A DNA stretch of 64,000 nucleotides from Streptomyces actinomycinicus (lineage in GTDB: Bacteria > Actinomycetota > Actinomycetes > Streptomycetales > Streptomycetaceae), in contig NZ_JAERRK010000003.1 in NCBI RefSeq assembly GCF_016741775.1, positions 434,001 to 498,000 of the forward strand, in the 5' to 3' direction. The first letter of the stretch is position 1; each line of letters begins with the position of its first letter. The translations under genes were made by a program, and so were the position numbers. This document shows, piece after piece, positions 1 through 64,000 of this stretch. The notes under the pieces are model-generated. The model was not told the origin of the DNA. It made no database searches and saw only the letters and a list, made by a program, of their open reading frames with translations.

Positions 1-1876
1 GCGGACCCTCGGCCACGGCTACAAGGTGCAGACCGCCAAGGAGGTCGCCGACGCCAACCAGAAGGACGTCCAGAGCTTCCTGAACGTCATGAAGTACGCG
101 ATGCTCGGCTTCGCCGGGATCGCCTTCCTCGTCGGCATCTTCCTGATCATCAACACCTTCTCGATGCTGGTCGCCCAGCGCACCCGCGAGATCGGTCTGA
201 TGCGGGCCATCGGCTCCTCCCGCAGGCAGGTCAACCGGTCCGTGCTCGTCGAGGCGCTGCTGCTCGGCGTACTCGGCTCCGCGCTCGGCGTCGGCGCGGG
301 CATCGGCATCGCCGTCGGCCTGATGAAACTCATGGGCCAGATGGGCATGAACCTGTCCACCGACGACCTGACCGTCGCCTGGAGCACCCCGGCGATCGGC
401 CTGCTGCTCGGCGTGGTCGTCACCGTGCTCGCCGCCTACCTGCCCGCCCGGCGCGCCGGCAAGATCTCCCCGATGGCCGCCCTGCGCGACGCCGGCGCCC
501 CGGCCGACGCCAAGGCCGGAGCCGTACGGGCCGTCCTCGGCCTCCTCCTCACCGGCGCCGGCGGCTGGGCCCTGTACGTCGCCGCCGCCGCGGACAAGGC
601 CAAGACCGGCTCGGGCTGGCTGGGCCTGGGCGTGGTACTCACCCTGATCGGGTTCGTCGTCATCGGCCCGCTGCTCGCCGCCGGCGTGGTCCGCGTCCTC
701 GGCGTGGTCATGCTGCGGATCTTCGGGCCCGTGGGCCGGATGGCGGAGCGCAACGCGCTGCGCAACCCGCGCCGCACCGGAGCCACCGGCGCGGCCCTGA
801 TGATCGGCCTGGCCCTGGTGGCCTGCCTGTCGGTGGTCGGCTCCTCGATGGTGGCCTCCGCCACCGACGAACTGGACAAGACCGTCGGCACGGACTTCAT
901 CATCCGCAGCGACCAGCAGAACGGGCTCATCGACAAGCAGGCGGTGCGGGCCGTCAAGGACACACCGGGTCTGCGGCAGGTCACCGAGTACCGGTCGACC
1001 GAGGCCCAGCTCACCACCCCGGACGGCAAGCGGCTCAAGAACACCGCGGTCATGGCCGCCGACCCGTCCTACGCGACGGACGTGCGGACCAAGACGGTCG
1101 CCGGTGAACTCGAGGACGCCTACCGGACCGACTCGATGTCGGTGCCCGAGAAGTTCGCCGACGCCCACGGCATCCGGCTCGGCTCCACGGTCACCGTCGC
1201 CTACGAGGAGGGCCGCACGGCCCGGCTGACGGTCCGGGCCATCACGAGCAGCGACACGCTCATCGACTCCGGCGCGATGTACACGTCGATCAAGACGCTG
1301 GCCAAGTACGTCCCCGCCGGCGAGATGCCCCTGGACGAGCTGGTCTTCGCCACCGCCGAGGACGGTCACGAGGCCGCCGCCTACAAGGCGCTCAAGGCCG
1401 CGCTGCACGACGACTTCCCGCAGCTGACCGTGCGCGACCAGACCGACTACAAGCAGGAGCTGAAGGACCAGATCGGACAGCTGCTCAACATGATCTACGG
1501 CCTGCTCGCCCTCGCGATCATCGTCGCGATCCTCGGTGTGGTGAACACCCTGGCCCTGTCGGTGGTCGAGCGGACCCGGGAGATCGGCCTCATGCGGGCC
1601 ATCGGCCTCTCCCGCCGCCAGCTGCGCCGCATGATCCGCCTGGAGTCCGTGGTCATCGCCGTCTTCGGTGCGCTCCTCGGCCTCGGCCTGGGCATGGCCT
1701 GGGGCGCCACCGCCCAGAAGCTCCTCGCCCTGGAGGGCCTGAAGCTCCTGGAGATCCCCTGGCCGACGATCACCACGGTCTTCGTCGGCTCGGCCTTCGT
1801 GGGCCTGTTCGCCGCACTGGTCCCGGCGTTCCGGGCGGGCCGCATGAACGTCCTGAACGCCATCGCGACCGACTAG
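1..1876 (+). CDS. ABC transporter permease, FtsX/MacB type (5' end outside window)
   Basis: The reading frame is already open at the left edge, so the N-terminus is missing; a GTG at 26 is an internal codon. About 620 residues are visible. Two FtsX-like membrane modules flank an extracytoplasmic domain: a first set of helices in the first 150 residues containing the family segment with TREIGLMRAIG, two more hydrophobic helices at about 165-240, an exported region at about 270-470, and a last FtsX module after residue 480 that repeats ERTREIGLMRAIGLSRRQ. This is the fused two-module architecture of MacB/LolC-like exporters that work with a separate ATPase. The partner ATPase is probably upstream, outside the window. 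A complete paralogue is encoded at 33926-36454. Substrate unknown. A strong hairpin follows the gene. Confidence 0.9.
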   Translation, partial: RTLGHGYKVQTAKEVADANQKDVQSFLNVMKYAMLGFAGIAFLVGIFLIINTFSMLVAQRTREIGLMRAIGSSRRQVNRSVLVEALLLGVLGSALGVGAGIGIAVGLMKLMGQMGMNLSTDDLTVAWSTPAIGLLLGVVVTVLAAYLPARRAGKISPMAALRDAGAPADAKAGAVRAVLGLLLTGAGGWALYVAAAADKAKTGSGWLGLGVVLTLIGFVVIGPLLAAGVVRVLGVVMLRIFGPVGRMAERNALRNPRRTGATGAALMIGLALVACLSVVGSSMVASATDELDKTVGTDFIIRSDQQNGLIDKQAVRAVKDTPGLRQVTEYRSTEAQLTTPDGKRLKNTAVMAADPSYATDVRTKTVAGELEDAYRTDSMSVPEKFADAHGIRLGSTVTVAYEEGRTARLTVRAITSSDTLIDSGAMYTSIKTLAKYVPAGEMPLDELVFATAEDGHEAAAYKALKAALHDDFPQLTVRDQTDYKQELKDQIGQLLNMIYGLLALAIIVAILGVVNTLALSVVERTREIGLMRAIGLSRRQLRRMIRLESVVIAVFGALLGLGLGMAWGATAQKLLALEGLKLLEIPWPTITTVFVGSAFVGLFAALVPAFRAGRMNVLNAIATD

Positions 1877-1926
1877 CCGCCACCCCGCCGAGCCGACAGC
1901 CACCGCACACGGGGGTTGCGGAGGAA

Positions 1927-1969
1927 AACCCGGCACCGCGACGTCCCCGAGGACTCCCGGTGCCGGGTT
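1927..1969 (+). terminator. hairpin terminator after the FtsX permease
   Basis: Perfect 12-bp inverted repeat (arms 1927-1938 and 1958-1969, AACCCGGCACCG and its complement) starting 50 bases after the stop codon. There is no long T-run, which is usual for streptomycete terminators. Seen directly; function inferred. Confidence 0.7.
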
Positions 1970-2084
1970 CCGCGCTGCACGGGCACGTGTGACACGGGCC
2001 GGCGACTCGCGCCGCCGCCCCACTTCTCGCCGGCCCGGGGCCTCGCACTGCCGGGCCACGTGCGGGCCGGGCGGCGACTCGTGC

Positions 2085-2222
2085 CGTGGGGTCACTTCTC
2101 GGCGGGGGGCGAGTGTGCGGGCGGTGGAGGTCACTTCTCGGCGGGGGCGAGTGCGTGGGCCGTGGGGTCACTTCTCGGCGGGGGCCGAGCGTGTGTGCTG
2201 TGGGGTCACTTCTCGGCCGACC
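2085..2222 (+). repeat. intergenic ~38-bp tandem repeat
   Basis: Four imperfect copies share the core GTCACTTCTCGGC, with the core starting near 2092, 2131, 2168 and 2206 (spacing 37-39 bp). A more distant copy lies near 2022. The array fills the 548-base gap between the permease and mfd. No credible gene was found in this gap; long open frames through it are compositional artefacts. Confidence 0.75.
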
Positions 2223-2313
2223 GAGTCGGGTGGTGGGTGGGCGAGGATCCGGGGGTCCAGGGGGCGGAGCCCCCTGGTGGCCGGCTGCAGCACGCGCCGC
2301 CGCACGGCGGAGG

Positions 2314-2322
2314 TTGTCCACA
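2314..2322 (+). promoter_or_regulatory. consensus DnaA box upstream of mfd
   Basis: TTGTCCACA matches the streptomycete consensus DnaA box exactly. It lies about 100 bases upstream of the mfd start and 28 bases upstream of a possible -10 element TACGCT (2350-2355). A second perfect box, in inverse orientation, precedes mazG. DnaA binding is inferred from sequence only. Confidence 0.4.
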
Positions 2323-2424
2323 GCCCCCGCACCGCCCGCCGAGGCGTCGTACGCTGGGAACCCCCGGCCGGTTCCCCGCGTCGGGCTCTTCGCGTTGCCC
2401 ACACCAGGACGGAAAGCCTCCTCC

Positions 2425-5979
<3,555 letters not shown>

Positions 5980-6000
5980 CGAACGCTGGGCGGGACGGCA

Positions 6001-6105
6001 AACACGGGCAGCAGCGGCCATCCGGGCAGGGCGGCAACGCGGGCAGCAGCGGCCACCCGGGCAGGGCGGCAGCGCGGGCAGCGGCGGCCACCCGGGCAGG
6101 GCAGC
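6001..6105 (+). repeat. 35-bp tandem repeat, three copies
   Basis: Three near-identical 35-bp units, with the motif GGGCAGCRGCGGCCA beginning at 6006, 6041 and 6076. They lie between the mfd stop and the MerR gene and end at the upstream ATG (6109) of that gene, so repeat-number change could alter its leader. Confidence 0.8.
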
Positions 6106-6147
6106 ACCATGGGAGCGGCGGCGACACGGGCAGGGGGCGGGGCGGGC

Positions 6148-6504
6148 GTGCGGATCGGTGAGCTGGCCGAGGTGACCGGAGCGACACCGCGCGCCCTGCG
6201 CCACTACGAGCAGCAGGGCCTGATCACCTCCGCGCGCGCCGTCAACGGCTACCGCGAGTACGACGCCCGTCAGGCGGTCCGCGTCCGCAACATCCGAGGG
6301 CTCCTGGAGGCGGGGCTGACCCTGGACGACATGCGGGTCTTCCTGCCTTGCCTGGACGGCGACGTGACCGCGGGCCCCGCCTCCGCCAAGGGGCTGGAGG
6401 TCGCCCGGGACCGGCTGGCCGTGCTGGACGCCCGCATCGCGGCCCAGACGGCGGTCCGCGACCGGCTGGCGGCGGCCCTGCGCCAGGCGGACGAGACCGC
6501 CTGA
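6148..6504 (+). CDS. MerR-family transcriptional regulator
   Basis: A 118-residue DNA-binding protein. The N-terminal winged HTH begins at the start codon (RIGELAEVTGATPRALRHYEQQGL) and continues through the wing segment NGYREYD, followed by a helical dimerisation stretch rich in Ala, Arg and Leu. There is no separate effector-binding domain, and only one Cys (LPCLDGD), so metal sensing is not supported. The GTG at 6148 is preferred because MerR proteins start at this motif and a GGGGGCGGGG stretch lies just upstream; the ATG at 6109 would add 13 Gly/Ala residues. It is convergent with the SDR gene and shares a hairpin with it. Target genes unknown. Confidence 0.88.
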   Translation: MRIGELAEVTGATPRALRHYEQQGLITSARAVNGYREYDARQAVRVRNIRGLLEAGLTLDDMRVFLPCLDGDVTAGPASAKGLEVARDRLAVLDARIAAQTAVRDRLAAALRQADETA

Positions 6505-6522
6505 CGCCCTCCGGAAGGGCGT
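6504..6522. terminator. bidirectional hairpin between MerR and SDR genes
   Basis: Perfect 7-bp stem (ACGCCCT / AGGGCGT) with a 5-base loop. It sits exactly between the converging stop codons and is symmetric, so it can serve both strands. Confidence 0.6.
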
Positions 6523-6524
6523 GG

Positions 6525-7412
6525 TCAGGCGACGACCGCGCCGCCGTCCACCGGCAGTACCACGCCCGTCACGAACGACGCCTGCGGTGAGGCGAGCCCG
6601 GTGATGGCCCAGGCGACCTCCTCGGGGCGGCCGATCCGGCCGAGCGGGGTGTGGTCGAGCTGCCACTTGCGCAGGCCGGCGCGCTGCTCGGCGGTGAGCC
6701 CGGAGTGGTCGGCGATCGGTGTCTCGATCGCGCCCGGAGCCACGGCGACCACCCGGATGCCCTGCGGTGCCAGTTCCACCGCCCAACTCCGGGTCAGCAC
6801 CTCCAGGGCCGCCTTGCCCGCCGCGTACAGGGAGTTGCCGGGCCAGGCCCGCTGGCCCACCGAGGTCGTCACGTTCACCACGACGCCCCGGCTCTCCTCC
6901 AGCGCGGGCAGCGCGGCCTGGGTGAGCAGCACGGGCGCGAGGAGGTTGGTCTCCAGCAGCGGCCGTACCGACGCGCGCGTGTAGCCGCGCAGGGAGTCGC
7001 TGGTGACGACGGCCGCGTTGTTGACGAGCACGTCGAGCCGGCCGTACCGCTCCAGTGCGGCCCGTACGACACTCCCGGGCCCGCCCTCGGCGGTGAGGTC
7101 CGCGGGCAGGGGCGTGATCCCGGGGTGCCCCTCGGCGGTCTCGGCCAGGGGTGCGGCCCGCCGGCCCACGGCGACGACACGGGCGCCCTCGGCGGCGAAC
7201 GCCCGCGCGGTGGCCCGTCCGATACCGGTGCCGGCGCCGGTCACGAGGACGGTACGGGGACCGGGACGCCGGGAGGAGCCGGTCCGGGAGGAGCCGGTCC
7301 GGGAGGAGACGGTCCGGGAGGAGCCGGTCCGGGAGGAGCCGGCCTGGGGGTGGCCGGACCGGGGGCGGTCGGTCTGGGAGGGGGCGGCGGGGGAGGGGCT
7401 GTTCTCGTTCAT
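6525..7412 (-). CDS. SDR-family NAD(P)-dependent oxidoreductase
   Basis: A 295-residue short-chain dehydrogenase starting at the ATG MNENSPSP. Rossmann motif TGAGTGIG lies near residue 60, NNAAV follows in mid-protein, and the catalytic set includes a Ser in the VTTS segment and YAAGK. The C-terminal PVDGG segment is typical of the classical FabG-like family. Substrate cannot be read from sequence. The N-terminus is odd: about 50 residues of low complexity precede the fold, including five GSSRT-like units encoded by a 15-bp DNA repeat. Orthologues normally begin at the Rossmann strand, so this extension is probably a recent repeat expansion. Divergent from the HNH gene at 7687. Confidence 0.9.
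   Translation of the reverse strand: MNENSPSPAAPSQTDRPRSGHPQAGSSRTGSSRTVSSRTGSSRTGSSRRPGPRTVLVTGAGTGIGRATARAFAAEGARVVAVGRRAAPLAETAEGHPGITPLPADLTAEGGPGSVVRAALERYGRLDVLVNNAAVVTSDSLRGYTRASVRPLLETNLLAPVLLTQAALPALEESRGVVVNVTTSVGQRAWPGNSLYAAGKAALEVLTRSWAVELAPQGIRVVAVAPGAIETPIADHSGLTAEQRAGLRKWQLDHTPLGRIGRPEEVAWAITGLASPQASFVTGVVLPVDGGAVVA
7262..7352 (-). repeat. 15-bp minisatellite inside the SDR gene
   Basis: About five tandem copies of the unit GGTCCGGGAGGAGCC (plus strand), read on the minus strand as GSSRT repeats in the N-terminal extension of the oxidoreductase. It is in frame, so unit gain or loss changes length without a frameshift. Confidence 0.75.
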
Positions 7413-7686
7413 GCCGGGATCGTCGGACCCTGCCGCCAATGACAAGGTCAAGTCCGGTGCTCCTCGCACCACCGGTGGGTTGGAGGTTGGGGGGAGCGGC
7501 GTGCGGGGCGGCTTCCTGTCTTCCGCGCTCCCCTCGCACGGCCTGAAATACCCCTCACTGCGCCCGCCTTGCCCCGTAAACAACCCTTTACGCTCTATCT
7601 GCCGGGTGGCGCAGGGAAGTTACGGTGGGAGTGGCACACTCCGCTCGCACGTGAGGGGCGGACCGGGCGAGCAAGGGGGACGTACC

Positions 7687-8403
7687 GTGACGCGTCTGAG
7701 GGGCGGAGCGGTCACCGCCGTGGCCGTGCTGGTCACCGTGACCGGATGCACGGCCGATCAGACCAGGGGGGCCTCCGGCCCGCAGGAGACCGGACACGGC
7801 GGCGCGGCCCTGGCCGCCGCCGGTTCACTGACCGTCAAGGGACGTGCACCGAAGACCGGTTACTCGCGGGACCGCTTCGGCACAGCCTGGGCGGACACCG
7901 ACTCCAACTCCTGCGACACCCGCGACGACATACTCAAGCGCGACCTGGAGGACGTGAAGTTCACCGGCGGCACCTGCAAGGTCTCGTACGGTCTGCTGGA
8001 GTCCGACCCCTACTCCGGAAAGAGGATCACCTACCGGCGCGGCCGCAGCCAGGTCGACATCGACCACGTCGTCGCCCTCTCCGACGCCTGGCAGAAGGGC
8101 GCCAAGTACTGGGGCCCCAGCAAGCGCATAGCCCTGGCCAACGACCCCCTCAACCTCATCGCCGTCGACGCGAGCACCAACCGCGGCAAGGGGGACGGCG
8201 ACGCGGCCACCTGGCTCCCGCCCGCCAAGGCCTACCGCTGCACCTATGTCGCCGCCCAGGTCGCGGTCAAGAAGAAGTACGGCCTGTGGGTCACCGCGGC
8301 CGAGCAGGCCGCCATGAAGAAGGTCCTCACCGGCTGCCCGAAGCAGAAGCTTCCCACCGGCGGCAACCCCACCAAGGCACCGGAGCGCTTCCGCGCCCAC
8401 TGA
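7687..8403 (+). CDS. secreted lipoprotein, HNH-endonuclease family (DUF1524-like)
   Basis: A 238-residue protein with a lipoprotein signal: a short basic start, a hydrophobic stretch and the lipobox VTGC near residue 20. The GTG at 7687 is preferred because it begins this signal and follows AAGGGGG. The mature part has a nuclease-like core with DIDHVVALSDAW (the DHV of the beta-beta-alpha-metal fold), LANDPLNLIAVDASTNRGKGD (the N of HNH), and two conserved Cys pairs likely to form disulfides. Family members are exported actinobacterial nuclease-like proteins; activity and target are not established here. It is a single gene, divergent from the SDR. Confidence 0.88.
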   Translation: MTRLRGGAVTAVAVLVTVTGCTADQTRGASGPQETGHGGAALAAAGSLTVKGRAPKTGYSRDRFGTAWADTDSNSCDTRDDILKRDLEDVKFTGGTCKVSYGLLESDPYSGKRITYRRGRSQVDIDHVVALSDAWQKGAKYWGPSKRIALANDPLNLIAVDASTNRGKGDGDAATWLPPAKAYRCTYVAAQVAVKKKYGLWVTAAEQAAMKKVLTGCPKQKLPTGGNPTKAPERFRAH

Positions 8404-8424
8404 CCGCCCCCGCGCCGCCTACCG

Positions 8425-8545
8425 GCCGCCCCTGGGTCCGCAAGCCCCGCCTGCCTACTGGCCGCCCCCGGGTCCGCAAACCGCGTCTGCCTACTGGCCG
8501 TACTGGCCGCCCCCGGGTCCGCAAGCCCCGCCTGCCCTCTGCCCT
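8425..8545 (+). repeat. 36-bp tandem repeat, three copies
   Basis: Units containing GCCGCCCCYGGGTCCGCAA begin near 8425, 8461 and 8506. The last interval is 45 bp because TACTGGCCG is duplicated. It fills the gap between the HNH lipoprotein and the acetyltransferase, which otherwise shows no gene. Confidence 0.75.
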
Positions 8546-8663
8546 TTGTTCGTGCCGCCCGCGCCTGCCCTCGGCCCTGGCTCTCCGCGCCGGCCACCTG
8601 CGGCTCGCCCGGCGGCCGGTAATTCGTTACGCCGCCGGAGACCCGCCGCCTACCGTGGACGCC

Positions 8664-9407
8664 ATGGAAGTCAAGGTGAGCAGCATCGCGCAGCGGCCCG
8701 ACCGGCTGCCCGCGGTGCAGGAGATGGCCGACACCTGGCCCGAGTTCGTGACCCAGGACCCGGTGGGCGCCGCCCATTACGGCCGCATCCCCACCGAACT
8801 GCCCGAGTACGCACTGTTCGCCGAGGACGAGCACGGCCGGGTCGTCGCCCACGCCTACAGCGTGCCGTTCGCCCTGCACGTCGAGGGCCGGCGCACCCTG
8901 CCCGCACGGGGCTGGGACCAGATCCTGCTCTGGGCCTTCGCCGACCTGCGCCACGGCACCCGGCCGGACACCGTGAGCGCCATCTCGGTCACCATCGCCC
9001 CGCACGCCCAGGGCCACGGCCTGTCCGCCGTGCTGCTCTCGGCGATGCGGGACAACGCCCGCGCCCGCGGCTTCCGCGAGGTCGTCGCCCCGGTCCGCCC
9101 GAACGCCAAGCACCGGGAACCGCACACCCCGATCACCGAGTACGCCCACCGGGTCCGGCCCGACGGGCTGCCGGCGGACCCGTGGCTGCGCGTGCACGCC
9201 CGGGCCGGCGCCACCATCGACTCCGTCGCGCCGGCCTCCATGACCGTCGGCGCCTCACTGGACGACTGGCGCCGCTGGACCGGGATGCCCTTCGACACCG
9301 AGGGCGATGTCGCGGTGCCCGGCGCGCTGGTCCCGGTCCGCTGCGAACCGGAGCGCGGGTACGCCGTCTACGTCGAACCCAACGTATGGATGCGGCACCC
9401 GCTGTGA
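8664..9407 (+). CDS. GNAT-family N-acetyltransferase-like protein
   Basis: A 247-residue protein with one GNAT-like fold in the middle: the beta4-alpha3 acetyl-CoA region reads SVTIAPHAQGHGLSAVLLSAMRDNAR (residues about 110-135), corresponding to the Q/RxxGxG/A motif. The C-terminal ~100 residues contain VRPNAKH and a Trp-rich end. Cytosolic; substrate unknown. The ATG at 8664 follows the start region TACCGTGGACGCC, with no strong Shine-Dalgarno, so a leaderless or weakly initiated message is possible. It converges with the lipoprotein gene downstream. Confidence 0.85.
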   Translation: MEVKVSSIAQRPDRLPAVQEMADTWPEFVTQDPVGAAHYGRIPTELPEYALFAEDEHGRVVAHAYSVPFALHVEGRRTLPARGWDQILLWAFADLRHGTRPDTVSAISVTIAPHAQGHGLSAVLLSAMRDNARARGFREVVAPVRPNAKHREPHTPITEYAHRVRPDGLPADPWLRVHARAGATIDSVAPASMTVGASLDDWRRWTGMPFDTEGDVAVPGALVPVRCEPERGYAVYVEPNVWMRHPL

Positions 9408-9431
9408 CCCCGCGCCGGGCCCGGCCCGGCA

Positions 9432-10187
9432 TCAGCCGCCGAGCGAGTCCAGGTCGAGGATCTGCCCCGCGGGCTTCTTCGCGGGGACCGGCCGGCCGTA
9501 GTCGCTGAACGCCAGGTTCTCCGGGTCCTTGCCGGTGGACGGCTTCTCGATGCGCAGCAGGTACGGCTTGCCCTCGGTGGCCACGTACGCCTTGTAGTGC
9601 TCCTTGCCGTCCTTCTCGTTCAGGGTGATCGCCGGCGTGCCGTCGACCTGCGTGGTCTTGCCGCGGCTGGTGCCCGCCGTGTCGCCACCCATGTCGCCGA
9701 GCAGCGAGTCCAGGTCGCAGAAGTTCGCGAGATCCTTGGCGTCCTCACCCTTGGCGGACATCTTGGTCCACTTGCCGGCCAGCATCGCCACGACCGCGTC
9801 GGCGTCCGCCTTGGACTCGCCCTTGCTCTGGGCGCGCAGGAACTCCTCGTCGTACTTCATGTAGACGACGTCGCCGGTCTTGATCAGGTCGGCCTTGCCC
9901 TGGCCGTCCATGCTCATCGTGCCGGCGCACTCGCCCTTGCGGTTCAGCGCCATGTCCAGCTCGATGATGCCCTTGCTGTCTTCGTCGGAGATCCGGCCCT
10001 TCAGGCGCACGGAGTCGGCACCCGTGGTGGCCTTCATCGCCCGTTCGGCGATCTGGTCGCCGCTCAGCCCGGCGAACGGGCCCTTCGGCTTGCTGTCCGC
10101 CTTGTCGTCCCCGGGGAGGCAGCCGGTGGCGAGTCCCGCGGTGGCCGCGGCGGCGAGGCAGAGGGCGACAAGTGAGGTGCGTCGCAT
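9432..10187 (-). CDS. lipoprotein, LppX/LprG-like size and layout
   Basis: A 251-residue exported lipoprotein: basic MRRTS start, hydrophobic Ala-rich stretch and lipobox LATGC near residue 24. The mature part has a segment AMKATTGADSVRLKGRI followed by alternating beta-strand patterns (GKADLIKTGDVVYMKYDEEF) and a short Asp/Leu-rich tail. Layout resembles mycobacterial LppX/LprG-type lipid-binding lipoproteins, but similarity is only suggestive. The start is supported by AAGGAA seven bases upstream. Upstream lies a simple-repeat tract. Confidence 0.8.
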   Translation of the reverse strand: MRRTSLVALCLAAAATAGLATGCLPGDDKADSKPKGPFAGLSGDQIAERAMKATTGADSVRLKGRISDEDSKGIIELDMALNRKGECAGTMSMDGQGKADLIKTGDVVYMKYDEEFLRAQSKGESKADADAVVAMLAGKWTKMSAKGEDAKDLANFCDLDSLLGDMGGDTAGTSRGKTTQVDGTPAITLNEKDGKEHYKAYVATEGKPYLLRIEKPSTGKDPENLAFSDYGRPVPAKKPAGQILDLDSLGG

Positions 10188-10285
10188 GACAGTTCCTTGC
10201 TGAGTGAGGTGTGGTGAGCGGGGAGACGGGAGGTCTCCACGGGGTGGTGGTGCGCCGGGGGGGTGCACCGGGAGTGGGGGGTGGA

Positions 10286-10432
10286 GCTGAAGCGATGAAT
10301 CGGTGGAGCGGATGGAGCGGATGGAGCGGGTGGAACCGGTGAAGCGGGTTGAGCGGACAGACGGTGGAGCGGACAGACGGTGAAGCGGGTGGAACCGGTG
10401 AAGCGGGTGGAGCGGGTGGAGCGGGGTGCGCC
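10286..10432 (+). repeat. degenerate GTGGAGCGG-type simple repeat tract
   Basis: About 15 imperfect 9- to 10-bp units (GGTGGAGCGG, GGTGAAGCGG, GGTGGAACC) in the roughly 300-base gap between two leftward genes. No gene is supported in this gap. Confidence 0.65.
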
Positions 10433-10484
10433 GGCGCGCGGCCGGCGCGGGGCCGGGGCCTCGCGCCGGGGACGACCGGGCGGA

Positions 10485-11174
10485 TCAGGCTTTCTTCCAG
10501 TCGCCGCAGCCGGTCGTCTTGAAGTATGCGTCCGATGAACTGATGGTCACGACGGCGGTACCGCTTACGTTGTTGTTCGCGATGATCGAGTTCAGCCCGT
10601 GCTCGGCGTCCTTCGTACGCTCCCAGTAGCAGTTGTCGTCGGCGTTCCCGGTCGACTTGTAGGTGCCCGGCGCGATCTCCGAGCCCACCTTGAACATGCC
10701 GCCGTCGCCGGCCATCGAGGAGGCGGGCGTGCCCTTCGCCTTCGGGTCCACGGCCTCCCAGTCCTTGCATCCGCTGGACTTGAACACCTTGTCGGTGGGC
10801 TTGACGGTCACGTAACTCGTGCCGGTGACGTTGTCGTTGGCCAGCAGGGAGTCCATCTCGCCGGAAGCGTCCTTGGCGCGCTCCCAGTAGCACATGTCGT
10901 CGGTGTTGCCGCTCGTGCGGTACGTTCCCGGCTTCACGTCGGACCCGACCTGGTACTCGCCGTCGCCCGCGACGGCGGCCTTCTTCGTCTCGGCCGCCCG
11001 CGTGCCCCCCGAGTCCTTCTTGCCGCCGGACCTGCGGTCGGCCGACGCCGAGGAGCCCTTGCCGGAGCTTCTCGAGCCGCTGTCGTTGCCGTCGTTGCCG
11101 GCGTTGGCGGAGACGGCTCCGATGACGACGATCCCCACGACGGCACCGAGCGCGACCTTGGTTTTCATGCCCAT
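10485..11174 (-). CDS. exported protein with two tandem copies of a ~70-residue Cys-containing domain
   Basis: A 229-residue protein. An N-terminal hydrophobic segment (VALGAVVGIVVIGAVSANA) serves as signal or anchor, followed by a Ser/Gly/Lys-rich linker to about residue 70. Two homologous domains follow, each running GxYxVGSDxxPGTY - CYWER - a variable loop - VTI/VTV - GCxDW, each with two Cys likely to form a disulfide. The duplication is clear by eye. This domain is common in actinobacterial cell-surface proteins with no assigned role. Two Met codons (11174 and 11168) are possible starts. A perfect palindrome lies in the divergent region towards the methylase-like gene. Confidence 0.82.
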   Translation of the reverse strand: MGMKTKVALGAVVGIVVIGAVSANAGNDGNDSGSRSSGKGSSASADRRSGGKKDSGGTRAAETKKAAVAGDGEYQVGSDVKPGTYRTSGNTDDMCYWERAKDASGEMDSLLANDNVTGTSYVTVKPTDKVFKSSGCKDWEAVDPKAKGTPASSMAGDGGMFKVGSEIAPGTYKSTGNADDNCYWERTKDAEHGLNSIIANNNVSGTAVVTISSSDAYFKTTGCGDWKKA

Positions 11175-11250
11175 GACAGAAAGCCCTCCCCGAATGCGGC
11201 GGCCTCCCCCTCCGGTGGCCGCTCGTTCGCTGGGTCAATAAGACCAGAGC

Positions 11251-11278
11251 CTGTGAACCGAGTCAACACGGTTCACAG
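11251..11278. promoter_or_regulatory. perfect 10-bp inverted repeat CTGTGAACCG-N8-CGGTTCACAG
   Basis: Arms 11251-11260 and 11269-11278, an operator-like palindrome in the divergent region between the exported protein (start 11174) and the methylase-like gene (start 11365). The same TGTGAAC-N12-GTTCACA arrangement recurs at 11949-11974 inside the methylase-like gene, and TGTGAAC occurs eight times there at exact 27-bp spacing. The binding protein is unknown; the HTH of the adjacent protein is one candidate. Confidence 0.65.
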
Positions 11279-11364
11279 AATCGTTCCTGTACACGGCGTG
11301 AAGTCCTAGCTCTTGTGTACGCCGGTATGCTCGGTGCACACACGGGACGAGGGGAGCGGGGCCG

Positions 11365-13737
11365 GTGCAGGACAACGCGACAGAGGTGACCGCGGCCGGT
11401 ATCGCGCGGCTCGCCGGAGTGGGCCGGGCTGCCGTCAGTAACTGGCGCCGCCGGCACGCCGACTTCCCCAAGCCGGTGGGCGGCACCGAGACCAGCCCCT
11501 CCTTCGCGCTCGCAGAGGTCGAGGCCTGGCTGCGCAAGCAGGGAAAGCTCGCCGAAGTGCCGTTGCGCGAACGCGTCTGGCAGCAGCTCGCCGGCCATCC
11601 CGACGGCCCCCTGACGGCCCTGGTGCACACCGGCTGCGTGCTGCTACTGATCCACGAGCGCCCCACCGTCTGGCTCGACGCGAGCGCCGGCTCCGACGCC
11701 CGGCTGGCCGCGATGCTGCCGGAGGCGCTGGAGCAGGTACTGGCACCGCGCTTCGGCGGTGTGAACATTGCGGTCAGCGCTGAGGTTGTGAACACCCCTC
11801 TTGCGCAGCGGAGTGTGAACGCGCCACCGACATCGGCCGCTGTGAACGGCCCATCCTCGCCAGCTGTTGTGAACGGCCCGTCCTCATCGGCTGCTGTGAA
11901 CGCCCCATCCTCGCCGGAGACTGTGAACGTCCCACCCTCGTCGGCTGCTGTGAACTCCTCGCCAGATGTTCACACCGCGTCCGCCGCGCACACCGCGCAC
12001 ACCGCGCACACCGCGCACACCGCGTCCGCCGCGCACACCGCGTCCGCCGCGCACACCGCGCCGGCCTCCCACACCTCCCGCACCGCCCACGCCACGCACA
12101 CCGCCGCAACCCCCGTCCTCCGCACTCCCACTGGCCCCCAGCTCCTCCCGTCCGTCCCCCTCCTGCGTGGTGCCGCCGAGCTGGCCGCCGAGGCAGGGGC
12201 GCGGCAGACCTTCGAGTTCCTGCTCGGCCGGCACCTGGACGCCAACCCGCGCCAGTACACGCTCACCCCGGCCGAACTCGCCGTACTCATGGCCGACCTC
12301 GCCGGCCCCGCCCGCACGGTCCTGGACCCGGCCTGTGGCACCGGCGCCCTGCTGCGCGCCGTGGACACCCGCCCCGACCAGGAGCTGTACGCACAGGACA
12401 GCGCCCCGGACCTGGCCGCGCTCAGCGCGTTGCGGCTCGCCCTGCACAGCCGGGCCACCGTGCGCGGTGCCGCGGGTGACACCCTGCGCGCCGACGCCCA
12501 CCCGGGACTGCGGGCGGACGCGGTCCTGTGCCACCCGCCGTTCAACGAGCGCAACTGGGGCCACGACGAACTCGCCTACGACGCCCGCTGGGAGTACGGC
12601 TTCCCGGCACGCACCGAGTCGGAGCTGGCCTGGGTGCAGCACGCGCTGGCCCGGCTGACCGACGGCGGCACCGCCGTACTGCTCATGCCGCCGGCGGCCG
12701 CCTCCCGTCGTTCCGGGCGCCGGATCCGCGCCGATCTGCTGCGCCGGGGCGCGCTCAGGGCGGTGGTCGCGCTGCCGGTCGGCGCCGCACCGCCGTACAA
12801 CATCCCGCTGCACCTGTGGGTGCTGCGCCGGCCGGACCGTACGCCGGCGGCACCGGAGGTGCTGCTCGTGGACACGGGAAGGTTCGCCACCGAGGGGCGC
12901 GGCGGGCCGGACTGGGCGGCCGTACGGGAGGCCGTACTGGACGCCTGGCGTGCCTTCGGGCGGGCCGGGCGGCTGGACGAGCGGCCGGGGCTCGCCCGTT
13001 CCGTGCCGGTCATCGAACTCCTCGACGACGACGTGGACCTGGCTCCCGCCCGCCACCTGCCGCCGCCGGCGGCGGCAGACGGTGCGGAGCAGCTGACGGC
13101 GGTGCGCGAGCACCTCGGCGCGACCCTGCGCCTGACCGCCGATCTGGCCCCGCCGCCCGCCGGCCCGGCGGCGCCCGCACGCTGGCCGCTCACCACCGTC
13201 GGCGAACTCGCGCGCGGGGGCGCGCTGGTGATGCGCACCGGCGGAAACGGCGGCCACGCGCGTGTGCCCGTGCTCACCGACCACGACGTGCTCGCCGGAA
13301 CGGCACCCTCGGGCACGCTCCCGGAGAGCGACGAGGAAGCCGTGCTGACCGAGCCGGGTGACGTCGTCGTGCCGGTGCTCGGCGGGGGCTCGGTGGCACG
13401 GGTGATCGACGAGGCGACCGCGGGCGCGGCCCTGGGGCGCAACCTCGTGCTGCTGCGCCCCGACCGCACGGCGCTCGACCCCTGGTTCCTCGCCGGCTTC
13501 CTGCGCGGTACCGCCAACAACCGGCAGGCCAGCAGCTACGCCTCCACCGCGACCCGGCTGGACGTGCGCCGGCTGCAGTTGCCCCGGCTGCCGCTGGACG
13601 ACCAGCGGCGCTACGGCGCACGCTTCCGCGCACTCGACGAGTTCGAGCGGGCGCTGCGCCACGCGAGCTGGCTCGGCGAGCAGCTCGTGCGCGGGATGTA
13701 CGACGGTCTCACCGACGGCACGGTGGCCCCCGACTGA
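11365..13737 (+). CDS. HTH + N6-methyltransferase-fold protein with S-subunit-like C-terminus
   Basis: A 790-residue orphan protein resembling a type I HsdM/HsdS fusion. Residues about 5-60 form an AlpA/MerR-like HTH (GIARLAGVGRAAVSNWRRR). Residues about 130-265 are low complexity: nine-residue VN-repeats, then HTA repeats. The methyltransferase core follows from about 285, with SAM motif I DPACGTG. Motif IV reads HPPF instead of the usual N/D-PP-Y/F, so the catalytic Asn/Asp is replaced by His. Residues from about 610 resemble a type I specificity-domain half. No restriction subunit or other defence gene is nearby. GTG start with GAGGGGAGC upstream. Whether it methylates DNA is doubtful; a DNA-binding or regulatory role is possible. 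Confidence 0.8.
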   Translation: MQDNATEVTAAGIARLAGVGRAAVSNWRRRHADFPKPVGGTETSPSFALAEVEAWLRKQGKLAEVPLRERVWQQLAGHPDGPLTALVHTGCVLLLIHERPTVWLDASAGSDARLAAMLPEALEQVLAPRFGGVNIAVSAEVVNTPLAQRSVNAPPTSAAVNGPSSPAVVNGPSSSAAVNAPSSPETVNVPPSSAAVNSSPDVHTASAAHTAHTAHTAHTASAAHTASAAHTAPASHTSRTAHATHTAATPVLRTPTGPQLLPSVPLLRGAAELAAEAGARQTFEFLLGRHLDANPRQYTLTPAELAVLMADLAGPARTVLDPACGTGALLRAVDTRPDQELYAQDSAPDLAALSALRLALHSRATVRGAAGDTLRADAHPGLRADAVLCHPPFNERNWGHDELAYDARWEYGFPARTESELAWVQHALARLTDGGTAVLLMPPAAASRRSGRRIRADLLRRGALRAVVALPVGAAPPYNIPLHLWVLRRPDRTPAAPEVLLVDTGRFATEGRGGPDWAAVREAVLDAWRAFGRAGRLDERPGLARSVPVIELLDDDVDLAPARHLPPPAAADGAEQLTAVREHLGATLRLTADLAPPPAGPAAPARWPLTTVGELARGGALVMRTGGNGGHARVPVLTDHDVLAGTAPSGTLPESDEEAVLTEPGDVVVPVLGGGSVARVIDEATAGAALGRNLVLLRPDRTALDPWFLAGFLRGTANNRQASSYASTATRLDVRRLQLPRLPLDDQRRYGARFRALDEFERALRHASWLGEQLVRGMYDGLTDGTVAPD
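11760..11974 (+). repeat. eight TGTGAAC motifs at exact 27-bp spacing plus one inverted GTTCACA
   Basis: TGTGAAC begins at 11760, 11787, 11814, 11841, 11868, 11895, 11922 and 11949; GTTCACA is at 11968-11974. The repeat is in frame (nine codons). In all eight copies the codon before GTGAAC ends in T (GGT, GTT, AGT, GCT, GTT, GCT, ACT, GCT) although the amino acid varies, which is not expected from codon usage in this genome. This suggests selection, or very recent duplication, acting on the DNA motif itself. Confidence 0.85.
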
Positions 13738-13842
13738 TCCGCACCCCGCCCGCACCCCGCCCGCACCCAGCGCCCACCCCGCCCCGCGCCGCCCGGCACC
13801 GCAGCCCGCTGTCCTGGCGGCCCGCTGTCCCGCCGACCTCCT

Positions 13843-13902
13843 GACCGCCGACTTCCTGACCGTCGACTTCCTGACCGTCGACTTCCTGACCGTCGACTTC
13901 CT
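13843..13902 (+). repeat. 15-bp tandem repeat, four copies
   Basis: Four contiguous units of GACCGYCGACTTCCT in the 382-base gap between the methylase-like gene and the next membrane protein. The rest of the gap holds GC-rich spacer, the palindrome at 13994-14011 and a possible -10 element TATGCT (14025-14030), but no gene. Confidence 0.8.
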
Positions 13903-13993
13903 GAGCCGCCGTCCCGCCGATCAGCCGTCCCCCGATCAACCGGCCCGCGGACCCGTGCGCTGATGTGCGCCGGTCACCGGACAACGGTTCGGT

Positions 13994-14011
13994 ACAACCC
14001 GGACCGGTTGT
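13994..14011. promoter_or_regulatory. operator-like palindrome ACAACC-N6-GGTTGT
   Basis: Perfect 6-bp arms separated by 6 bases, about 15 bases upstream of a TATGCT -10-like element and about 110 bases before the membrane protein/kinase gene pair. Binding protein unknown. Confidence 0.35.
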
Positions 14012-14119
14012 CCCTGCCGGGCCATATGCTCGAAGCGACAATCGCACGACCGGCGTTGTTTGCCCCCGCGGAGGACGCCGGTCGCGCAGGCACGCCCACT
14101 TCAGGCAACAGGAGCAGCC

Positions 14120-14761
14120 ATGCAAGGCCACGGCTACGGTCAGCCGGTGAAGCAGCCGCCGCACACCGGGTGGCTGGTTTTCCTGCGTGTGCTGTTCGTG
14201 GTGCTCGCGATCTTCACCATCGGCCTCCTGACCTCGGCGATGATGCTGCGGCTGGCGGCCGTCACCCGGCGCTCGCTGGACTGGGGGCTGTTCGTGGCGG
14301 TGCTGGCCGCCGACATCCTCAGCATCACCCTGCTGGCGGTCGAGGGCGGCGACGAGGTGCACACCCCCGGCGGCTACACGGGCATGGTGCTGCTGCTCGT
14401 CACGCTCGTGGCGGCGATCGCGTACTACCTCACGGCGGACATACGTCACTTCATGCTGCGGCAGCAGGCGTACGAGGCGCAGCAGCAGGCGTACGCGGTG
14501 CACCGGCACGCGACGGCGTACGGCTACCCGGCGCCCGCGACCCCGTACACCGCGACGACCGTGCCGACCCTGCCGACGCCGGCCGGCCCTGTCGGCCCGC
14601 ACACCCCGCCCCCGATGCCGCACACGCCCGTGCCCCAGCCCCCGCTGACCGCCCCGCCGCCCCAGCGCCCGGCGCCCGCCCGGATCGACCAGGTGCGGGC
14701 CGAGCTGGACGAGCTGAGCGACTACCTGCGCAAGCAGGACGGCCATGAGGGCGGACGGTGA
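14120..14761 (+). CDS. membrane protein coupled to Ser/Thr kinase
   Basis: A 213-residue protein with about three hydrophobic helices (near residues 18-45, 55-75, 90-110), then a long cytosolic tail rich in Gln, Tyr, Ala and Pro, ending in a short charged helix (DQVRAELDELSDYLRKQDG). It matches no family I can name. Its start has GGAG nearby and its stop overlaps the GTG start of the kinase by four bases (GTGA), so the two are translationally coupled. A role as membrane partner or substrate of the kinase, which has no transmembrane segment, is inferred from this coupling only. Confidence 0.85.
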   Translation: MQGHGYGQPVKQPPHTGWLVFLRVLFVVLAIFTIGLLTSAMMLRLAAVTRRSLDWGLFVAVLAADILSITLLAVEGGDEVHTPGGYTGMVLLLVTLVAAIAYYLTADIRHFMLRQQAYEAQQQAYAVHRHATAYGYPAPATPYTATTVPTLPTPAGPVGPHTPPPMPHTPVPQPPLTAPPPQRPAPARIDQVRAELDELSDYLRKQDGHEGGR

Positions 14762-16293
14762 CCGTGGCGGCAGGACGTGTCGTCGCCGACCGTTACGAAC
14801 TGTCCACGCTCATCGGGCAGGGCGGCATGGGCCAGGTCTGGACGGCGTACGACCAGCGGCTGGACCGGCGCGTGGCGGTGAAGCTGCTGCGCCCGGACAA
14901 GGTGGCGGGCCAGGAGGCGGACGAACTGCGCCGCCGGTTCGTGCGCGAGTGCCGGGTGACCGCGCAGGTGGACCACCCGGGCCTGGTCACGGTGCACGAC
15001 GCGGGCAGCGAGGGCGAGGAACTGTTCCTCGTCATGCAGTACGTCGACGGCGCCGACCTCTCCGACCACCTGGCCGAGCACGACCCGTACCCGTGGCAGT
15101 GGACGGTGGCGGTGGCCGCGCAGCTGTGCGCCGTGCTGAGCGCCGTGCACGCCGTGCCGATCGTGCACCGCGACCTGAAGCCGCGCAACGTGATGGTGAA
15201 GCAGGACGGCACGGTCACCGTCCTCGACCTGGGCGTGGCCTCGGTCATGGACACCGACACCACCCGCCTCACCCACACCGGCTCGCCGATAGGCTCGCCC
15301 GCCTACATGGCGCCCGAGCAGGCGATGGGCGGCGCGGTCGGCCCGTACACGGACCTGTACGCGCTGGGCGTGCTGATGCACGAACTGCTCAGCGGCGAGG
15401 TGCCGTTCGCCGGCTCCACGGCCCTCGGGGTGCTGCACCGGCACCTGTACGAGCCCCCGCTGCCGGTGCGCCGGATCCGCCCCGAGGTCCCGGAGGCGCT
15501 GGAGACCCTGGTGCTGCGGCTGCTCGCCAAGGACCCGCAGCACCGGCCGGCGTCCGCGCAGGAGGTGTACGAGGAACTGGCGCTGCTGCTGCCCGCGCGC
15601 GGGACGCCCAGCGGGGCGCCGCTGGATCCCACACGGCCCTTCCTGCGTCCGCACGCCCCCTGGCCGGACCGCGCGCGGACCCCCGCGCCTCAGCCGGCGC
15701 CCGTCGCGCCGGCGCCGCCGGTGGCCGGGAAGCCGGACGTGGCCGCCGCGGTGGACGAGGTCAAACGGCTGCTGGGCGAGGGCCGGATCACGCAGGCCGT
15801 CGACATCCTCGGCGCGATCCTGCCGGCCGCCGCCGAACAGCACGGCGAGCACTCCCCGGTCGTCCGCACGCTGCGCAAGCAGTACGCGGCCACCCTCATG
15901 GACGACGGCCAGTACCGGCGTGCCCTGCCCGAACTGCGCCGGCTCGCCGACGAACGCGCCACCGAGGCCGGCCAGGCCGACCCACAGTCCCTGCGCTACC
16001 GCTACGAGGCCGCGCAGTGCCTGGAACAGCTGGGCGAACCGGCCGCGGCGCTCGCCGAGTACCGCGCGCTGCTGCCGTACTACGAGAACCAGTACGTCTC
16101 GGGGGACCCGCAGCTCGCCCACGAGGTGCGCCGGCGCATCGGCCATCTGCTGCTCGCCCTCGGCGACCGGCCGGCCGCCCACGACATGCTCGCGCGGCTG
16201 GTCATGGACGTGGAGCGGCTGCACGGCCCCGGCCATCCGCTGGCCGTGGAGGTCCGGCGGACCCTGCAGTGGCTGGGACAGGTGCGCGGCTAG
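14758..16293 (+). CDS. eukaryotic-type Ser/Thr protein kinase, soluble, with TPR-like C-terminus
   Basis: 511 residues. The kinase domain covers about 10-270: glycine loop LIGQGGMGQVW, VAVK lysine near residue 41, catalytic HRDLKPRNV near 136, DLG in place of DFG, and GSPAYMAPEQ. After a Pro/Ala-rich linker, residues about 325-505 form helical repeats resembling TPRs (for example DDGQYRRALPELRRLADER), a layout seen in streptomycete kinases that sense or bind protein partners. There is no transmembrane helix or PASTA domain, unlike PknB. It probably acts with the coupled upstream membrane protein. Substrates unknown. Confidence 0.93.
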   Translation: MTVAAGRVVADRYELSTLIGQGGMGQVWTAYDQRLDRRVAVKLLRPDKVAGQEADELRRRFVRECRVTAQVDHPGLVTVHDAGSEGEELFLVMQYVDGADLSDHLAEHDPYPWQWTVAVAAQLCAVLSAVHAVPIVHRDLKPRNVMVKQDGTVTVLDLGVASVMDTDTTRLTHTGSPIGSPAYMAPEQAMGGAVGPYTDLYALGVLMHELLSGEVPFAGSTALGVLHRHLYEPPLPVRRIRPEVPEALETLVLRLLAKDPQHRPASAQEVYEELALLLPARGTPSGAPLDPTRPFLRPHAPWPDRARTPAPQPAPVAPAPPVAGKPDVAAAVDEVKRLLGEGRITQAVDILGAILPAAAEQHGEHSPVVRTLRKQYAATLMDDGQYRRALPELRRLADERATEAGQADPQSLRYRYEAAQCLEQLGEPAAALAEYRALLPYYENQYVSGDPQLAHEVRRRIGHLLLALGDRPAAHDMLARLVMDVERLHGPGHPLAVEVRRTLQWLGQVRG

Positions 16294-16303
16294 ATCCCGC
16301 CGC

Positions 16304-16495
16304 TGAGCGGTGGGCTGATCCCGCCGCTCAGTCCTGGGCTGATCGCGCCGCTCAGTCCTGGGCTGATCGCGCCGCTCAGTCCTGGGCTGATCGCGCCGCT
16401 CAGTCCTGGGCTGATCGCGCCGCTCAGTCGTGGGCTGATCGCACCGTTCGGTCGTGGGCTGATCGCGCTGTTCGGCCGTGGGCTGGTCCCGGTGG
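16304..16495 (+). repeat. 24-bp tandem repeat, eight copies
   Basis: GGGCTGATC (last copy GGGCTGGTC) starts at 16312, 16336, 16360, 16384, 16408, 16432, 16456 and 16480, an exact 24-bp period. Central copies are identical and the outer ones have diverged. It begins immediately after the kinase stop and occupies the first two thirds of the 339-base gap. Confidence 0.9.
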
Positions 16496-16551
16496 CCCCC
16501 GCCGGGGTGGCGACGGTGCCCGAAGGACGCGCGAATCGTTGGTCGAATGGG

Positions 16552-16580
16552 TTGGCCACAGCCTGCCCACTGCCTACCAT
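16552..16580 (+). promoter_or_regulatory. candidate promoter TTGGCC-N17-TACCAT
   Basis: A -35 like element (16552-16557) and a TANNNT -10 element (16575-16580) with 17-bp spacing, about 50 bases upstream of the SurA-like lipoprotein start. A small hairpin TTGTGC-N6-GCACAA lies in the leader near 16598-16615. Confidence 0.5.
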
Positions 16581-16632
16581 CGATCACCGCAAGACCTTGT
16601 GCACCGTCGCACAATCTCCCTTGGAGGTCTCC

Positions 16633-17283
16633 TTGCACCGCCGCCGTCGCACCGCGCTCGTCCTCACCGCCGCGATCGCCGCCGCGGCACCCCTGCTGAC
16701 CGCCTGCGGAAACGATGCGCACCCGGGCGCCGCGGCCGTCGTCGGCGGGCAGCGGATCACCGTCACCCAGCTGGAGGACAGGGTCAACGAGGTCCGCCGG
16801 GCGCAGCGGGCCGCGGTGCCGGACGAGACCCAGTACCAGCAGGTGGTCTCCTCCACCAGCAGCCTCACCCGCGACACCCTGCACAACATGGTCCTGGACC
16901 GGGTGCTGCACCGCGCCGCACGGGACCAGGGCATTTCGGTCACCCGCAACGAGATCCAGCAGATGCGCGAGGGCCTGGAGCAGCAGGCCGGCGGCAGCAA
17001 GGGCCTGCAGACGGCCTGGCTGCAGAAGTACGGCATCGCGCCGGCCCACCTGGACGACAACCTCCGGCTGCAGCTGGAGGCACAGAAGCTCGCCGAGAAG
17101 CTGGGCACCGACACCAGCCAGCCCGCCTTCTGGAAGGCCCTGTCCAAGGCCTCGGAGGAACTCCACGTCGACCTCAACCCGCGCTACGGAGCCTGGGACG
17201 TGCAGAAGAGCAGCCGGGTGGACGCCGGCACACCGTGGGTGCGGGAAGTCACGGCGGCGGGCGGACAGCCGGCGACGGCGTAG
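16633..17283 (+). CDS. SurA N-terminal-like lipoprotein
   Basis: A 216-residue exported lipoprotein. TTG at 16633 is chosen as start because GGAGG lies 5-9 bases upstream and the next codons give a basic HRRRR stretch, hydrophobic segment and lipobox LLTACG. The mature part carries a chaperone-like SurA_N helical domain (GGQRITVTQLEDRVNEVRR; TRDTLHNMVLDRVLHRAA), with no PpiC isomerase domain visible. It likely acts outside the membrane in protein folding or quality control. Position immediately before mazG is conserved in streptomycetes as I recall. Confidence 0.88.
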   Translation: MHRRRRTALVLTAAIAAAAPLLTACGNDAHPGAAAVVGGQRITVTQLEDRVNEVRRAQRAAVPDETQYQQVVSSTSSLTRDTLHNMVLDRVLHRAARDQGISVTRNEIQQMREGLEQQAGGSKGLQTAWLQKYGIAPAHLDDNLRLQLEAQKLAEKLGTDTSQPAFWKALSKASEELHVDLNPRYGAWDVQKSSRVDAGTPWVREVTAAGGQPATA

Positions 17284-17394
17284 CGCGGCCGAGGGCGCGG
17301 GCCGAGAGACGGGGCGCGGGCCGACGGTGCGTGGCGGTGGCGGAACGGTACGGCAACGACCTATCGGTCATACGATCACACGACCACCTCGTCC

Positions 17395-17403
17395 TGTGGA
17401 CAA
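17395..17403 (-). promoter_or_regulatory. consensus DnaA box upstream of mazG
   Basis: TGTGGACAA, the exact inverse complement of TTGTCCACA, ends 39 bases before the preferred mazG start. It could allow DnaA control of mazG. Sequence evidence only. Confidence 0.4.
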
Positions 17404-17442
17404 CGGAATCCGCTCTCTCGCGCCGTGGGTTACGTTCGGATC

Positions 17443-18450
17443 GTGAACGAAACCAGTCCCGAGTCCCGTCCCGGAACCGGCCCCGAGGCCGGTGCCGCGC
17501 CCGGCCGCATCGTCCTGCTCACCACCAGCCACCGCGTCGCCCCCGGCCTGCTCTCCTGGCCCGCCTGGCAGGCCCTGCGTGCCGCCGACGCCGTGCTGTG
17601 CGCGGACGGCGCGCATCCGCAGCTGCCCTATCTGCGGGAGGCCGGCATAACGGTGGCGGAGGCGTCCCCCACCGCGCAGGACCTGGTCGACGCCTGCGCC
17701 GGCGGACGGACGGTGGTGGTCGTCGCCACCGGTGAGGGCGAGCCCGCCCTCACCGACGGCCTGGCCCGGCTGGCCGGCTCCGGCCGGGTGGCCATGCCCG
17801 AACTGGAACTGCTGCCCGCCTCCTACGACCTGCCCGGGGCCCGCCTGCTGGACCTGGTGCAGGTCATGGACCGCATCCGCGCCGAGTGCCCGTGGTCCTC
17901 CCGGCAGACCCACGAGGGTCTCGCGAAGTACGGCATCGAGGAGGCCTACGAACTGGTCGAGGCGATCGAGGCCGGCGACCGCACGGAACTGCGCGAGGAA
18001 CTGGGCGACGTCCTCCTCCAGGTCGTGTTCCACTCCCGGATCGCCGAGGAGGACCCGGAGGAGCCGTTCTCCGTCGACGACGTGGCCGGCGGCATCGTCG
18101 CCAAGCTCATCCACCGGCACCCGCACGTCTTCGGCGACGAGCGGGCCGAGACCCCGGAGGACGTCAAGGAGCACTGGCTGCGCACCAAGGCTGAGGAGAA
18201 GCGGCGCACGTCGGTCACGGAGGGCGTCCCGCTCGGCCAGCCCGGCCTGGCCCTCGCCGCCAAGCTCGCCTCCCGCACCCGCACGGCCGGTCTGGACGTA
18301 CCCCTGCCGCAGGGCGAGGGCATCGGGTACGAGCTGCTGGCGCTGGCGGCCCGCGCCGAGGCGGACGGCGTCGACCCGGAGGCGGCGCTGCGCGCAGCGG
18401 CCCGGGTGTACCGGGACGCGATACGGGCTGCTGAGGGCCTGTCCGCTTAG
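17443..18450 (+). CDS. mazG: nucleoside triphosphate pyrophosphohydrolase MazG
   Basis: A 335-residue house-cleaning enzyme hydrolysing (d)NTPs to monophosphates and pyrophosphate. The N-terminal ~125 residues resemble an inactive methylase-like extension seen in actinobacterial MazG (VLLTTSHRVAPGLL). One MazG domain follows: LLDLVQVMDRIRAECPW, then the metal-binding EExxE/ExxD set in GIEEAYELVEAIEAGDRTELREELGDVLLQVVFH. GTG at 17443 is preferred over the GTG at 17425: TACGTT (17431-17436) is a good -10 element six bases before it, implying a leaderless transcript. A consensus DnaA box precedes it. Confidence 0.93.
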   Translation: MNETSPESRPGTGPEAGAAPGRIVLLTTSHRVAPGLLSWPAWQALRAADAVLCADGAHPQLPYLREAGITVAEASPTAQDLVDACAGGRTVVVVATGEGEPALTDGLARLAGSGRVAMPELELLPASYDLPGARLLDLVQVMDRIRAECPWSSRQTHEGLAKYGIEEAYELVEAIEAGDRTELREELGDVLLQVVFHSRIAEEDPEEPFSVDDVAGGIVAKLIHRHPHVFGDERAETPEDVKEHWLRTKAEEKRRTSVTEGVPLGQPGLALAAKLASRTRTAGLDVPLPQGEGIGYELLALAARAEADGVDPEAALRAAARVYRDAIRAAEGLSA

Positions 18451-18471
18451 TACCGTTGCCCCGACGGGCGG

Positions 18472-21204
18472 GTGCGAGGCGTGGGGGCCGACGTGGCAAG
18501 GGAGTTGGAGGAGCTGCGGGAAGCGCTGCTGCGGGCGATCCACAGCTCGCCGACCGCGGCACAGCGGGTGGCGGAGGTGCTGTCGCGGACGGGCATGCCG
18601 TACGCGGCGCTGGCTTGGACCAAGTTGAACGGCAACCGCTCCACGAGCGATCACCAGCTCGCTTCCCTGGTGCTGTTACGGGTCGAACACCCGGCGGAGT
18701 TCGCCGACCTCGAGCGGGTCGCCGCGACCACGTGGACACCCCGCCGGGCCGACACCAGTCCCGCCCCGACCGGCCACGGCGCCACCGCCTCCGCCGGCAC
18801 GAGCCCCGGCGACCGAGGCCGGGTCGGCACGGGTCGCGCGGCCGGCGGTCCGGGCTCCGCGAAGGCGGGCGGCCCGGGCGGCACCGAACCGGGCCACCAC
18901 CCTGCTCGCCCCACGGAACCTCCTGCCGCCGAACCCCGTGCCGGCGAACCGGGTGTCGCCGAAGCGGGTGTCGCCAAAGCCCGTACCACCGAACCTCCTG
19001 CCGCCGAAGCAGGTGTCGCCGAACCCCCTGCCGCTGAACCGGGTGTCGCCGAAGCCCTTGCCACCGAACTCCCTGTCGCCGAGGCCCCTGCCGCTGAACC
19101 CTCTGCCGCCGAACCCCCTGCCGCTGAACCCCGGGTCGCCGGTGACCATGTCGACCTGCGGGACGGCACCTTCCTCGACCAGGTGGTGGCGGTGCAGCAC
19201 CTCCACTACGGCAACGTTCCCGCGCCCGCGGACTGGCGGCCGGCCGGTTCCGTACGGCCGCTGGAGTTCGGCGTGCAGCCGACCCGGCCCGTGCCAGGGC
19301 TGCCCGACGTGCCGCCGTACGTGCCGCGTGACTGCGACGCCGACCTGAGCGCCAGGCTGGCCCGCACCAGCCTTGTCCTGATCCTGGGCGAACGGCTCGC
19401 GGGGACGTCGTACACCGCGTGGCACGCCGTGCACTGCCTGGACGGCCACCGGGTGTACATCCCGGTGCCGGGCGAGGACCTGCGGCCCCTGGCCGCCGCG
19501 CTCAGGGGCAACCGGGGCCGGTACGTCGTATGGCTGGACGACCTGACCGGCCACCTCGGTCCGGGCGGGCTCGACCTGCCGCTGCTGGGACGGCTGGCCG
19601 ACCTCGGTGCCGTCGTGCTGGCCACGATGAGTCCCGCCGAGTACTACCGGCGCCGTACCGGGACCGCTCCGGGCGACCGGGTCGTCGCCGCCGCCCGCAC
19701 GGTGACGCTGCCGCGGGACTGGAGCAAGGCCGAGCTGGCCCGGCTGTCGGCGTGCGACGACCCACGGGCCTACCCGGCCTACATGTGGAGCGGCACCGAG
19801 GGGGTGGCCTCGTACTTCGCGGTCGGACACCTGCTGTTCGACGAGTGGCGCCGGCCGGGGACGCGGCAGGACCATCCGCTCGGGGGGTTGCTGGTGCGGA
19901 CGGCGGTCGACGTGGCGCGTTCCGGGGTCACGGCGGGGATACCGGACGAACTGTTCGTGAAGGTGCTGGACCAGTACGGGCAAGAGCGCGACGAGGCGCT
20001 GCGCACGGAGTCGTACGAGGAGGCGATCACCTGGGCCACCGCGCCCATGTTCGGCGTCTCGGGGCTGCTCGTGGAGGGGGAGGAAAGGGGCACCTGGCGG
20101 GCGTACGGCGCGCTGGTCGCCGAGGCGCTGGCGTCGGAGGACCTGGAACCGGTGCCGGACGGGGTGTGGTGGACGCTGCTGGACGCGGCGGAGTCCGCGG
20201 CGCTGGACCACGGGGCGATTCTCGGCGCGGCCCGTGCGGCGCTGAGCGCACGCGTCGAGGCGGGGGACACCGAGCTGATGTTCGGTCTCGCACTGCGCAC
20301 GGAAGGCGAGGAGAGCGAGGCCCTGCTGCGCCGCGCGGCCGACGCGGGGCACGCGGGGGCGACGGCCGCGATGGCCCTGACGTTGTCGAGGAAGGGGAAC
20401 GAGGAGGAGGCGCTGCCGTACCTGGAGGCGGCTGCGGAACAGGGGTACGCCTGGGCGGCGCGGGAACTCGGCCGTGTGCACCGGGCCCACGCCGAACGCT
20501 GGCTGCGCAAGGCCGCGGAGGCGGGGGACGGCGCGGCGGCGCACGAGCTGGGCGACATGCTGGTGGGACCCGGACGGGACGGGGAGGCGTTGCGGTGGTA
20601 CCGCAAGGCCGCGGCCGCGGGCCACCGCGAGGTCGCGGGCAGCCTCGGCACCCTCCTGGCCAACTGGAACGAGGCGGAGGCGGAGGAGTGGCTGCGTTAC
20701 GGGACCGCATGGGGTGACCCGCGCGCCACGAACGAGTTCGGCCTCTTCCTGGAGCAGGCGAGGAAAGCCACCGAGGCCGAGACGGAGGCCCTGTACCGGC
20801 GGGCGGCGGAGGGTGGCGACACCTCGGCGATGATCAACCTCGGCATCACGCTGGAGCACCTCGGCCGTAACGAGGAGGCGCGTTCCTGGTACCTCAAGGG
20901 GCACGAGTGCGCGGCCCCCTACGCGGAGCGGCACCTGGCCCGGCTGCTGCGCAAGCAGGGCGAGGTGGCGGAGGCCGAGGAATGGGAGCGCAAGGCGGCC
21001 GTCGCGGACCCGCGCGGCCTCCCCGGAACGCTCCCGCCACCCCCTCCCGTCACGTCCCCTGCGGACACGTCCCCTGCGGACACGTCCCCTGCGGACACGT
21101 CCCCTGCGGCCACGCCGCCCCCGGCCGCGGCTGCCCGCCCCGCGCCCGGGACGCCCCCGCCCCACGTCACGCCCCCCACCCCTCCGGATACCGTCGAGGA
21201 GTGA
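18472..21204 (+). CDS. P-loop NTPase-like protein with C-terminal Sel1/TPR repeats; contains a TTA codon
   Basis: 910 residues. The N-terminal ~100 residues are helical (ELEELREALLRAIHSSP...), then about 130 residues of Ala/Glu/Pro repeats. Residues about 270-420 look like an NTPase core: Walker A-like LILGERLAGTS near 303 and Walker B-like YVVWLDD near 352. The C-terminal part (about 600-870) is a run of Sel1-like repeats (ALPYLEAAAEQGYAWAARELG). The arrangement recalls STAND-type sensors, but the NTPase motifs are non-canonical. Leu69 is encoded by TTA (18676-18678), the only in-frame TTA I found, so expression should need the bldA tRNA at 37662. The stop overlaps the P450 start, so the two are coupled. 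Start among several GTGs is uncertain. Confidence 0.8.
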   Translation: MRGVGADVARELEELREALLRAIHSSPTAAQRVAEVLSRTGMPYAALAWTKLNGNRSTSDHQLASLVLLRVEHPAEFADLERVAATTWTPRRADTSPAPTGHGATASAGTSPGDRGRVGTGRAAGGPGSAKAGGPGGTEPGHHPARPTEPPAAEPRAGEPGVAEAGVAKARTTEPPAAEAGVAEPPAAEPGVAEALATELPVAEAPAAEPSAAEPPAAEPRVAGDHVDLRDGTFLDQVVAVQHLHYGNVPAPADWRPAGSVRPLEFGVQPTRPVPGLPDVPPYVPRDCDADLSARLARTSLVLILGERLAGTSYTAWHAVHCLDGHRVYIPVPGEDLRPLAAALRGNRGRYVVWLDDLTGHLGPGGLDLPLLGRLADLGAVVLATMSPAEYYRRRTGTAPGDRVVAAARTVTLPRDWSKAELARLSACDDPRAYPAYMWSGTEGVASYFAVGHLLFDEWRRPGTRQDHPLGGLLVRTAVDVARSGVTAGIPDELFVKVLDQYGQERDEALRTESYEEAITWATAPMFGVSGLLVEGEERGTWRAYGALVAEALASEDLEPVPDGVWWTLLDAAESAALDHGAILGAARAALSARVEAGDTELMFGLALRTEGEESEALLRRAADAGHAGATAAMALTLSRKGNEEEALPYLEAAAEQGYAWAARELGRVHRAHAERWLRKAAEAGDGAAAHELGDMLVGPGRDGEALRWYRKAAAAGHREVAGSLGTLLANWNEAEAEEWLRYGTAWGDPRATNEFGLFLEQARKATEAETEALYRRAAEGGDTSAMINLGITLEHLGRNEEARSWYLKGHECAAPYAERHLARLLRKQGEVAEAEEWERKAAVADPRGLPGTLPPPPPVTSPADTSPADTSPADTSPAATPPPAAAARPAPGTPPPHVTPPTPPDTVEE
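21052..21118 (+). repeat. 15-bp tandem repeat in the 3' end of the Sel1-protein gene
   Basis: Four copies of GTCCCCTGCGGACAC (the last with GCC for GAC) encode SPADT units in the Pro-rich tail. In frame. Confidence 0.75.
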
Positions 21205-22481
21205 CCGACCAGCCCCACCCCCCGACGGCCCCGGCCCCCGCTCCCGCACTCTTCACCTGGGAGTTCGCCACCGACCCCTACCCCGCCTACGCCTGGCTGC
21301 GCGAGCACGCGCCCGTGCACCGGACACGGTTGCCGAGCGGGGTCGAGGCCTGGCTGGTCACCCGGTACGCCGATGCCCGGCAGGCCCTGGCCGACCAGCG
21401 GCTGAGCAAGAACCCGGCGCATCACGACGAGCCCGCGCACGCCAAGGGCAAGACCGGCATCCCGGGCGAACGCAAGGCCGATCTGATGACGCACCTGCTC
21501 AACATCGACCCGCCGGACCACACCCGGCTGCGCCGCCTGGTGAGCAAGGCCTTCACACCGCGCCGGGTCGCCGAGTTCGCGCCCCGGGTGCAGGAGCTGA
21601 CCGACCGGCTCATCGACCGGTTCGCCGAGCGCGGATCCGCCGACCTCATCCACGAGTTCGCGTTCCCGCTGCCCATCTACGCCATCTGCGACCTGCTCGG
21701 TGTCCCGCGCGAGGACCAGGACGACTTCCGGGACTGGGCGGGCATGATGATCCGGCACGGCGGAGGCCCCCGCGGCGGGGTCGCCCGGTCGGTGAAGAAG
21801 ATGCGCGGCTACCTCGCCGAGCTGATCCACAAGAAGCGCGAGGCGCTGCCCGCCGCGCCCGAGCCCGGCGAGGACCTGATCTCGGGCCTGATCCGCGCCT
21901 CCGACCACGGCGAGCACCTCACCGAGAACGAGGCCGCCGCAATGGCCTTCATCCTCCTCTTCGCCGGTTTCGAGACGACGGTCAACCTCATCGGCAACGG
22001 CATCTACGCCCTGCTGACCCACCCCGAGCAGCGCCGGCGGCTGCAGGAGTCCGTGGCGCGCGGGGAGCGGGACCTCCTGGGGACGGGTGTGGAGGAACTC
22101 CTCCGCTACGACGGCCCCGTGGAGCTGGCCACCTGGCGGTTCGCCACCGAGCCGCTCACCATCGGCGGGCAGGACATCGCGCCGGGCGATCCGGTGCTCG
22201 TCGTGCTCGCCGCGGCGGACCGGGACCCGGAGCGGTTCGCCGAGCCGGACGTCCTCGACCTCACCCGCCGGGACAACCAGCACCTCGGCTACGGCCACGG
22301 CATCCACTACTGCCTCGGCGCGCCGCTCGCCCGGCTGGAGGGCCAGACCGCGCTCGCCACGCTGCTCACCCGCCTGCCCGACCTGAGGCTGGCCGCGGAC
22401 CCGGCCGAGCTGCGCTGGCGCGGCGGACTCATCATGCGAGGCCTGCGCACCCTGCCCGTGGAGTTCACGCCCACGGCCTGA
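21201..22481 (+). CDS. cytochrome P450, CYP107-like
   Basis: A 426-residue soluble bacterial P450 monooxygenase. I-helix AGFETT near residue 254, ExxR in the LLGTGVEELLR-W-R region, and heme-binding segment GYGHGIHYCLGAPLAR with the ligand Cys at 371; the residue before the first Gly is Leu rather than the usual Phe. It starts at a GTG overlapping the stop of the Sel1-repeat gene (GTGA), after GAGGA. In S. coelicolor the P450 at the equivalent place is, from memory, CYP107U1, reported to affect sporulation; orthology is likely from context but not proven. Redox partners are not encoded nearby. Confidence 0.93.
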   Translation: MTDQPHPPTAPAPAPALFTWEFATDPYPAYAWLREHAPVHRTRLPSGVEAWLVTRYADARQALADQRLSKNPAHHDEPAHAKGKTGIPGERKADLMTHLLNIDPPDHTRLRRLVSKAFTPRRVAEFAPRVQELTDRLIDRFAERGSADLIHEFAFPLPIYAICDLLGVPREDQDDFRDWAGMMIRHGGGPRGGVARSVKKMRGYLAELIHKKREALPAAPEPGEDLISGLIRASDHGEHLTENEAAAMAFILLFAGFETTVNLIGNGIYALLTHPEQRRRLQESVARGERDLLGTGVEELLRYDGPVELATWRFATEPLTIGGQDIAPGDPVLVVLAAADRDPERFAEPDVLDLTRRDNQHLGYGHGIHYCLGAPLARLEGQTALATLLTRLPDLRLAADPAELRWRGGLIMRGLRTLPVEFTPTA

Positions 22482-22549
22482 ACACACTTCCGGCAGCGGG
22501 ACCTGACGGACCTTCATTCTGTGATCTTCACGTGATCTGCGCGGCATGA

Positions 22550-22581
22550 ACTTGTGACAAGTGATCGTCTGCCTATACGTT
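22550..22581 (+). promoter_or_regulatory. candidate rpf promoter with overlapping palindrome
   Basis: Perfect palindrome ACTTGT-G-ACAAGT (22550-22562) covers a -35 like TTGTGA (22552-22557). A -10 like TATACG (22574-22579), or TACGTT two bases later, follows at 16-18 bp. This could be a repressor site controlling the first rpf gene, which lacks the riboswitch seen before the second. Confidence 0.45.
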
Positions 22582-22648
22582 CACCCATCAGCGTGGCGAA
22601 GGGTTTCCTGTGCCGCGCCGGTACTGCTGTCGCTCGAAAGGCTTCTGC

Positions 22649-23719
22649 ATGCTCTCCGGGAACGGTCGACACCGTCGCCCCCGTCAGGCTCCGGCTCTCC
22701 TCGTAGCGGCCGGAGTGACCGGCTCGGCCATCGCCATCCCGCTCCTCGGGGCCGCGAGCGCCAACGCGGCGGACGGCACCACTTGGGACAAGGTGGCCGA
22801 GTGCGAGAGCGGGGGTTCCTGGAGCGCCGACCCCGGCAACGGCTACTACGGCGGCCTGCAGATCTCGCAGGCGGACTGGGCCGCGTACGGCGGGACCCAG
22901 TACGCGGCCAGCGCCGACCAGGCCAGCCGCTCCCAGCAGATCGCCGTCGCCGAGAAGATCCTCGCGGACAAGGGCACCGCCCCCTGGGCCACCTGTGCCC
23001 TGCTGTCCGGGCTGACCTCGGACTCGGGCTCGGCGGACGTCGACACGGGTGTCGGCGGGTCCGGGGACACCGATGGCTCGGGCGACACGTCCGGTTCGAC
23101 CGGGAGTTCCGATGATTCCGGAAACTCCGACAGCTCCGACTCGTCCGGTCTGCCGGATTCGTCGCACTCGGATGACGCCGGCTCCGACGGCAACTCCGGC
23201 TCCGGCGCCGGCTCCTCCTCCGGCAAGGACGCCGGGCCGGCCGGGAAGCCGGGCGCGGGCCACGGCGAGCACGACGGCGAGGCGGCCGGCTCCGGCGGGA
23301 CCGACACTCCCAAGTCCGACAAGTCCGTCTCGCCGGAGCCGGGGAGCACGCAGGGCGCCGACGACTCCGCCACGGTCGCCCCGGAGCCCGGCCGTGAGGA
23401 CAACCCCCAGCAGGCCGCGGGTTCTTGGAGTCTGGTCGACACCGGCACCCTCGGCGGTGGCGGACGTCACCGCGGGGCGAGTGCGGACGAGAGCGCGGCG
23501 AGCGGTCAGGGTGCCGCCTCCGGCCGGCACGCCTCCCGGGAGCCGGGCACCTACACCGTCCGCGACGGCGACTCCCTCGCCTCCATCGCCGACTCCCTTG
23601 AGGTCGACGGCGGATGGCGTGCGCTCTACGCCGGCAACAAGAAGGCGATCGGGGCCGACCCGAACCACATCACTGCCGGTCAGACCCTGGAAGTCGGGGA
23701 CGAAACGGACGTCGACTAG
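22649..23719 (+). CDS. rpf: resuscitation-promoting factor with C-terminal LysM
   Basis: A 356-residue secreted muralytic enzyme that cleaves peptidoglycan during spore germination and growth. The signal peptide ends near ANA-AD. The Rpf catalytic domain (lysozyme/transglycosylase-like) follows at about residues 38-115: WDKVAECESGGSW with the catalytic Glu, then GYYGGLQIS. A long Ser/Asp/Gly-rich linker covers about 120-290, and the C-terminal LysM (YTVRDGDSLASIADSLEVDGGWRAL) binds the cell wall. ATG at 22649 is chosen because the signal peptide begins there and GAAAGG precedes it. A paralogue follows. In S. coelicolor the adjacent pair is SCO3097/SCO3098, from memory. Confidence 0.92.
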   Translation: MLSGNGRHRRPRQAPALLVAAGVTGSAIAIPLLGAASANAADGTTWDKVAECESGGSWSADPGNGYYGGLQISQADWAAYGGTQYAASADQASRSQQIAVAEKILADKGTAPWATCALLSGLTSDSGSADVDTGVGGSGDTDGSGDTSGSTGSSDDSGNSDSSDSSGLPDSSHSDDAGSDGNSGSGAGSSSGKDAGPAGKPGAGHGEHDGEAAGSGGTDTPKSDKSVSPEPGSTQGADDSATVAPEPGREDNPQQAAGSWSLVDTGTLGGGGRHRGASADESAASGQGAASGRHASREPGTYTVRDGDSLASIADSLEVDGGWRALYAGNKKAIGADPNHITAGQTLEVGDETDVD

Positions 23720-23864
23720 CGGGAGTTGGCGCCCCACTTAACGCCCTAATGTCCGGTTTGGCGAAAGTGTGGGATGAGTCTCAGAAGCCCTGATCGTCTT
23801 TGAAATTCCGCCGGCCGCGTGTCTACGGTCGAGGCCGCTCGTCACCACGAGCCCCGGCAGTCGC

Positions 23865-24778
<914 letters not shown>

Positions 24779-24868
24779 CGTCCGGCCCCGAGCAGGACCA
24801 CAGCGCCCTCGCATCCCCAGGGGTCGTACCCACGACCTCGTGAGGGCCACCCCCCGTCCCCACGGGCT

Positions 24869-24916
24869 CCCCGCCCCGGTGCGTGTTCCCCCGTACGCAC
24901 CGGGGCGGGGTTTTTT
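24869..24916 (+). terminator. strong intrinsic terminator after rpf
   Basis: Perfect 16-bp stem (24869-24884 with 24895-24910), 10-base loop, followed by six T (24911-24916). The clearest rho-independent terminator in the window. The rest of the 314-base gap up to eno holds its promoter region. Confidence 0.9.
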
Positions 24917-25015
24917 CCGTGCGGTCACCACCGGTCTTTGTTTCGGTCGAAAACAAAAGGTACCGTCGGCGTGTCCACGGGACGGTCGGTCGGTGGCCGA
25001 CGCCCCCGGGACGGT

Positions 25016-25021
25016 TAGGCT
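25016..25021 (+). promoter_or_regulatory. possible -10 element of eno
   Basis: TAGGCT fits the TANNNT -10 consensus about 70 bases upstream of eno. No convincing -35 is visible. Confidence 0.3.
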
Positions 25022-25044
25022 CTAGTCGCAAGGCACAGCCGTAA

Positions 25045-26394
<1,350 letters not shown>

Positions 26395-26421
26395 GCCTTC
26401 CCGGGCTAAGTCCTAGCCAGT

Positions 26422-26474
26422 CGTACGTACGTCCCCGTACTCGGTCCCGTACCGTGTCCGGGGACGTACGCACG
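26422..26474 (+). terminator. long hairpin downstream of eno
   Basis: 16-bp inverted repeat with one mismatch (26422-26437 with 26459-26474; perfect over the 12-bp core CGTACGTCCCCG). No T-run. Probably the eno terminator; it could instead attenuate read-through into divIC. Confidence 0.6.
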
Positions 26475-26587
26475 TTGAAAGGGGAGGCGGAGAGCCAGAT
26501 GGCCGTGCTGTGCTTTCCCGGGGGGCGCCCCCCGGACCCCCGGCCGGCGGGACGGCTGACCGGAACTGCGAGGCGAGGTGGGATGCC

Positions 26588-27058
26588 GTGAGCGGCCGGG
26601 ACCGTTTCTCCACCGCGACCAGGCTGCGGCTGCTCGGCGAGCAGACGGCGGCCCGGGTCTACCGTTCCCAGACCAGACGGCAGGCCCGCCGCTCCCGGCT
26701 CACCGGCCGGGCGGCGCTGCTCGCGCTGGTGCTGTGCTCGCTCGTGGTGGCCCTCGCCTATCCCATGCGGCAGTACGTGTCCCAGCGCGCGGAGATCGCC
26801 GACGTCCAGCGCCGGCAGAAGCAGGCCCGCGAACGCGTCGAACAGCTGCGTGACCTCAAGGCGCGCTGGCAGGACGACGCCTACGCCGAGCAGCAGATCC
26901 GCCGCCGGCTGCACTACGTCAAGCCCGGCGAGACGGGGTACGTCGTCGTCGACCCGGGCGCGGCCAAGCAGGCCCGCGCCGATGTCAGGGCCGCCCACCG
27001 GCCCTGGTACGCGAACGTCTGGGACGGCGTCGACAAGTCCGACGCCTCCGACCAGTGA
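26588..27058 (+). CDS. divIC: FtsB/DivIC-family septum formation protein
   Basis: A 156-residue bitopic cell-division protein. A basic cytoplasmic N-terminus is followed by one transmembrane helix near residues 40-60 (ALLALVLCSLVVALAYPM), then a coiled coil (YVSQRAEIADVQRRQKQARERVEQLRDLKARW) and the conserved YVKPGETGYVVV segment of DivIC. It acts with FtsL and FtsQ in the sporulation septum. GTG at 26588 follows GAGGTGGG. Next to eno, as in other streptomycetes (SCO3095, from memory). The following DUF501 gene may overlap its stop. Confidence 0.92.
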   Translation: MSGRDRFSTATRLRLLGEQTAARVYRSQTRRQARRSRLTGRAALLALVLCSLVVALAYPMRQYVSQRAEIADVQRRQKQARERVEQLRDLKARWQDDAYAEQQIRRRLHYVKPGETGYVVVDPGAAKQARADVRAAHRPWYANVWDGVDKSDASDQ

Positions 27059-27087
27059 ACCCAGAGAAAGCCACCCTGAAAGCAGTC

Positions 27088-27624
27088 ATGGAAACCCCTC
27101 CGCCGCACACTCCGCGCACCGAGCCCACCGACGCGGACGTCGAGGCCTTCAAGCAACAGCTGGGCCGCCCGCCGCGGGGCCTGAGGGCCATCGCGCACCG
27201 CTGCCCGTGCGGTCAGCCGGATGTCGTGGAGACGGCACCGCGCCTGCCCGACGGCACGCCCTTCCCGACGCTGTACTACCTGACGTGCCCGAAGGCGTCC
27301 TCGGCCATCGGCACGCTGGAGGCGAACGGCGTGATGAAGGAGATGACCGAGCGGCTGCAGAGCGACCCCGAACTGGCCGCCGCCTACCGGGCCGCGCACG
27401 AGGACTACGTCCGGCGCCGGGACGAGATCGAGGTCCTGCAGGGCTTCCCGAGCGCGGGCGGCATGCCGGACCGGGTGAAGTGCCTGCACGTGCTGGTCGC
27501 CCACTCCCTGGCCGCCGGACCGGGCGTGAACCCGCTCGGCGACGAGGCCCTGGCGATGCTGCCGGAGTGGTGGCGCAAGGGCGCCTGCGTGACGCTCGAC
27601 GACAGCGAGGGGGAGGAGCAGTGA
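27088..27624 (+). CDS. DUF501 family protein
   Basis: 178 residues from ATG 27088 (METPPP), or 189 from a GTG at 27055 that overlaps the divIC stop. Conserved block GRPPRGLRAIAHRCPCGQPDVVET contains a CPC motif, and a second Cys lies in YYLTCP. C-terminal VKCLHVLVAHSLAAG with NPLGDEAL is the family signature. The family is conserved in actinobacteria between division and exopolyphosphatase genes and has no established biochemical function. The stop lies four bases into the ppx start. Confidence 0.9.
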   Translation: METPPPHTPRTEPTDADVEAFKQQLGRPPRGLRAIAHRCPCGQPDVVETAPRLPDGTPFPTLYYLTCPKASSAIGTLEANGVMKEMTERLQSDPELAAAYRAAHEDYVRRRDEIEVLQGFPSAGGMPDRVKCLHVLVAHSLAAGPGVNPLGDEALAMLPEWWRKGACVTLDDSEGEEQ

Positions 27625-28562
27625 CCCGGGTCGCCGCCATCGACTGCGGTACCAACTCCATCCGTCTGCTGGTCGCCGACGCCGACCCGGACACCGGCGA
27701 ACTCACCGATCTGGACCGGCGGATGACGATCGTGCGGCTCGGCCAGGGCGTCGACCGGACCGGCCGGCTCGCCCCCGAGGCGCTGGAGCGCACCTTCGCC
27801 GCCTGCCGTGAGTACGCGGAGATCATCAAGAGGCACGGCGCCGAGCGGCTCCGCTTCGTGGCCACCTCCGCCTCCCGCGACGCGGAGAACCGGGACGACT
27901 TCGTCCGGGGCGTCCTGGACATCCTCGGCGTCGAGCCGGAGGTCATCACCGGCGACCAGGAGGCCGAGTTCTCCTTCACCGGCGCCACCAGGGAGCTGAC
28001 CGGCCGGGACGACCTCACCGGGCCCTACCTGGTGGTGGACATCGGCGGCGGCTCCACCGAGTTCGTCGTCGGCGACGACCACGTGCGCGCGGCGCGGTCC
28101 GTGGACGTCGGCTGCGTGCGGATGACCGAGCGGCACCTGGTGCACGACGGCACGGTGAGCGACCCGCCCACCGAGGAGCAGATCGCCGCCATACGGGCCG
28201 ACGTCGAGGCCGCCCTGGACCTCGCCGAGCAGACGGTCCCGCTGCGGGAGGCGCACACCCTGGTGGGCCTGGCCGGGTCCGTCACCACGGTCTCCGCGAT
28301 CGCCCAGGAGCTGCCCGAGTACGACTCCGCGCGCATCCACCACTCGGTGATCTCGCACGACCGCGTCCGCGAGATCACCGACTGGCTGCTGCGCTCCACG
28401 CACGCCGAGCGGGCGGCGGTGCCCTCCATGCACCCGGGCCGGGTCGACGTCATCGGCGCGGGCGCCCTCGTGCTGCTGGCGATCATGGAGCGGATCGGCG
28501 CCGAGGAGGTCGTGGTGAGCGAGCACGACATCCTCGACGGCATCGCGTGGTCGGTGGCGTAG
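27621..28562 (+). CDS. ppx: Ppx/GppA family exopolyphosphatase
   Basis: 313 residues of the sugar-kinase/actin-like fold that hydrolyse polyphosphate or pppGpp. Motifs: AAIDCGTNSIRLLV (phosphate 1), RFVATSASRDAEN, GDQEAEFSFTGA, VVDIGGGSTEF (phosphate 2) and LVGLAGSVTTVSAIA. The short, two-domain length matches actinobacterial Ppx proteins without the C-terminal HD-like part. GTG at 27621 follows GGGGGAGGAG and overlaps the DUF501 stop, so the three genes from divIC form one operon. Which substrate is used in vivo cannot be judged. Confidence 0.93.
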   Translation: MTRVAAIDCGTNSIRLLVADADPDTGELTDLDRRMTIVRLGQGVDRTGRLAPEALERTFAACREYAEIIKRHGAERLRFVATSASRDAENRDDFVRGVLDILGVEPEVITGDQEAEFSFTGATRELTGRDDLTGPYLVVDIGGGSTEFVVGDDHVRAARSVDVGCVRMTERHLVHDGTVSDPPTEEQIAAIRADVEAALDLAEQTVPLREAHTLVGLAGSVTTVSAIAQELPEYDSARIHHSVISHDRVREITDWLLRSTHAERAAVPSMHPGRVDVIGAGALVLLAIMERIGAEEVVVSEHDILDGIAWSVA

Positions 28563-28626
28563 CTCTCTTTGGTTACTCATCGGTAGCCATCTGCTGAGCA
28601 GGTTGGATAACGTCTGAGCGTGCTTC

Positions 28627-28648
28627 GAGGGCCCCTTGAGGGGCCCTC
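28627..28648 (+). terminator. hairpin after ppx
   Basis: Perfect 9-bp stem GAGGGCCCC / GGGGCCCTC with a TTGA loop, 65 bases after the ppx stop. It begins a 445-base gap before ndh that also holds the Rex-like site. No gene is supported in this gap. Confidence 0.7.
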
Positions 28649-28670
28649 GTTCGCGAGCGGGTGGAAAAGT

Positions 28671-28688
28671 TCGTGAAGTTCTTCACAA
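28671..28688. promoter_or_regulatory. Rex-like operator upstream of ndh
   Basis: TCGTGAA-GTTC-TTCACAA fits the GTGAA-N4-TTCAC core of the streptomycete Rex operator (consensus TGTGAACGCGTTCACA). Rex senses the NADH/NAD ratio and represses respiratory genes; ndh is a known class of target. The site is about 320 bases before the ndh start codon, implying a long leader. Confidence 0.6.
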
Positions 28689-29007
28689 GGAATTGCCCCG
28701 CGAGGGCACTCTGAAGGGGACCGGTTGGCCCTTCCCGGGGCCCAAGGGCCGTTTGAACATGTTCAGATGGGGAGTGCAAAGGGCCCCTGAAGCGGGGTGT
28801 TCCGGGGGTGTCACGGCGCCCTCACCGACGCCCCGCCGACCCGGAGAGGCAGCTCACGCGGCCTTGACAACGGGTCGTACCGCCTCGGGGTTCCGTCCCG
28901 GTTCCATGACCTGCGTCACGCGGGCCGCGGAGTTTAACACAGGCCCTGCCGGAGCTTGTGAAGGGGCGCACGAGCAGCCCCCCTGCGGCAGGTGGATACT
29001 CGATGGC

Positions 29008-30390
29008 ATGAGCACCACGGAGCGTCCCAGGATCCTCGTAGTAGGCGGTGGGTACGTAGGCCTGTACGCAGCTCGGCGCATTCTCAAGAAGATGCGCTAC
29101 GGCGAGGCGACCGTCACGGTCGTCGACCCCCGGTCGTACATGACCTACCAGCCCTTCCTCCCCGAAGCCGCCGCCGGCAGCATCTCCCCTCGCCACGTCG
29201 TCGTCCCGCTGCGACGCGTGCTGCCGAAGGCGGAGGTTCTCACCGGTCGGGTCACCACCATCGACCAGGACCGCAAGGTCGCCACGATCGCCCCGCTGGT
29301 CGGCGAGGCGTACGAGCTGCCCTTCGACTACCTGGTCATCGCCATGGGCGCGGTCTCCCGCACCTTCCCGATCCCCGGCCTCGCCGAGCAGGGCATCGGC
29401 ATGAAGGGCATCGAGGAGTCCATCGGCCTGCGCAACCACGTCCTGGAGCAGCTGGACAAGGCCGACTCCACGACCGACGAGGAGATCCGCCGCAGGGCGC
29501 TCACCTTCGTCTTCATCGGCGGTGGCTTCGCGGGTGCGGAGACCATCGGCGAGGTCGAGGACATGGCCCGTGACGCGGCGAAGTACTACAAGAACGTGTC
29601 CCGCGAGGACATGCGCTTCGTCCTCGTCGACGCCGCCGACAAGATCCTCCCCGAGGTCGGCCCGAAGCTCGGCCAGTACGGCAAGGAGCACCTGGAGAGC
29701 CGGGGCGTGGAGATCTACCTCTCCACCTCCATGGACTCCTGCGTCGACGGCCACGTCGTGCTGAAGAACGGCCTCGAGGTCGACTCCAACACCATCGTGT
29801 GGACCGCCGGCGTCAAGCCGAACCCGGCCCTCGCCCGCTTCGGCCTGCCGCTCGGCCCCCGCGGTCACGTCGACTGCGAGCCGACCCTCCAGGTCAAGGG
29901 CACGGACTACATCTGGGCCGCCGGCGACAACGCCCAGGTCCCGGACCTCGTCGGCCGCAAGGCGGGCAACGAGAACGCCTGGTGCCCGCCGAACGCCCAG
30001 CACGCGCTGCGCCAGGCCAAGGTCCTCGGCGACAACGTCATCTCCGGCATGCGGGGCTTCCCGCAGAAGGAGTACGAGCACGCCAACAAGGGTGCGGTCG
30101 CCGGTCTCGGCCTGCACAAGGGCGTGGCGATGATCGTCATGGGCAAGATGAAGATCAAGCTCAAGGGCCGCCTCGCCTGGTACATGCACCGTGGCTACCA
30201 CGGCATGGCGATGCCGACCTGGAACCGCAAGATCCGCGTCTTCGCCGACTGGACCCTCGCCATGTTCCTCAAGCGCGAGGTCGTCTCCCTCGGCGCCATG
30301 GAGAACCCGCGCGACGAGTTCTACGAGGCCGCCAAGCCGGCGCCGGTCGCCGCCGCGCCGAAGACCGAGGAGAAGGCCAAGGCCTCCTGA
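29008..30390 (+). CDS. ndh: type II NADH dehydrogenase
   Basis: A 460-residue peripheral-membrane flavoprotein that passes electrons from NADH to menaquinone without proton pumping. FAD-binding motif ILVVGGGYVGLYAAR at the N-terminus, NADH-binding TFVFIGGGFAGAE near residue 168, and the second FAD segment TDYIWAAGDNAQVPD. The C-terminal helices (IRVFADWTLAMFLKREVV) are the usual membrane anchor, followed by an Ala/Pro/Lys tail. The ATG at 29008 begins just before the FAD motif; the upstream frame extension is rejected. A 14-bp hairpin terminator follows. Confidence 0.95.
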   Translation: MSTTERPRILVVGGGYVGLYAARRILKKMRYGEATVTVVDPRSYMTYQPFLPEAAAGSISPRHVVVPLRRVLPKAEVLTGRVTTIDQDRKVATIAPLVGEAYELPFDYLVIAMGAVSRTFPIPGLAEQGIGMKGIEESIGLRNHVLEQLDKADSTTDEEIRRRALTFVFIGGGFAGAETIGEVEDMARDAAKYYKNVSREDMRFVLVDAADKILPEVGPKLGQYGKEHLESRGVEIYLSTSMDSCVDGHVVLKNGLEVDSNTIVWTAGVKPNPALARFGLPLGPRGHVDCEPTLQVKGTDYIWAAGDNAQVPDLVGRKAGNENAWCPPNAQHALRQAKVLGDNVISGMRGFPQKEYEHANKGAVAGLGLHKGVAMIVMGKMKIKLKGRLAWYMHRGYHGMAMPTWNRKIRVFADWTLAMFLKREVVSLGAMENPRDEFYEAAKPAPVAAAPKTEEKAKAS

Positions 30391-30411
30391 CCCGAGTCGC
30401 CTCAGCACAGC

Positions 30412-30455
30412 CCGAAGGGGCCGCCTGCCATCCGTGGTGCGGGCGGCCCCTTCGG
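30412..30455 (+). terminator. hairpin terminator after ndh
   Basis: Perfect 14-bp stem CCGAAGGGGCCGCC / GGCGGCCCCTTCGG (30412-30425 with 30442-30455). Confidence 0.8.
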
Positions 30456-30605
30456 CGTGTGCGGGCGCCCGGCCGGACGGATCGTGGGCGGTCCCCGTGC
30501 GGACGGATCCCGGCCGGGCGCCCGAGCAGACGGATTTCGCCGTCGTGAGGGTGATCTCCGTGCCCGCCGCCATGGCGGTGCGACGCCGGGTGGTAGACGA
30601 CGCAC

Positions 30606-31376
30606 GTGAGCATCCCACCGCCACCCGGCCAGCCGTCCGGTCCGCCGTCCGGCCCGCTCGGACCGCCCACCGTCGTCTCGCCGTCCCCCCGGCGCCCCTG
30701 GTGGCGCAGGCCCGGCGTGCTCATCGGCGCGGCAGCGGCGGCGGTCGTGGCGGCGGTGGTGGTCGCGCTGGTGCTGACGCGGCGCGGCGGGGAGAGCACC
30801 CCGGCCGTCGACACGGCCTCCCAGGCCCGTGAGGTCGCCAAGCGGGTGGCGCTGACGCCCCCGGACTGGGGGACCGACTACGTCCGCAGCAGCCCGTACG
30901 AGGACGACGACAAGTCGGTGCTGTTCGCCGACGCCGACTGCCAGCTGGTACGTCAGCCGGGCGTCAACATGCTGGCCTACCTGGACCGCACCGTCCACAC
31001 CCCGGAGAAGTCGGTGTACGCCACCTCCACGGTCATCGTCTACCGCAACGACGGCTCCGCCCAGGCCGACGCCGCCCGGTTCCAGTCGGACGCGCAACGG
31101 TGCGAGAAGGAGACCAAGGCGAACAGCAAAGTGCAGTGGGAGGACATCCGGCAGACCGACATCACGTCGGTGAAGGGCTTCGACGACACGGTGTCCGCCG
31201 AGGAGGGGCACACGGTCACCAGTACGACCGGGCAGAAGGCGGACAGCTACTACACGACCGTCATGGGCCGCAAAGGACAGTTCGTGCTGCTGGCGTCCGT
31301 GCAGCGCAAGTCGTCCGCGGGGCAGAACCGGGAGGACGCGCTGAACGCCCTCTCCCTCATGCTGAGCCGCCTGTAG
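30606..31376 (+). CDS. membrane-anchored protein, Pro-rich N-terminus
   Basis: 256 residues. A Pro/Gly/Ser-rich cytoplasmic segment ends in RRPWWRRP, followed by one transmembrane helix near 38-60 (GVLIGAAAAAVVAAVVVALVL). The extracytoplasmic part is about 190 residues with two Cys (ADADCQLV and DAQRCEKE), probably disulfide-linked, and a C-terminal VMGRKGQFVLLASVQRKSS-NREDALNAL segment. It resembles actinobacterial single-pass sensors of unknown role. GTG start at 30606. Convergent with the next gene and sharing a hairpin. Confidence 0.8.
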   Translation: MSIPPPPGQPSGPPSGPLGPPTVVSPSPRRPWWRRPGVLIGAAAAAVVAAVVVALVLTRRGGESTPAVDTASQAREVAKRVALTPPDWGTDYVRSSPYEDDDKSVLFADADCQLVRQPGVNMLAYLDRTVHTPEKSVYATSTVIVYRNDGSAQADAARFQSDAQRCEKETKANSKVQWEDIRQTDITSVKGFDDTVSAEEGHTVTSTTGQKADSYYTTVMGRKGQFVLLASVQRKSSAGQNREDALNALSLMLSRL

Positions 31377-31385
31377 ACAGCGGTC

Positions 31386-31414
31386 GGGCCCGGTCCACCG
31401 CGTGGACCGGGCCC
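31386..31414. terminator. bidirectional hairpin
   Basis: Perfect 12-bp stem GGGCCCGGTCCA / TGGACCGGGCCC with a CCGCG loop, between convergent genes. Confidence 0.75.
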
Positions 31415-31429
31415 CGGATCGCTCCTGGG

Positions 31430-32290
31430 TCAGGTGGCCTGCTCGCCGTAGGCCGGGGCCGCGTCGGCGGACTGGCTGTCGCCGGACTGGCCGTCGGCGG
31501 ACTGGCTGTCGCCGGCCTGGCTGTCGCCGGACTGGGTGTCGCCGCTCCCGGTCGTGGAGCCGCCCGGCACCTGGATGCTCTCCATGAGCTGATCGAAGTC
31601 GGCCTGCATGGCGTCCGTCTGGTCCTCCGTGCCGAACAGCGCGATCATGAGCAGGTGACCGTCGACGGTGGCGTACAGGACGTGACCGTAGGTCCCGTCG
31701 TCCGCCGTCAGGTCCGCCTCGAGCTGGGCGCCGTCGTTCGTGCGGGTCTGATTGACGTTGCTGGTGCTGAACTGCTGGTCGGCGGACTGGGCGTTCTCGT
31801 TCAGGAGCTGCAGGTGCTGCTGGAGCATCTCCTCGGGATCGAGGTCGTCGCCGTCGTAGACCGCGAAGCCGATGCTCCCGTAGTCGGTCTCCACCCAGTG
31901 GTCGCGGCCGTCGAGCTGGTCGACCTGCGTCTCGGCCTGCCCGGGCAGGTCCATCGAGATGCCGCTCTCCTCATCGGTGGCCGTGGTCCACTGCGCCGTG
32001 GAGCCCACGGAGTCGGTGCCCGAGGTGTCCGTGTTGCTGGTGTTGCTGCTGTTGCTGGTGCTGGTATCAGCGCCGCCGGGGTCGATGCCGTTGGAGTCGG
32101 CGCCGCCGTCGTCGCCGCCGGCATCGGCGCCACCGGTGTCGGCGCCGTTGGGGTCTATCGCGGAGGCGGCCGCGGCGGCCGCGGCGGGCGGGGCCGGCGG
32201 GGCGGCGAAGGCGGCCGTGGGAAGCAGCGCGCCTCCGGTGATCACGGTGGTCGAGGCGGCGAGCAGGGCCAGGCGCTGGAGACGGGTCAT
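31430..32290 (-). CDS. exported protein with Asp/Ser-rich linkers
   Basis: 286 residues from MTRLQRL at 32290: signal peptide cleaved after TAAFA-AP, an Ala/Asp/Gly/Ser-rich stretch to about residue 95, a folded domain at about 95-240 (ISMDLPGQAETQVDQLDGRDHW; YATVDGHLLMIALFG), then a tail of repeated GDSQSADGQ-type units coded by a short DNA repeat. The folded part resembles LpqN/PsbP-like small secreted domains in size and strand pattern, but I cannot assign a family. An ATG four codons upstream (32302) is an alternative start. Confidence 0.78.
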   Translation of the reverse strand: MTRLQRLALLAASTTVITGGALLPTAAFAAPPAPPAAAAAAASAIDPNGADTGGADAGGDDGGADSNGIDPGGADTSTSNSSNTSNTDTSGTDSVGSTAQWTTATDEESGISMDLPGQAETQVDQLDGRDHWVETDYGSIGFAVYDGDDLDPEEMLQQHLQLLNENAQSADQQFSTSNVNQTRTNDGAQLEADLTADDGTYGHVLYATVDGHLLMIALFGTEDQTDAMQADFDQLMESIQVPGGSTTGSGDTQSGDSQAGDSQSADGQSGDSQSADAAPAYGEQAT

Positions 32291-32577
32291 GGTGATGCAC
32301 ATCCTGAGAAGTAGGAAGTAGGGGGTGTGGGCGAGTGCCTTGCATCCATTAGGGCCCGGCCCAGGTATCAGGTCATGCCAGGAGATTTCGGGACTTGACC
32401 GGCGGCAGTGCCTCGCGCACACTGCGCCGGTTCCGGCGGGTCCCTCGTTCGGGTGGGGTGCCGGCTGCGTGTCGGGCGGGCCGCGTGGCGGGGAATGACG
32501 TCGGTGTGCGCGATCGTTTTCCCGCAAGCACGGAAGCAGACGGTTCGGGCCGATCTACCTTCACGGAGGTGTGCGCC

Positions 32578-33870
32578 ATGGCCGACGCCGCGTCGCGGCT
32601 GAGGAGTCTTGCCGAGCAGATGCTGGGAGCCCCGCTCACGCTACGGGTGCGGGCCTGGGACGGTTCGACGGCCGGGCCGCCGGGCGCGCCGGCGCTCGTC
32701 GTGCACAACCGCCGGGCCCTGCGCCGCATGCTGTTCAAGCCGGGCGAGCTGGGCCTCGCCCGCGCCTGGGTCTCCGGCGACCTGGGCATCGAGGGGGACC
32801 TGTACACCGCGCTCGACGCGATGGCGGGCCTCGTCTGGGAGCGCGGCGAGGACGGCCGGGGCCTCGCCGAGGCCCTGCGCGACCCGAAGGTCCGGGCCGC
32901 CGCGGTGGACCTGCTGAAACTGGCGGGCCCGCCGATCCCGCCCGCCCCGCCGCGCGAGGAGGTCCGCCGACCGCGCCGGCGCCTGCACACCCGGCACACC
33001 GACAGGCGCGCCATCAGCCACCACTACGACGTCGGCAACGACTTCTACGAGATCGTCCTCGGCCCCTCCATGGTGTACTCCTGCGCCTACTGGGAGGAGG
33101 GCGGCACCCTGGAGTCCGCGCAGCGCGACAAGCTCGAACTCGTCTGCGTCAAACTGGGCCTGAGGGAGGGTCAGCGGCTGCTGGACGTCGGCTGCGGCTG
33201 GGGCTCCCTGGCCATCCACGCGGCCCGCGAGCACGGGGTGGGCGTCGTCGGCGTCACGCTGTCGCAGGAGCAGGCGGCGTACACCCGCAAGCGGGTCGCC
33301 GAGGAGGGCCTGACCGACCGGGTGGAGATCAGGGTCCAGGACTACCGGGACGTCACGGACGGTCCCTTCGACGCGGTCTCCTCCATCGGCATGGCCGAGC
33401 ACGTCGGTGCCGAGCGGTACCTGGAGTACGCCCGTCAGCTGCACGCCCTGCTCAAGCCCGGCGGCCGGCTGCTCAACCACCAGATCGCCCGCCGCCCGCA
33501 CCGGGACGAGTCGGAATACCGGGTGGACGAGTTCATCGACGCCTACGTCTTCCCCGACGGCGAGCTGGCCCCCCTCGGCACCACCGTCACCCAGCTGGAG
33601 CGGGCCGGTTTCGAGGTCCGGGACGTGGAGTCGATCCGCGAGCACTACGCCCGCACCCTGCGCCGCTGGGTCACGAACCTGGAGGCCGACTGGGACCGGG
33701 CGGTCCGGCTCACCAGCCCGGGCCGTGCCCGCGTCTGGCAGCTGTACATGGCCGCCTCCGCGCTCGCCTTCGAACGCAACCGCATCGGCGTGAACCAGGT
33801 CCTGGCCGTCCGCACCCCCGAGTCCGGCACGTCCGGGCTCCCGCTGCGCGCCCGCACCTGGCACGGCTGA
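32578..33870 (+). CDS. cfa: cyclopropane-fatty-acyl-phospholipid synthase family methyltransferase
   Basis: 430 residues. It transfers a methylene or methyl group from SAM to unsaturated phospholipid acyl chains at the membrane surface. N-terminal lipid-binding part (about 1-130), then ISHHYDVGNDFYEIVLGPSMVYSCAYW, SAM motif LDVGCGWGSLAIHAAREHGV, GVTLSQEQ, and GMAEHVG with the family's Glu-His pair. The C-terminal WVTNLEADWDRAV segment is also typical. ATG 32578 follows GGAGGTG. A single gene divergent from the exported protein; the 287-base gap upstream shows no other gene. Confidence 0.92.
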   Translation: MADAASRLRSLAEQMLGAPLTLRVRAWDGSTAGPPGAPALVVHNRRALRRMLFKPGELGLARAWVSGDLGIEGDLYTALDAMAGLVWERGEDGRGLAEALRDPKVRAAAVDLLKLAGPPIPPAPPREEVRRPRRRLHTRHTDRRAISHHYDVGNDFYEIVLGPSMVYSCAYWEEGGTLESAQRDKLELVCVKLGLREGQRLLDVGCGWGSLAIHAAREHGVGVVGVTLSQEQAAYTRKRVAEEGLTDRVEIRVQDYRDVTDGPFDAVSSIGMAEHVGAERYLEYARQLHALLKPGGRLLNHQIARRPHRDESEYRVDEFIDAYVFPDGELAPLGTTVTQLERAGFEVRDVESIREHYARTLRRWVTNLEADWDRAVRLTSPGRARVWQLYMAASALAFERNRIGVNQVLAVRTPESGTSGLPLRARTWHG

Positions 33871-33877
33871 CACGGCG

Positions 33878-33912
33878 AGGGCCCCGCCCTGCACCAGGCA
33901 GAGCGGGGCCCT
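33878..33912. terminator. bidirectional hairpin between cfa and ABC permease
   Basis: Perfect 10-bp stem AGGGCCCCGC / GCGGGGCCCT with a 15-base loop, between convergent stops. Confidence 0.75.
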
Positions 33913-33925
33913 TCGCGGCGCGGCG

Positions 33926-36454
33926 CTACTCGGCCTTGATGGCCGACAGCATGTTCAGCCGGGCCGCGCGGCGGGCCGGCCACAGGGCGGCCAGGACGCC
34001 GACGGTGCCAGCCAGCAGCAGGAAGACCGTCATCCGGCCCCAGGGCAGGACCAGTTCGTAGGTCGGCATCTTCGTGCCGAGCAGCTCGCCGGCCGCCCAG
34101 CCGAAGAACACGCCCAGGCCGATGCCGAGCACCCCGCCGAACAGCGAGATCACCAGCGACTCCAGGCGGACCATCCGCTTGACCGCCCTGCGGTCCAGGC
34201 CGATCGCCCGGAGCATGCCGATCTCCTGCGCCCGCTCGAAGACGGACATGGCCAGCGTGTTGATGACACCGAGCACGGCGACGATCACCGCCATGCCGAG
34301 CAGGCCGTAGACCATGTTCAGCACCTGCGTGAACATCTTCCCGATCTCGTCGGAGACGTCCTGCTTGTCCTGGATCTTGATCGCGGGGTTGGTGCCGAGC
34401 GCCTTCTCCAGCGTGTGCTTGGCCGTCTCGGACGCGCCGTCCGCGGTCTTGACCATGACCTGCATGTCGGCGGGGTCGGACAGGTGCGGGGTGAGGACCT
34501 TGTCGTCGAGGATGATCCCGTTGAGCATGTCGTTGCCCTCGTACACCCCGGCGACCGTCAGCCGCTGCGCCTTGCCGTCCTCGAAGTGCGCGGTGAACTG
34601 CGAGCCGGCCTTCCAGCCGTGCTCCTCGGCCCGGTCCTCGTCCACGACGATCCGCGTGCCGTCCACCGTGAAGGAGCCGTCGGTCACCTTGAGGTCGGTC
34701 AGCTCGCCGATCGCGGAGCCGTCGACGCCGGTCAGGAACTCGGTGTCGCCGTCGATGCGGGACTCGCCGTTGCGCAGCGGGCTGCTGAGCGTGACCCCGT
34801 CGGCGGACGCGACCTTCCGCGCCACATCGGGGGAGAGCGGGCCGCGGTTGGCCATCGAGACGACGTAGTCCGCGCGGATCGCCGCGCTGGCCATCTTGTC
34901 GATGGACATCTGCAGGCTGGCCGCCATCACGGTCATGCCGGTGATCAGGGTCAGGCCGATCATCAGCGCCGAGGCGGTGGCCGCCGTACGGCGCGGGTTG
35001 CGCAGCGAGTTCTGGCGGGCCAGCTTGCCCGACACACCGAAGACGCGCAGCACCGGGGAGGCGGCGGCGATCAGCGGGCGGGACAGCAGCGGGGTCAGGA
35101 CGAACACACCGACGATGAGCAGGACCGCGCCGATGCCCATCAGACCCTGGCCGGTGTCGGCGTTCATCCTCGTGGCCGCGAGGATCACCGTGATGCCGGC
35201 CGCCGTGAGCAGGGCGCCGAGCGTGTTGCGCAGGACCAGGGACCTGGTGGTGGCCTTGGCGTGGACGCTGCTCATCGCGGCCACCGGCGGGATCTTCGCG
35301 GCCCGGCGGCCGGGCAGCCAGGCGGCCAGCATGGTGATGACGATGCCCACGGCCAGGGCGGTCGCCACCGTGCCGGGGCTGATCACGAGCGGCCCGCCGG
35401 GCAGGGTCGCGCCGAAGGAGCTGAGCAGGGAGCGCAGGCCCGCACCGATGCCGATGCCGGCGGCCAGACCGGTGACGCCGGCGACCGTGCCGACCGCGAA
35501 CGCCTCGATGAGCACCGAGCGGGTGACCTGGCGGCGGGAGGCGCCGACCGCACGCAGCAGGGCGAGTTCCCTGGTGCGCTGGGCGACCAGCATGGTGAAG
35601 GTGTTGGCGATGATGAAGGTGCCGACGAAGAGCGCGATGCCGGCGAAGACCAGCAGGCCCTGCTTCAGGCCGCTCATCGACGCGGAGATCATCCTCGCCT
35701 GGTCGTCGGCGAGCTGCTTGCCGGTGGTGGTCTCGACGAGCTTCGCGGGCAGGGCCTTGTCGAGCGCGGCCTTGAGCGTGCTCTGGCCGGTGCCGGCCTC
35801 GGCCTGCACGTCGATCTCGTCGTACGTGCCCTTCTTGCCGAACAGGGCCTGCGCGGTGGGCGTGTCGAACAGGGTGAGGCTGCCGCCCGCGGCGACGTTG
35901 CCGTCGTCGGTGGTGAAGATGCCGCTGACGGTCGGCGTGAGGACCGGGCCGTCGACGGAGAGGCGCACGGTGTCGCCGACCCGGTAGCCGGCGCGCTTCG
36001 CGGTCCCGGAGTCGATCAGCACCTCGCCCTTGCCGCGCGGTGCGTGGCCGCTGACCAGCGGGTAGCGGGGGTCCTTGGTGCCCCAGTAGTTGCCGCCGGC
36101 GGACTGCCAGTCGCCGCCGACGAGCTTGCCGTCCTTGTCGGCGACGGCGGTGAAGCCGGAGAGGACACCGGTGGCGGAGGCGGCCCCGGGGACCCGGGCG
36201 GCCTTGTCGAGCAGGGCCTGGGTCAGCTCGGGGGTCTTGCCGACCTCGTTCCCCTCGGAGTCCTGGTACTCGGGCCGTACGGCGACGTCGACCCGTTCGA
36301 AGCCCTTGGCGGAACTCTTCTGGAGGGCGTCGGAGACGGTGTTGGTGAAGACCAGGGTGCCGGAGACGAACGCCACGCCGAGCATGACGGCGAGCACGGT
36401 CATCAGGAGCCGGGCCTTGTGCGCGAGGACGTTACGCAGGGCTGTGCGGAACAT
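33926..36454 (-). CDS. ABC transporter permease, two FtsX modules
   Basis: 842 residues from MFRTALRNVLAHK. Domains: TM helix near 15-40, MacB-like exported domain, FtsX module near 255-375 (FTMLVAQRTRELALLRAVGASRRQ), two helices near 425-480, a second exported domain, and a C-terminal FtsX module (SVFERAQEIGMLRAIGLDRRAVKRM). Same layout as the truncated permease at the left edge, so the two are paralogues. Its ATG overlaps the ATPase stop (ATGA), and together they form an ABC exporter or membrane-lipoprotein extruder; substrate unknown. Confidence 0.93.
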   Translation of the reverse strand: MFRTALRNVLAHKARLLMTVLAVMLGVAFVSGTLVFTNTVSDALQKSSAKGFERVDVAVRPEYQDSEGNEVGKTPELTQALLDKAARVPGAASATGVLSGFTAVADKDGKLVGGDWQSAGGNYWGTKDPRYPLVSGHAPRGKGEVLIDSGTAKRAGYRVGDTVRLSVDGPVLTPTVSGIFTTDDGNVAAGGSLTLFDTPTAQALFGKKGTYDEIDVQAEAGTGQSTLKAALDKALPAKLVETTTGKQLADDQARMISASMSGLKQGLLVFAGIALFVGTFIIANTFTMLVAQRTRELALLRAVGASRRQVTRSVLIEAFAVGTVAGVTGLAAGIGIGAGLRSLLSSFGATLPGGPLVISPGTVATALAVGIVITMLAAWLPGRRAAKIPPVAAMSSVHAKATTRSLVLRNTLGALLTAAGITVILAATRMNADTGQGLMGIGAVLLIVGVFVLTPLLSRPLIAAASPVLRVFGVSGKLARQNSLRNPRRTAATASALMIGLTLITGMTVMAASLQMSIDKMASAAIRADYVVSMANRGPLSPDVARKVASADGVTLSSPLRNGESRIDGDTEFLTGVDGSAIGELTDLKVTDGSFTVDGTRIVVDEDRAEEHGWKAGSQFTAHFEDGKAQRLTVAGVYEGNDMLNGIILDDKVLTPHLSDPADMQVMVKTADGASETAKHTLEKALGTNPAIKIQDKQDVSDEIGKMFTQVLNMVYGLLGMAVIVAVLGVINTLAMSVFERAQEIGMLRAIGLDRRAVKRMVRLESLVISLFGGVLGIGLGVFFGWAAGELLGTKMPTYELVLPWGRMTVFLLLAGTVGVLAALWPARRAARLNMLSAIKAE

Positions 36455-37281
36455 CAGCTGGTACGACCCTTCGCGTCGAACCCGGGGGTCTGGGGGTTGC
36501 CCCCGGGGAAACTGCGCATGAGGTCGAGCACGGAGTCGGCGGTGGGGTCGTACATCTCGTCGACGATCCGGCCGTCGGCGAGGAAGATCACCCGGTCCGC
36601 GTAGGCGGCGGCCACCGGGTCGTGGGTCACCATGACCACCGTCTGGCCCAGCTCGCGCACGGAGTTGCGCAGGAAGCCGAGGACCTCGGCGCCGGAGCGC
36701 GAGTCCAGGTTGCCGGTCGGTTCGTCGCCGAAGATGATCTCGGGCTTGGAGGCGAGGGCACGGGCGACGGCCACGCGCTGCTGCTGGCCGCCGGAGAGCT
36801 GGGAGGGCCGGTGGCTCAGCCGCTCGGACAGCCCGACCATCCGGATGACGTGGTCCACCCACGTCCTGTCGGCCTTCCGGCCCGCGATGTCCATCGGGAG
36901 GGTGATGTTCTCCAGCGCGGTCAGCGTCGGCAGCAGGTTGAACGCCTGGAAGATGAAGCCGATCTTGTCCCGGCGCAACCGGGTGAGCTGCCTGTCCTTG
37001 AGGGAGCCCAGCTCGGTGTCGCCGATGCGCACCGACCCGGAGGAGAAGGTGTCCAGCCCGGCCACGCAGTGCATCAGAGTGGACTTGCCGGAGCCGGACG
37101 GCCCCATGATCGCGGTGAACTCGGCCTGCCGGAAGTCGACCGAGACCCGGTCCAGGGCGACCACCCGGGTCTCGCCCTGCCCGTAGATCTTCGACAACTC
37201 CGTGGCGCGTGCGGCCACGGCGGTGGTCCGGCCGGCCGGGGGCACTCCCGGACGAAGTTCGGGGGAGGGTGTGGTGGTCAC
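36454..37281 (-). CDS. ABC transporter ATP-binding protein (MacB/LolD type)
   Basis: 275 residues from the GTG at 37281, which has AGGAG ten bases upstream; an ATG at 37329 would add 16 residues but lacks such a site. Walker A GPSGSGKST, Q-loop FQAFNLLP, signature LSGGQQQR, Walker B IIFGDEPTGNLD and switch His VTHDP. Sequence class is the LolD/MacB export ATPase family. Cotranscribed and overlapping with the FtsX permease downstream. Confidence 0.94.
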   Translation of the reverse strand: MTTTPSPELRPGVPPAGRTTAVAARATELSKIYGQGETRVVALDRVSVDFRQAEFTAIMGPSGSGKSTLMHCVAGLDTFSSGSVRIGDTELGSLKDRQLTRLRRDKIGFIFQAFNLLPTLTALENITLPMDIAGRKADRTWVDHVIRMVGLSERLSHRPSQLSGGQQQRVAVARALASKPEIIFGDEPTGNLDSRSGAEVLGFLRNSVRELGQTVVMVTHDPVAAAYADRVIFLADGRIVDEMYDPTADSVLDLMRSFPGGNPQTPGFDAKGRTS

Positions 37282-37620
37282 GGGGCGGTGCTCCTGTCGG
37301 GACGACGTGTCTTCGGGGGACTGCTCCATCGTCTCGGCGCGGGGCGCGCGTGTAGTCAGTCGCTGCTCCGGTTCCGGGGGCCGACTCGGGTCGGACGGAC
37401 GGCCGTCATGTCATACCTGGGGTGGACGGGCGACCCTGAGTCGAGAACAGGTGGAACGCCCTCGTTCAGACGGTGAAATTCCGTCATTTCGCGGACGCGC
37501 GCACACGTGTCACGTCACGCTGATGGCAAGTGCGGATGGCGTGTTCCGTGGGCTGATGCACCCTCAGACGTCAATAAAATAAGACAACATCAGTCCGCCG
37601 TTCCGCTGTTCGGGGGATGG
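37282..37620. other. gene-free region between ABC operon and bldA
   Basis: About 340 bases with no supported gene. It must hold the leftward ABC operon promoter. An A/T-rich tract (CGTCAATAAAATAAGACAAC, 37569-37588) stands out in this GC-rich sequence and lies 40-60 bases upstream of the bldA -10 candidate, a position suited to a UP-like or regulator-binding element. Confidence 0.5.
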
Positions 37621-37627
37621 GTCCCGA

Positions 37628-37633
37628 TAGGCT
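37628..37633 (+). promoter_or_regulatory. candidate -10 element of bldA
   Basis: TAGGCT fits TANNNT and lies 34 bases upstream of the mature tRNA 5' end. The -35 is unclear. Confidence 0.45.
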
Positions 37634-37661
37634 CGGATCCTCGAAGCGGAGCCCATGGCCT

Positions 37662-37745
37662 GCCCGGATGGTGGAATGCAGACACGGCGAGCTTAAACCT
37701 CGCTGCCCCTTCGCGGGCGTGCCGGTTCAAGTCCGGCTCCGGGCA
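37662..37745 (+). tRNA. bldA: tRNA-Leu, anticodon UAA (bldA)
   Basis: Acceptor arms GCCCGGA (37662-37668) and TCCGGGC (37738-37744) pair fully, with discriminator A at 37745. The anticodon loop is CTTAAAC with anticodon TAA at 37694-37696. There is a long variable arm (CTGCCCCTTCGCGGGCGT region) as in class II tRNAs, and a T-arm with GGTTCAAGTCC. The 3' CCA is not encoded (ACCT). This is the only tRNA reading UUA in streptomycetes, and it controls development and antibiotic production through rare TTA codons. Confidence 0.97.
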
Positions 37746-37916
37746 CCTCTTCGTCTCTGACGCCCCCTCGGCTCCGCCGTGCGACCGTCGACAGCGGGTC
37801 CGTGCGGTCGGAGACTCGCGCGCAGCTCGTGGTGAAGGAAACTTCACCGCGAGAACAGCGGCACCATCGCCGGGAGCCGCGTGCCACCGCCGCGGAGCCA
37901 GGGGAGGGGGCCGCCG

Positions 37917-38445
37917 ATGCGGACCACCGCCGGGGTCGTCGGAGCCGGGCCGGCCGGCTGCTCGCCCGGCTGCTGCCCATCGCCCTCCAGCTGAAGGAGG
38001 GCGGGCCGCTGCTGTTCGGGGTGCGGGCGCTGGCCGTGGAGGGAGCCGAGAGCGACCGCCCGCGCATCACCTTCCGGCACCAGGGGCGTACGGACCTGCT
38101 GGAGTGCGACTACGTCGTGGGCTGCGACGGCTTCCGGGGCATGACCCGAACGGCCTTCCCGGCCGCGTCCTCGCGCGTGTTCGAGCGGTCGTACCCGTAC
38201 GACCGGCGACGGCTGGCGGCTGGAGCGCGGGCCGGTCACCCAGAAGTCGGTCACGCCGAGGCGTTCCTTCGTGCACGAGCCGATGCGGCACCGCGCCCCG
38301 GACGCCACCCCCTTCGATGCCCGCCTCCAGCGGGCCCGGCTGGAACGCATCGCCTCCTCGCGCGCGGCCGGGACCGGCCTGGCGGAGGCGCACACCGGGT
38401 TTCCTCCGGGTGAGGACCAGGTCTCGACCCTGTACCGGCTTCGTC
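37917..38445 (+). pseudogene. decayed 4-hydroxybenzoate 3-monooxygenase (pobA) remnant
   Basis: Scattered pieces of a PobA-like FAD monooxygenase in different frames: after ATG 37917, TAGVVGAGPAG (FAD Rossmann motif), then a frameshift to LLARLL; a deletion; KEGGPLLFGVRAL...LLECDYVVGCDGFRGMTRTAFPA...FERSYPYD; another shift and deletion to GDGWRLERGPVTQKSVTPRRSFVHEPMRH; then DARLQRARLERIASSRAAGTGLAEAHTGF at the C-terminus. The GDAAH FAD motif region and about half of the expected ~390 residues are missing. Start has GGGGAGGGGG upstream. A dead gene, probably ancestral or laterally acquired, located beside bldA. Confidence 0.8.
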
Positions 38446-38476
38446 AGTGAAGGCGTTCCTCCGTGGCCGGGAATGA

Positions 38477-38504
38477 GTGCTGCGCGTAGCGTGTTGCGCA
38501 GCAC
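38477..38504 (+). terminator. hairpin upstream of the BI-1 gene
   Basis: Perfect 9-bp stem GTGCTGCGC / GCGCAGCAC with a 10-base loop. Could be the old pobA terminator. Confidence 0.5.
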
Positions 38505-38601
38505 GGCAGGGGAAAGATCCTCCTCAAGTAGCATGGTCGATCCTTTGCCAATCCATTACCCTTGAGGCCAAGGCTGCGCACGGCAGCCATGGAGGAGTGA
38601 A

Positions 38602-39462
38602 ATGAGGAGCAGCAACCCGGTCTTCTCGCGACGGGGGTTCAGCCGCGACAACGGCTACGCCGGCTTCAACACCGCACCGCAGGCCGGGTACGCACAGGGC
38701 AACCCCTACGCGCAGAATCCGTACGCCCAGAACCCGTACGCGCAGGGCGACCTGCAGTACGGCGCACCGCCCCAGGCCCCGGCCACCACCGACCGGATGA
38801 CCATGGACGACGTCGTCGTCCGTTCGGCCCTCACGCTCGGCACCGTCGCCGTCGGCGCCGTCCTCGCCTGGGCGTTGCTGCCGGTCTCGGGTACCAGCTA
38901 CGGCCTGGCGGTCGGCTCCGCGCTGATCGCGTTCGTCCTCGCGATGGTCCAGAGCTTCAAGCGGACCCCGTCGCCCGCGCTGATCCTCGGGTACGCGGCC
39001 TTCGAGGGCGTCTTCCTCGGCGTCTTCAGCGAGATGTTCAACGCCAGGTGGAGCGGCGCCCCGTTCCAGGCGGTGCTCGGCACCATGGCGGTCTCGGGCG
39101 CGACCCTGCTGGTCTACAAGGCCGGCTGGATCCGCGTCACCGCCCGCTACGCCCGCATCGGTCTCGCCATCGCGATGGCCTTCCTCGTCGTCACGGCGGT
39201 CAACCTGCTGCTGGTCGTCTTCGGCGTCGCCGAGAACGGCGGACTGCGCAGCTTCGGCCCGCTCGGCGCGATCGTCGGTATCTTCGCGATCCTGCTCGGC
39301 GCGTTCTTCCTGACCCTCGACTTCAAGCAGATCGAGGACGGCATCGCCTACGGCGCCCCGCGCAACGAGTCCTGGCTCGCCGCGTTCGGCCTCACCATGA
39401 CCCTGGTGTGGATCTACGTGGAGATGCTGCGGCTGGTGGCGATCTTCAGCAGCAACGACTAG
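38602..39462 (+). CDS. Bax inhibitor-1/YccA family membrane protein
   Basis: 286 residues. A cytosolic N-terminus with repeated NPYAQ units (residues about 33-50) precedes seven hydrophobic helices between about 72 and 282, matching the BI-1 seven-TM fold. The acidic pair in the last helices region (FFLTLDFKQIEDGI) corresponds to the di-aspartyl pH/calcium site of the family. Role in bacteria is uncertain (calcium leak channel or membrane protease control). ATG follows GGAGGAG. A hairpin terminator lies 18 bases after the stop. Confidence 0.92.
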   Translation: MRSSNPVFSRRGFSRDNGYAGFNTAPQAGYAQGNPYAQNPYAQNPYAQGDLQYGAPPQAPATTDRMTMDDVVVRSALTLGTVAVGAVLAWALLPVSGTSYGLAVGSALIAFVLAMVQSFKRTPSPALILGYAAFEGVFLGVFSEMFNARWSGAPFQAVLGTMAVSGATLLVYKAGWIRVTARYARIGLAIAMAFLVVTAVNLLLVVFGVAENGGLRSFGPLGAIVGIFAILLGAFFLTLDFKQIEDGIAYGAPRNESWLAAFGLTMTLVWIYVEMLRLVAIFSSND

Positions 39463-39479
39463 CACGACGCCTGATCGCA

Positions 39480-39512
39480 CGAAGGGTCCCGGATGCGTTC
39501 CGGGGCCCTTCG
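39480..39512 (+). terminator. hairpin after BI-1 gene
   Basis: 13-bp stem (39480-39492 with 39500-39512) with one G-U pair, followed by a T/C-rich stretch. Confidence 0.75.
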
Positions 39513-39542
39513 TCGTCTTCTTCGCCGGGTGCTGCACACCGG

Positions 39543-39773
39543 CTAGAGCAGCTTGCGGGCCGCCCTGCGCAGGTCGTACTCGTGCACGAGCGCCTTGGCG
39601 TGGCCGTACGCCAGGTCGTACTCGTGCCGGAGCCAGCTGACCTTCTCCTCGAAGCGGAAGAGGGCGGGACCGTCCTCGACGGTGCGCAGCCAGTCGGAGA
39701 CTTCACGACCGGTGCACTGCGGAATGCGGGCGAGCAGATTGCGGTGGGTCTCCTCGGAGAAGACGTGGGACAT
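39543..39773 (-). CDS. small conserved protein (DUF4287-like)
   Basis: 76 residues from MSHVFSEETHRNLLARIPQ, preceded by GGAGG five bases upstream. An acidic helical N-terminal half with TGREVSDWLRTV, followed by a Trp/His/Tyr-rich helix LRHEYDLAYGHAKALVHEYDLRRA. Tentatively DUF4287-like; function unknown. Frames extending further upstream are not needed. Divergent from the 103-residue gene at 39873. Confidence 0.82.
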   Translation of the reverse strand: MSHVFSEETHRNLLARIPQCTGREVSDWLRTVEDGPALFRFEEKVSWLRHEYDLAYGHAKALVHEYDLRRAARKLL

Positions 39774-39872
39774 CGGCGCCTCCGAACGCAAAGGGGATGT
39801 AAGCCGGTCCTTCACGTCACCGTGCCTGAGCGTTCGCGTATTGGCAACAGTGCGGCACGTTACGCTCGGCGC

Positions 39873-40184
39873 GTGGTTGATACGACGCCCTTGACCCGAG
39901 CAGTGGATCACTTCGCCGACCGGTTGCGGGCCGCTCCGCAGAGCCGGCTCCAACGAGGCGCTGCCGCGGAGGCCTTGGCCGTGGCGCGGGAACTCTCCCG
40001 GCGGGCCCAGCTGATGGAGGAACCCGCGGGCGAGCCCCGGGAGATGCCGGACGCGGGGATGTTCGCCGCGGCCGACCAGATCCTCGTGGCCGCGCACGAC
40101 CTCGCCGTGGTGCTGCAGAGCGACGATCAGGTCGCCGAGGCCGTGCGGTTGGTGGAGGAGGCGCGGGCGCGGGCGGGGGTGTGA
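39873..40184 (+). CDS. small conserved actinobacterial protein
   Basis: 103 residues, all-helical, rich in Ala, Glu and Arg (AVDHFADRLRAAP...AADQILVAAHDLAVVL). No recognised domain. GTG at 39873 has TACGCT, a good -10 element, at 39861-39866, so the message is probably leaderless. Ends 13 bases before the converging gene. Confidence 0.78.
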   Translation: MVDTTPLTRAVDHFADRLRAAPQSRLQRGAAAEALAVARELSRRAQLMEEPAGEPREMPDAGMFAAADQILVAAHDLAVVLQSDDQVAEAVRLVEEARARAGV

Positions 40185-40197
40185 GGCGGGCGCCGCG

Positions 40198-41025
40198 CTA
40201 CAGGGACGCGATGACCCGGTCGGCCAGGATGTAGACCATGTCGTCGCCGCAGGCGAAGGTCAGGGTGTACGCGCCGGAGACACCCGAACCGCCCAGCAGG
40301 TACGCGGTCTCACCGGACTCCAGGGCCGCGGCAAGGCGTTCCGCCGTCTCGCGGTGGCCCGGGGTCATGCACAGGGTGGTGCCGTCGGCGAAGACGTAGA
40401 CGTCGAGCGTGCCGAGCGGACCCGGGCGGACGTCGGAGAGTGCCACGCGCTCGGCGGTCAGCTGCTCCAGGGCGTCGACCGTACGCTCGTGGTCGTTCAC
40501 GGCCGGGGACTGCACCGGGACGAAGTCGGGGTGCGAGGGATGCCGGCGGCGGGCCGCGGCCAGCTCCGGCGACTCCGTGGGGGCGCTGCCCTGGACGAAG
40601 TCCTTCGCGGAGAACTCCTCGGCCTCGGCGGCCGGCTCGGACACCGGCTCCAGCGGCTCCAGACCCACGAAGTCGGTCTGCCGGGGCAGGAACAGATCGG
40701 CCTCCGGCAGGCCCAGCAGGGTCGGTGCGTCGGAGGCGTCACGGGCCTCCTGCGCGGCCCAGAAGGCACGGGCCTCGGCCAGCTCCCGCTCCCGCTCCTC
40801 GGCGAGCGCCTCGGCCACGGCCGCACGTATCTGCTCGGCGTCCGCGTGGGTGCGGGCGTGGGGCAGCAGGGCGCGCGTGGTCGCCGCCTGGTTCTCGCCG
40901 AGCTGGCGCTGCAACTCGGTGAGCTGGCGGCGCAGCTTGAGGACGGTGCGCAGGACGGCGACGCCCACGGCGCCCGTGGCAGCCGTGGTGAGCAGCAGGG
41001 CGATCGGCATGGCGCTCACTGACAT
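40198..41025 (-). CDS. membrane-anchored protein with coiled coil
   Basis: 275 residues from MSVSAMPIALLL (41025). One N-terminal transmembrane segment, then a coiled coil at about 28-95 (RTVLKLRRQLTELQRQLGENQ; EALAEERERELAEARAFW), an acidic linker, and a C-terminal domain at about 180-275 (VYVFADGTTLCMTPGHRETAERLAAALESGETAYLLGG). Conserved in streptomycetes to my knowledge, function unknown. A Met five codons in (MPIALL) is an alternative start. Confidence 0.8.
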   Translation of the reverse strand: MSVSAMPIALLLTTAATGAVGVAVLRTVLKLRRQLTELQRQLGENQAATTRALLPHARTHADAEQIRAAVAEALAEERERELAEARAFWAAQEARDASDAPTLLGLPEADLFLPRQTDFVGLEPLEPVSEPAAEAEEFSAKDFVQGSAPTESPELAAARRRHPSHPDFVPVQSPAVNDHERTVDALEQLTAERVALSDVRPGPLGTLDVYVFADGTTLCMTPGHRETAERLAAALESGETAYLLGGSGVSGAYTLTFACGDDMVYILADRVIASL

Positions 41026-41220
41026 ACTCCCGGTTCAAAGTCGACCCCCGACTTCCTACATCAGCTTGAAGGGCGGACTAACCAGCTGTCAGTGCGTAAC
41101 GTCACGAAACGGACAGGACTTTGTCCTTGCGCTTTCGTGTCGCACCGTGCTGACCTGGGCTGACCTGCGCCGATGTGTCCGGCGAGCGAGATAGGTCACA
41201 TCCTGGGGGAGATTGGATCA

Positions 41221-41268
41221 CGGAAAGGCCCAGAACCTTGGATTCCCCTCGGTTCCGGGCCTTCGTGC
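41221..41268. terminator. hairpin downstream of thiolase
   Basis: Imperfect stem around GGAAAGGCCCAGAACC and GGTTCCGGGCCTTC with a 12-base loop, 35 bases beyond the stop of the leftward thiolase. The rest of the 277-base gap up to 41302 shows only the promoter region of the leftward gene ending at 40198. Confidence 0.6.
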
Positions 41269-41302
41269 GACGTACCGTGTGTGGCTCGCTACGGACGGTG
41301 GC

Positions 41303-42523
41303 TCAGCTGAGGCGCTCGATGACCATCGCCATGCCCTGGCCGCCGCCGACGCACATGGTCTCCAGGCCGAACTGCTTGTCGTGCCACTGCAGGGAGTTGA
41401 TCAGCGTGCCGGTGATGCGGGCGCCGGTCATGCCGAAGGGGTGGCCGACGGCGATGGCGCCGCCGTTGACGTTCAGCTTGTCGATGTCGATGCCGAGGTC
41501 CCGGTAGGAGGGGATCACCTGGGCGGCGAAGGCCTCGTTGATCTCGACCAGGTCGATGTCGTCGATGGTCAGACCCGCGCGCCGCAGCGCCTGCCTGCTC
41601 GCCTCGACCGGGCCGAGACCCATGATCTCGGGGGAGAGCCCGGAGACGCCGGTGGACACGATCCGGGCGAGCGGGGTGAGGCCCAGCTCGCGGGCCTTGG
41701 TGTCGGACATGATGACGAGTGCGGCGGCGCCGTCGTTGAGCGGGCAGCAGTTGCCGGCGGTGACGAGACCGTCGGGGCGGAAGACCGGCTTGAGGCCCTG
41801 GACGCCCTCCAGGGTGACGCCGGCGCGCGGGCCGTCGTCCTTGCTGACCACCGTGCCGTCGGGGAGGGTCACCGGGGTGATCTCGCGCTCCCAGAAGCCG
41901 TTCTTGATGGCTTCCTCGGCGAGGTTCTGGGAGCGGACGCCGAACTCGTCCATCGCCTGGCGGGTGACGCCCTTCCAGCGGGCCAGGTTCTCGGCGGTCT
42001 GGCCCATCGCGATGTACGCGTCCGGGACCAGGCCGTCCTCACGCGGGTCGTGCCACGTGGTGCCCTCCTGCTGGGCGACGGCGGCGGTGCGGGCCTCGGC
42101 CTCGGCGAAGAGGGGGTTGTGCGTGTCCGGGAGACCGTCGGAGCTGCCCTTGCTGAAACGGGAGACCGTCTCGACGCCGGCCGAGATGAAGACGTCGCCC
42201 TCGCCGGCCTTGATGGCGTGCAGGGCCATGCGGGAGGTCTGCAGGGAGGAGGAGCAGTACCGGGTGACCGTGCAGCCCGGCAGGTGGTCCATTCCCATCT
42301 GCACGGCGACGATCCGGCCGAGGTTGTGGCCCTGCTCGCCGCCGGGGAGGCCGCAGCCGAGCATCAGGTCGTCGATGTCCTTGGGGTCCAGCTCGGGGAC
42401 CTTGGCGAGTGCGGCCTGGACGATCGTGGCGGTCAGGTCGTCGGGGCGCAGGTCCTTGAGGGAACCCTTGCCGGCGCGTCCGATGGGGGAGCGGGCGGTC
42501 GAGACGATGACGGCTTCGGGCAT
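41303..42523 (-). CDS. acetyl-CoA C-acyltransferase (thiolase)
   Basis: 406 residues from [13 protein letters not shown], with GGAG upstream. Catalyses thiolytic cleavage or Claisen condensation of acyl-CoAs in fatty-acid beta-oxidation. Active-site Cys in [10 protein letters not shown] near residue 90, the NEAFA motif, the catalytic His in [16 protein letters not shown], and the second Cys in CVGGGQGMA. The length and insert ([14 protein letters not shown]) match the FadA/acetyl-CoA acyltransferase branch. A TetR-type palindrome about 100 bases upstream suggests fatty-acid control. Confidence 0.94.
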
Positions 42524-42625
42524 CACGGCTCCAGTGGCGGAAGTTTTCGGGCAGGGCACGACGGAAGTTACCCGGCCGTAGTGGAGAGGTCACCGGTGTC
42601 GGGGTGTGACACTGACCGCAATTGT

Positions 42626-42641
42626 CTAAGCGCTTGCTTGG
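42626..42641. promoter_or_regulatory. operator-like CTAAGC-N4-GCTTGG
   Basis: Near-palindrome (5 of 6 arm positions) about 100 bases upstream of the thiolase start. Size and position fit a TetR-family site; the regulator is not encoded nearby. Confidence 0.35.
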
Positions 42642-42780
42642 CCCGCGCCGGCCGGCTCACCCACCTCCGACCCGGTAGGCCGAAAAGCCCGGTCCGAAAC
42701 CACGGCCTCTCGCAGGCGCGCGCGTCCTCCGCCCCCTCTCCCGTCTCTCGTCCGGGGGCGGCGGGCGGCCGGTGGGGTCG

Positions 42781-43800
42781 TCAGAGGGCGGGGGTTGCCG
42801 GTTCCGCTTCCGGGACCCGGCGGCGGCGCCGGCGTTTCAGCAGGGCCCACGGTCCCCGCGGCCCCGTCGGCATCGCCGCCGTGACCTCCGTGCCCGCCTC
42901 GGACGCGGCCTCCGCGGCAGCCCGCGCCACCGGCAGGAAACCCTCGCGCCGTGACACGTCCGGCCGTTCCTCCTCCGCCGGCCACAGGCCCAGCGCCGCG
43001 CACACCGTGGGCAGCACGGCCATGGCCGCCGTGGCGTACCCCTCCGCCGAGGGGTGGTAGTTGTCCGGGCCGAACAGCTCCCGCGGATTCGCCTCGAACT
43101 CCGGCCCCAGCAGGTCGCCCAGCGACACCGTGCGCCCGCCCTGCTCCACCACCCCGATCGTCTGCGCCGCCGCCAGCTGCCGCGAGGCCCGCCGGGCCAG
43201 CCAGCGCAGCGGCTGCTGCACCGGCTCGATGGTGCCGAGGTCGGGACACGTGCCGACCACCACCTCGGCACCGGCCGTGCGCAACCGCCGTACCGCCGCG
43301 GACAGATGCCGTACGGAGCGCGTCGGCGGCATCCGGTGCGTCACGTCGTTCGCGCCGATCATGATCACGCACACGTCGGGCACGGGGGCCGCCCCGGACA
43401 GCACCAGGGCCACCTGGCGGTCCAGGTCGTCGGACTGGGCCCCGGGCAGCGCCACGTTCCGCAGCTCCACCGGCCGTTCCGCCACCGCGGCCAGCCCCGA
43501 CGCCAGCAGGGCGCCCGGTGTCTGGCCCGCCCGGTGCACGCCCTGCCCCGCGGCCGTGGAGTCGCCGAGCATGGTCAGGCGCAGGGGCGGCTCCCCGGGG
43601 ATGTCGTACGCGTGGCCGTACACCCCGTCGGCCATCGGCACCCGGCCGCCGCTGCCGTTGCCCACGTGGCGCCTCGCCAGCCGTACCTCCGCCAGCAGCA
43701 GACCCACGGCGGCGGCGCCGACCAGCCCGGCCCCGCCACCCCCGTACGCCGCTCCGGCCGCGATGCGCCGGGCCACTCTCGCCCTCGACATGCTCGTCAT
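42781..43800 (-). CDS. SGNH/GDSL-type hydrolase, membrane anchored or secreted
   Basis: 339 residues from MTSMSRARVARR. The N-terminal hydrophobic stretch AAYGGGGAGLVGAAAVGLLLAEV acts as anchor or signal. SGNH blocks: block I LGDSTAAGQG (Ser nucleophile), block III GANDVTH (Asn), and block V DNYHPSAEGY (Asp and His). It therefore has a complete catalytic set of an esterase/lipase or acylhydrolase. The C-terminus is basic (LLKRRRRRRVP). Later Met codons or the Met at 43839 are alternative starts. Divergent from cystathionine beta-synthase. Confidence 0.88.
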   Translation of the reverse strand: MTSMSRARVARRIAAGAAYGGGGAGLVGAAAVGLLLAEVRLARRHVGNGSGGRVPMADGVYGHAYDIPGEPPLRLTMLGDSTAAGQGVHRAGQTPGALLASGLAAVAERPVELRNVALPGAQSDDLDRQVALVLSGAAPVPDVCVIMIGANDVTHRMPPTRSVRHLSAAVRRLRTAGAEVVVGTCPDLGTIEPVQQPLRWLARRASRQLAAAQTIGVVEQGGRTVSLGDLLGPEFEANPRELFGPDNYHPSAEGYATAAMAVLPTVCAALGLWPAEEERPDVSRREGFLPVARAAAEAASEAGTEVTAAMPTGPRGPWALLKRRRRRRVPEAEPATPAL

Positions 43801-43959
43801 GCGTCGCCGCCACCTCCTCGTAGCCGTACACCCACTCATTGCCCCGTACAGCCCGTGCGTCAATCTCAACGGGGAGTGAACGGCCACGCCGGTCGCACGG
43901 GTGGCCTTAGGCTGGCGGCACCACTACGAACACACCTTTTGCAGCGACCGGAGACAACG

Positions 43960-45351
43960 GTGCAATTCCACGACTCGATGATCAGCCTCGTCGGCAACAC
44001 CCCGCTGGTGAGGCTCAACAGCGTGACCAAGGGCATCCAGGCCACCGTCCTGGCCAAGGTCGAGTACTTCAACCCGGGCGGCTCCGTCAAGGACCGCATC
44101 GCCCTGCGCATGATCGAGGCCGCCGAGGAGAGCGGCGCGCTGAAGCCGGGCGGCACGATCGTCGAGCCGACCAGTGGGAACACCGGTGTGGGTCTGGCCA
44201 TCGTCGCCCAGCAGAAGGGCTACAAGTGCATCTTCGTCTGCCCTGACAAGGTGAGCACGGACAAGATCAACGTGCTGCGGGCGTACGGCGCTGAGGTCGT
44301 GGTCTGCCCGACCGCCGTGGATCCGGAGCACCCGGACTCCTACTACAACGTCTCCGACCGGCTCGTCCGCGAGACCCCCGGCGCCTGGAAGCCCGACCAG
44401 TACTCCAACCCCAACAACCCGCTCTCGCACTATCACTCGACCGGCCCCGAGCTGTGGGAGCAGACCGAGGGGAAGATCACCCACTTCGTGGCGGGCGTCG
44501 GCACCGGCGGAACCATCTCCGGCACCGGCCGCTACCTGAAGGACGCCAGCAAGGGCCAGGTCAAGGTCATCGGCGCCGACCCCGAGGGCTCGGTGTACTC
44601 CGGCGGTTCCGGGCGGCCGTACCTGATCGAGGGCGTCGGCGAGGACTTCTGGCCGACCGCCTACGACCGCACCGTGGCGGACGAGATCGTGGCCGTCTCC
44701 GACAAGGACGCCTTCCAGATGACCCGCCGGCTGGCCAAGGAGGAGGGCCTGCTGGTGGGCGGCTCCTGCGGCATGGCCGTCGTCGCCGCCCTGGAGGTCG
44801 CCGAACGGCTCGGCCCGGACGACGTCGTGGTGGTCCTGCTGCCGGACAGCGGCCGCGGCTACCTCAGCAAGATCTTCAACGACGAGTGGATGGCCGACTA
44901 CGGCTTCCTCGAGGACGAGGGCCCCAGCGCCCGCGTCGGTGACGTCCTCGAGGACAAGGCGGGCGGCTCCATCCCGTCCCTGGTGCACATGCACCCCGAG
45001 GAGACCGTCGGCCAGGCCATCGAGGTGCTGCGCGAGTACGGCGTCTCGCAGATGCCCGTCGTCAAGCCGGGCGCCGGTCACCCGGACGTCATGGCCGCCG
45101 AGGTCGTCGGGTCCGTGGTGGAACGCGAGCTGCTGGACGCCCTGTTCAGCAAGCGCGCCTCGCTGGAGGACCCGCTGGAGAAGCACATGTGCGCCCCGCT
45201 GCCCCAGGTCGGCTCCGGCGAGCCCGTCGGCGACCTGATGCAGGTGCTGGGCACCGCCGACGCGGCGATCGTCCTGGTCGAGGGCAAGCCGACCGGTGTG
45301 GTCAGCCGGCAGGACCTGCTGGCCTTCCTGGCCAAGGGCGGCAACAAGTAG
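43960..45351 (+). CDS. cystathionine beta-synthase
   Basis: 463 residues. PLP-dependent condensation of serine (or O-acetylserine) with homocysteine in transsulfuration. The catalytic domain has the PLP Lys in FNPGGSVKDRIA near residue 42, the TSGNTG loop, and phosphate loop GVGTGGTISGTG. Two CBS domains occupy about 335-463 (SIPSLVHMHPEETVGQAIEVLREYGVSQMPV; GEPVGDLMQVLGTADAAIVLV), usually sensing adenosyl ligands. GTG at 43960 follows CGGAGAC at suitable spacing. Confidence 0.95.
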   Translation: MQFHDSMISLVGNTPLVRLNSVTKGIQATVLAKVEYFNPGGSVKDRIALRMIEAAEESGALKPGGTIVEPTSGNTGVGLAIVAQQKGYKCIFVCPDKVSTDKINVLRAYGAEVVVCPTAVDPEHPDSYYNVSDRLVRETPGAWKPDQYSNPNNPLSHYHSTGPELWEQTEGKITHFVAGVGTGGTISGTGRYLKDASKGQVKVIGADPEGSVYSGGSGRPYLIEGVGEDFWPTAYDRTVADEIVAVSDKDAFQMTRRLAKEEGLLVGGSCGMAVVAALEVAERLGPDDVVVVLLPDSGRGYLSKIFNDEWMADYGFLEDEGPSARVGDVLEDKAGGSIPSLVHMHPEETVGQAIEVLREYGVSQMPVVKPGAGHPDVMAAEVVGSVVERELLDALFSKRASLEDPLEKHMCAPLPQVGSGEPVGDLMQVLGTADAAIVLVEGKPTGVVSRQDLLAFLAKGGNK

Positions 45352-45839
45352 CGAACGCCGGGTGAACCGCCCGTGACCGCAGCGAACTTGAGGTGGGACG
45401 GGGTTCGCGGAAGTGGTACGAGCGTGTCACGTGCGCGCAGCACCCGCTTAACACGGGTCCGGCAGATTGGTGGGTGTCGGCAGGGCGATGGAGGCACCTC
45501 CCGGGCGTCACGCACGCAGGGAGGCTCCCCGCCCAGGCCGGCCCCGATCGGCGCCAAGGACCTCCGGAGCGGCTCCCGGACCTCCATGGACGCCACGGAC
45601 GCGCCAGCCCGGCCCTGACCCGGCCCGCGTCCCTCGCGGGGACCGCCGTCGTCCCGCCCCCCGGTCTCCGGGGGTGCGGCGGTCCCCGCGCATTCTTCCC
45701 CGCCGGTACGGGCGCCCACGAACGCCGCACGACCGCCCGAGGGGTGGCGAGAACCTGTCCGGCCGGCACGGCCGTCCTGTCGGCCGCGGAGGGCCGGGCG
45801 GTCGTCGCGGCGCTCGGGCCGGTCGTCGTGGTGGTCGCG
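45352..45839. other. gap without supported gene
   Basis: 488 bases between cystathionine beta-synthase and the leftward membrane-protein gene. Open frames here have the base composition of noncoding GC-rich sequence and no start-site or domain support. No clear terminator, tRNA or repeat seen. Confidence 0.5.
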
Positions 45840-46271
45840 TCAGCCGTCGGAGGTGGGCCGGTCACGGCCGCGGCGGCCGGCGAGCAGCTCCGGGTTGAGC
45901 CTGATCGCCTGCATCGCGTTGACGCCGACGATGCCGAGCCAGGTGACCACCATCCCGGACAGTCCGGTGAGGGCCGCGGCGATCGAGGACAGCGGGATCG
46001 CCAGCACCAGCGTGATCAGGGCGAAGCCGTAGCGCTCGGCCCAGGAGTCGGCCGGCTTCGGCTGCCGGGACCCGCGCACGGCCGCCATCTGCTGCTCGGC
46101 CAGCCGGCGCCGCACCCCGCGGTCCACCGCGTCGTCGATCCGCCGCTCGACCTTCTCCAGGAAGGAGTCCACGAGGGCGGAGTCGTAGTCCTCGCCCAGC
46201 TCCCTGCGGGCCCGCACCGTGGCGTCCAGGTCCTTCCCGAGGTCGGCGTCACGTGGATCGAGTGTGTTCAT
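45840..46271 (-). CDS. small membrane protein
   Basis: 143 residues from MNTLDPRDADLG. A charged helical N-terminal half (DSFLEKVERRIDDAVDRGVRRRLAEQQ) precedes two hydrophobic helices (FALITLVLAIPLSSIAAAL and MVVTWLGIVGVNAMQAI) near residues 82-125 and a basic tail. On the minus strand, TAGGCT lies seven bases before the ATG, suggesting a leaderless transcript. No family assigned. Confidence 0.85.
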   Translation of the reverse strand: MNTLDPRDADLGKDLDATVRARRELGEDYDSALVDSFLEKVERRIDDAVDRGVRRRLAEQQMAAVRGSRQPKPADSWAERYGFALITLVLAIPLSSIAAALTGLSGMVVTWLGIVGVNAMQAIRLNPELLAGRRGRDRPTSDG

Positions 46272-46508
46272 GCCGGTCAGCCTAGAAAGTACCCGGCCCC
46301 GGTGCACTGGGGCTAACCCCCCGGTCAGAGCCCTGGACCCCGCGAGCGGCGCAGGAGCCGCGCACCGCCGTGGCCTTCCCCCGAGACGGTCCTCTCCTGA
46401 GGCCGGCGGCCTGAGGTAACGCACAGGTATCCAGACGGAACAGAAACGGACCAAGCCTGCTCGAAGATCGCTCGTGTCTGAGAAGATCTTGCGGATTGAG
46501 GGGGAATC

Positions 46509-46661
46509 ATGCGCAGTAAGCTGGCAGGCCTGATCGGTATTGTCGCTCTGGCCATTGCTTTCGGTACCGGAGTGGCGGTGCACAACCTCGGGGCCGACGG
46601 GCCCGGGAAGGGTGTGCACACGCTGGCCACCAATGAAGGGCCGGGTTTCAGCCACGTATAA
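46509..46661 (+). CDS. 50-residue exported or membrane peptide next to the SARP gene
   Basis: Starts at an ATG with GAGGGGG seven bases upstream. An N-terminal basic-hydrophobic segment (KLAGLIGIVALAIAFGTGVAV) could be a signal peptide or anchor; a 25-residue tail ending GFSHV follows. It is convergent with the SARP regulator, whose stop is only nine bases beyond its own. Codon use is less GC-biased than the neighbours. Function unknown; possibilities are a secreted signal or a small regulator, neither supported beyond location. Confidence 0.65.
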   Translation: MRSKLAGLIGIVALAIAFGTGVAVHNLGADGPGKGVHTLATNEGPGFSHV

Positions 46662-46669
46662 CGGTCCGG

Positions 46670-49600
46670 CTACCGGCCAATGTCCGGAGTCTGTGTGCTG
46701 CAGCAGAAGGAACCGAGGGTGCAGCACACGGACGCACGGTCGGGCGAGTTGAGAATGGCCCGGGGGATGTTCATCGCGGTGAACAGTTCTTCCGCATTGC
46801 GCAAGTGCTCCCGGGCGGCTTCCTGCTTTCCCAGTGACTGCTCGGCTTTTGCCATGCCGTGCAGTCCGTGCGCCATACCCATGCGGTATCCGATGCCCAG
46901 TGCCCGTTGATGGGCACTGCGGTGCAGCTCGAGCGCCTTGTCGTGATTACCGCCGTGCCGGTGGACCAGTCCCGCGATGTTCTCGACCTCGCACTGCCAG
47001 GTCACGGTACCCAGCGGGCTGACCAGCGCGAGTGCCTGGTCGATGTACGTCATCACCTCGTCGCTCTGTCCGTTCCGCTGGTGGACGACGGCTCGCAGAG
47101 CCAGCGACACGGCCCGGTTCCTTGGCATCGCCGAGTCCTCGCCGAGCGCCAGCGCCCGGTCGAGGTACCTCTGCGCCGACGCGTCGTCGCCGGCGTCCAG
47201 GTGCGCGATGACCAGGTCGTTGAGGGCGGCCACCTCGTGCTCCTGCTCCCCGACCTCCCGGCAGAGCATGACGGCCCGTTCGGCGGCGGCGATCGCCTCC
47301 GTGGTCCGGCCCTGCCACAGGTGCAGGGTGCTGAGGTTGCACAGCGCGATGGATTCCCGCCTGAGGTTCCCGAACTCGCGGTGCAGCCCGATGCCGCGCA
47401 GCAGGAGGTCGTATCCCTCGGACAGGCTGCCGAGCACGATGTGGGCCCAGCCGAGCAGGTCGAGGAAGGCCGCCTCGCTGACGGAGTCCCCGTGCGAGCG
47501 GGACACCCTCAGGCCTTCCTCCGCCGCCTCCGTCGCCGACCGGAACTCGCCGAGTATCTGGTGGGCGGAGGCCAGGTTGGCCAGGCTCAGGCACAGGGCC
47601 TGGGTGTCCGCCGCCCGGCGGGCCGCGGTCACGGCGACCTCCGCCAGCTCCCGGAAGTCCCGGATGGCTCCCTGCGCATGCAGGTGGAGCACCGTGTTCC
47701 TGGCCAGATAGCTGGCCAGGCGGTGGAAGTCGTGTCTCTGGGCCAGCCGGACGGTGGCCTGGAGAGCCCTGCTCTCCCGGTCGTACCAGCGGCGGGCGGT
47801 CTGGGCGTCGCCGAACGCGGGCAGCCCCGTGGCGTTGCCGGTCGGAGCGGACGCCCACTGGCGCAGTCCGGGAAACAGGATCCGGCACGCCTCGTTGGTC
47901 GCACCCAGGTAGTGGTTGAGCAGTCTGCCGACCGCCGTGTCCTTCTGGTGCCTGACGGAGTCGTCCCAGAGGCTGCGGGCGAAGCTGCGGATGAGGTCGT
48001 GGAAGGAGTACCGCCCCGCCTCGTGCTGCTGCAGCAGCTGCGAGTCGAGCAGGTCCTCCAGCATCTGCTCGGCGTTCCTGGGCGTCATGTCCGTGAGCGC
48101 CGCGGCCGCGTGCGGGTCGAAGTTCGGCCCGGGGTGCACGCCGAGGAGCATGAACGCCCGGCGGTGCTCCTCGCCCAGGGCCTCGTAGGAGAGCTGGATG
48201 GTCGTGGCGACGCTGCGTTCGGTGGAGCGCAGCTCCGTGAGCAGGGCGTCCTCCTCGCGGAGCCGGTCGACGAAGTACTGCAGCGTCCAGCGGGGGCGGT
48301 TGTGGAGCCGGGCGGTGGCGATGCGCAGGGCGAGCGGCAGGTGCCCGCAGAGCGTGGCCAGTGACCTGGCGGCTTCGGGGTCGGCGGCCACGCGGTCTTC
48401 GCCGAGGGTCCGGGCGAGCAGTGCCGCGCTCTCCTGCGGCGCCAGGGTGCCCAGTGATATCCAGTGCGCCCCGTCGAGGTCGAGCAGCCGGCCACGGCTC
48501 GCCACGAGGACCAGGCACTCGGACGTAACGGGCAGGAGCGGGCGGATCTGAGCGGCGTCGGCCGCGTTGTCGAGGACGAGGAGCAGTCGCCGCGAGGCGG
48601 AGGCGGCCCCCCACATCGCGAGCCGGCTCTCGGTGTCGTCGGGGATGGCGTTGTCGGGTGTCCCGAGGGCGCGCAGCAGGATGCGCGTCGCCTCCTCGGG
48701 TGCGAGCGGGTGTTCCCCCGGGGTGAAGCCGCGCAGGTCGAGGTAGAGCTGACCGTCCGGGTACGAGGCGGCCAGGCGGTGTGCCGCGCGCACGATGAGG
48801 GTGGTCTTGCCGGCGCCGCCCATCCCGTCGACGGCGATGATCCGCACGCCGTCGCCCGGCTGCCCCCGGTCGAGCAGGTAGCCGAGTTCCTGGTGACGGC
48901 CGGTGAAGTCCGGAAGTTCGTACGGCAGGGTGCACGGGGCGTTCTCGGCGGCCCGCGCCCCTTCGGACGGCCGCAGGGCGGGGGCCGCGGGCGCCGGCGC
49001 GGGCGCGTCCAGTTCCGGGCTGGCCCGGAGGATCTTCTCGAACAGGTTGGTCAGGTCGGGGCAGGGGCTGATCCCGAGTTCCTCCGCCAGCAACTCGCGC
49101 ACGGCGGCGTACTCGTGGAGTGCCTCGGCCTGCCGGCCGGCGCGGTACAGGGCGAGCATCAGCTGGGCCCGCAGCCCTTCGCGCAGCGGGTAGGCGTCGG
49201 CGAACTCGCGTATCTCGCTGACGATGTCGCTGTCCTCGCCCAACTGGAGCCGCAGCGCGAAGAGTTCCTCCACCGCGGCCAGGCGCCGTTCCTCCAGCAC
49301 GGTGGAGGCCGCGTCGAGGACCGGCCCGCCGGTTCCGTTCAGCACCGGGCCCCGCCACAGCGCGAGGGCCTTGCGCAGTTCCCCGGCCGCCGCCGAGAGC
49401 TGACCCGCGGAGCGGCCGGACGCGGCCGCCTGGACGTGGTGCGAGAAGAGGTGCAGGTCGACCTGGAGCGGCTGCACGGACACGCGGTACCCGGCGTCCT
49501 CGGTCACGATCAGCGCCGGACCGTCGGGTATGCGCCGCCGGAGGTCGGCAATGGCTTTGCGTACTTGCTGCTTGGCGGTATCCGGCGAGGATTCCCCCCA

Positions 49601-49771
49601 GGCCGTCTCGATGAGGCGCTCGATGGGCACCGTCCGCCCGGACTCCAGGAGCAGTGACGTCAGAATGCGGTCCTGAAGCGGTCCCCCGAGCTTGATCCGA
49701 TCGCCGTCGGCCAGGCATTCCAGAGAACCAAGAACGTTGAACCGCAGCCCGCGATTTTCTGTACCCGTCAT
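46670..49771 (-). CDS. SARP-family regulator with NB-ARC and TPR domains (AfsR-like)
   Basis: 1033 residues from MTGTENRGLRFNVLGSLE, with GGGGGGTG upstream. N-terminal OmpR-type winged HTH (about 10-95: AWGESSPDTAKQQVRKAIADLRRR), bacterial transcriptional activator domain (about 100-250: VDLHLFSHHVQAA...AEALHEYAAVRELLAEELG), NB-ARC NTPase (about 300-580; Walker A DGMGGAGKTTL, Walker B RRLLLVLDN), then TPR repeats to the C-terminus. Likely pathway-specific activator of the adjacent cluster. Triple heptad repeats before the AmCP gene fit SARP binding. No TTA codon was seen in the gene. It ends with a Cys-rich, low-similarity tail (VCCTLGSFCC). Confidence 0.92.
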   Translation of the reverse strand: MTGTENRGLRFNVLGSLECLADGDRIKLGGPLQDRILTSLLLESGRTVPIERLIETAWGESSPDTAKQQVRKAIADLRRRIPDGPALIVTEDAGYRVSVQPLQVDLHLFSHHVQAAASGRSAGQLSAAAGELRKALALWRGPVLNGTGGPVLDAASTVLEERRLAAVEELFALRLQLGEDSDIVSEIREFADAYPLREGLRAQLMLALYRAGRQAEALHEYAAVRELLAEELGISPCPDLTNLFEKILRASPELDAPAPAPAAPALRPSEGARAAENAPCTLPYELPDFTGRHQELGYLLDRGQPGDGVRIIAVDGMGGAGKTTLIVRAAHRLAASYPDGQLYLDLRGFTPGEHPLAPEEATRILLRALGTPDNAIPDDTESRLAMWGAASASRRLLLVLDNAADAAQIRPLLPVTSECLVLVASRGRLLDLDGAHWISLGTLAPQESAALLARTLGEDRVAADPEAARSLATLCGHLPLALRIATARLHNRPRWTLQYFVDRLREEDALLTELRSTERSVATTIQLSYEALGEEHRRAFMLLGVHPGPNFDPHAAAALTDMTPRNAEQMLEDLLDSQLLQQHEAGRYSFHDLIRSFARSLWDDSVRHQKDTAVGRLLNHYLGATNEACRILFPGLRQWASAPTGNATGLPAFGDAQTARRWYDRESRALQATVRLAQRHDFHRLASYLARNTVLHLHAQGAIRDFRELAEVAVTAARRAADTQALCLSLANLASAHQILGEFRSATEAAEEGLRVSRSHGDSVSEAAFLDLLGWAHIVLGSLSEGYDLLLRGIGLHREFGNLRRESIALCNLSTLHLWQGRTTEAIAAAERAVMLCREVGEQEHEVAALNDLVIAHLDAGDDASAQRYLDRALALGEDSAMPRNRAVSLALRAVVHQRNGQSDEVMTYIDQALALVSPLGTVTWQCEVENIAGLVHRHGGNHDKALELHRSAHQRALGIGYRMGMAHGLHGMAKAEQSLGKQEAAREHLRNAEELFTAMNIPRAILNSPDRASVCCTLGSFCCSTQTPDIGR

Positions 49772-49849
49772 GCGCACCCCCCCGTGTGCTCCCCGCAAAA
49801 TACCAGGTCAAACGCGTAAGGGCACAGCCTAGGCGACTACCGCGGCGAG

Positions 49850-49893
49850 CGGTACCGGACCGGTAGGTGAGTGGTATCACCGCCAGGCAGGCT
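49850..49893 (+). promoter_or_regulatory. candidate SARP box and -10 of the AmCP operon
   Basis: Three direct heptads at exact 11-bp spacing: CGGTACC (49850-49856), CGGTAGG (49861-49867), TGGTATC (49872-49878). A -10 like CAGGCT (49888-49893) starts nine bases after the last heptad. SARPs bind heptads with 11-bp periodicity placed close to the -10, so this is a plausible activated promoter for the rightward operon. Confidence 0.6.
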
Positions 49894-50046
49894 CCTTCCA
49901 GCCACCGAAAGGGGGCCGCGGTTCCGTTTCCCCCGGGGCATCCACAGGTGCCCGCAGGAGGCGGACCCGGAATGCGCTCGGGCCGAAATCCCGGCGCACG
50001 TAACGGTGTCGGCAAATCCCGCGACGCCATTCCACGTAAAGGAGCC

Positions 50047-50241
50047 ATGATCATGACACTTGCGGCAACTGTCGCCAGCTGTCTCGTATGCGACACCGAA
50101 TTCGAGGTGCGCGAGGACTGGGAGAAGGGCGAGATCACCGAGTGCGGGGCCTGCGGCCAGGAGCACGAGGTCGTCGAGAAGTCCGCTGCCGGCGTACGCC
50201 TGGACCTCGCCCCCGAGGTGGAAGAGGACTGGGGCGAGTGA
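50047..50241 (+). CDS. LysW-like amino-group carrier protein (AmCP)
   Basis: 64 residues, acidic. Two Cys pairs (CLVC at 12-15, CGAC at 33-36) form the zinc knuckle of LysW, and the C-terminus ends in EDWGE, whose final Glu gamma-carboxylate is the attachment site for the amino group of the substrate. In lysine/ornithine biosynthesis of Thermus and archaea, and in streptomycete azinomycin/vazabitide-type pathways, this carrier protects the alpha-amino group of glutamate or aminoadipate. AAAGGAG precedes ATG 50047; ATG 50053 is an alternative. It leads a run of overlapping genes. Confidence 0.95.
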   Translation: MIMTLAATVASCLVCDTEFEVREDWEKGEITECGACGQEHEVVEKSAAGVRLDLAPEVEEDWGE

Positions 50242-51107
50242 CGGCCTCCGACCAGGTCCTGCTCTCGGTCACGATGCTGCGCCCCGAGGAGAAGCTGCTC
50301 CTCGGCGCACTGCGTGACGAGGGTCTGACGGCGCGACCGCTGCTCATGGAGGATCTGGCCGAGATCGTGGCGGGCCACTCCGGCCCGCCCGCTCTCGCCC
50401 TGATCAGGAACCTCTCCCACCGGGACGCGATCAACGTCTCCCGTCGCCTGGAACACGCCGGAGTCCCCACCCTCAACCGTGCGGCGACGATCGAGACCTG
50501 CAACGACAAGGGACTGCAGGCGCTGCTCTTCGCGCGGCACGGCATCCCCCACCCCACCACCCGGCACGCCTTCAGCTTCGACCAGGTCCGCAGGACCGTC
50601 GCCGACCTGGGCATGCCCGCCGTGGTCAAGCCGGTCAGCGGCTCCTGGGGACGCGGGGTCAGCAAGATGACCCACGCCGACTGCGTGGAGGCGTGGGCCG
50701 CGGGCCGCGAGTCCGCCGACGTGACGGGCAAGCAGTTCCCCGTCGTCGTGCAGGAGTACATCGACAAGCCCGGTCACGATCTGCGGGTCGTGGTCGTCGG
50801 CCGGACCCCGGTGGTGGCCATCCAGCGGGTGTCGGACGACTGGCGCACCAACACCCACCTGGGTGCCGAGGTGCGGCGCGTCGAGGTCTCCACGGAGATG
50901 GAGAAGCTCTGCGGGCAGGTCGTCGACGTCCTCGGCCCCGGCTTCTACGGGGTGGACCTGGTCGAGGACCGGTCCACGGGCGAGCTGCTCGTGCTCGAAG
51001 TGAACGCCAACCCGGAATTCGCCCGTTCCTCCGCCCAGCACGGAGTGAACGTGGCCGGCCACCTCGCCGCCTACGTCGCGGAGACCCTCACGGCCTCGGC
51101 CGTGTGA
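50238..51107 (+). CDS. LysX-like ATP-grasp ligase loading the AmCP
   Basis: 289 residues. Expected to ligate the alpha-amino group of glutamate to the C-terminal Glu of the AmCP using ATP. N-terminal LLSVTMLRPEEKLLLGALRDEG resembles LysX/RimK N-domains; ATP-grasp features include VVKPVSGSWGRGVSKM (P-loop-like), QEYIDKPGHDLRVVVVG, and the metal site LLVLEVNANPEF. GTG overlaps the AmCP stop by four bases, so carrier and ligase are translationally coupled. Substrate choice (Glu versus aminoadipate) is not readable with certainty. Confidence 0.92.
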   Translation: MTASDQVLLSVTMLRPEEKLLLGALRDEGLTARPLLMEDLAEIVAGHSGPPALALIRNLSHRDAINVSRRLEHAGVPTLNRAATIETCNDKGLQALLFARHGIPHPTTRHAFSFDQVRRTVADLGMPAVVKPVSGSWGRGVSKMTHADCVEAWAAGRESADVTGKQFPVVVQEYIDKPGHDLRVVVVGRTPVVAIQRVSDDWRTNTHLGAEVRRVEVSTEMEKLCGQVVDVLGPGFYGVDLVEDRSTGELLVLEVNANPEFARSSAQHGVNVAGHLAAYVAETLTASAV

Positions 51108-51121
51108 CACGGAGAAGATCC

Positions 51122-51751
51122 ATGGAACTGTTCGACACCGCAACGGTGCTCGCCCGCGTCCTCACCACGGGCGTGGTCATGAGCATCGAGAAGAGCGACC
51201 GGGAACTGCCCGGCCTCGAACGACTGCTCACCAAGCAGACCGGACGCGCGCGGGCCGTCCTCGTCAACAGCCGTACCGCCGCCGTCCACGCGGCGCTCGC
51301 CGGCCAGGGCATCGGGCACGGCGACACCATCGCCCTGTCCGAGCCGGACGCGGCGACCGGCCGCTTCCTCGACTGGCTCGGCGTCGGCGTCGAGGAGCAG
51401 GGCCGGGCCGCGTACGACTACGTGTCCCTGGACTCCGCCAACGCCGACCGGCTGGGCGAGCTGACCCGGACCGCCACCGCCCCCGCCCTCGTCGTGGACC
51501 TCACCGGACTCGGCTTCGGGCCGGCCGCCGCCGTCCTCACCGACGACGACGCCGTCTGGGCCCGTGCCGAGCGACTGAAGATCTTCGGCGCCTACGACCT
51601 GCGCACCATGTGGACGCAGGAGGAGGCCGACGCCTCCCTGGTGCCCGGGGTCCAGTTCAACTACCGGCTCAGCCCCCTCGTGGCCGCCTGCGTGCGGATG
51701 GCCCTGACCCAGGCGGCACGTCCCGCCACTCCCACCGGAGCGCGCTCATGA
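51122..51751 (+). CDS. degenerate DegT/AHBA-synthase-like protein lacking PLP lysine
   Basis: 209 residues, about half of a normal DegT aminotransferase. RAVLVNSRTAAVHAALAGQGIGHGDTIAL parallels the N-terminal HAV-NSGTAALHLAL block; TDDDAVWARAERLKIFGAYD and GVQFNYRLSPLVAACVRMALTQ parallel the block after the PLP lysine and the NYRM block. The lysine-bearing segment reads LTGLGFGP with no Lys, and the C-terminal small domain is absent. It overlaps and directly precedes a full-length DegT gene, so it may be a non-catalytic partner subunit. Start has GGAGAAG upstream. Confidence 0.75.
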   Translation: MELFDTATVLARVLTTGVVMSIEKSDRELPGLERLLTKQTGRARAVLVNSRTAAVHAALAGQGIGHGDTIALSEPDAATGRFLDWLGVGVEEQGRAAYDYVSLDSANADRLGELTRTATAPALVVDLTGLGFGPAAAVLTDDDAVWARAERLKIFGAYDLRTMWTQEEADASLVPGVQFNYRLSPLVAACVRMALTQAARPATPTGARS

Positions 51752-53067
51752 TCACCGATTTCCCGGCAACCCCGCTGCCCCTGCCCGACCCCGCCGAACT
51801 CGACTCCGAACTCGCCGCGCTCGGCGGCGGGGCCATGATTCCCAAGGCGGCGCGTCGCACGCTCTTCCCGGTCATCACCAAGGAAGACGTCTTCAACCTG
51901 ATGCTCGCCCAGCGTCAGGCGCCCGAGAAGGTCGTCGCCGACTTCGCCGAGGCCTACCGCTCCTACGTCGGTGCGGCGCACGCGCTGCCCACCGCCAGCG
52001 GCACCTCCAGCCTGCACATGGCCCTCGTCGGCGCCGGTGTGCGGCCCGGTGACGAGGTCATCGTGCCGGCGTTCACCTTCATCGCGACCGCGCAGGCCGT
52101 CGTCGCCGCGCACGCGATCCCCGTGTTCGTCGACATCGACCCGGTCACGTACTGCATGGACCCCCAGGCCGCGGCCGCCGCGATCACCGATCGCACCCGC
52201 GCGCTGATGCCCGTGCACGTGCACGGCCTGCCCGCCGACGTGTCCGCCCTGCGCGCCCTCGCCGACCGGCACGGCATCGCCCTCGTCGAGGACGCCTCGC
52301 ACGCCCATTCCGCGAAGGTCGGCGAGCAGGTGGCCGGCTCCCTCGGGGACGCCGCCGGCCAGAGCCTGATGGCCGACAAGAACTTCCCCCTCGGCGGCGA
52401 GGGCGGCATCGCGTTCTTCGCCACCGAGGAGAGCTACGACCGGGCCCGCGCCTACCTGGAGCGGCACGCCATCGACTACGGCATGTCCTGGGTCGCGGCG
52501 GCCTTCGGCGCCAGCCAGCTCAAGCGGCTGCCGTACTACGACGAGATCCGGGCCCGCAATGCCGCGCTGCTCGGCGAGGCCCTGCACGGCACCGGCCTGT
52601 TCACCCCGCCGCACGTCCCCGACGGGCACGTCCACGCGTACAACATGTACCGCATCACCCTGCACCCCGAGGCCGTCGGCCTGGGCGACATCCCGGTGTT
52701 CGCGGTCAAGGAAGCCGTGCACGAGCTGCTGGTCGCCGAGGGCGTCCCGGCCCGCGAGTGGCAGAACACCCCGATCCCGTGCCACCTGCCCTTCCAGCAC
52801 CGGGACGGCTTCGGGAACGGCTACCCGTTCACCCTCAACCCCGGTGCCGTGCGCGACCACCGGCCCGAGGACTTCCCGGTCACCCTCGGCATGCTCGACA
52901 GCACCCTCGTCCTCTGCCGCGAGCTGCGCTCCCCGGTGGAGTACGAGCGCATCCTGCGCTACGCCGACGCCTTCCGGAAGGTCGCCCGCCGGCCGGACGC
53001 CATCCGCAAGCTCGTCGAGACCCGCGACTACCGCCGTCCCTACGACAAGGCGGCCCGCCTTGGCTGA
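51748..53067 (+). CDS. DegT/DnrJ/EryC1-family PLP aminotransferase
   Basis: 439 residues. ALPTASGTSSLHMALVGAGVRPGDEVIVPAFTFIATAQAV is the classical N-terminal block; the PLP Lys is at 211 in MADKNFPLGGEGG; and the Asp binding the pyridine ring is in VEDASHAHSA. In azinomycin-like AmCP pathways an aminotransferase of this type aminates the ketone formed after two-carbon extension; the same role (C6 amination) is inferred here. The ATG overlaps the stop of the degenerate DegT-like gene (ATGA), suggesting stoichiometric expression of the pair. Confidence 0.9.
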   Translation: MITDFPATPLPLPDPAELDSELAALGGGAMIPKAARRTLFPVITKEDVFNLMLAQRQAPEKVVADFAEAYRSYVGAAHALPTASGTSSLHMALVGAGVRPGDEVIVPAFTFIATAQAVVAAHAIPVFVDIDPVTYCMDPQAAAAAITDRTRALMPVHVHGLPADVSALRALADRHGIALVEDASHAHSAKVGEQVAGSLGDAAGQSLMADKNFPLGGEGGIAFFATEESYDRARAYLERHAIDYGMSWVAAAFGASQLKRLPYYDEIRARNAALLGEALHGTGLFTPPHVPDGHVHAYNMYRITLHPEAVGLGDIPVFAVKEAVHELLVAEGVPAREWQNTPIPCHLPFQHRDGFGNGYPFTLNPGAVRDHRPEDFPVTLGMLDSTLVLCRELRSPVEYERILRYADAFRKVARRPDAIRKLVETRDYRRPYDKAARLG

Positions 53068-54127
53068 CGCAGTGAACGAGAAGATACGCGTCGCCGTCCT
53101 CGGAGCCAGCGGCTACACCGGCGGCGAGGTGATCCGGCTGCTCCTGGAGCACCCGCAGGTGGAACTCGCGTTCCTCTCGGCGGAGCGCGCCGCGGGCACC
53201 GCCGTCGGCAACAGCCACCCCTGGCTGCGCAACCACCCCAAGGCGTCCGGCCTCACGTTCCGGCCGCTGGCCGAACTCGCCGACGCCGACACCGTCGACG
53301 TCGCCTTCGGCTGCCTGCCCACCGGAGCCCTGCCCGAGCAGCTGCCGCTGGTCGCCGACCGGGCCAAGCGCGTGCTGAACCTGGGCGGCGACTTCCGGCT
53401 GCGCGACGAGAAGGAGGTCAGCCGGCACTACCCGGGGACCGCGGCCCACCCGCCGCTGGACGAGTTCGCCTACTACGTCCCGGAGCTGAGCCCCAACATC
53501 CCCGACAGCCGGTTCGTCAGCCTGCCCGGGTGCATGGCCGTCACCACGATCTACGCCCTGTACCCGCTGTTCGCCGGCGACGGCCCGCTGGTCGCCGACC
53601 GGGTGGTCGTCGACGCCAAGACCGGCTCCACCGGCGGCGGCCGCGGCAGCGACGAGCAGCCGGCCGAGCGCAGCGGCAACTTCCGGGTGCACAAGCTGCA
53701 CGGCCACCGGCACGCGCCGGAGGTCCAGCAGGCCATCGCCGACTTCACGGGCGCCGCCGTCGACCTGCGGTTCTCCACGCACAGCCTGGACGTGTCGCGC
53801 GGCATCATGGTGACCGCCTACTCCGAGCTGCGGCCCGGGGTCACCGCCCTCGACGTCAAGCGCGCCTACGCCAAGGCGTACGTCGGCAAGCCCTTCGTAC
53901 GGGTCCGCCCGGCGCCCAAGGCGCCGCAGGACTTCCCCATGCTCAAGGCCGTCACCGGCTCCAACGTCGCCGAGGTGGCGGTGTCCGTCCGCGACGGCCA
54001 GTGCGTCACGGTGGCCGCCCTCGACAACCTGATCAAGGGTGCGGCGGGCCAGGCCATCCAGGCCATGAACCTCATCCACGGCTTCGACGAGGCGGCCGGG
54101 CTGCCGATCACGGCGGTGTCCCCATGA
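53060..54127 (+). CDS. LysY/ArgC-like N-acyl-gamma-glutamyl-phosphate reductase for AmCP substrate
   Basis: 355 residues from a TTG (53060) that overlaps the previous stop and follows CAAGGCGG; a GTG at 53072 is the alternative. NADP Rossmann motif AVLGASGYTGGEVIRLL, catalytic Cys158 in SLPGCMAVTTIYALYPL, HGHRHAPEV with the active-site His, and C-terminal AALDNLIKGAAGQAIQAMNL. It should reduce the carrier-bound acyl phosphate to a semialdehyde. Insert GGGRGSDEQP resembles LysY more than plain ArgC. The host's ArgC would be elsewhere. Confidence 0.93.
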   Translation: MADAVNEKIRVAVLGASGYTGGEVIRLLLEHPQVELAFLSAERAAGTAVGNSHPWLRNHPKASGLTFRPLAELADADTVDVAFGCLPTGALPEQLPLVADRAKRVLNLGGDFRLRDEKEVSRHYPGTAAHPPLDEFAYYVPELSPNIPDSRFVSLPGCMAVTTIYALYPLFAGDGPLVADRVVVDAKTGSTGGGRGSDEQPAERSGNFRVHKLHGHRHAPEVQQAIADFTGAAVDLRFSTHSLDVSRGIMVTAYSELRPGVTALDVKRAYAKAYVGKPFVRVRPAPKAPQDFPMLKAVTGSNVAEVAVSVRDGQCVTVAALDNLIKGAAGQAIQAMNLIHGFDEAAGLPITAVSP

Positions 54128-55980
54128 GCCGACCGCTGTACGTCATCAAGGTCGGCAGCGCGACGCTCGACCGCGAGGCCATCCACAAGGAGATCGCAGA
54201 CGTCGTCGCCCGCGGCGCCCGGGTGCTCCTGGTGGCGGGCGGGGCCACCGGCATCGAACGCCACTACGCGGCGATCGACCGCCCGGTCCCCACGCTCCGG
54301 CTGGCCAACGGCGACGTGGTGCGCTACTGCCCTCCCGAGGAGATGGACCACCTCGTCGACGCCTACGAGCGGGTCACCCTGCCCGCCGTGGAACACGGCC
54401 TGCGCGCCCAGGGCCTGCGGACGTTCACGGCCGTCGCCGCGCGCAGCGGCCTGGTCGTCGGCCGGGCCAACCGCCCGCTGAAGGCGCTGTCGGCCGAAGG
54501 CCGCCCCGTCGTGGTACGCGACCACCGGGCGGGCGTGCCCGCCGACGCCGACACCGAGGCGCTGAACGCCCTGCTCGACGCGTACGACGTGGTCTGCCTG
54601 TCCCCGCCGGTCGCGGACCGGGACGGCGGCGCCCCGCTGAACGTGGACGCCGACGTACTGGCCGCGGTCCTCGCGGTCGCCCTGGACGCCGACCACCTCC
54701 GGCTGGTCACCGGCACCGCGGGACTGCTGACCGATCCGGCCGACCCGGACTCGACGCTGCGCGACGCCTACCCGGGCGACGGTGCGCGCTACGCCGGCGG
54801 ACGCATGCGCCAGAAGGTGCGCGCGGCCGAGATCGCCCTGGCGGGCAGCGGCGCCGACGTGGCCATCACCGGCCCGCACACCATGAGCGAGCCCTCGGGA
54901 TGGACCCGGTTCTGGCGCACCAGGGGCCCCGCCGAGGACCTCGACCTGCTGACCCGCGCCGTCTCGGTGTCCTCGGTCTCCGGCGACGAGGCGGAACTCG
55001 CCTCCTGCCTCGCCGAATGGTGCCGGGAACGGGGCATCGAGGCCCGCATCGACCCGGCCGGCAACCTCGTGGCCTCCCGCGGCACCGGTTCCCGCCGGCT
55101 GCTGCTCCTGGGCCACCTCGACACGGTCCCGCACCGCTGGCCCGTCGAGTGGCGCGGAGGCGAGCTGTGGGGACGCGGCAGCGTGGACGCCAAGGGCAGC
55201 CTCGCCGCCTTCCTCGAGGTGCTGGCGGACGCGGCGGTACCGGAGGACGGCCAACTGGTCGTGGTCGGCGCGGTCGAGGAGGAGATCTCCTCCTCGAAGG
55301 GCGCGTTCCACGTACGGGACAACTACCCGGCCGACGCCGTCGTCATCGGCGAACCCAGCGGCTCGGGGAAGCTGACCCTCGGCTACTTCGGTCTCTTCAA
55401 GCTCGCGGTGACCGCCTCGGTGCCCACCGGCCACTCGGCCGGCATGGACGCGGTGTCGGCCCCGGACCGGCTGATCCGGGTCCTCGGCGAGATCCGCGCG
55501 TCGGTGCTCGAGCAGGCGCCCGAGGCGCTCAGCGCGGTCATCGACATCCGGTGCGAGCGCGGCCGGGAGCGCGACCGGGCGCACGGGACCCTCAACTTCC
55601 GGGTGCCGCCGGGCGCCGACCTGGAGGCGCTGCGCACCGCCGCGCTCCGGCACGCCGGTGACGGTGTCGGCATCGAGGCGCTGCGCGCCACCCCGGGCCA
55701 CCAGGGCGGCCGTTCGGGCCCGCTGGCCACGGCCTTCGTCCGCGCCTTCGCCGGGGCCGGGATCAGGCCCCGCTTCGTGGTGAAGAAGGGGACGTCGGAC
55801 ATGAACACCCTGGCGACCACCTGGCACGACGTGCCGATGGTGGCGTACGGGCCGGGCGACTCCGCCCTCGACCACACCGACGAGGAGCGCATCGGGGGCG
55901 AGGAGTACCGCGCCGCCCGCGCGCTGCTCGCCGACGCGGTGAACCGCTGGTTCGCCCTCGCGGAAGGGAGCCGCCGATGA
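54124..55980 (+). CDS. fused LysZ-like kinase and LysK-like M20 peptidase
   Basis: 618 residues in one uninterrupted frame. Residues about 1-255 are an amino-acid kinase of LysZ/ArgB type (YVIKVGSATLDREAI; VLLVAGGATGIE; GGRMRQKVRAAEIAL), phosphorylating the side-chain carboxylate on the AmCP. Residues about 265-618 are a zinc M20 peptidase like LysK that releases the finished amino acid: LLLGHLDTVP, GRGSVDAKGS, VVGAVEEEIS, VIGEPSG, and terminal ALDHTDEERI carry the metal and catalytic residues. In lysine pathways these are separate proteins. An ATG at 54883 (MSEPSGW) could allow internal initiation of the peptidase alone. ATGA overlaps at both ends. Confidence 0.88.
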   Translation: MSRPLYVIKVGSATLDREAIHKEIADVVARGARVLLVAGGATGIERHYAAIDRPVPTLRLANGDVVRYCPPEEMDHLVDAYERVTLPAVEHGLRAQGLRTFTAVAARSGLVVGRANRPLKALSAEGRPVVVRDHRAGVPADADTEALNALLDAYDVVCLSPPVADRDGGAPLNVDADVLAAVLAVALDADHLRLVTGTAGLLTDPADPDSTLRDAYPGDGARYAGGRMRQKVRAAEIALAGSGADVAITGPHTMSEPSGWTRFWRTRGPAEDLDLLTRAVSVSSVSGDEAELASCLAEWCRERGIEARIDPAGNLVASRGTGSRRLLLLGHLDTVPHRWPVEWRGGELWGRGSVDAKGSLAAFLEVLADAAVPEDGQLVVVGAVEEEISSSKGAFHVRDNYPADAVVIGEPSGSGKLTLGYFGLFKLAVTASVPTGHSAGMDAVSAPDRLIRVLGEIRASVLEQAPEALSAVIDIRCERGRERDRAHGTLNFRVPPGADLEALRTAALRHAGDGVGIEALRATPGHQGGRSGPLATAFVRAFAGAGIRPRFVVKKGTSDMNTLATTWHDVPMVAYGPGDSALDHTDEERIGGEEYRAARALLADAVNRWFALAEGSRR

Positions 55981-56795
55981 CCGCCGTGCTCGAAGGTCCC
56001 ACGAGCGCCGAGGCACCGGCGTCCCCGCTGGCCGAGCGGGCCGTGCAGGCCCGCCGGCTGGTGGTCGACATGGCGGCGTCGGAACGCGGCTGCCACCTGG
56101 GCGGCAGCCTGTCGGTGCTCGACATCCTGATCGCCGCGCTGGACCGGGCCTCCGCCGGGGACGGCACGGAGGTCGTGCTGAGCAAGGGGCACGCCGCAGC
56201 GGGCCTGTACGCCGCGCTGTACGTCAGCGGCATGCTGCCGCAGAACCCCGCGCCGCTGTACGGCCGGGCGGGCCAGCCCTACACCGGTCACCCGGGCCCC
56301 AAGGTGCCCGGGGTCCGGTTCCCCACCGGCAGCCTCGGGCACGGCGTCCCGTACGCGGCGGGCTGGGCCCTGTCCCGCCGGATCGGCGGGCAGAGCGGTC
56401 TGGGCATCGCGGTCGCGGGCGACGGCGAACTCCAGGAAGGGCTGGTCTGGGAGACCTGCCAGGTGGCTGCGGCGCAGGAACTGGGCAACTTCGTGCTCGT
56501 CGTGGACCGCAACGGCGGCCAGAACGACGGGCTCGTCGCGGACATCTCGCCGCTGCCCGCTCTCACCGAGCGGTTCGCCGCCTTCGGGTTCGAGGTCGCG
56601 GAGACCGACGGGCACGATCTGGCCGCGCTCACCGGGCTGTTCGCCAGGGACCGGTCGGCCGCACGCCGTCCGCTCGCCGTCGTCGCCCACACCGTCAAGG
56701 GCAAGGGGGTGCCGGCCGTGGAAGGCAAGGCGGGTTCCCACTACGTGACCATCGACGCCACGCGCGCCGCGAAGTGGAAGCGAGCGATCCGATGA
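55977..56795 (+). CDS. transketolase N-terminal subunit
   Basis: 272 residues, the TPP-binding half. VLSKGHAAAGLYAAL, TGSLGHGVPYAAGWAL, and the TPP/Mg motif GDGELQEGLVWE (Asp149) leading to VDRNGGQNDG. Split two-subunit transketolases occur in AmCP pathways for azinomycin, ficellomycin and vazabitide, where they add a two-carbon ketol unit to carrier-bound glutamate semialdehyde. The same role is inferred. Overlaps the kinase-peptidase stop and the C-subunit start. Confidence 0.92.
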   Translation: MTAVLEGPTSAEAPASPLAERAVQARRLVVDMAASERGCHLGGSLSVLDILIAALDRASAGDGTEVVLSKGHAAAGLYAALYVSGMLPQNPAPLYGRAGQPYTGHPGPKVPGVRFPTGSLGHGVPYAAGWALSRRIGGQSGLGIAVAGDGELQEGLVWETCQVAAAQELGNFVLVVDRNGGQNDGLVADISPLPALTERFAAFGFEVAETDGHDLAALTGLFARDRSAARRPLAVVAHTVKGKGVPAVEGKAGSHYVTIDATRAAKWKRAIR

Positions 56796-57745
56796 CTCTC
56801 TCCGGCCGTGACGCCTACCGCGACGAGCTGACCTCCCTCGCCGCGGAGGACCCCACCCTCGTCTGCCTCGAGGCGGACCTGGGCGGCAAGAACCACCCGT
56901 TCCAGACCGCGCACCCGGACCGGTTCTTCAACGTCGGCATCGCCGAGGGCGCCATGGTCGACATGGCGGCCGGACTGGCCGCCGGCGGCTACAAGCCCTT
57001 CGTCAGCACCTTCGCCCCCTTCGCGGCGCTGCGGGCCGCGGAGAGCCTGAAGCTGACACTGGGCTACCTCAACGCCGGGGTCACCGTCGTGGCTCCGTAC
57101 GCGGGGGTGTCCGGCGCCTGGTTCGGCACCACCCACCACTGCCTGGAGGACCTCGCGGTGCTCCGCAGCGTCCCCGGCGTGACCATCGCGGCCCCCTACG
57201 GCGAGGCCGAGATGCGTGCCGTGGTCCGCAACGCGGCACGCAGCGGCAGGCCGCACTACATCCGCACCGGCCGGAACGCCACCTACGAGTCGCTCCCGCT
57301 GCCGGACGGCGAACTGCCCCTGGTGAACTGGGAGTACCAGGCGGACCCCGAGGACGTCTGCCTGGTCTCGGTGGGCGAGGAGGGCACCCGCCTGGCGCTG
57401 GCCGCCCGCGCCGCCACCGGCGCCTCGCACGCGCACCTGGTCCACCTGGACCACGAGCACCTCTCCGCGGCGGCCGCGGAACTGGCGGGGCGGCACACCC
57501 GGTTCGTCGTCGTCGAGGAGCACCGCAGCCAGGGCGGAGTGGCCGAGGCGCTCGCGCTGCTGCTGCCCCGGTGCGAGGTCACGGGCGTGGGGGCCGGCCA
57601 GGAATGGCCCTCCACCGGTGGCGACCACCAGGAGGTCATGGCGGCGCTCGGCCTCGATCTGCCCGCCGTGCTCGCGGCCGTGGCCAGGGCGCGCGACGGC
57701 CGGCCCACGGCCGCGGCCGGGCACGCCCACGCCTGCGTCCGCTGA
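56792..57745 (+). CDS. transketolase C-terminal subunit
   Basis: 317 residues comprising the Pyr domain and C-terminal domain. FFNVGIAEGAMVDMAAGLAAGG carries the TPP-activating Glu52, followed by FVSTFAPFAALRAAESLK and the substrate-phosphate region. The C-terminal domain is at about 190-300 (CLVSVGEEGTRLALAARAA; VVVEEHRSQGGVAEALA). ATG overlaps the stop of the N-subunit, as expected for a heterodimer pair. A 54-base gap then separates it from the next gene, so the AmCP module proper ends here. Confidence 0.92.
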   Translation: MTLSGRDAYRDELTSLAAEDPTLVCLEADLGGKNHPFQTAHPDRFFNVGIAEGAMVDMAAGLAAGGYKPFVSTFAPFAALRAAESLKLTLGYLNAGVTVVAPYAGVSGAWFGTTHHCLEDLAVLRSVPGVTIAAPYGEAEMRAVVRNAARSGRPHYIRTGRNATYESLPLPDGELPLVNWEYQADPEDVCLVSVGEEGTRLALAARAATGASHAHLVHLDHEHLSAAAAELAGRHTRFVVVEEHRSQGGVAEALALLLPRCEVTGVGAGQEWPSTGGDHQEVMAALGLDLPAVLAAVARARDGRPTAAAGHAHACVR

Positions 57746-57799
57746 GACCACCGTCCCGGGCACCTTCTCATCCAACTCCAGGAAGACGGAGCGCTGAAC

Positions 57800-59053
57800 A
57801 TGCACATCCTGATGATCGAATGCAACCCCAACGGCATCGCCGGCATCGCCAATGCCCTGGACCTGGGCCACGACGTCACGCTGGTGTCGGTGGACCCCGA
57901 CTTCTACCTCGCCGCCTCGCCGCTGGCCGAGGCGGCCTACGCCCACCCGAACTGCCAGGTGGTCAAGAGCGCCCAGGCCTTCTTCATCGACGAGCTGACC
58001 GCCCTGGCCCGCAAGCTGCACTCCGAGAAGCCGATCCACGGCGTGACCACCTACAGCGAGTACCACACCGTGCACACGGCGGCGGTCGCGGAGGCACTGG
58101 GGCTGCCGGGCATGAGCGTGGACGGCGCCCGCAACGCCCGCCACAAGCACCTGACCCGGCTCACCCTGGACGGCAAGGGCGTCCGCCAGCCCCGCTTCGT
58201 CCACGTGGCCGACCCGAAGGACGTCGAGGCGGCCGTGCGCGAGATCGGCTTCCCCTGCGTGGTCAAGCCGTCCGACGGCACGGCCAGCCTGCACGTCCTG
58301 CACCTCAAGGACGAGGAGGACCTGCGCGCCTACCTCGCGGAACTCGCCGACGTGGCCGACTACGGCCGCGGCGTGGTCCGCGTGCCGGACCTGCTGATCG
58401 AGGAGTTCGTCACCGGCGAGCTGATCTCGGTGGAGTCCTGCGTCCTCGGCAAGGGCGAGGTGGTCAACCTCGGCCTCACCGACCGCCCGCTGAGCGGCTT
58501 CCCGTACTTCATCGAGATGGGCGCCACCTACTTCAGCGGACACCCGCTCCAGGACGAGCTGTTCGACCTGACCACGCGCCTGCTGAACGAACTGGGCGTG
58601 GACTTCGGCTTCATCCACACCGAGTTCCTCCTCGGCCCCGACGGCCCGGTGCTGTGCGAGGTCAACGGCCGGCTGGTCGGCGGCATCGTGCCGAGCCTGA
58701 TGGAGCTGTCCTCCGGCGTCGACCCGTACCTGGAGGTCATCCGGCAGGCGCTCGGCGAGCGCCCCGAGCTGCCCCGCCCCGGCGAGACCACCGCCGGCGG
58801 CCGCTGGTTCGGCGCCCCGATCGGCGGGACCGTCGAGTCCATCGGCTTCGACGGCCTGAAGGAGCTGCCCGGCTTCCACAGCGCCCTCGCCTACAAGAAG
58901 CCCGGCACCGAGGTGAACCGGCTCTCCAAGAGCAACTTCGACTGGATCGGGCACACCATCTTCACCGGCGCCGACCGCACCGAGGTCAACAAGCGCTGCG
59001 TGGAGGCCCTGGACCGGATCGACCTGCGGATGAAGGTCGAGGTGGCCCGGTGA
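57800..59053 (+). CDS. ATP-grasp carboxylate-amine ligase
   Basis: 417 residues. N-terminal pre-ATP-grasp domain (MHILMIECNPNGIAGIANALDLGHDVTLV), central ATP-grasp fold with GFPCVVKPSDGTAS and IEEFVTGELISVESCV, and the metal-binding LCEVNGRLVGG. Resembles BacD/carnosine-synthase-like ligases that join amino acids. A role in coupling the released AmCP product to a second carboxylate is inferred. GGAAGACGG precedes the ATG. It is distinct from the LysX-like ligase, being a second ATP-grasp enzyme in the cluster. Confidence 0.88.
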   Translation: MHILMIECNPNGIAGIANALDLGHDVTLVSVDPDFYLAASPLAEAAYAHPNCQVVKSAQAFFIDELTALARKLHSEKPIHGVTTYSEYHTVHTAAVAEALGLPGMSVDGARNARHKHLTRLTLDGKGVRQPRFVHVADPKDVEAAVREIGFPCVVKPSDGTASLHVLHLKDEEDLRAYLAELADVADYGRGVVRVPDLLIEEFVTGELISVESCVLGKGEVVNLGLTDRPLSGFPYFIEMGATYFSGHPLQDELFDLTTRLLNELGVDFGFIHTEFLLGPDGPVLCEVNGRLVGGIVPSLMELSSGVDPYLEVIRQALGERPELPRPGETTAGGRWFGAPIGGTVESIGFDGLKELPGFHSALAYKKPGTEVNRLSKSNFDWIGHTIFTGADRTEVNKRCVEALDRIDLRMKVEVAR

Positions 59054-60363
59054 CCGCGGATCCGCGGCGTCAGCACCTGCACGGGGTGGCGATCCCCTCC
59101 CTCGACGCCGGGACCGTGTTCGACGTCACCGTCGAGGACGGCGTCTTCTCCCGCATCGAGCCCTCGGGCGGCCGCAGCGGCGGCGAGACGGAGCTGTGGC
59201 CCGGCTACACCGAGACCCACGCCCACGTCTCACTGCCCGCCAACTGGGACGACACCGCCGACGACCCGCGGATCGTCGCGCTGCAGTACGTCTACCACGG
59301 CGTCACCCATGTGGTGGACATGTTCGGCTTCCCGCTGGTGGCCGATGCCTGGGCGGCCGGCCGCGAGGCCTCCACGGTGCCGTACCCCGAGATCGTCCAC
59401 TGCGGCTACGCGGTCACCGCGATGACGAACGCGGCCGGCCTGACCGGCCACGGAGTCGAGTTCCCGGCCCCGGTGCACATGATCGCCACCGAGACCGACC
59501 TGGAACACGCGATCCGTTCCAACGTCGAGCGCGGCGGCACCTTCCTCAAGGTGATGTTCACCGACGGCACCGAACAGCCGGACAGCCCGGTGAAGTTCTC
59601 CCGGCTGTCCCGCCGGGTGCTCGAGTTCTCCGCCCGGATCGCCGCCGAGCGCGGCATCACCGCGGTCATCGACTGCAACACCCTCCAGGAGACCCGCTGG
59701 GCGTACGAGTGCGGCTTCCGCCTCTTCGCCCACAGCGTGCGCGACCGGACGCTCGACGCGGCCGACTGGAAGGAGTTCGAGGGTGCCCGCTTCGTCTCCA
59801 CACTGGCCGGCCTGCGCCCCATGATCATGACGGGGGAGGAGTTCCGGGCCGAGTACGGGCGCGAGGGCTTCGCCGAGACCCAGGACATCCGCAACCTGGA
59901 GTTCGCCCAGGGCATCGAGAAGCCGTACGGCATCGAGTTCGGCTGCCAGGAGACCCGCACGGCGGCGCTGGCCGACATGCGCCGCAACGCGCTGGCCACC
60001 CTGCGCGAGGGCAAGCTGCTGATCGGAACCGACTCGGGCAACACGGGCGCTTACCACGGCTACTCGTTCCTGAGCGAACTCGACCTGCTGCGCGGCGACG
60101 ACGCCTCGCTGGAGGAGCGGCTGCGCCACCAGGCGACGATCGGGGGCCGCCGCTACTTCGACGAACTGAGCGGCGACACCCGGGACGCCCATCCGCTGAG
60201 CGCCGGCGAGACCGCCACCTACAACCTGCACGCCCCGGGCCGGCCGCTGTCCGCCCTTCCGCTGCAGACCGTCGTCCGGGGCGTGCCGATCGACCGGCAG
60301 GCCGTCGCGCGCACCATCGCCGGGCTGCGTGCCGCGGGGACGGACCCGGAGGGGGAACTTTGA
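59050..60363 (+). CDS. metal-dependent amidohydrolase (imidazolonepropionase/prolidase-like)
   Basis: 437 residues of the amidohydrolase superfamily. N-terminal beta-sandwich, then the metal motif ETHAHV (His57, His59), a conserved Lys in TFLKVMFTDG, VIDCN at strand 5, LFAHSV, and the catalytic Asp in LLIGTDSGN. Similar enzymes act on cyclic amides or as peptidases and decarboxylases. In the cluster it may cyclise or open a lactam, or trim a protecting group; not resolved. GTG overlaps the ATP-grasp stop. Confidence 0.85.
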   Translation: MTADPRRQHLHGVAIPSLDAGTVFDVTVEDGVFSRIEPSGGRSGGETELWPGYTETHAHVSLPANWDDTADDPRIVALQYVYHGVTHVVDMFGFPLVADAWAAGREASTVPYPEIVHCGYAVTAMTNAAGLTGHGVEFPAPVHMIATETDLEHAIRSNVERGGTFLKVMFTDGTEQPDSPVKFSRLSRRVLEFSARIAAERGITAVIDCNTLQETRWAYECGFRLFAHSVRDRTLDAADWKEFEGARFVSTLAGLRPMIMTGEEFRAEYGREGFAETQDIRNLEFAQGIEKPYGIEFGCQETRTAALADMRRNALATLREGKLLIGTDSGNTGAYHGYSFLSELDLLRGDDASLEERLRHQATIGGRRYFDELSGDTRDAHPLSAGETATYNLHAPGRPLSALPLQTVVRGVPIDRQAVARTIAGLRAAGTDPEGEL

Positions 60364-61619
60364 TCAGGGAGCGCAAGCGCGCACTCGTCGGCGTGGTCGG
60401 CGGCATCCTCCTCGCCAACACGGGCAGTTACATCTGGTTCCCCGTGCTCGTCGCCACCCTGGGCGGGTCCGACAGCGGGTTCTGGGCGGGCGTCGTCATG
60501 TGTATGACGTACGTCGGCCGGCTGCTGGCCACCTTCTGCTACGAGGGGGTCGCGGCACGCGCCGGGGTCCGCGGCGGCGTGTTCCTCGGCACCGCTCTGG
60601 AGGCCGTGGCGCTCGGGCTCATGGGCTTCACCGACGGCGTGCTCGCCTACAGCGTGCTCGCGTTCTTCATCGGCTTCGGCTCGGGAACCTCCTTCCCGGG
60701 GCTGAAGAACGTCCTGGTCTCCTTCCCGGAGGACGAACGGCCCAAGGCGTTCTCGGCGTTCCAGATGGCGGGCCAGGTCGGTCTCTTCGGCGGCGCACTG
60801 CTGGGCGCCGTACTGGCGGACGTGGAGCTGCGGACCCTCTTCACCGTGGTGTTCGTGTTCTTCACCGGCTTCTGCCTGATCACCTCGGCGCTGATCCCCC
60901 GAGGCGGTTTTGGCGGCGCGCCGGACGCGGCGGACGGCCGTGTGCCGCTGTTCAGCCTGACGGCGTTCAAGGGCATCGAGGTGCGCGGAGCCACCCGCTA
61001 CTTCCTGCTGTCCGCGGCGTTCTGGTTCCTGTCCCTGGGCTTCGTGGTCGGCATCCCGCTGCACATGGACGAGTACGTCCCGGGGTGGGCGCCGTCCGCG
61101 CCGTTCTGGATCACCGGCCTCAGCATCCTGGTGCTCCAGTACCCGCTGTTCAAGCTGTTCAACAAGCGGTTCAGCCCGGGCGCGGTCATGGCCGTCGGCC
61201 TGGCCGGGATGACCGTCGCGTTCCTCGCCTTCGGGGCCGGGCGCACCGCCCCCTGGGTGGTGGTCGGCTGTCTGACGGTGGTGCTCGGCGAGATCCTCTT
61301 CGTGCCGTCGTTCGACCTCTGGATCGCCCGCAGGGTCCCCGAGGACCGGCTGGCCCGGGCCATGGGCGCGATGCACTTCTTCCGCAGCGCCGGGAACATG
61401 GCCGGCTCCCTGGCCGCGGGAATCCTGTTCGACCTGTCGCGCTCCCTCGGTGTGGCGGGCGGCAACTGGTACGTCGCGGCCCTGCTGGCGGCGGGCTGCG
61501 CACTCGCCTGCCTGAGCGGCCGGCACTCCGGCACGGCCACCGGGACCGACGCCGCCGGGGTCGACGTCACCGAGAACGATGTCACGCAGAGTGAAGAAGC
61601 AGTGAGGGAAAATGTCTGA
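60360..61619 (+). CDS. MFS transporter, probable product exporter
   Basis: 419 residues from a TTG (60360) overlapping the amidohydrolase stop, with GGAGGGG just upstream. About 12 hydrophobic helices in two halves, with a basic loop after helix 2 and conserved GTSFPGLKNVLVSFPEDERPKAFSAFQMAG. The C-terminal tail is acidic and Thr-rich. Likely exports the metabolite and may give self-resistance. Confidence 0.88.
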   Translation: MIRERKRALVGVVGGILLANTGSYIWFPVLVATLGGSDSGFWAGVVMCMTYVGRLLATFCYEGVAARAGVRGGVFLGTALEAVALGLMGFTDGVLAYSVLAFFIGFGSGTSFPGLKNVLVSFPEDERPKAFSAFQMAGQVGLFGGALLGAVLADVELRTLFTVVFVFFTGFCLITSALIPRGGFGGAPDAADGRVPLFSLTAFKGIEVRGATRYFLLSAAFWFLSLGFVVGIPLHMDEYVPGWAPSAPFWITGLSILVLQYPLFKLFNKRFSPGAVMAVGLAGMTVAFLAFGAGRTAPWVVVGCLTVVLGEILFVPSFDLWIARRVPEDRLARAMGAMHFFRSAGNMAGSLAAGILFDLSRSLGVAGGNWYVAALLAAGCALACLSGRHSGTATGTDAAGVDVTENDVTQSEEAVRENV

Positions 61620-62580
61620 CATTTGCGTCATCGGGGGCACCCGGTTCTTCGGCAAGGTGCTGGTGCAACGGCTCCTGGGCGACGGTCACCGGGTCACCCT
61701 GGTCAACCGCGGGCAGACCCCCGACCCGTTCGGTGACGCGGTGCGGCGGTTGCGCGCCGACGTCCACGTCCCCGGAGAGCTGGCCGCCGCGGTCGCGGGG
61801 GAACGGTTCGACGCGGTGATCCACCAGATGTGCTACACGCCGAACGCCGCCGTGGAGGCCTGCGAGGCGTTCGGCGAGCGGGCCGGGAAGATCATCATGA
61901 CCAGCACCATCGAGGTGTACAACAAGGACACCTTCCGCTGGCGGTTCCCGGCCCCGGAGTTCAGCACCCGCGCCCGCGAGGAGGAACTCGACCCGGCGGA
62001 CTACGACTTCGACACCACCCTGCCCTGGTACGCGGACGGCTACCTGGACGCCCACTACGGCGAGGGGAAGCGCCAGGCCGAGGCCGCGCTGACCCGCTGC
62101 GCGAAGGTGCCGGTGCTGCTGGCCCGGGTCGCCCACGTCCTGGCCGCGCAGGGCGACTTCACCGGCCGGCTCCAGTTCCACCTCGACCGTGTCACGGCCG
62201 GACAGCCCGTCGTCGCCCACGCGGCGCCCGGCCGGACGTCGCTGGTACAGGCCGAGGAGGCCGCCGGCTTCCTCGCCTGGGCGGCCCAGTCCGACGCCAC
62301 CGGAGCGGTCAACGTCGCCTCTCCGGACACCGCAGACGTCTACGACGTCTGCGCCGCCGTGGAGAGCGCCACCGGGTTCACGGCCGACGTGATCGAGAAG
62401 GAAGACCCCGCCGGCGACCCCGGCCTGTCCCCGTTCTCCTGCCCGGCCGACTTCGGCATGGCGAACGACCGGGCGGCTGCCCTGGGTTACCGCTTCACCC
62501 CGATCGCCCAGTGGCTTCCCGCGGTCGCCCGTGCCGCCGCGGCCGGCCCCACCGACACCCCCCACCCCAAGGAGCAGTGA
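61612..62580 (+). CDS. NAD-dependent epimerase/dehydratase family protein (extended SDR)
   Basis: 322 residues. NAD motif [17 protein letters not shown] at the N-terminus, STIEVYNKD, and the catalytic Tyr-x3-Lys as YGEGK near residue 149-153. C-terminal substrate lobe with [19 protein letters not shown]. The GGTxFFG variant is typical of the NAD-epimerase-like/isoflavone-reductase-type subgroup often found in secondary-metabolite clusters. Substrate unknown. Overlaps the MFS gene and abuts the ABM gene. Confidence 0.88.
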
Positions 62581-62876
62581 TGTTCGACCTCATCGTCATC
62601 GTCCGGGTCCCCGAGTCCGACGACATCGCGCCGGTGGCCGACGCCCTGGCCCGGATGCGACCCCTGTGTCTCACCGAGGACGGCTGCGTCAGCTGGGAGG
62701 CGTACCAGTCGCAGGACGACCCGGGCCGCTTCGTCCTCGTCGAGCGCTGGGCGAGCCGCGCCCACTGGGAGGCGCACGACTCCGGCGACGCCATCCAGAA
62801 GATCTACCTGCGGGAGATCATGCCGCGCATCGAGCGCGAGGTGCACCCGAGCAGCCCGGTGAGCAGCGCGCGGTAG
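62580..62876 (+). CDS. ABM-fold (antibiotic biosynthesis monooxygenase-like) protein
   Basis: 98 residues of the dimeric alpha-beta ferredoxin-like ABM fold: [58 protein letters not shown]. Members include cofactor-free monooxygenases and polyketide cyclases acting late in biosynthesis. The ATG shares bases with the previous stop (TGATG). Confidence 0.88.
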
Positions 62877-62995
62877 CCGGCGAGCGGCGCGCAGCGGCAG
62901 ACGACAGGGCGCCGGGACGGGGGCCGCATACGGCGACGGCCCCCACCCCGTCGCGGGAACCACCGATTCGGCACGGACACTGGGGTGCATCAACG

Positions 62996-64000
62996 ATGGA
63001 AAATGCTGGTCACGGCAGGCGTGATCTCCCTTCGCACGCGGTCGCGGTCGTCGGGATCGGCTGCCGGTTCCCGCAGGCCGACGGACCGGGCGCGTTCTGG
63101 CGGCTGCTGCGCGGCGGCGGTGAGGCGATCACCGGCCGGCAGGGCGGCCGGGGCCCGGCGCGCGGCGGGTTCCTCGACCGGGTCGACGCCTTCGACCCCG
63201 ACTTCTTCGGCATCTCACAGCGTGAAGCCACGGCCATGGACCCGCAGCAGCGGCTGGCCCTCGAACTGGCCTGGGAGGCCCTCGAGGACGCCAGGACCCT
63301 GCCGGGCGGCCTCGCCGGCAGCCGGACGGGTGTGTTCCTCGGTGCGATCGCCGACGACTTCGCGACGCTGCTGCACCGCCTCGGTCCCGACGCGGTGACC
63401 GGGCACACGCTGACCGGACTGCAGCGCGGTGTGATCGCCAACCGGATCTCCTACGCGCTGGGCCTGAACGGGCCGAGTCTCGTGGTGGACTGCGGGCAGT
63501 CGTCTTCGCTGGCCGCCGTGCACCTGGCGTGCGCGAGCCTGCGGTCCGGCGAGTCCGACCTGGCCCTGGCCGGCGGTGTGAACCTGATCCTCGCCCCGGA
63601 GAGCACCCTGGCGCTGGAGCGGGCCGGGACCCTGTCGGCCGCGGGGCGCTGCTTCACCTTCGACGCCCGGGCCGACGGTTACGTCCGGGGCGAGGGCGGC
63701 GGGGTCGTCGTACTCAAACTCCTGGAAGCCGCCGTACGGGACGGCGACCGCATCCATGCCGTGATCCGCGGCAGTGCCCTGAACAACGACGGCGCGACCG
63801 CGACGCTGCCGACACCCGGCCGTGCGTCGCAGGAGCGGGTGCTTCTCGCCGCCTGTGCCGACGCGGGCGTCGAGCCGGGCGAGGTCCGGTACGTCGAGCT
63901 GCACGGGTCGGGGACCCGGGTCGGGGACCCGGTCGAGGCCGCCGCGCTCGGGGCGACGCTGGGCGCGGCCCGCACGGCGGAGGCACCGCTCCTGGTCGGT
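62996..64000 (+). CDS. type I polyketide synthase, KSQ loading domain (3' end outside window)
   Basis: 335 residues are visible and the frame is still open at the right edge. A short N-terminus leads straight into a ketosynthase: [46 protein letters not shown], and the active-site region [15 protein letters not shown]. Gln168 occupies the position of the catalytic Cys (normally TACSSS), which marks a decarboxylating KSQ loading domain. The first catalytic His is present in [14 protein letters not shown]. The protein should therefore prime chain synthesis by decarboxylating malonyl- or methylmalonyl-ACP. ATG at 62996, weak ribosome site. Confidence 0.9.

Follow-up and report, generated by a model that had tools for sequence, protein, structure and literature searches.

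An AmCP operon adjoining a KSQ-primed PKS

Positions 50047 to 62876 of the window (the whole 64,000-nucleotide stretch of Streptomyces actinomycinicus DNA analysed here) carry a complete DADH-type amino-group carrier protein (AmCP) gene set directly upstream of a KSQ-primed PKS, with the genes of the set and the start of the PKS all on the + strand. The first gene (50047..50241; the start may be 50053) encodes the AmCP, a LysW-like Zn-ribbon carrier whose C-terminal EDWGE marks AmCP-mediated biosynthesis; it matches PF21344 above cut-off (E 9.4e-11), NCBIfam LysW models fall below theirs, and the tail APEVEEDWGE recurs in 23/23 collected AmCPs. There follow a LysX-like ATP-grasp ligase (50238..51107; PF08443 and PF22626, TIGR02144 below cut-off, PDB 3vpd and 1uc8), a short DegT-like aminotransferase subunit (51122..51751; partial PF01041), a DegT-family aminotransferase (51748..53067; PF01041), a LysY/ArgC-like reductase (53072..54127; PF22698, PF01118 and, above cut-off, TIGR01850), a fused 618-aa protein combining a LysZ-like kinase and a LysK-like peptidase (54124..55980; PF00696 at 6-249, PF01546 at 327-607), and the N-terminal (55977..56795; PF00456) and C-terminal (56792..57745; PF02779, PF02780) subunits of a transketolase. 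The short DegT-like protein and its partner correspond to chains C and A, respectively, of PDB 8y96 (E 7.1e-49 and 1.2e-160), a two-subunit arrangement on which literature listings held nothing relevant.

All enzymes of a DADH route (LysX-like ligase, kinase, reductase, peptidase, aminotransferase and transketolase) are present and closely packed. An initial annotation, made from the letters alone, had recognised the EDWGE carrier, the LysX-like ligase, the DegT protein, the LysY-like reductase and the split transketolase, and their coordinates and domain matches bear this out. It was also right that both a kinase and a peptidase are encoded, but not that they are separate genes, since both Pfam domains share one frame. 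Relatives of this fusion occur in 22/392 genomes, and the gene arrangement is not due to chance, because 18 of the 18 named fusion loci hold further AmCP-pathway genes nearby.

Five more genes complete the AmCP half: an L-amino-acid ligase-type ATP-grasp protein (57800..59053; PF13535, LAL_C2 PF18603, PDB 3vot BL00235, E 9.1e-21), an amidohydrolase-like protein (59050..60363), an MFS transporter (60360..61619; PF07690), an NAD-dependent epimerase/dehydratase-like protein (61612..62580; PF01370) and an ABM-domain protein (62580..62876; PF03992). None of the five had been listed in the initial annotation. The order is tight, with intergenic gaps of -8 to +54 bp from AmCP to ABM. Relatives of the epimerase-like protein at the level of at least 67% occur in 7/392 genomes, adjoining the AmCP operon in every case (7/7).

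The amidohydrolase-like protein lies outside known profile families: it has no Pfam family at E<=10, and searches of Pfam, NCBIfam, PHROGs and PDB sequences yielded no assignment, the single NCBIfam match being dihydroorotase at E 0.29. Its gene occurs in 12/392 genomes, always together with the AmCP operon (12/12), and its HAH and GTD motifs are invariant (11/11). Foldseek ranks 1-45 are all amidohydrolase-superfamily proteins (TM 0.28-0.36), with prolidase-type matches, which is only a hint of a prolidase/amidohydrolase-type fold because the AlphaFold model behind it is poor (mean pLDDT 52.5). Comparison by hhalign with four hydrolase-like proteins encoded elsewhere on its contig led nowhere.

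Domain chemistry of the PKS trio

The initial annotation had proposed following the DNA rightward, and reading past the window edge places the end of the cluster at ~81.7 kb in window numbering. PKS1 (62996..72892, of which 62996..64000 lie inside the window; + strand) has the domain architecture KSQ-AT-ACP-KS-AT-DH-ER-KR-ACP; beyond the window follow PKS2 (72918-80363; KS-AT-ACP-Cy-A-PCP-TE in a scan reaching to its last 121 residues) and a flavin monooxygenase-like gene (80581-81711). A PKS starting with KSQ had been called, and the ORF from 62996 indeed carries the motif VDCGQSSS; Pfam scans likewise uphold the wider claim of a DADH-type set with two-subunit transketolase adjoining a KSQ-primed reducing PKS. 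With a divergent SARP-type regulator upstream (46670..49771, - strand; BTAD, NB-ARC and TPR, with PF03704 and PF00931), the composite amounts to 17 genes over ~35 kb (46670-81711).

In the KSQ domain, Gln replaces the active-site Cys (GQSSS in 6/6 homologues) and an AT and an ACP adjoin, as in a loading module; both KSQ and the KS of the extension module (KS1) retain the His in 6/6. The KS of PKS2 (KS2) keeps its Cys (TACSSS) and has SSTGT for HGTGT in 6/6 homologues, a His-to-Ser change expected to make a KS non-elongating (KS0; PMC4661987). The neighbouring AT (AT2) has lost its catalytic Ser to Gly, again in 6/6. Because KS2 lacks the condensation His and AT2 the catalytic Ser, the sequences suggest a pass-through module that would feed the Cy-A module behind it. 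Elongation and loading both seem lost from a cis-AT KS-AT-ACP module that is conserved all the same, and a compact example of such apparent loss is thus on offer.

The Cy motif DALxxD (DxxxxD type) and the A-domain pocket are conserved in 6/6 homologues, as expected of a Cys-heterocyclisation module, with specificity provisional; we take the pocket, read by eye, to be cysteine-type, and the AT and A-domain specificities are likewise presumed from motifs. The A domain matches the BmdB (bacillamide) and PchE (dihydroaeruginoic acid) structures in PDB (7ly7, 7emy), which have thiazoline Cy-A modules like that of PKS2; here, in contrast, the Cy-A pair is fed by an apparently non-elongating KS-AT-ACP module. 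The trio's predicted product would carry one reduced extension followed by a thiazoline-4-carboxylate; literature listings on a KSQ/thiazoline product contained nothing relevant.

These domains bear on how the two halves might meet. The initial annotation had DADH joined to a reduced polyketide by an ATP-grasp ligase or a PKS/NRPS module. The adjacency on which it drew stands, but joining through the assembly line is not supported: although both kinds of gene lie side by side, the pocket of the sole A domain looks cysteine-type, and the domain sits behind a Cy domain. We therefore reject DADH as its substrate; DADH would have to be joined off-line. Uptake of DADH by an NRPS module, or its incorporation into the chain by a PKS, is accordingly very improbable.

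One pathway or two

The same 17 genes stand in the same order in four genomes (that of the window, G137, S. lydicus ISP-5461 and Streptomyces sp. RB17). Over 2-20 kb a side, the flanks of the four share no DNA match longer than 150 bp, apart from 216-253 bp next to the stop of the regulator gene; since order is kept amid largely unrelated flanks, the composite seems to have been maintained as a unit. The SARP-type regulator is common to all four (88-90% identical in the other three), and the relative tested, G363, has a LuxR-type gene there. SARP alone is no composite marker, because a regulator with 33% identity to it is found near the non-PKS AmCP locus of Saccharothrix (L022). The conserved order, the shared regulator and the absence from the window of a transporter or regulator of the trio's own argue against the main rival explanation, in which two independent pathways are neighbours: the AmCP operon would make a small DADH peptide and the three-gene PKS-NRPS a free thiazoline or thiazole acid, with only place and perhaps regulation in common.

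What speaks for such independence is that each half is found without the other. The AmCP core occurs without this PKS in many genomes, which excludes the idea that the PKS belongs to every such operon; the trio's last gene is present in four sampled genomes, and two of these (G035 and G236) have the trio without AmCP genes and without the kinase-peptidase fusion. PKS1 of G236, where the trio stands alone, groups in a tree with those of G137 and S. lydicus (97/97), and the composites thus do not share a single clade; none of the branches in the PKS2 tree is strongly supported. There is also a possible hairpin in the 119 bp that separate ABM from PKS1. In its consensus fold from four sequences, 3/27 pairs have changes on both sides, fold z-scores are 0.02, -0.38 and 0.33 in three sequences and -2.52 in S. 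lydicus, and a terminator scan found no site in the gap. A single pathway, on the other hand, is favoured by co-occurrence: across 392 genomes from the genus of the window, the last gene of the trio (4 genomes) and the amidohydrolase-type AmCP operon (12) coincide in 2, against 0.12 expected (hypergeometric P 0.005, ignoring relatedness). Weighing these points, we regard independent pathways as possible, though rather unlikely. As the halves are found apart in other strains, they have probably been combined here into one new natural-product pathway; for the same reason, a joined DADH-polyketide product is likely rather than established.

Relatives form a nested series, from the AmCP core alone, through cores with epimerase and ABM genes, to those that have gained either another amino-acid ligase or the PKS trio. 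The slot of the trio is the one that this second ligase holds in G290, G238 and G076. We tentatively propose, at somewhat short of even confidence, that an autonomous KSQ/KS0/Cy-A cassette was plugged into a stand-alone AmCP operon at the second-ligase slot, that the product is a new class of thiazoline-acylated C7 diamino acids, and that the AmCP core is a platform that exchanges its acylating module. The core alone, with the second ligase, with the trio, and the trio alone constitute a natural comparison set, so the joining step can be tested directly, as can what the amidohydrolase-like protein does.

Predicted pathway and related systems

With slightly better than even confidence, we favour a single composite pathway, predicted from its genes, that conjugates DADH to a thiazoline acid. 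By homology, the LysX-like ligase would charge AmCP with Glu, the kinase domain and reductase would produce the semialdehyde, the two-subunit transketolase would add C2, the two-subunit DegT enzyme would aminate, and the peptidase domain would free a DADH-type C7 diamino dihydroxy acid. Tailoring is predicted to involve the amino-acid ligase and the prolidase-like amidohydrolase, epimerase-like and ABM proteins, with export by the MFS protein. On the trio, a propionyl starter from KSQ/AT would become a 2-methylpentanoyl chain after one fully reducing module and be handed on unextended by the His-less KS and Ser-less AT; Cy-A(Cys)-PCP-TE would then form and release a 2-alkyl-thiazoline-4-carboxylate, which the monooxygenase-like protein may oxidise. 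The last step would be an amide bond between the thiazoline acid and DADH or a DADH dipeptide, made by the TE or the ligase as candidate joining enzymes. On this scheme, a DADH amide of 2-(pentan-2-yl)thiazoline-4-carboxylic acid would be C16H29N3O5S, with [M+H]+ calculated at about 376.19 (about 374.17 for the thiazole), and the trio alone would yield C9H15NO2S ([M+H]+ about 202.09). If the composite reading is correct, a DADH-type building block enters a PKS-NRPS product without an aziridine.

A variant with the rest of this composite scheme unchanged has the AmCP half making something else in place of DADH, for example a stereoisomer or a C7 amino acid that has been oxidised or cyclised, via the aminotransferase pair, the epimerase-like protein and the ABM protein. 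The 8y96-type two-subunit aminotransferase and the addition of epimerase-like and ABM genes in a subset of clusters would suit it; the enzyme set, however, fits the DADH route of vazabitide A and azinomycin (PMC9303977, PMC9570651), and we consider the variant unlikely.

No characterised match for the cluster emerged from the open literature searched. Azinomycin, built on a DADH-type amino acid, includes a PKS-derived part, and the pairing of AmCP with a PKS is therefore not itself new. AmCP natural products are few in the sources excerpted: DADH-derived vazabitide A, s56-p1 and azinomycin, plus iso-maleimycin (PMC9570651, PMC9303977, PMC12022981). Vazabitide A and s56-p1 follow the AmCP-bound DADH route predicted here, with Vzb22 as the vazabitide AmCP (PMC9303977); our cluster differs from these pathways as described in its ligase-amidohydrolase-MFS-epimerase-ABM tail and its PKS-NRPS trio, and neither a sulfotransferase nor an APS kinase was found in it. 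The iso-maleimycin cluster of Streptomyces sp. QL37 has a LysW-type carrier with a RimK-type ligase, required for the product, but is beta-lactone-like by antiSMASH, and the excerpted description mentions neither a transketolase/DegT set nor a KSQ PKS (PMC12022981). Azinomycin reaches DADH through a kinase, reductase, transketolase (AziC5/C6) and aminotransferase as here, and its aziridine arises through sulfation (PMC9570651). In our cluster, by contrast, the PKS is a short assembly line that is primed by KSQ and includes a Cys module, and there is no sulfation gene that we could find: Pfam scans of the cluster's proteins, up to the last 121 residues of PKS2, contain no sulfotransferase for sulfate elimination and no APS kinase, in agreement with the initial annotation's view that aziridine-forming genes are absent. 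Nor was anything recognisable as a hydrazine-forming enzyme, of the kind in the s56-p1 pathway, seen among those Pfam matches. Elsewhere in the same genome, a cluster on contig 96 has both a sulfotransferase and an APS kinase.

The composite cluster and its AmCP operon

The cluster in the window (bases 434001–498000 of contig 30; genome 8.79 Mb) is real, intact and composite. Pfam and NCBIfam confirmed the gene set that the initial annotation had placed at 50047 onward, a set built on an amino-group carrier protein (AmCP) and followed by a KSQ-primed PKS, and reading the sequence rightward to window coordinate 137000, with genes called by a codon-usage script, completed the PKS. The 13-gene AmCP operon (50047–62876, + strand, intergenic gaps of -8 to +54 bp) encodes, in order, AmCP, a LysX-like ligase, a short DegT, a full DegT, a LysY-like reductase, a fused LysZ-LysK, transketolase N and C, an L-amino-acid ligase, an amidohydrolase-like protein, an MFS protein, an NAD-epimerase-like protein and ABM; the annotated LysZ-like kinase and LysK-like peptidase are both there, as a single fused protein rather than separate genes. 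PKS1 (62996–72892) starts 119 bp after ABM, followed by PKS2 (72918–80363) and a flavin monooxygenase/acyl-CoA dehydrogenase-like gene (80581–81711), the third of this trio, whose closest NCBIfam models, for HpaH- and HsaA-type oxygenases, score far under cut-off. Past 81.7 kb the called proteins resemble, by eye, a regulator and then, at some distance, histidine-utilisation genes. On the other side, a SARP-type regulator (46670–49771) diverges from the operon. About 220 bp beside its stop codon (46427–46646) are 77–80% conserved across the four genomes with this composite (window, G137, S. lydicus and Streptomyces sp. RB17), the remaining compared flanks being unrelated.

The carrier matches PF21344, and an APEVEEDWGE tail ends all 23 AmCPs collected; matches to the NCBIfam LysW and LysX models fall under their cut-offs, so the set is divergent. 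Both DegT proteins match one solved complex (8y96; short DegT to chain C, full DegT to chain A), and a two-subunit aminotransferase of this kind is therefore already known. The kinase-peptidase fusion has relatives at 18 named loci and, within the window's genus, in 22 of the 392 genomes searched, counting G135 and G243, where the match falls in two pieces of a single open frame.

One pathway or two

The amidohydrolase-like gene occurs in 12/392 genomes, always 3.07–3.68 kb from the fusion. Seven of the 392 have the epimerase-like gene with at least 67% identity, adjoining the AmCP operon in every case; relatives in the remaining 119 genomes above the search threshold reach at most 47%. Among the eight amidohydrolase neighbourhoods read, G129 has the core only, and G228 and G363 carry epimerase and ABM besides; in G290, G238 and G076 ABM is followed by a second ligase (fused to it in G238, as called), and in the window and G137 by the PKS trio. 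The remaining four of the 12 genomes (G108, G248, G254, G355) gave no epimerase-like match in the 392-genome search. Two of the 18 named loci are composites (S. lydicus, L013; RB17, L021); L014–L018, L020, L029 and L027 have the core, and neither the epimerase-like gene nor PKS1 gave a match within the stretch examined. The first seven show that several Streptomyces, S. caniscabiei, S. acidiscabies and S. europaeiscabiei among them, carry this AmCP-ligase-amidohydrolase-MFS operon, for which we know of no product. In L019 and L028 a ligase lies upstream and the amidohydrolase-like gene is absent from the stretch examined (a short contig for L028), and six more loci (L022–L026, L030) are more divergent. 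The layout differs in L023–L026 and L030 (Herbidospora species, S. spiroverticillatus): an NRPS-like gene, transketolase halves, LysY and LysX share one strand, with the kinase-peptidase fusion opposite.

Gauged by its last gene, the trio is present in four of the 392 genomes: the window, G137, G035 and G236. The latter two carry it complete, with no AmCP genes within the 50 kb read, and neither is among the 22 fusion-positive genomes; in G236, two large NRPS genes lie 3' of it. Each half thus stands alone elsewhere, as two independent neighbouring pathways would, and the gap with a possible hairpin between ABM and PKS1 fits such independence. So does the PKS1 tree, where stand-alone G236 groups with G137 and S. 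lydicus (97/97), a position implying that the two halves were joined or separated on more than one occasion. Saccharothrix sp. S26, with no PKS in the stretch examined around its AmCP locus, likewise has a SARP-like regulator nearby (L022, 14954–17755; 33% identity with the window's over 929 aa). Against independence, the same 17 genes stand in the same order in all four composites, whose flanks share no DNA match above 150 bp except 216–253 bp beside the regulator stop (several sides covering only 2–4 kb). The halves co-occur in two sampled genomes versus 0.12 expected by chance, uncorrected for relatedness, and the composites share a SARP-type regulator where AmCP-only G363 has a LuxR-type gene, other AmCP-only relatives resembling G363 there by eye. 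On balance we lean, if slightly, towards a single pathway.

The assembly line and the joining step

PKS1 reads as KSQ-AT-ACP-KS-AT-DH-ER-KR-ACP and PKS2 as KS-AT-ACP-Cy-A-PCP-TE (Pfam, covering PKS2 up to residue 2360 of 2481, plus motif reading). In all six aligned trios (composites, G236, G035) the last KS keeps its cysteine and has SSTGT in place of HGTGT, KSQ and KS1 retain the histidine, and the last AT is short, with GHG instead of GHS. An algal PKS paper expects such a His-to-Ser change to be non-elongating (PMC4661987); with the altered AT, the Cy domain most likely receives the chain from module 2 without further extension. In RB17 (PKS1 from L021 and L108) the DH motif has lost its histidine (DRTLSG versus DHALSG), a change that may leave a hydroxyl group in place. 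YASH and FASH motifs presumably indicate methylmalonyl use. Repeat-swollen linkers, rich in Pro/Ala and Gly/Ala, make the window's PKS1 (3298 aa) and PKS2 (2481 aa) longer than those of five relatives (2991–3065 and 2238–2369 aa as called, some relative starts being miscalled short).

The A-domain pocket (DLYNMSLIW, read by eye) is identical in all six trios and is probably cysteine-type. No A domain in the cluster fits 2,6-diamino-5,7-dihydroxyheptanoic acid (DADH), which speaks against the proposal that DADH is joined through a PKS/NRPS module. The ligase is of the L-amino-acid ligase kind (3vot match), and the amidohydrolase-like protein resembles prolidases and dipeptidases in a weak structure model; the former could form a DADH dipeptide that the latter would trim. 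Ligase identity to the window's is 89% in RB17 and 72% in G137 and S. lydicus, versus 85–97% for the remaining genes from AmCP to ABM in those two, and their ligases group with a Kitasatospora one (100/99). This divergence suggests, from sequence comparison, that the ligated amino acid varies, and that the PKS acid would be attached by another step, perhaps by the TE.

Known systems and a second AmCP cluster

Published accounts describe DADH on AmCP for vazabitide A and s56-p1 (PMC9303977), a LysW/RimK pair required for iso-maleimycin (PMC12022981), and sulfation preceding the aziridine in the azinomycin route (PMC9570651). Unlike that route, the window's cluster shows neither sulfotransferase nor APS kinase in Pfam scans, in keeping with the initial annotation, which saw no aziridine-forming genes. 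The openly accessible literature searched gave no characterised match, and product novelty is provisional. The natural comparison set makes the cluster's logic testable, and hence of moderate to good interest.

The same genome carries a second AmCP cluster (contig 96, 91–14510; L109, L120), encoding APS kinase, sulfotransferase, an SDR, a fused LysZK (57% identical to the window's), AmCP, LysX, LysY, transketolase halves and an AMP ligase. It is an aziridine-type set, and the two DADH-like pathways of this strain might share intermediates.
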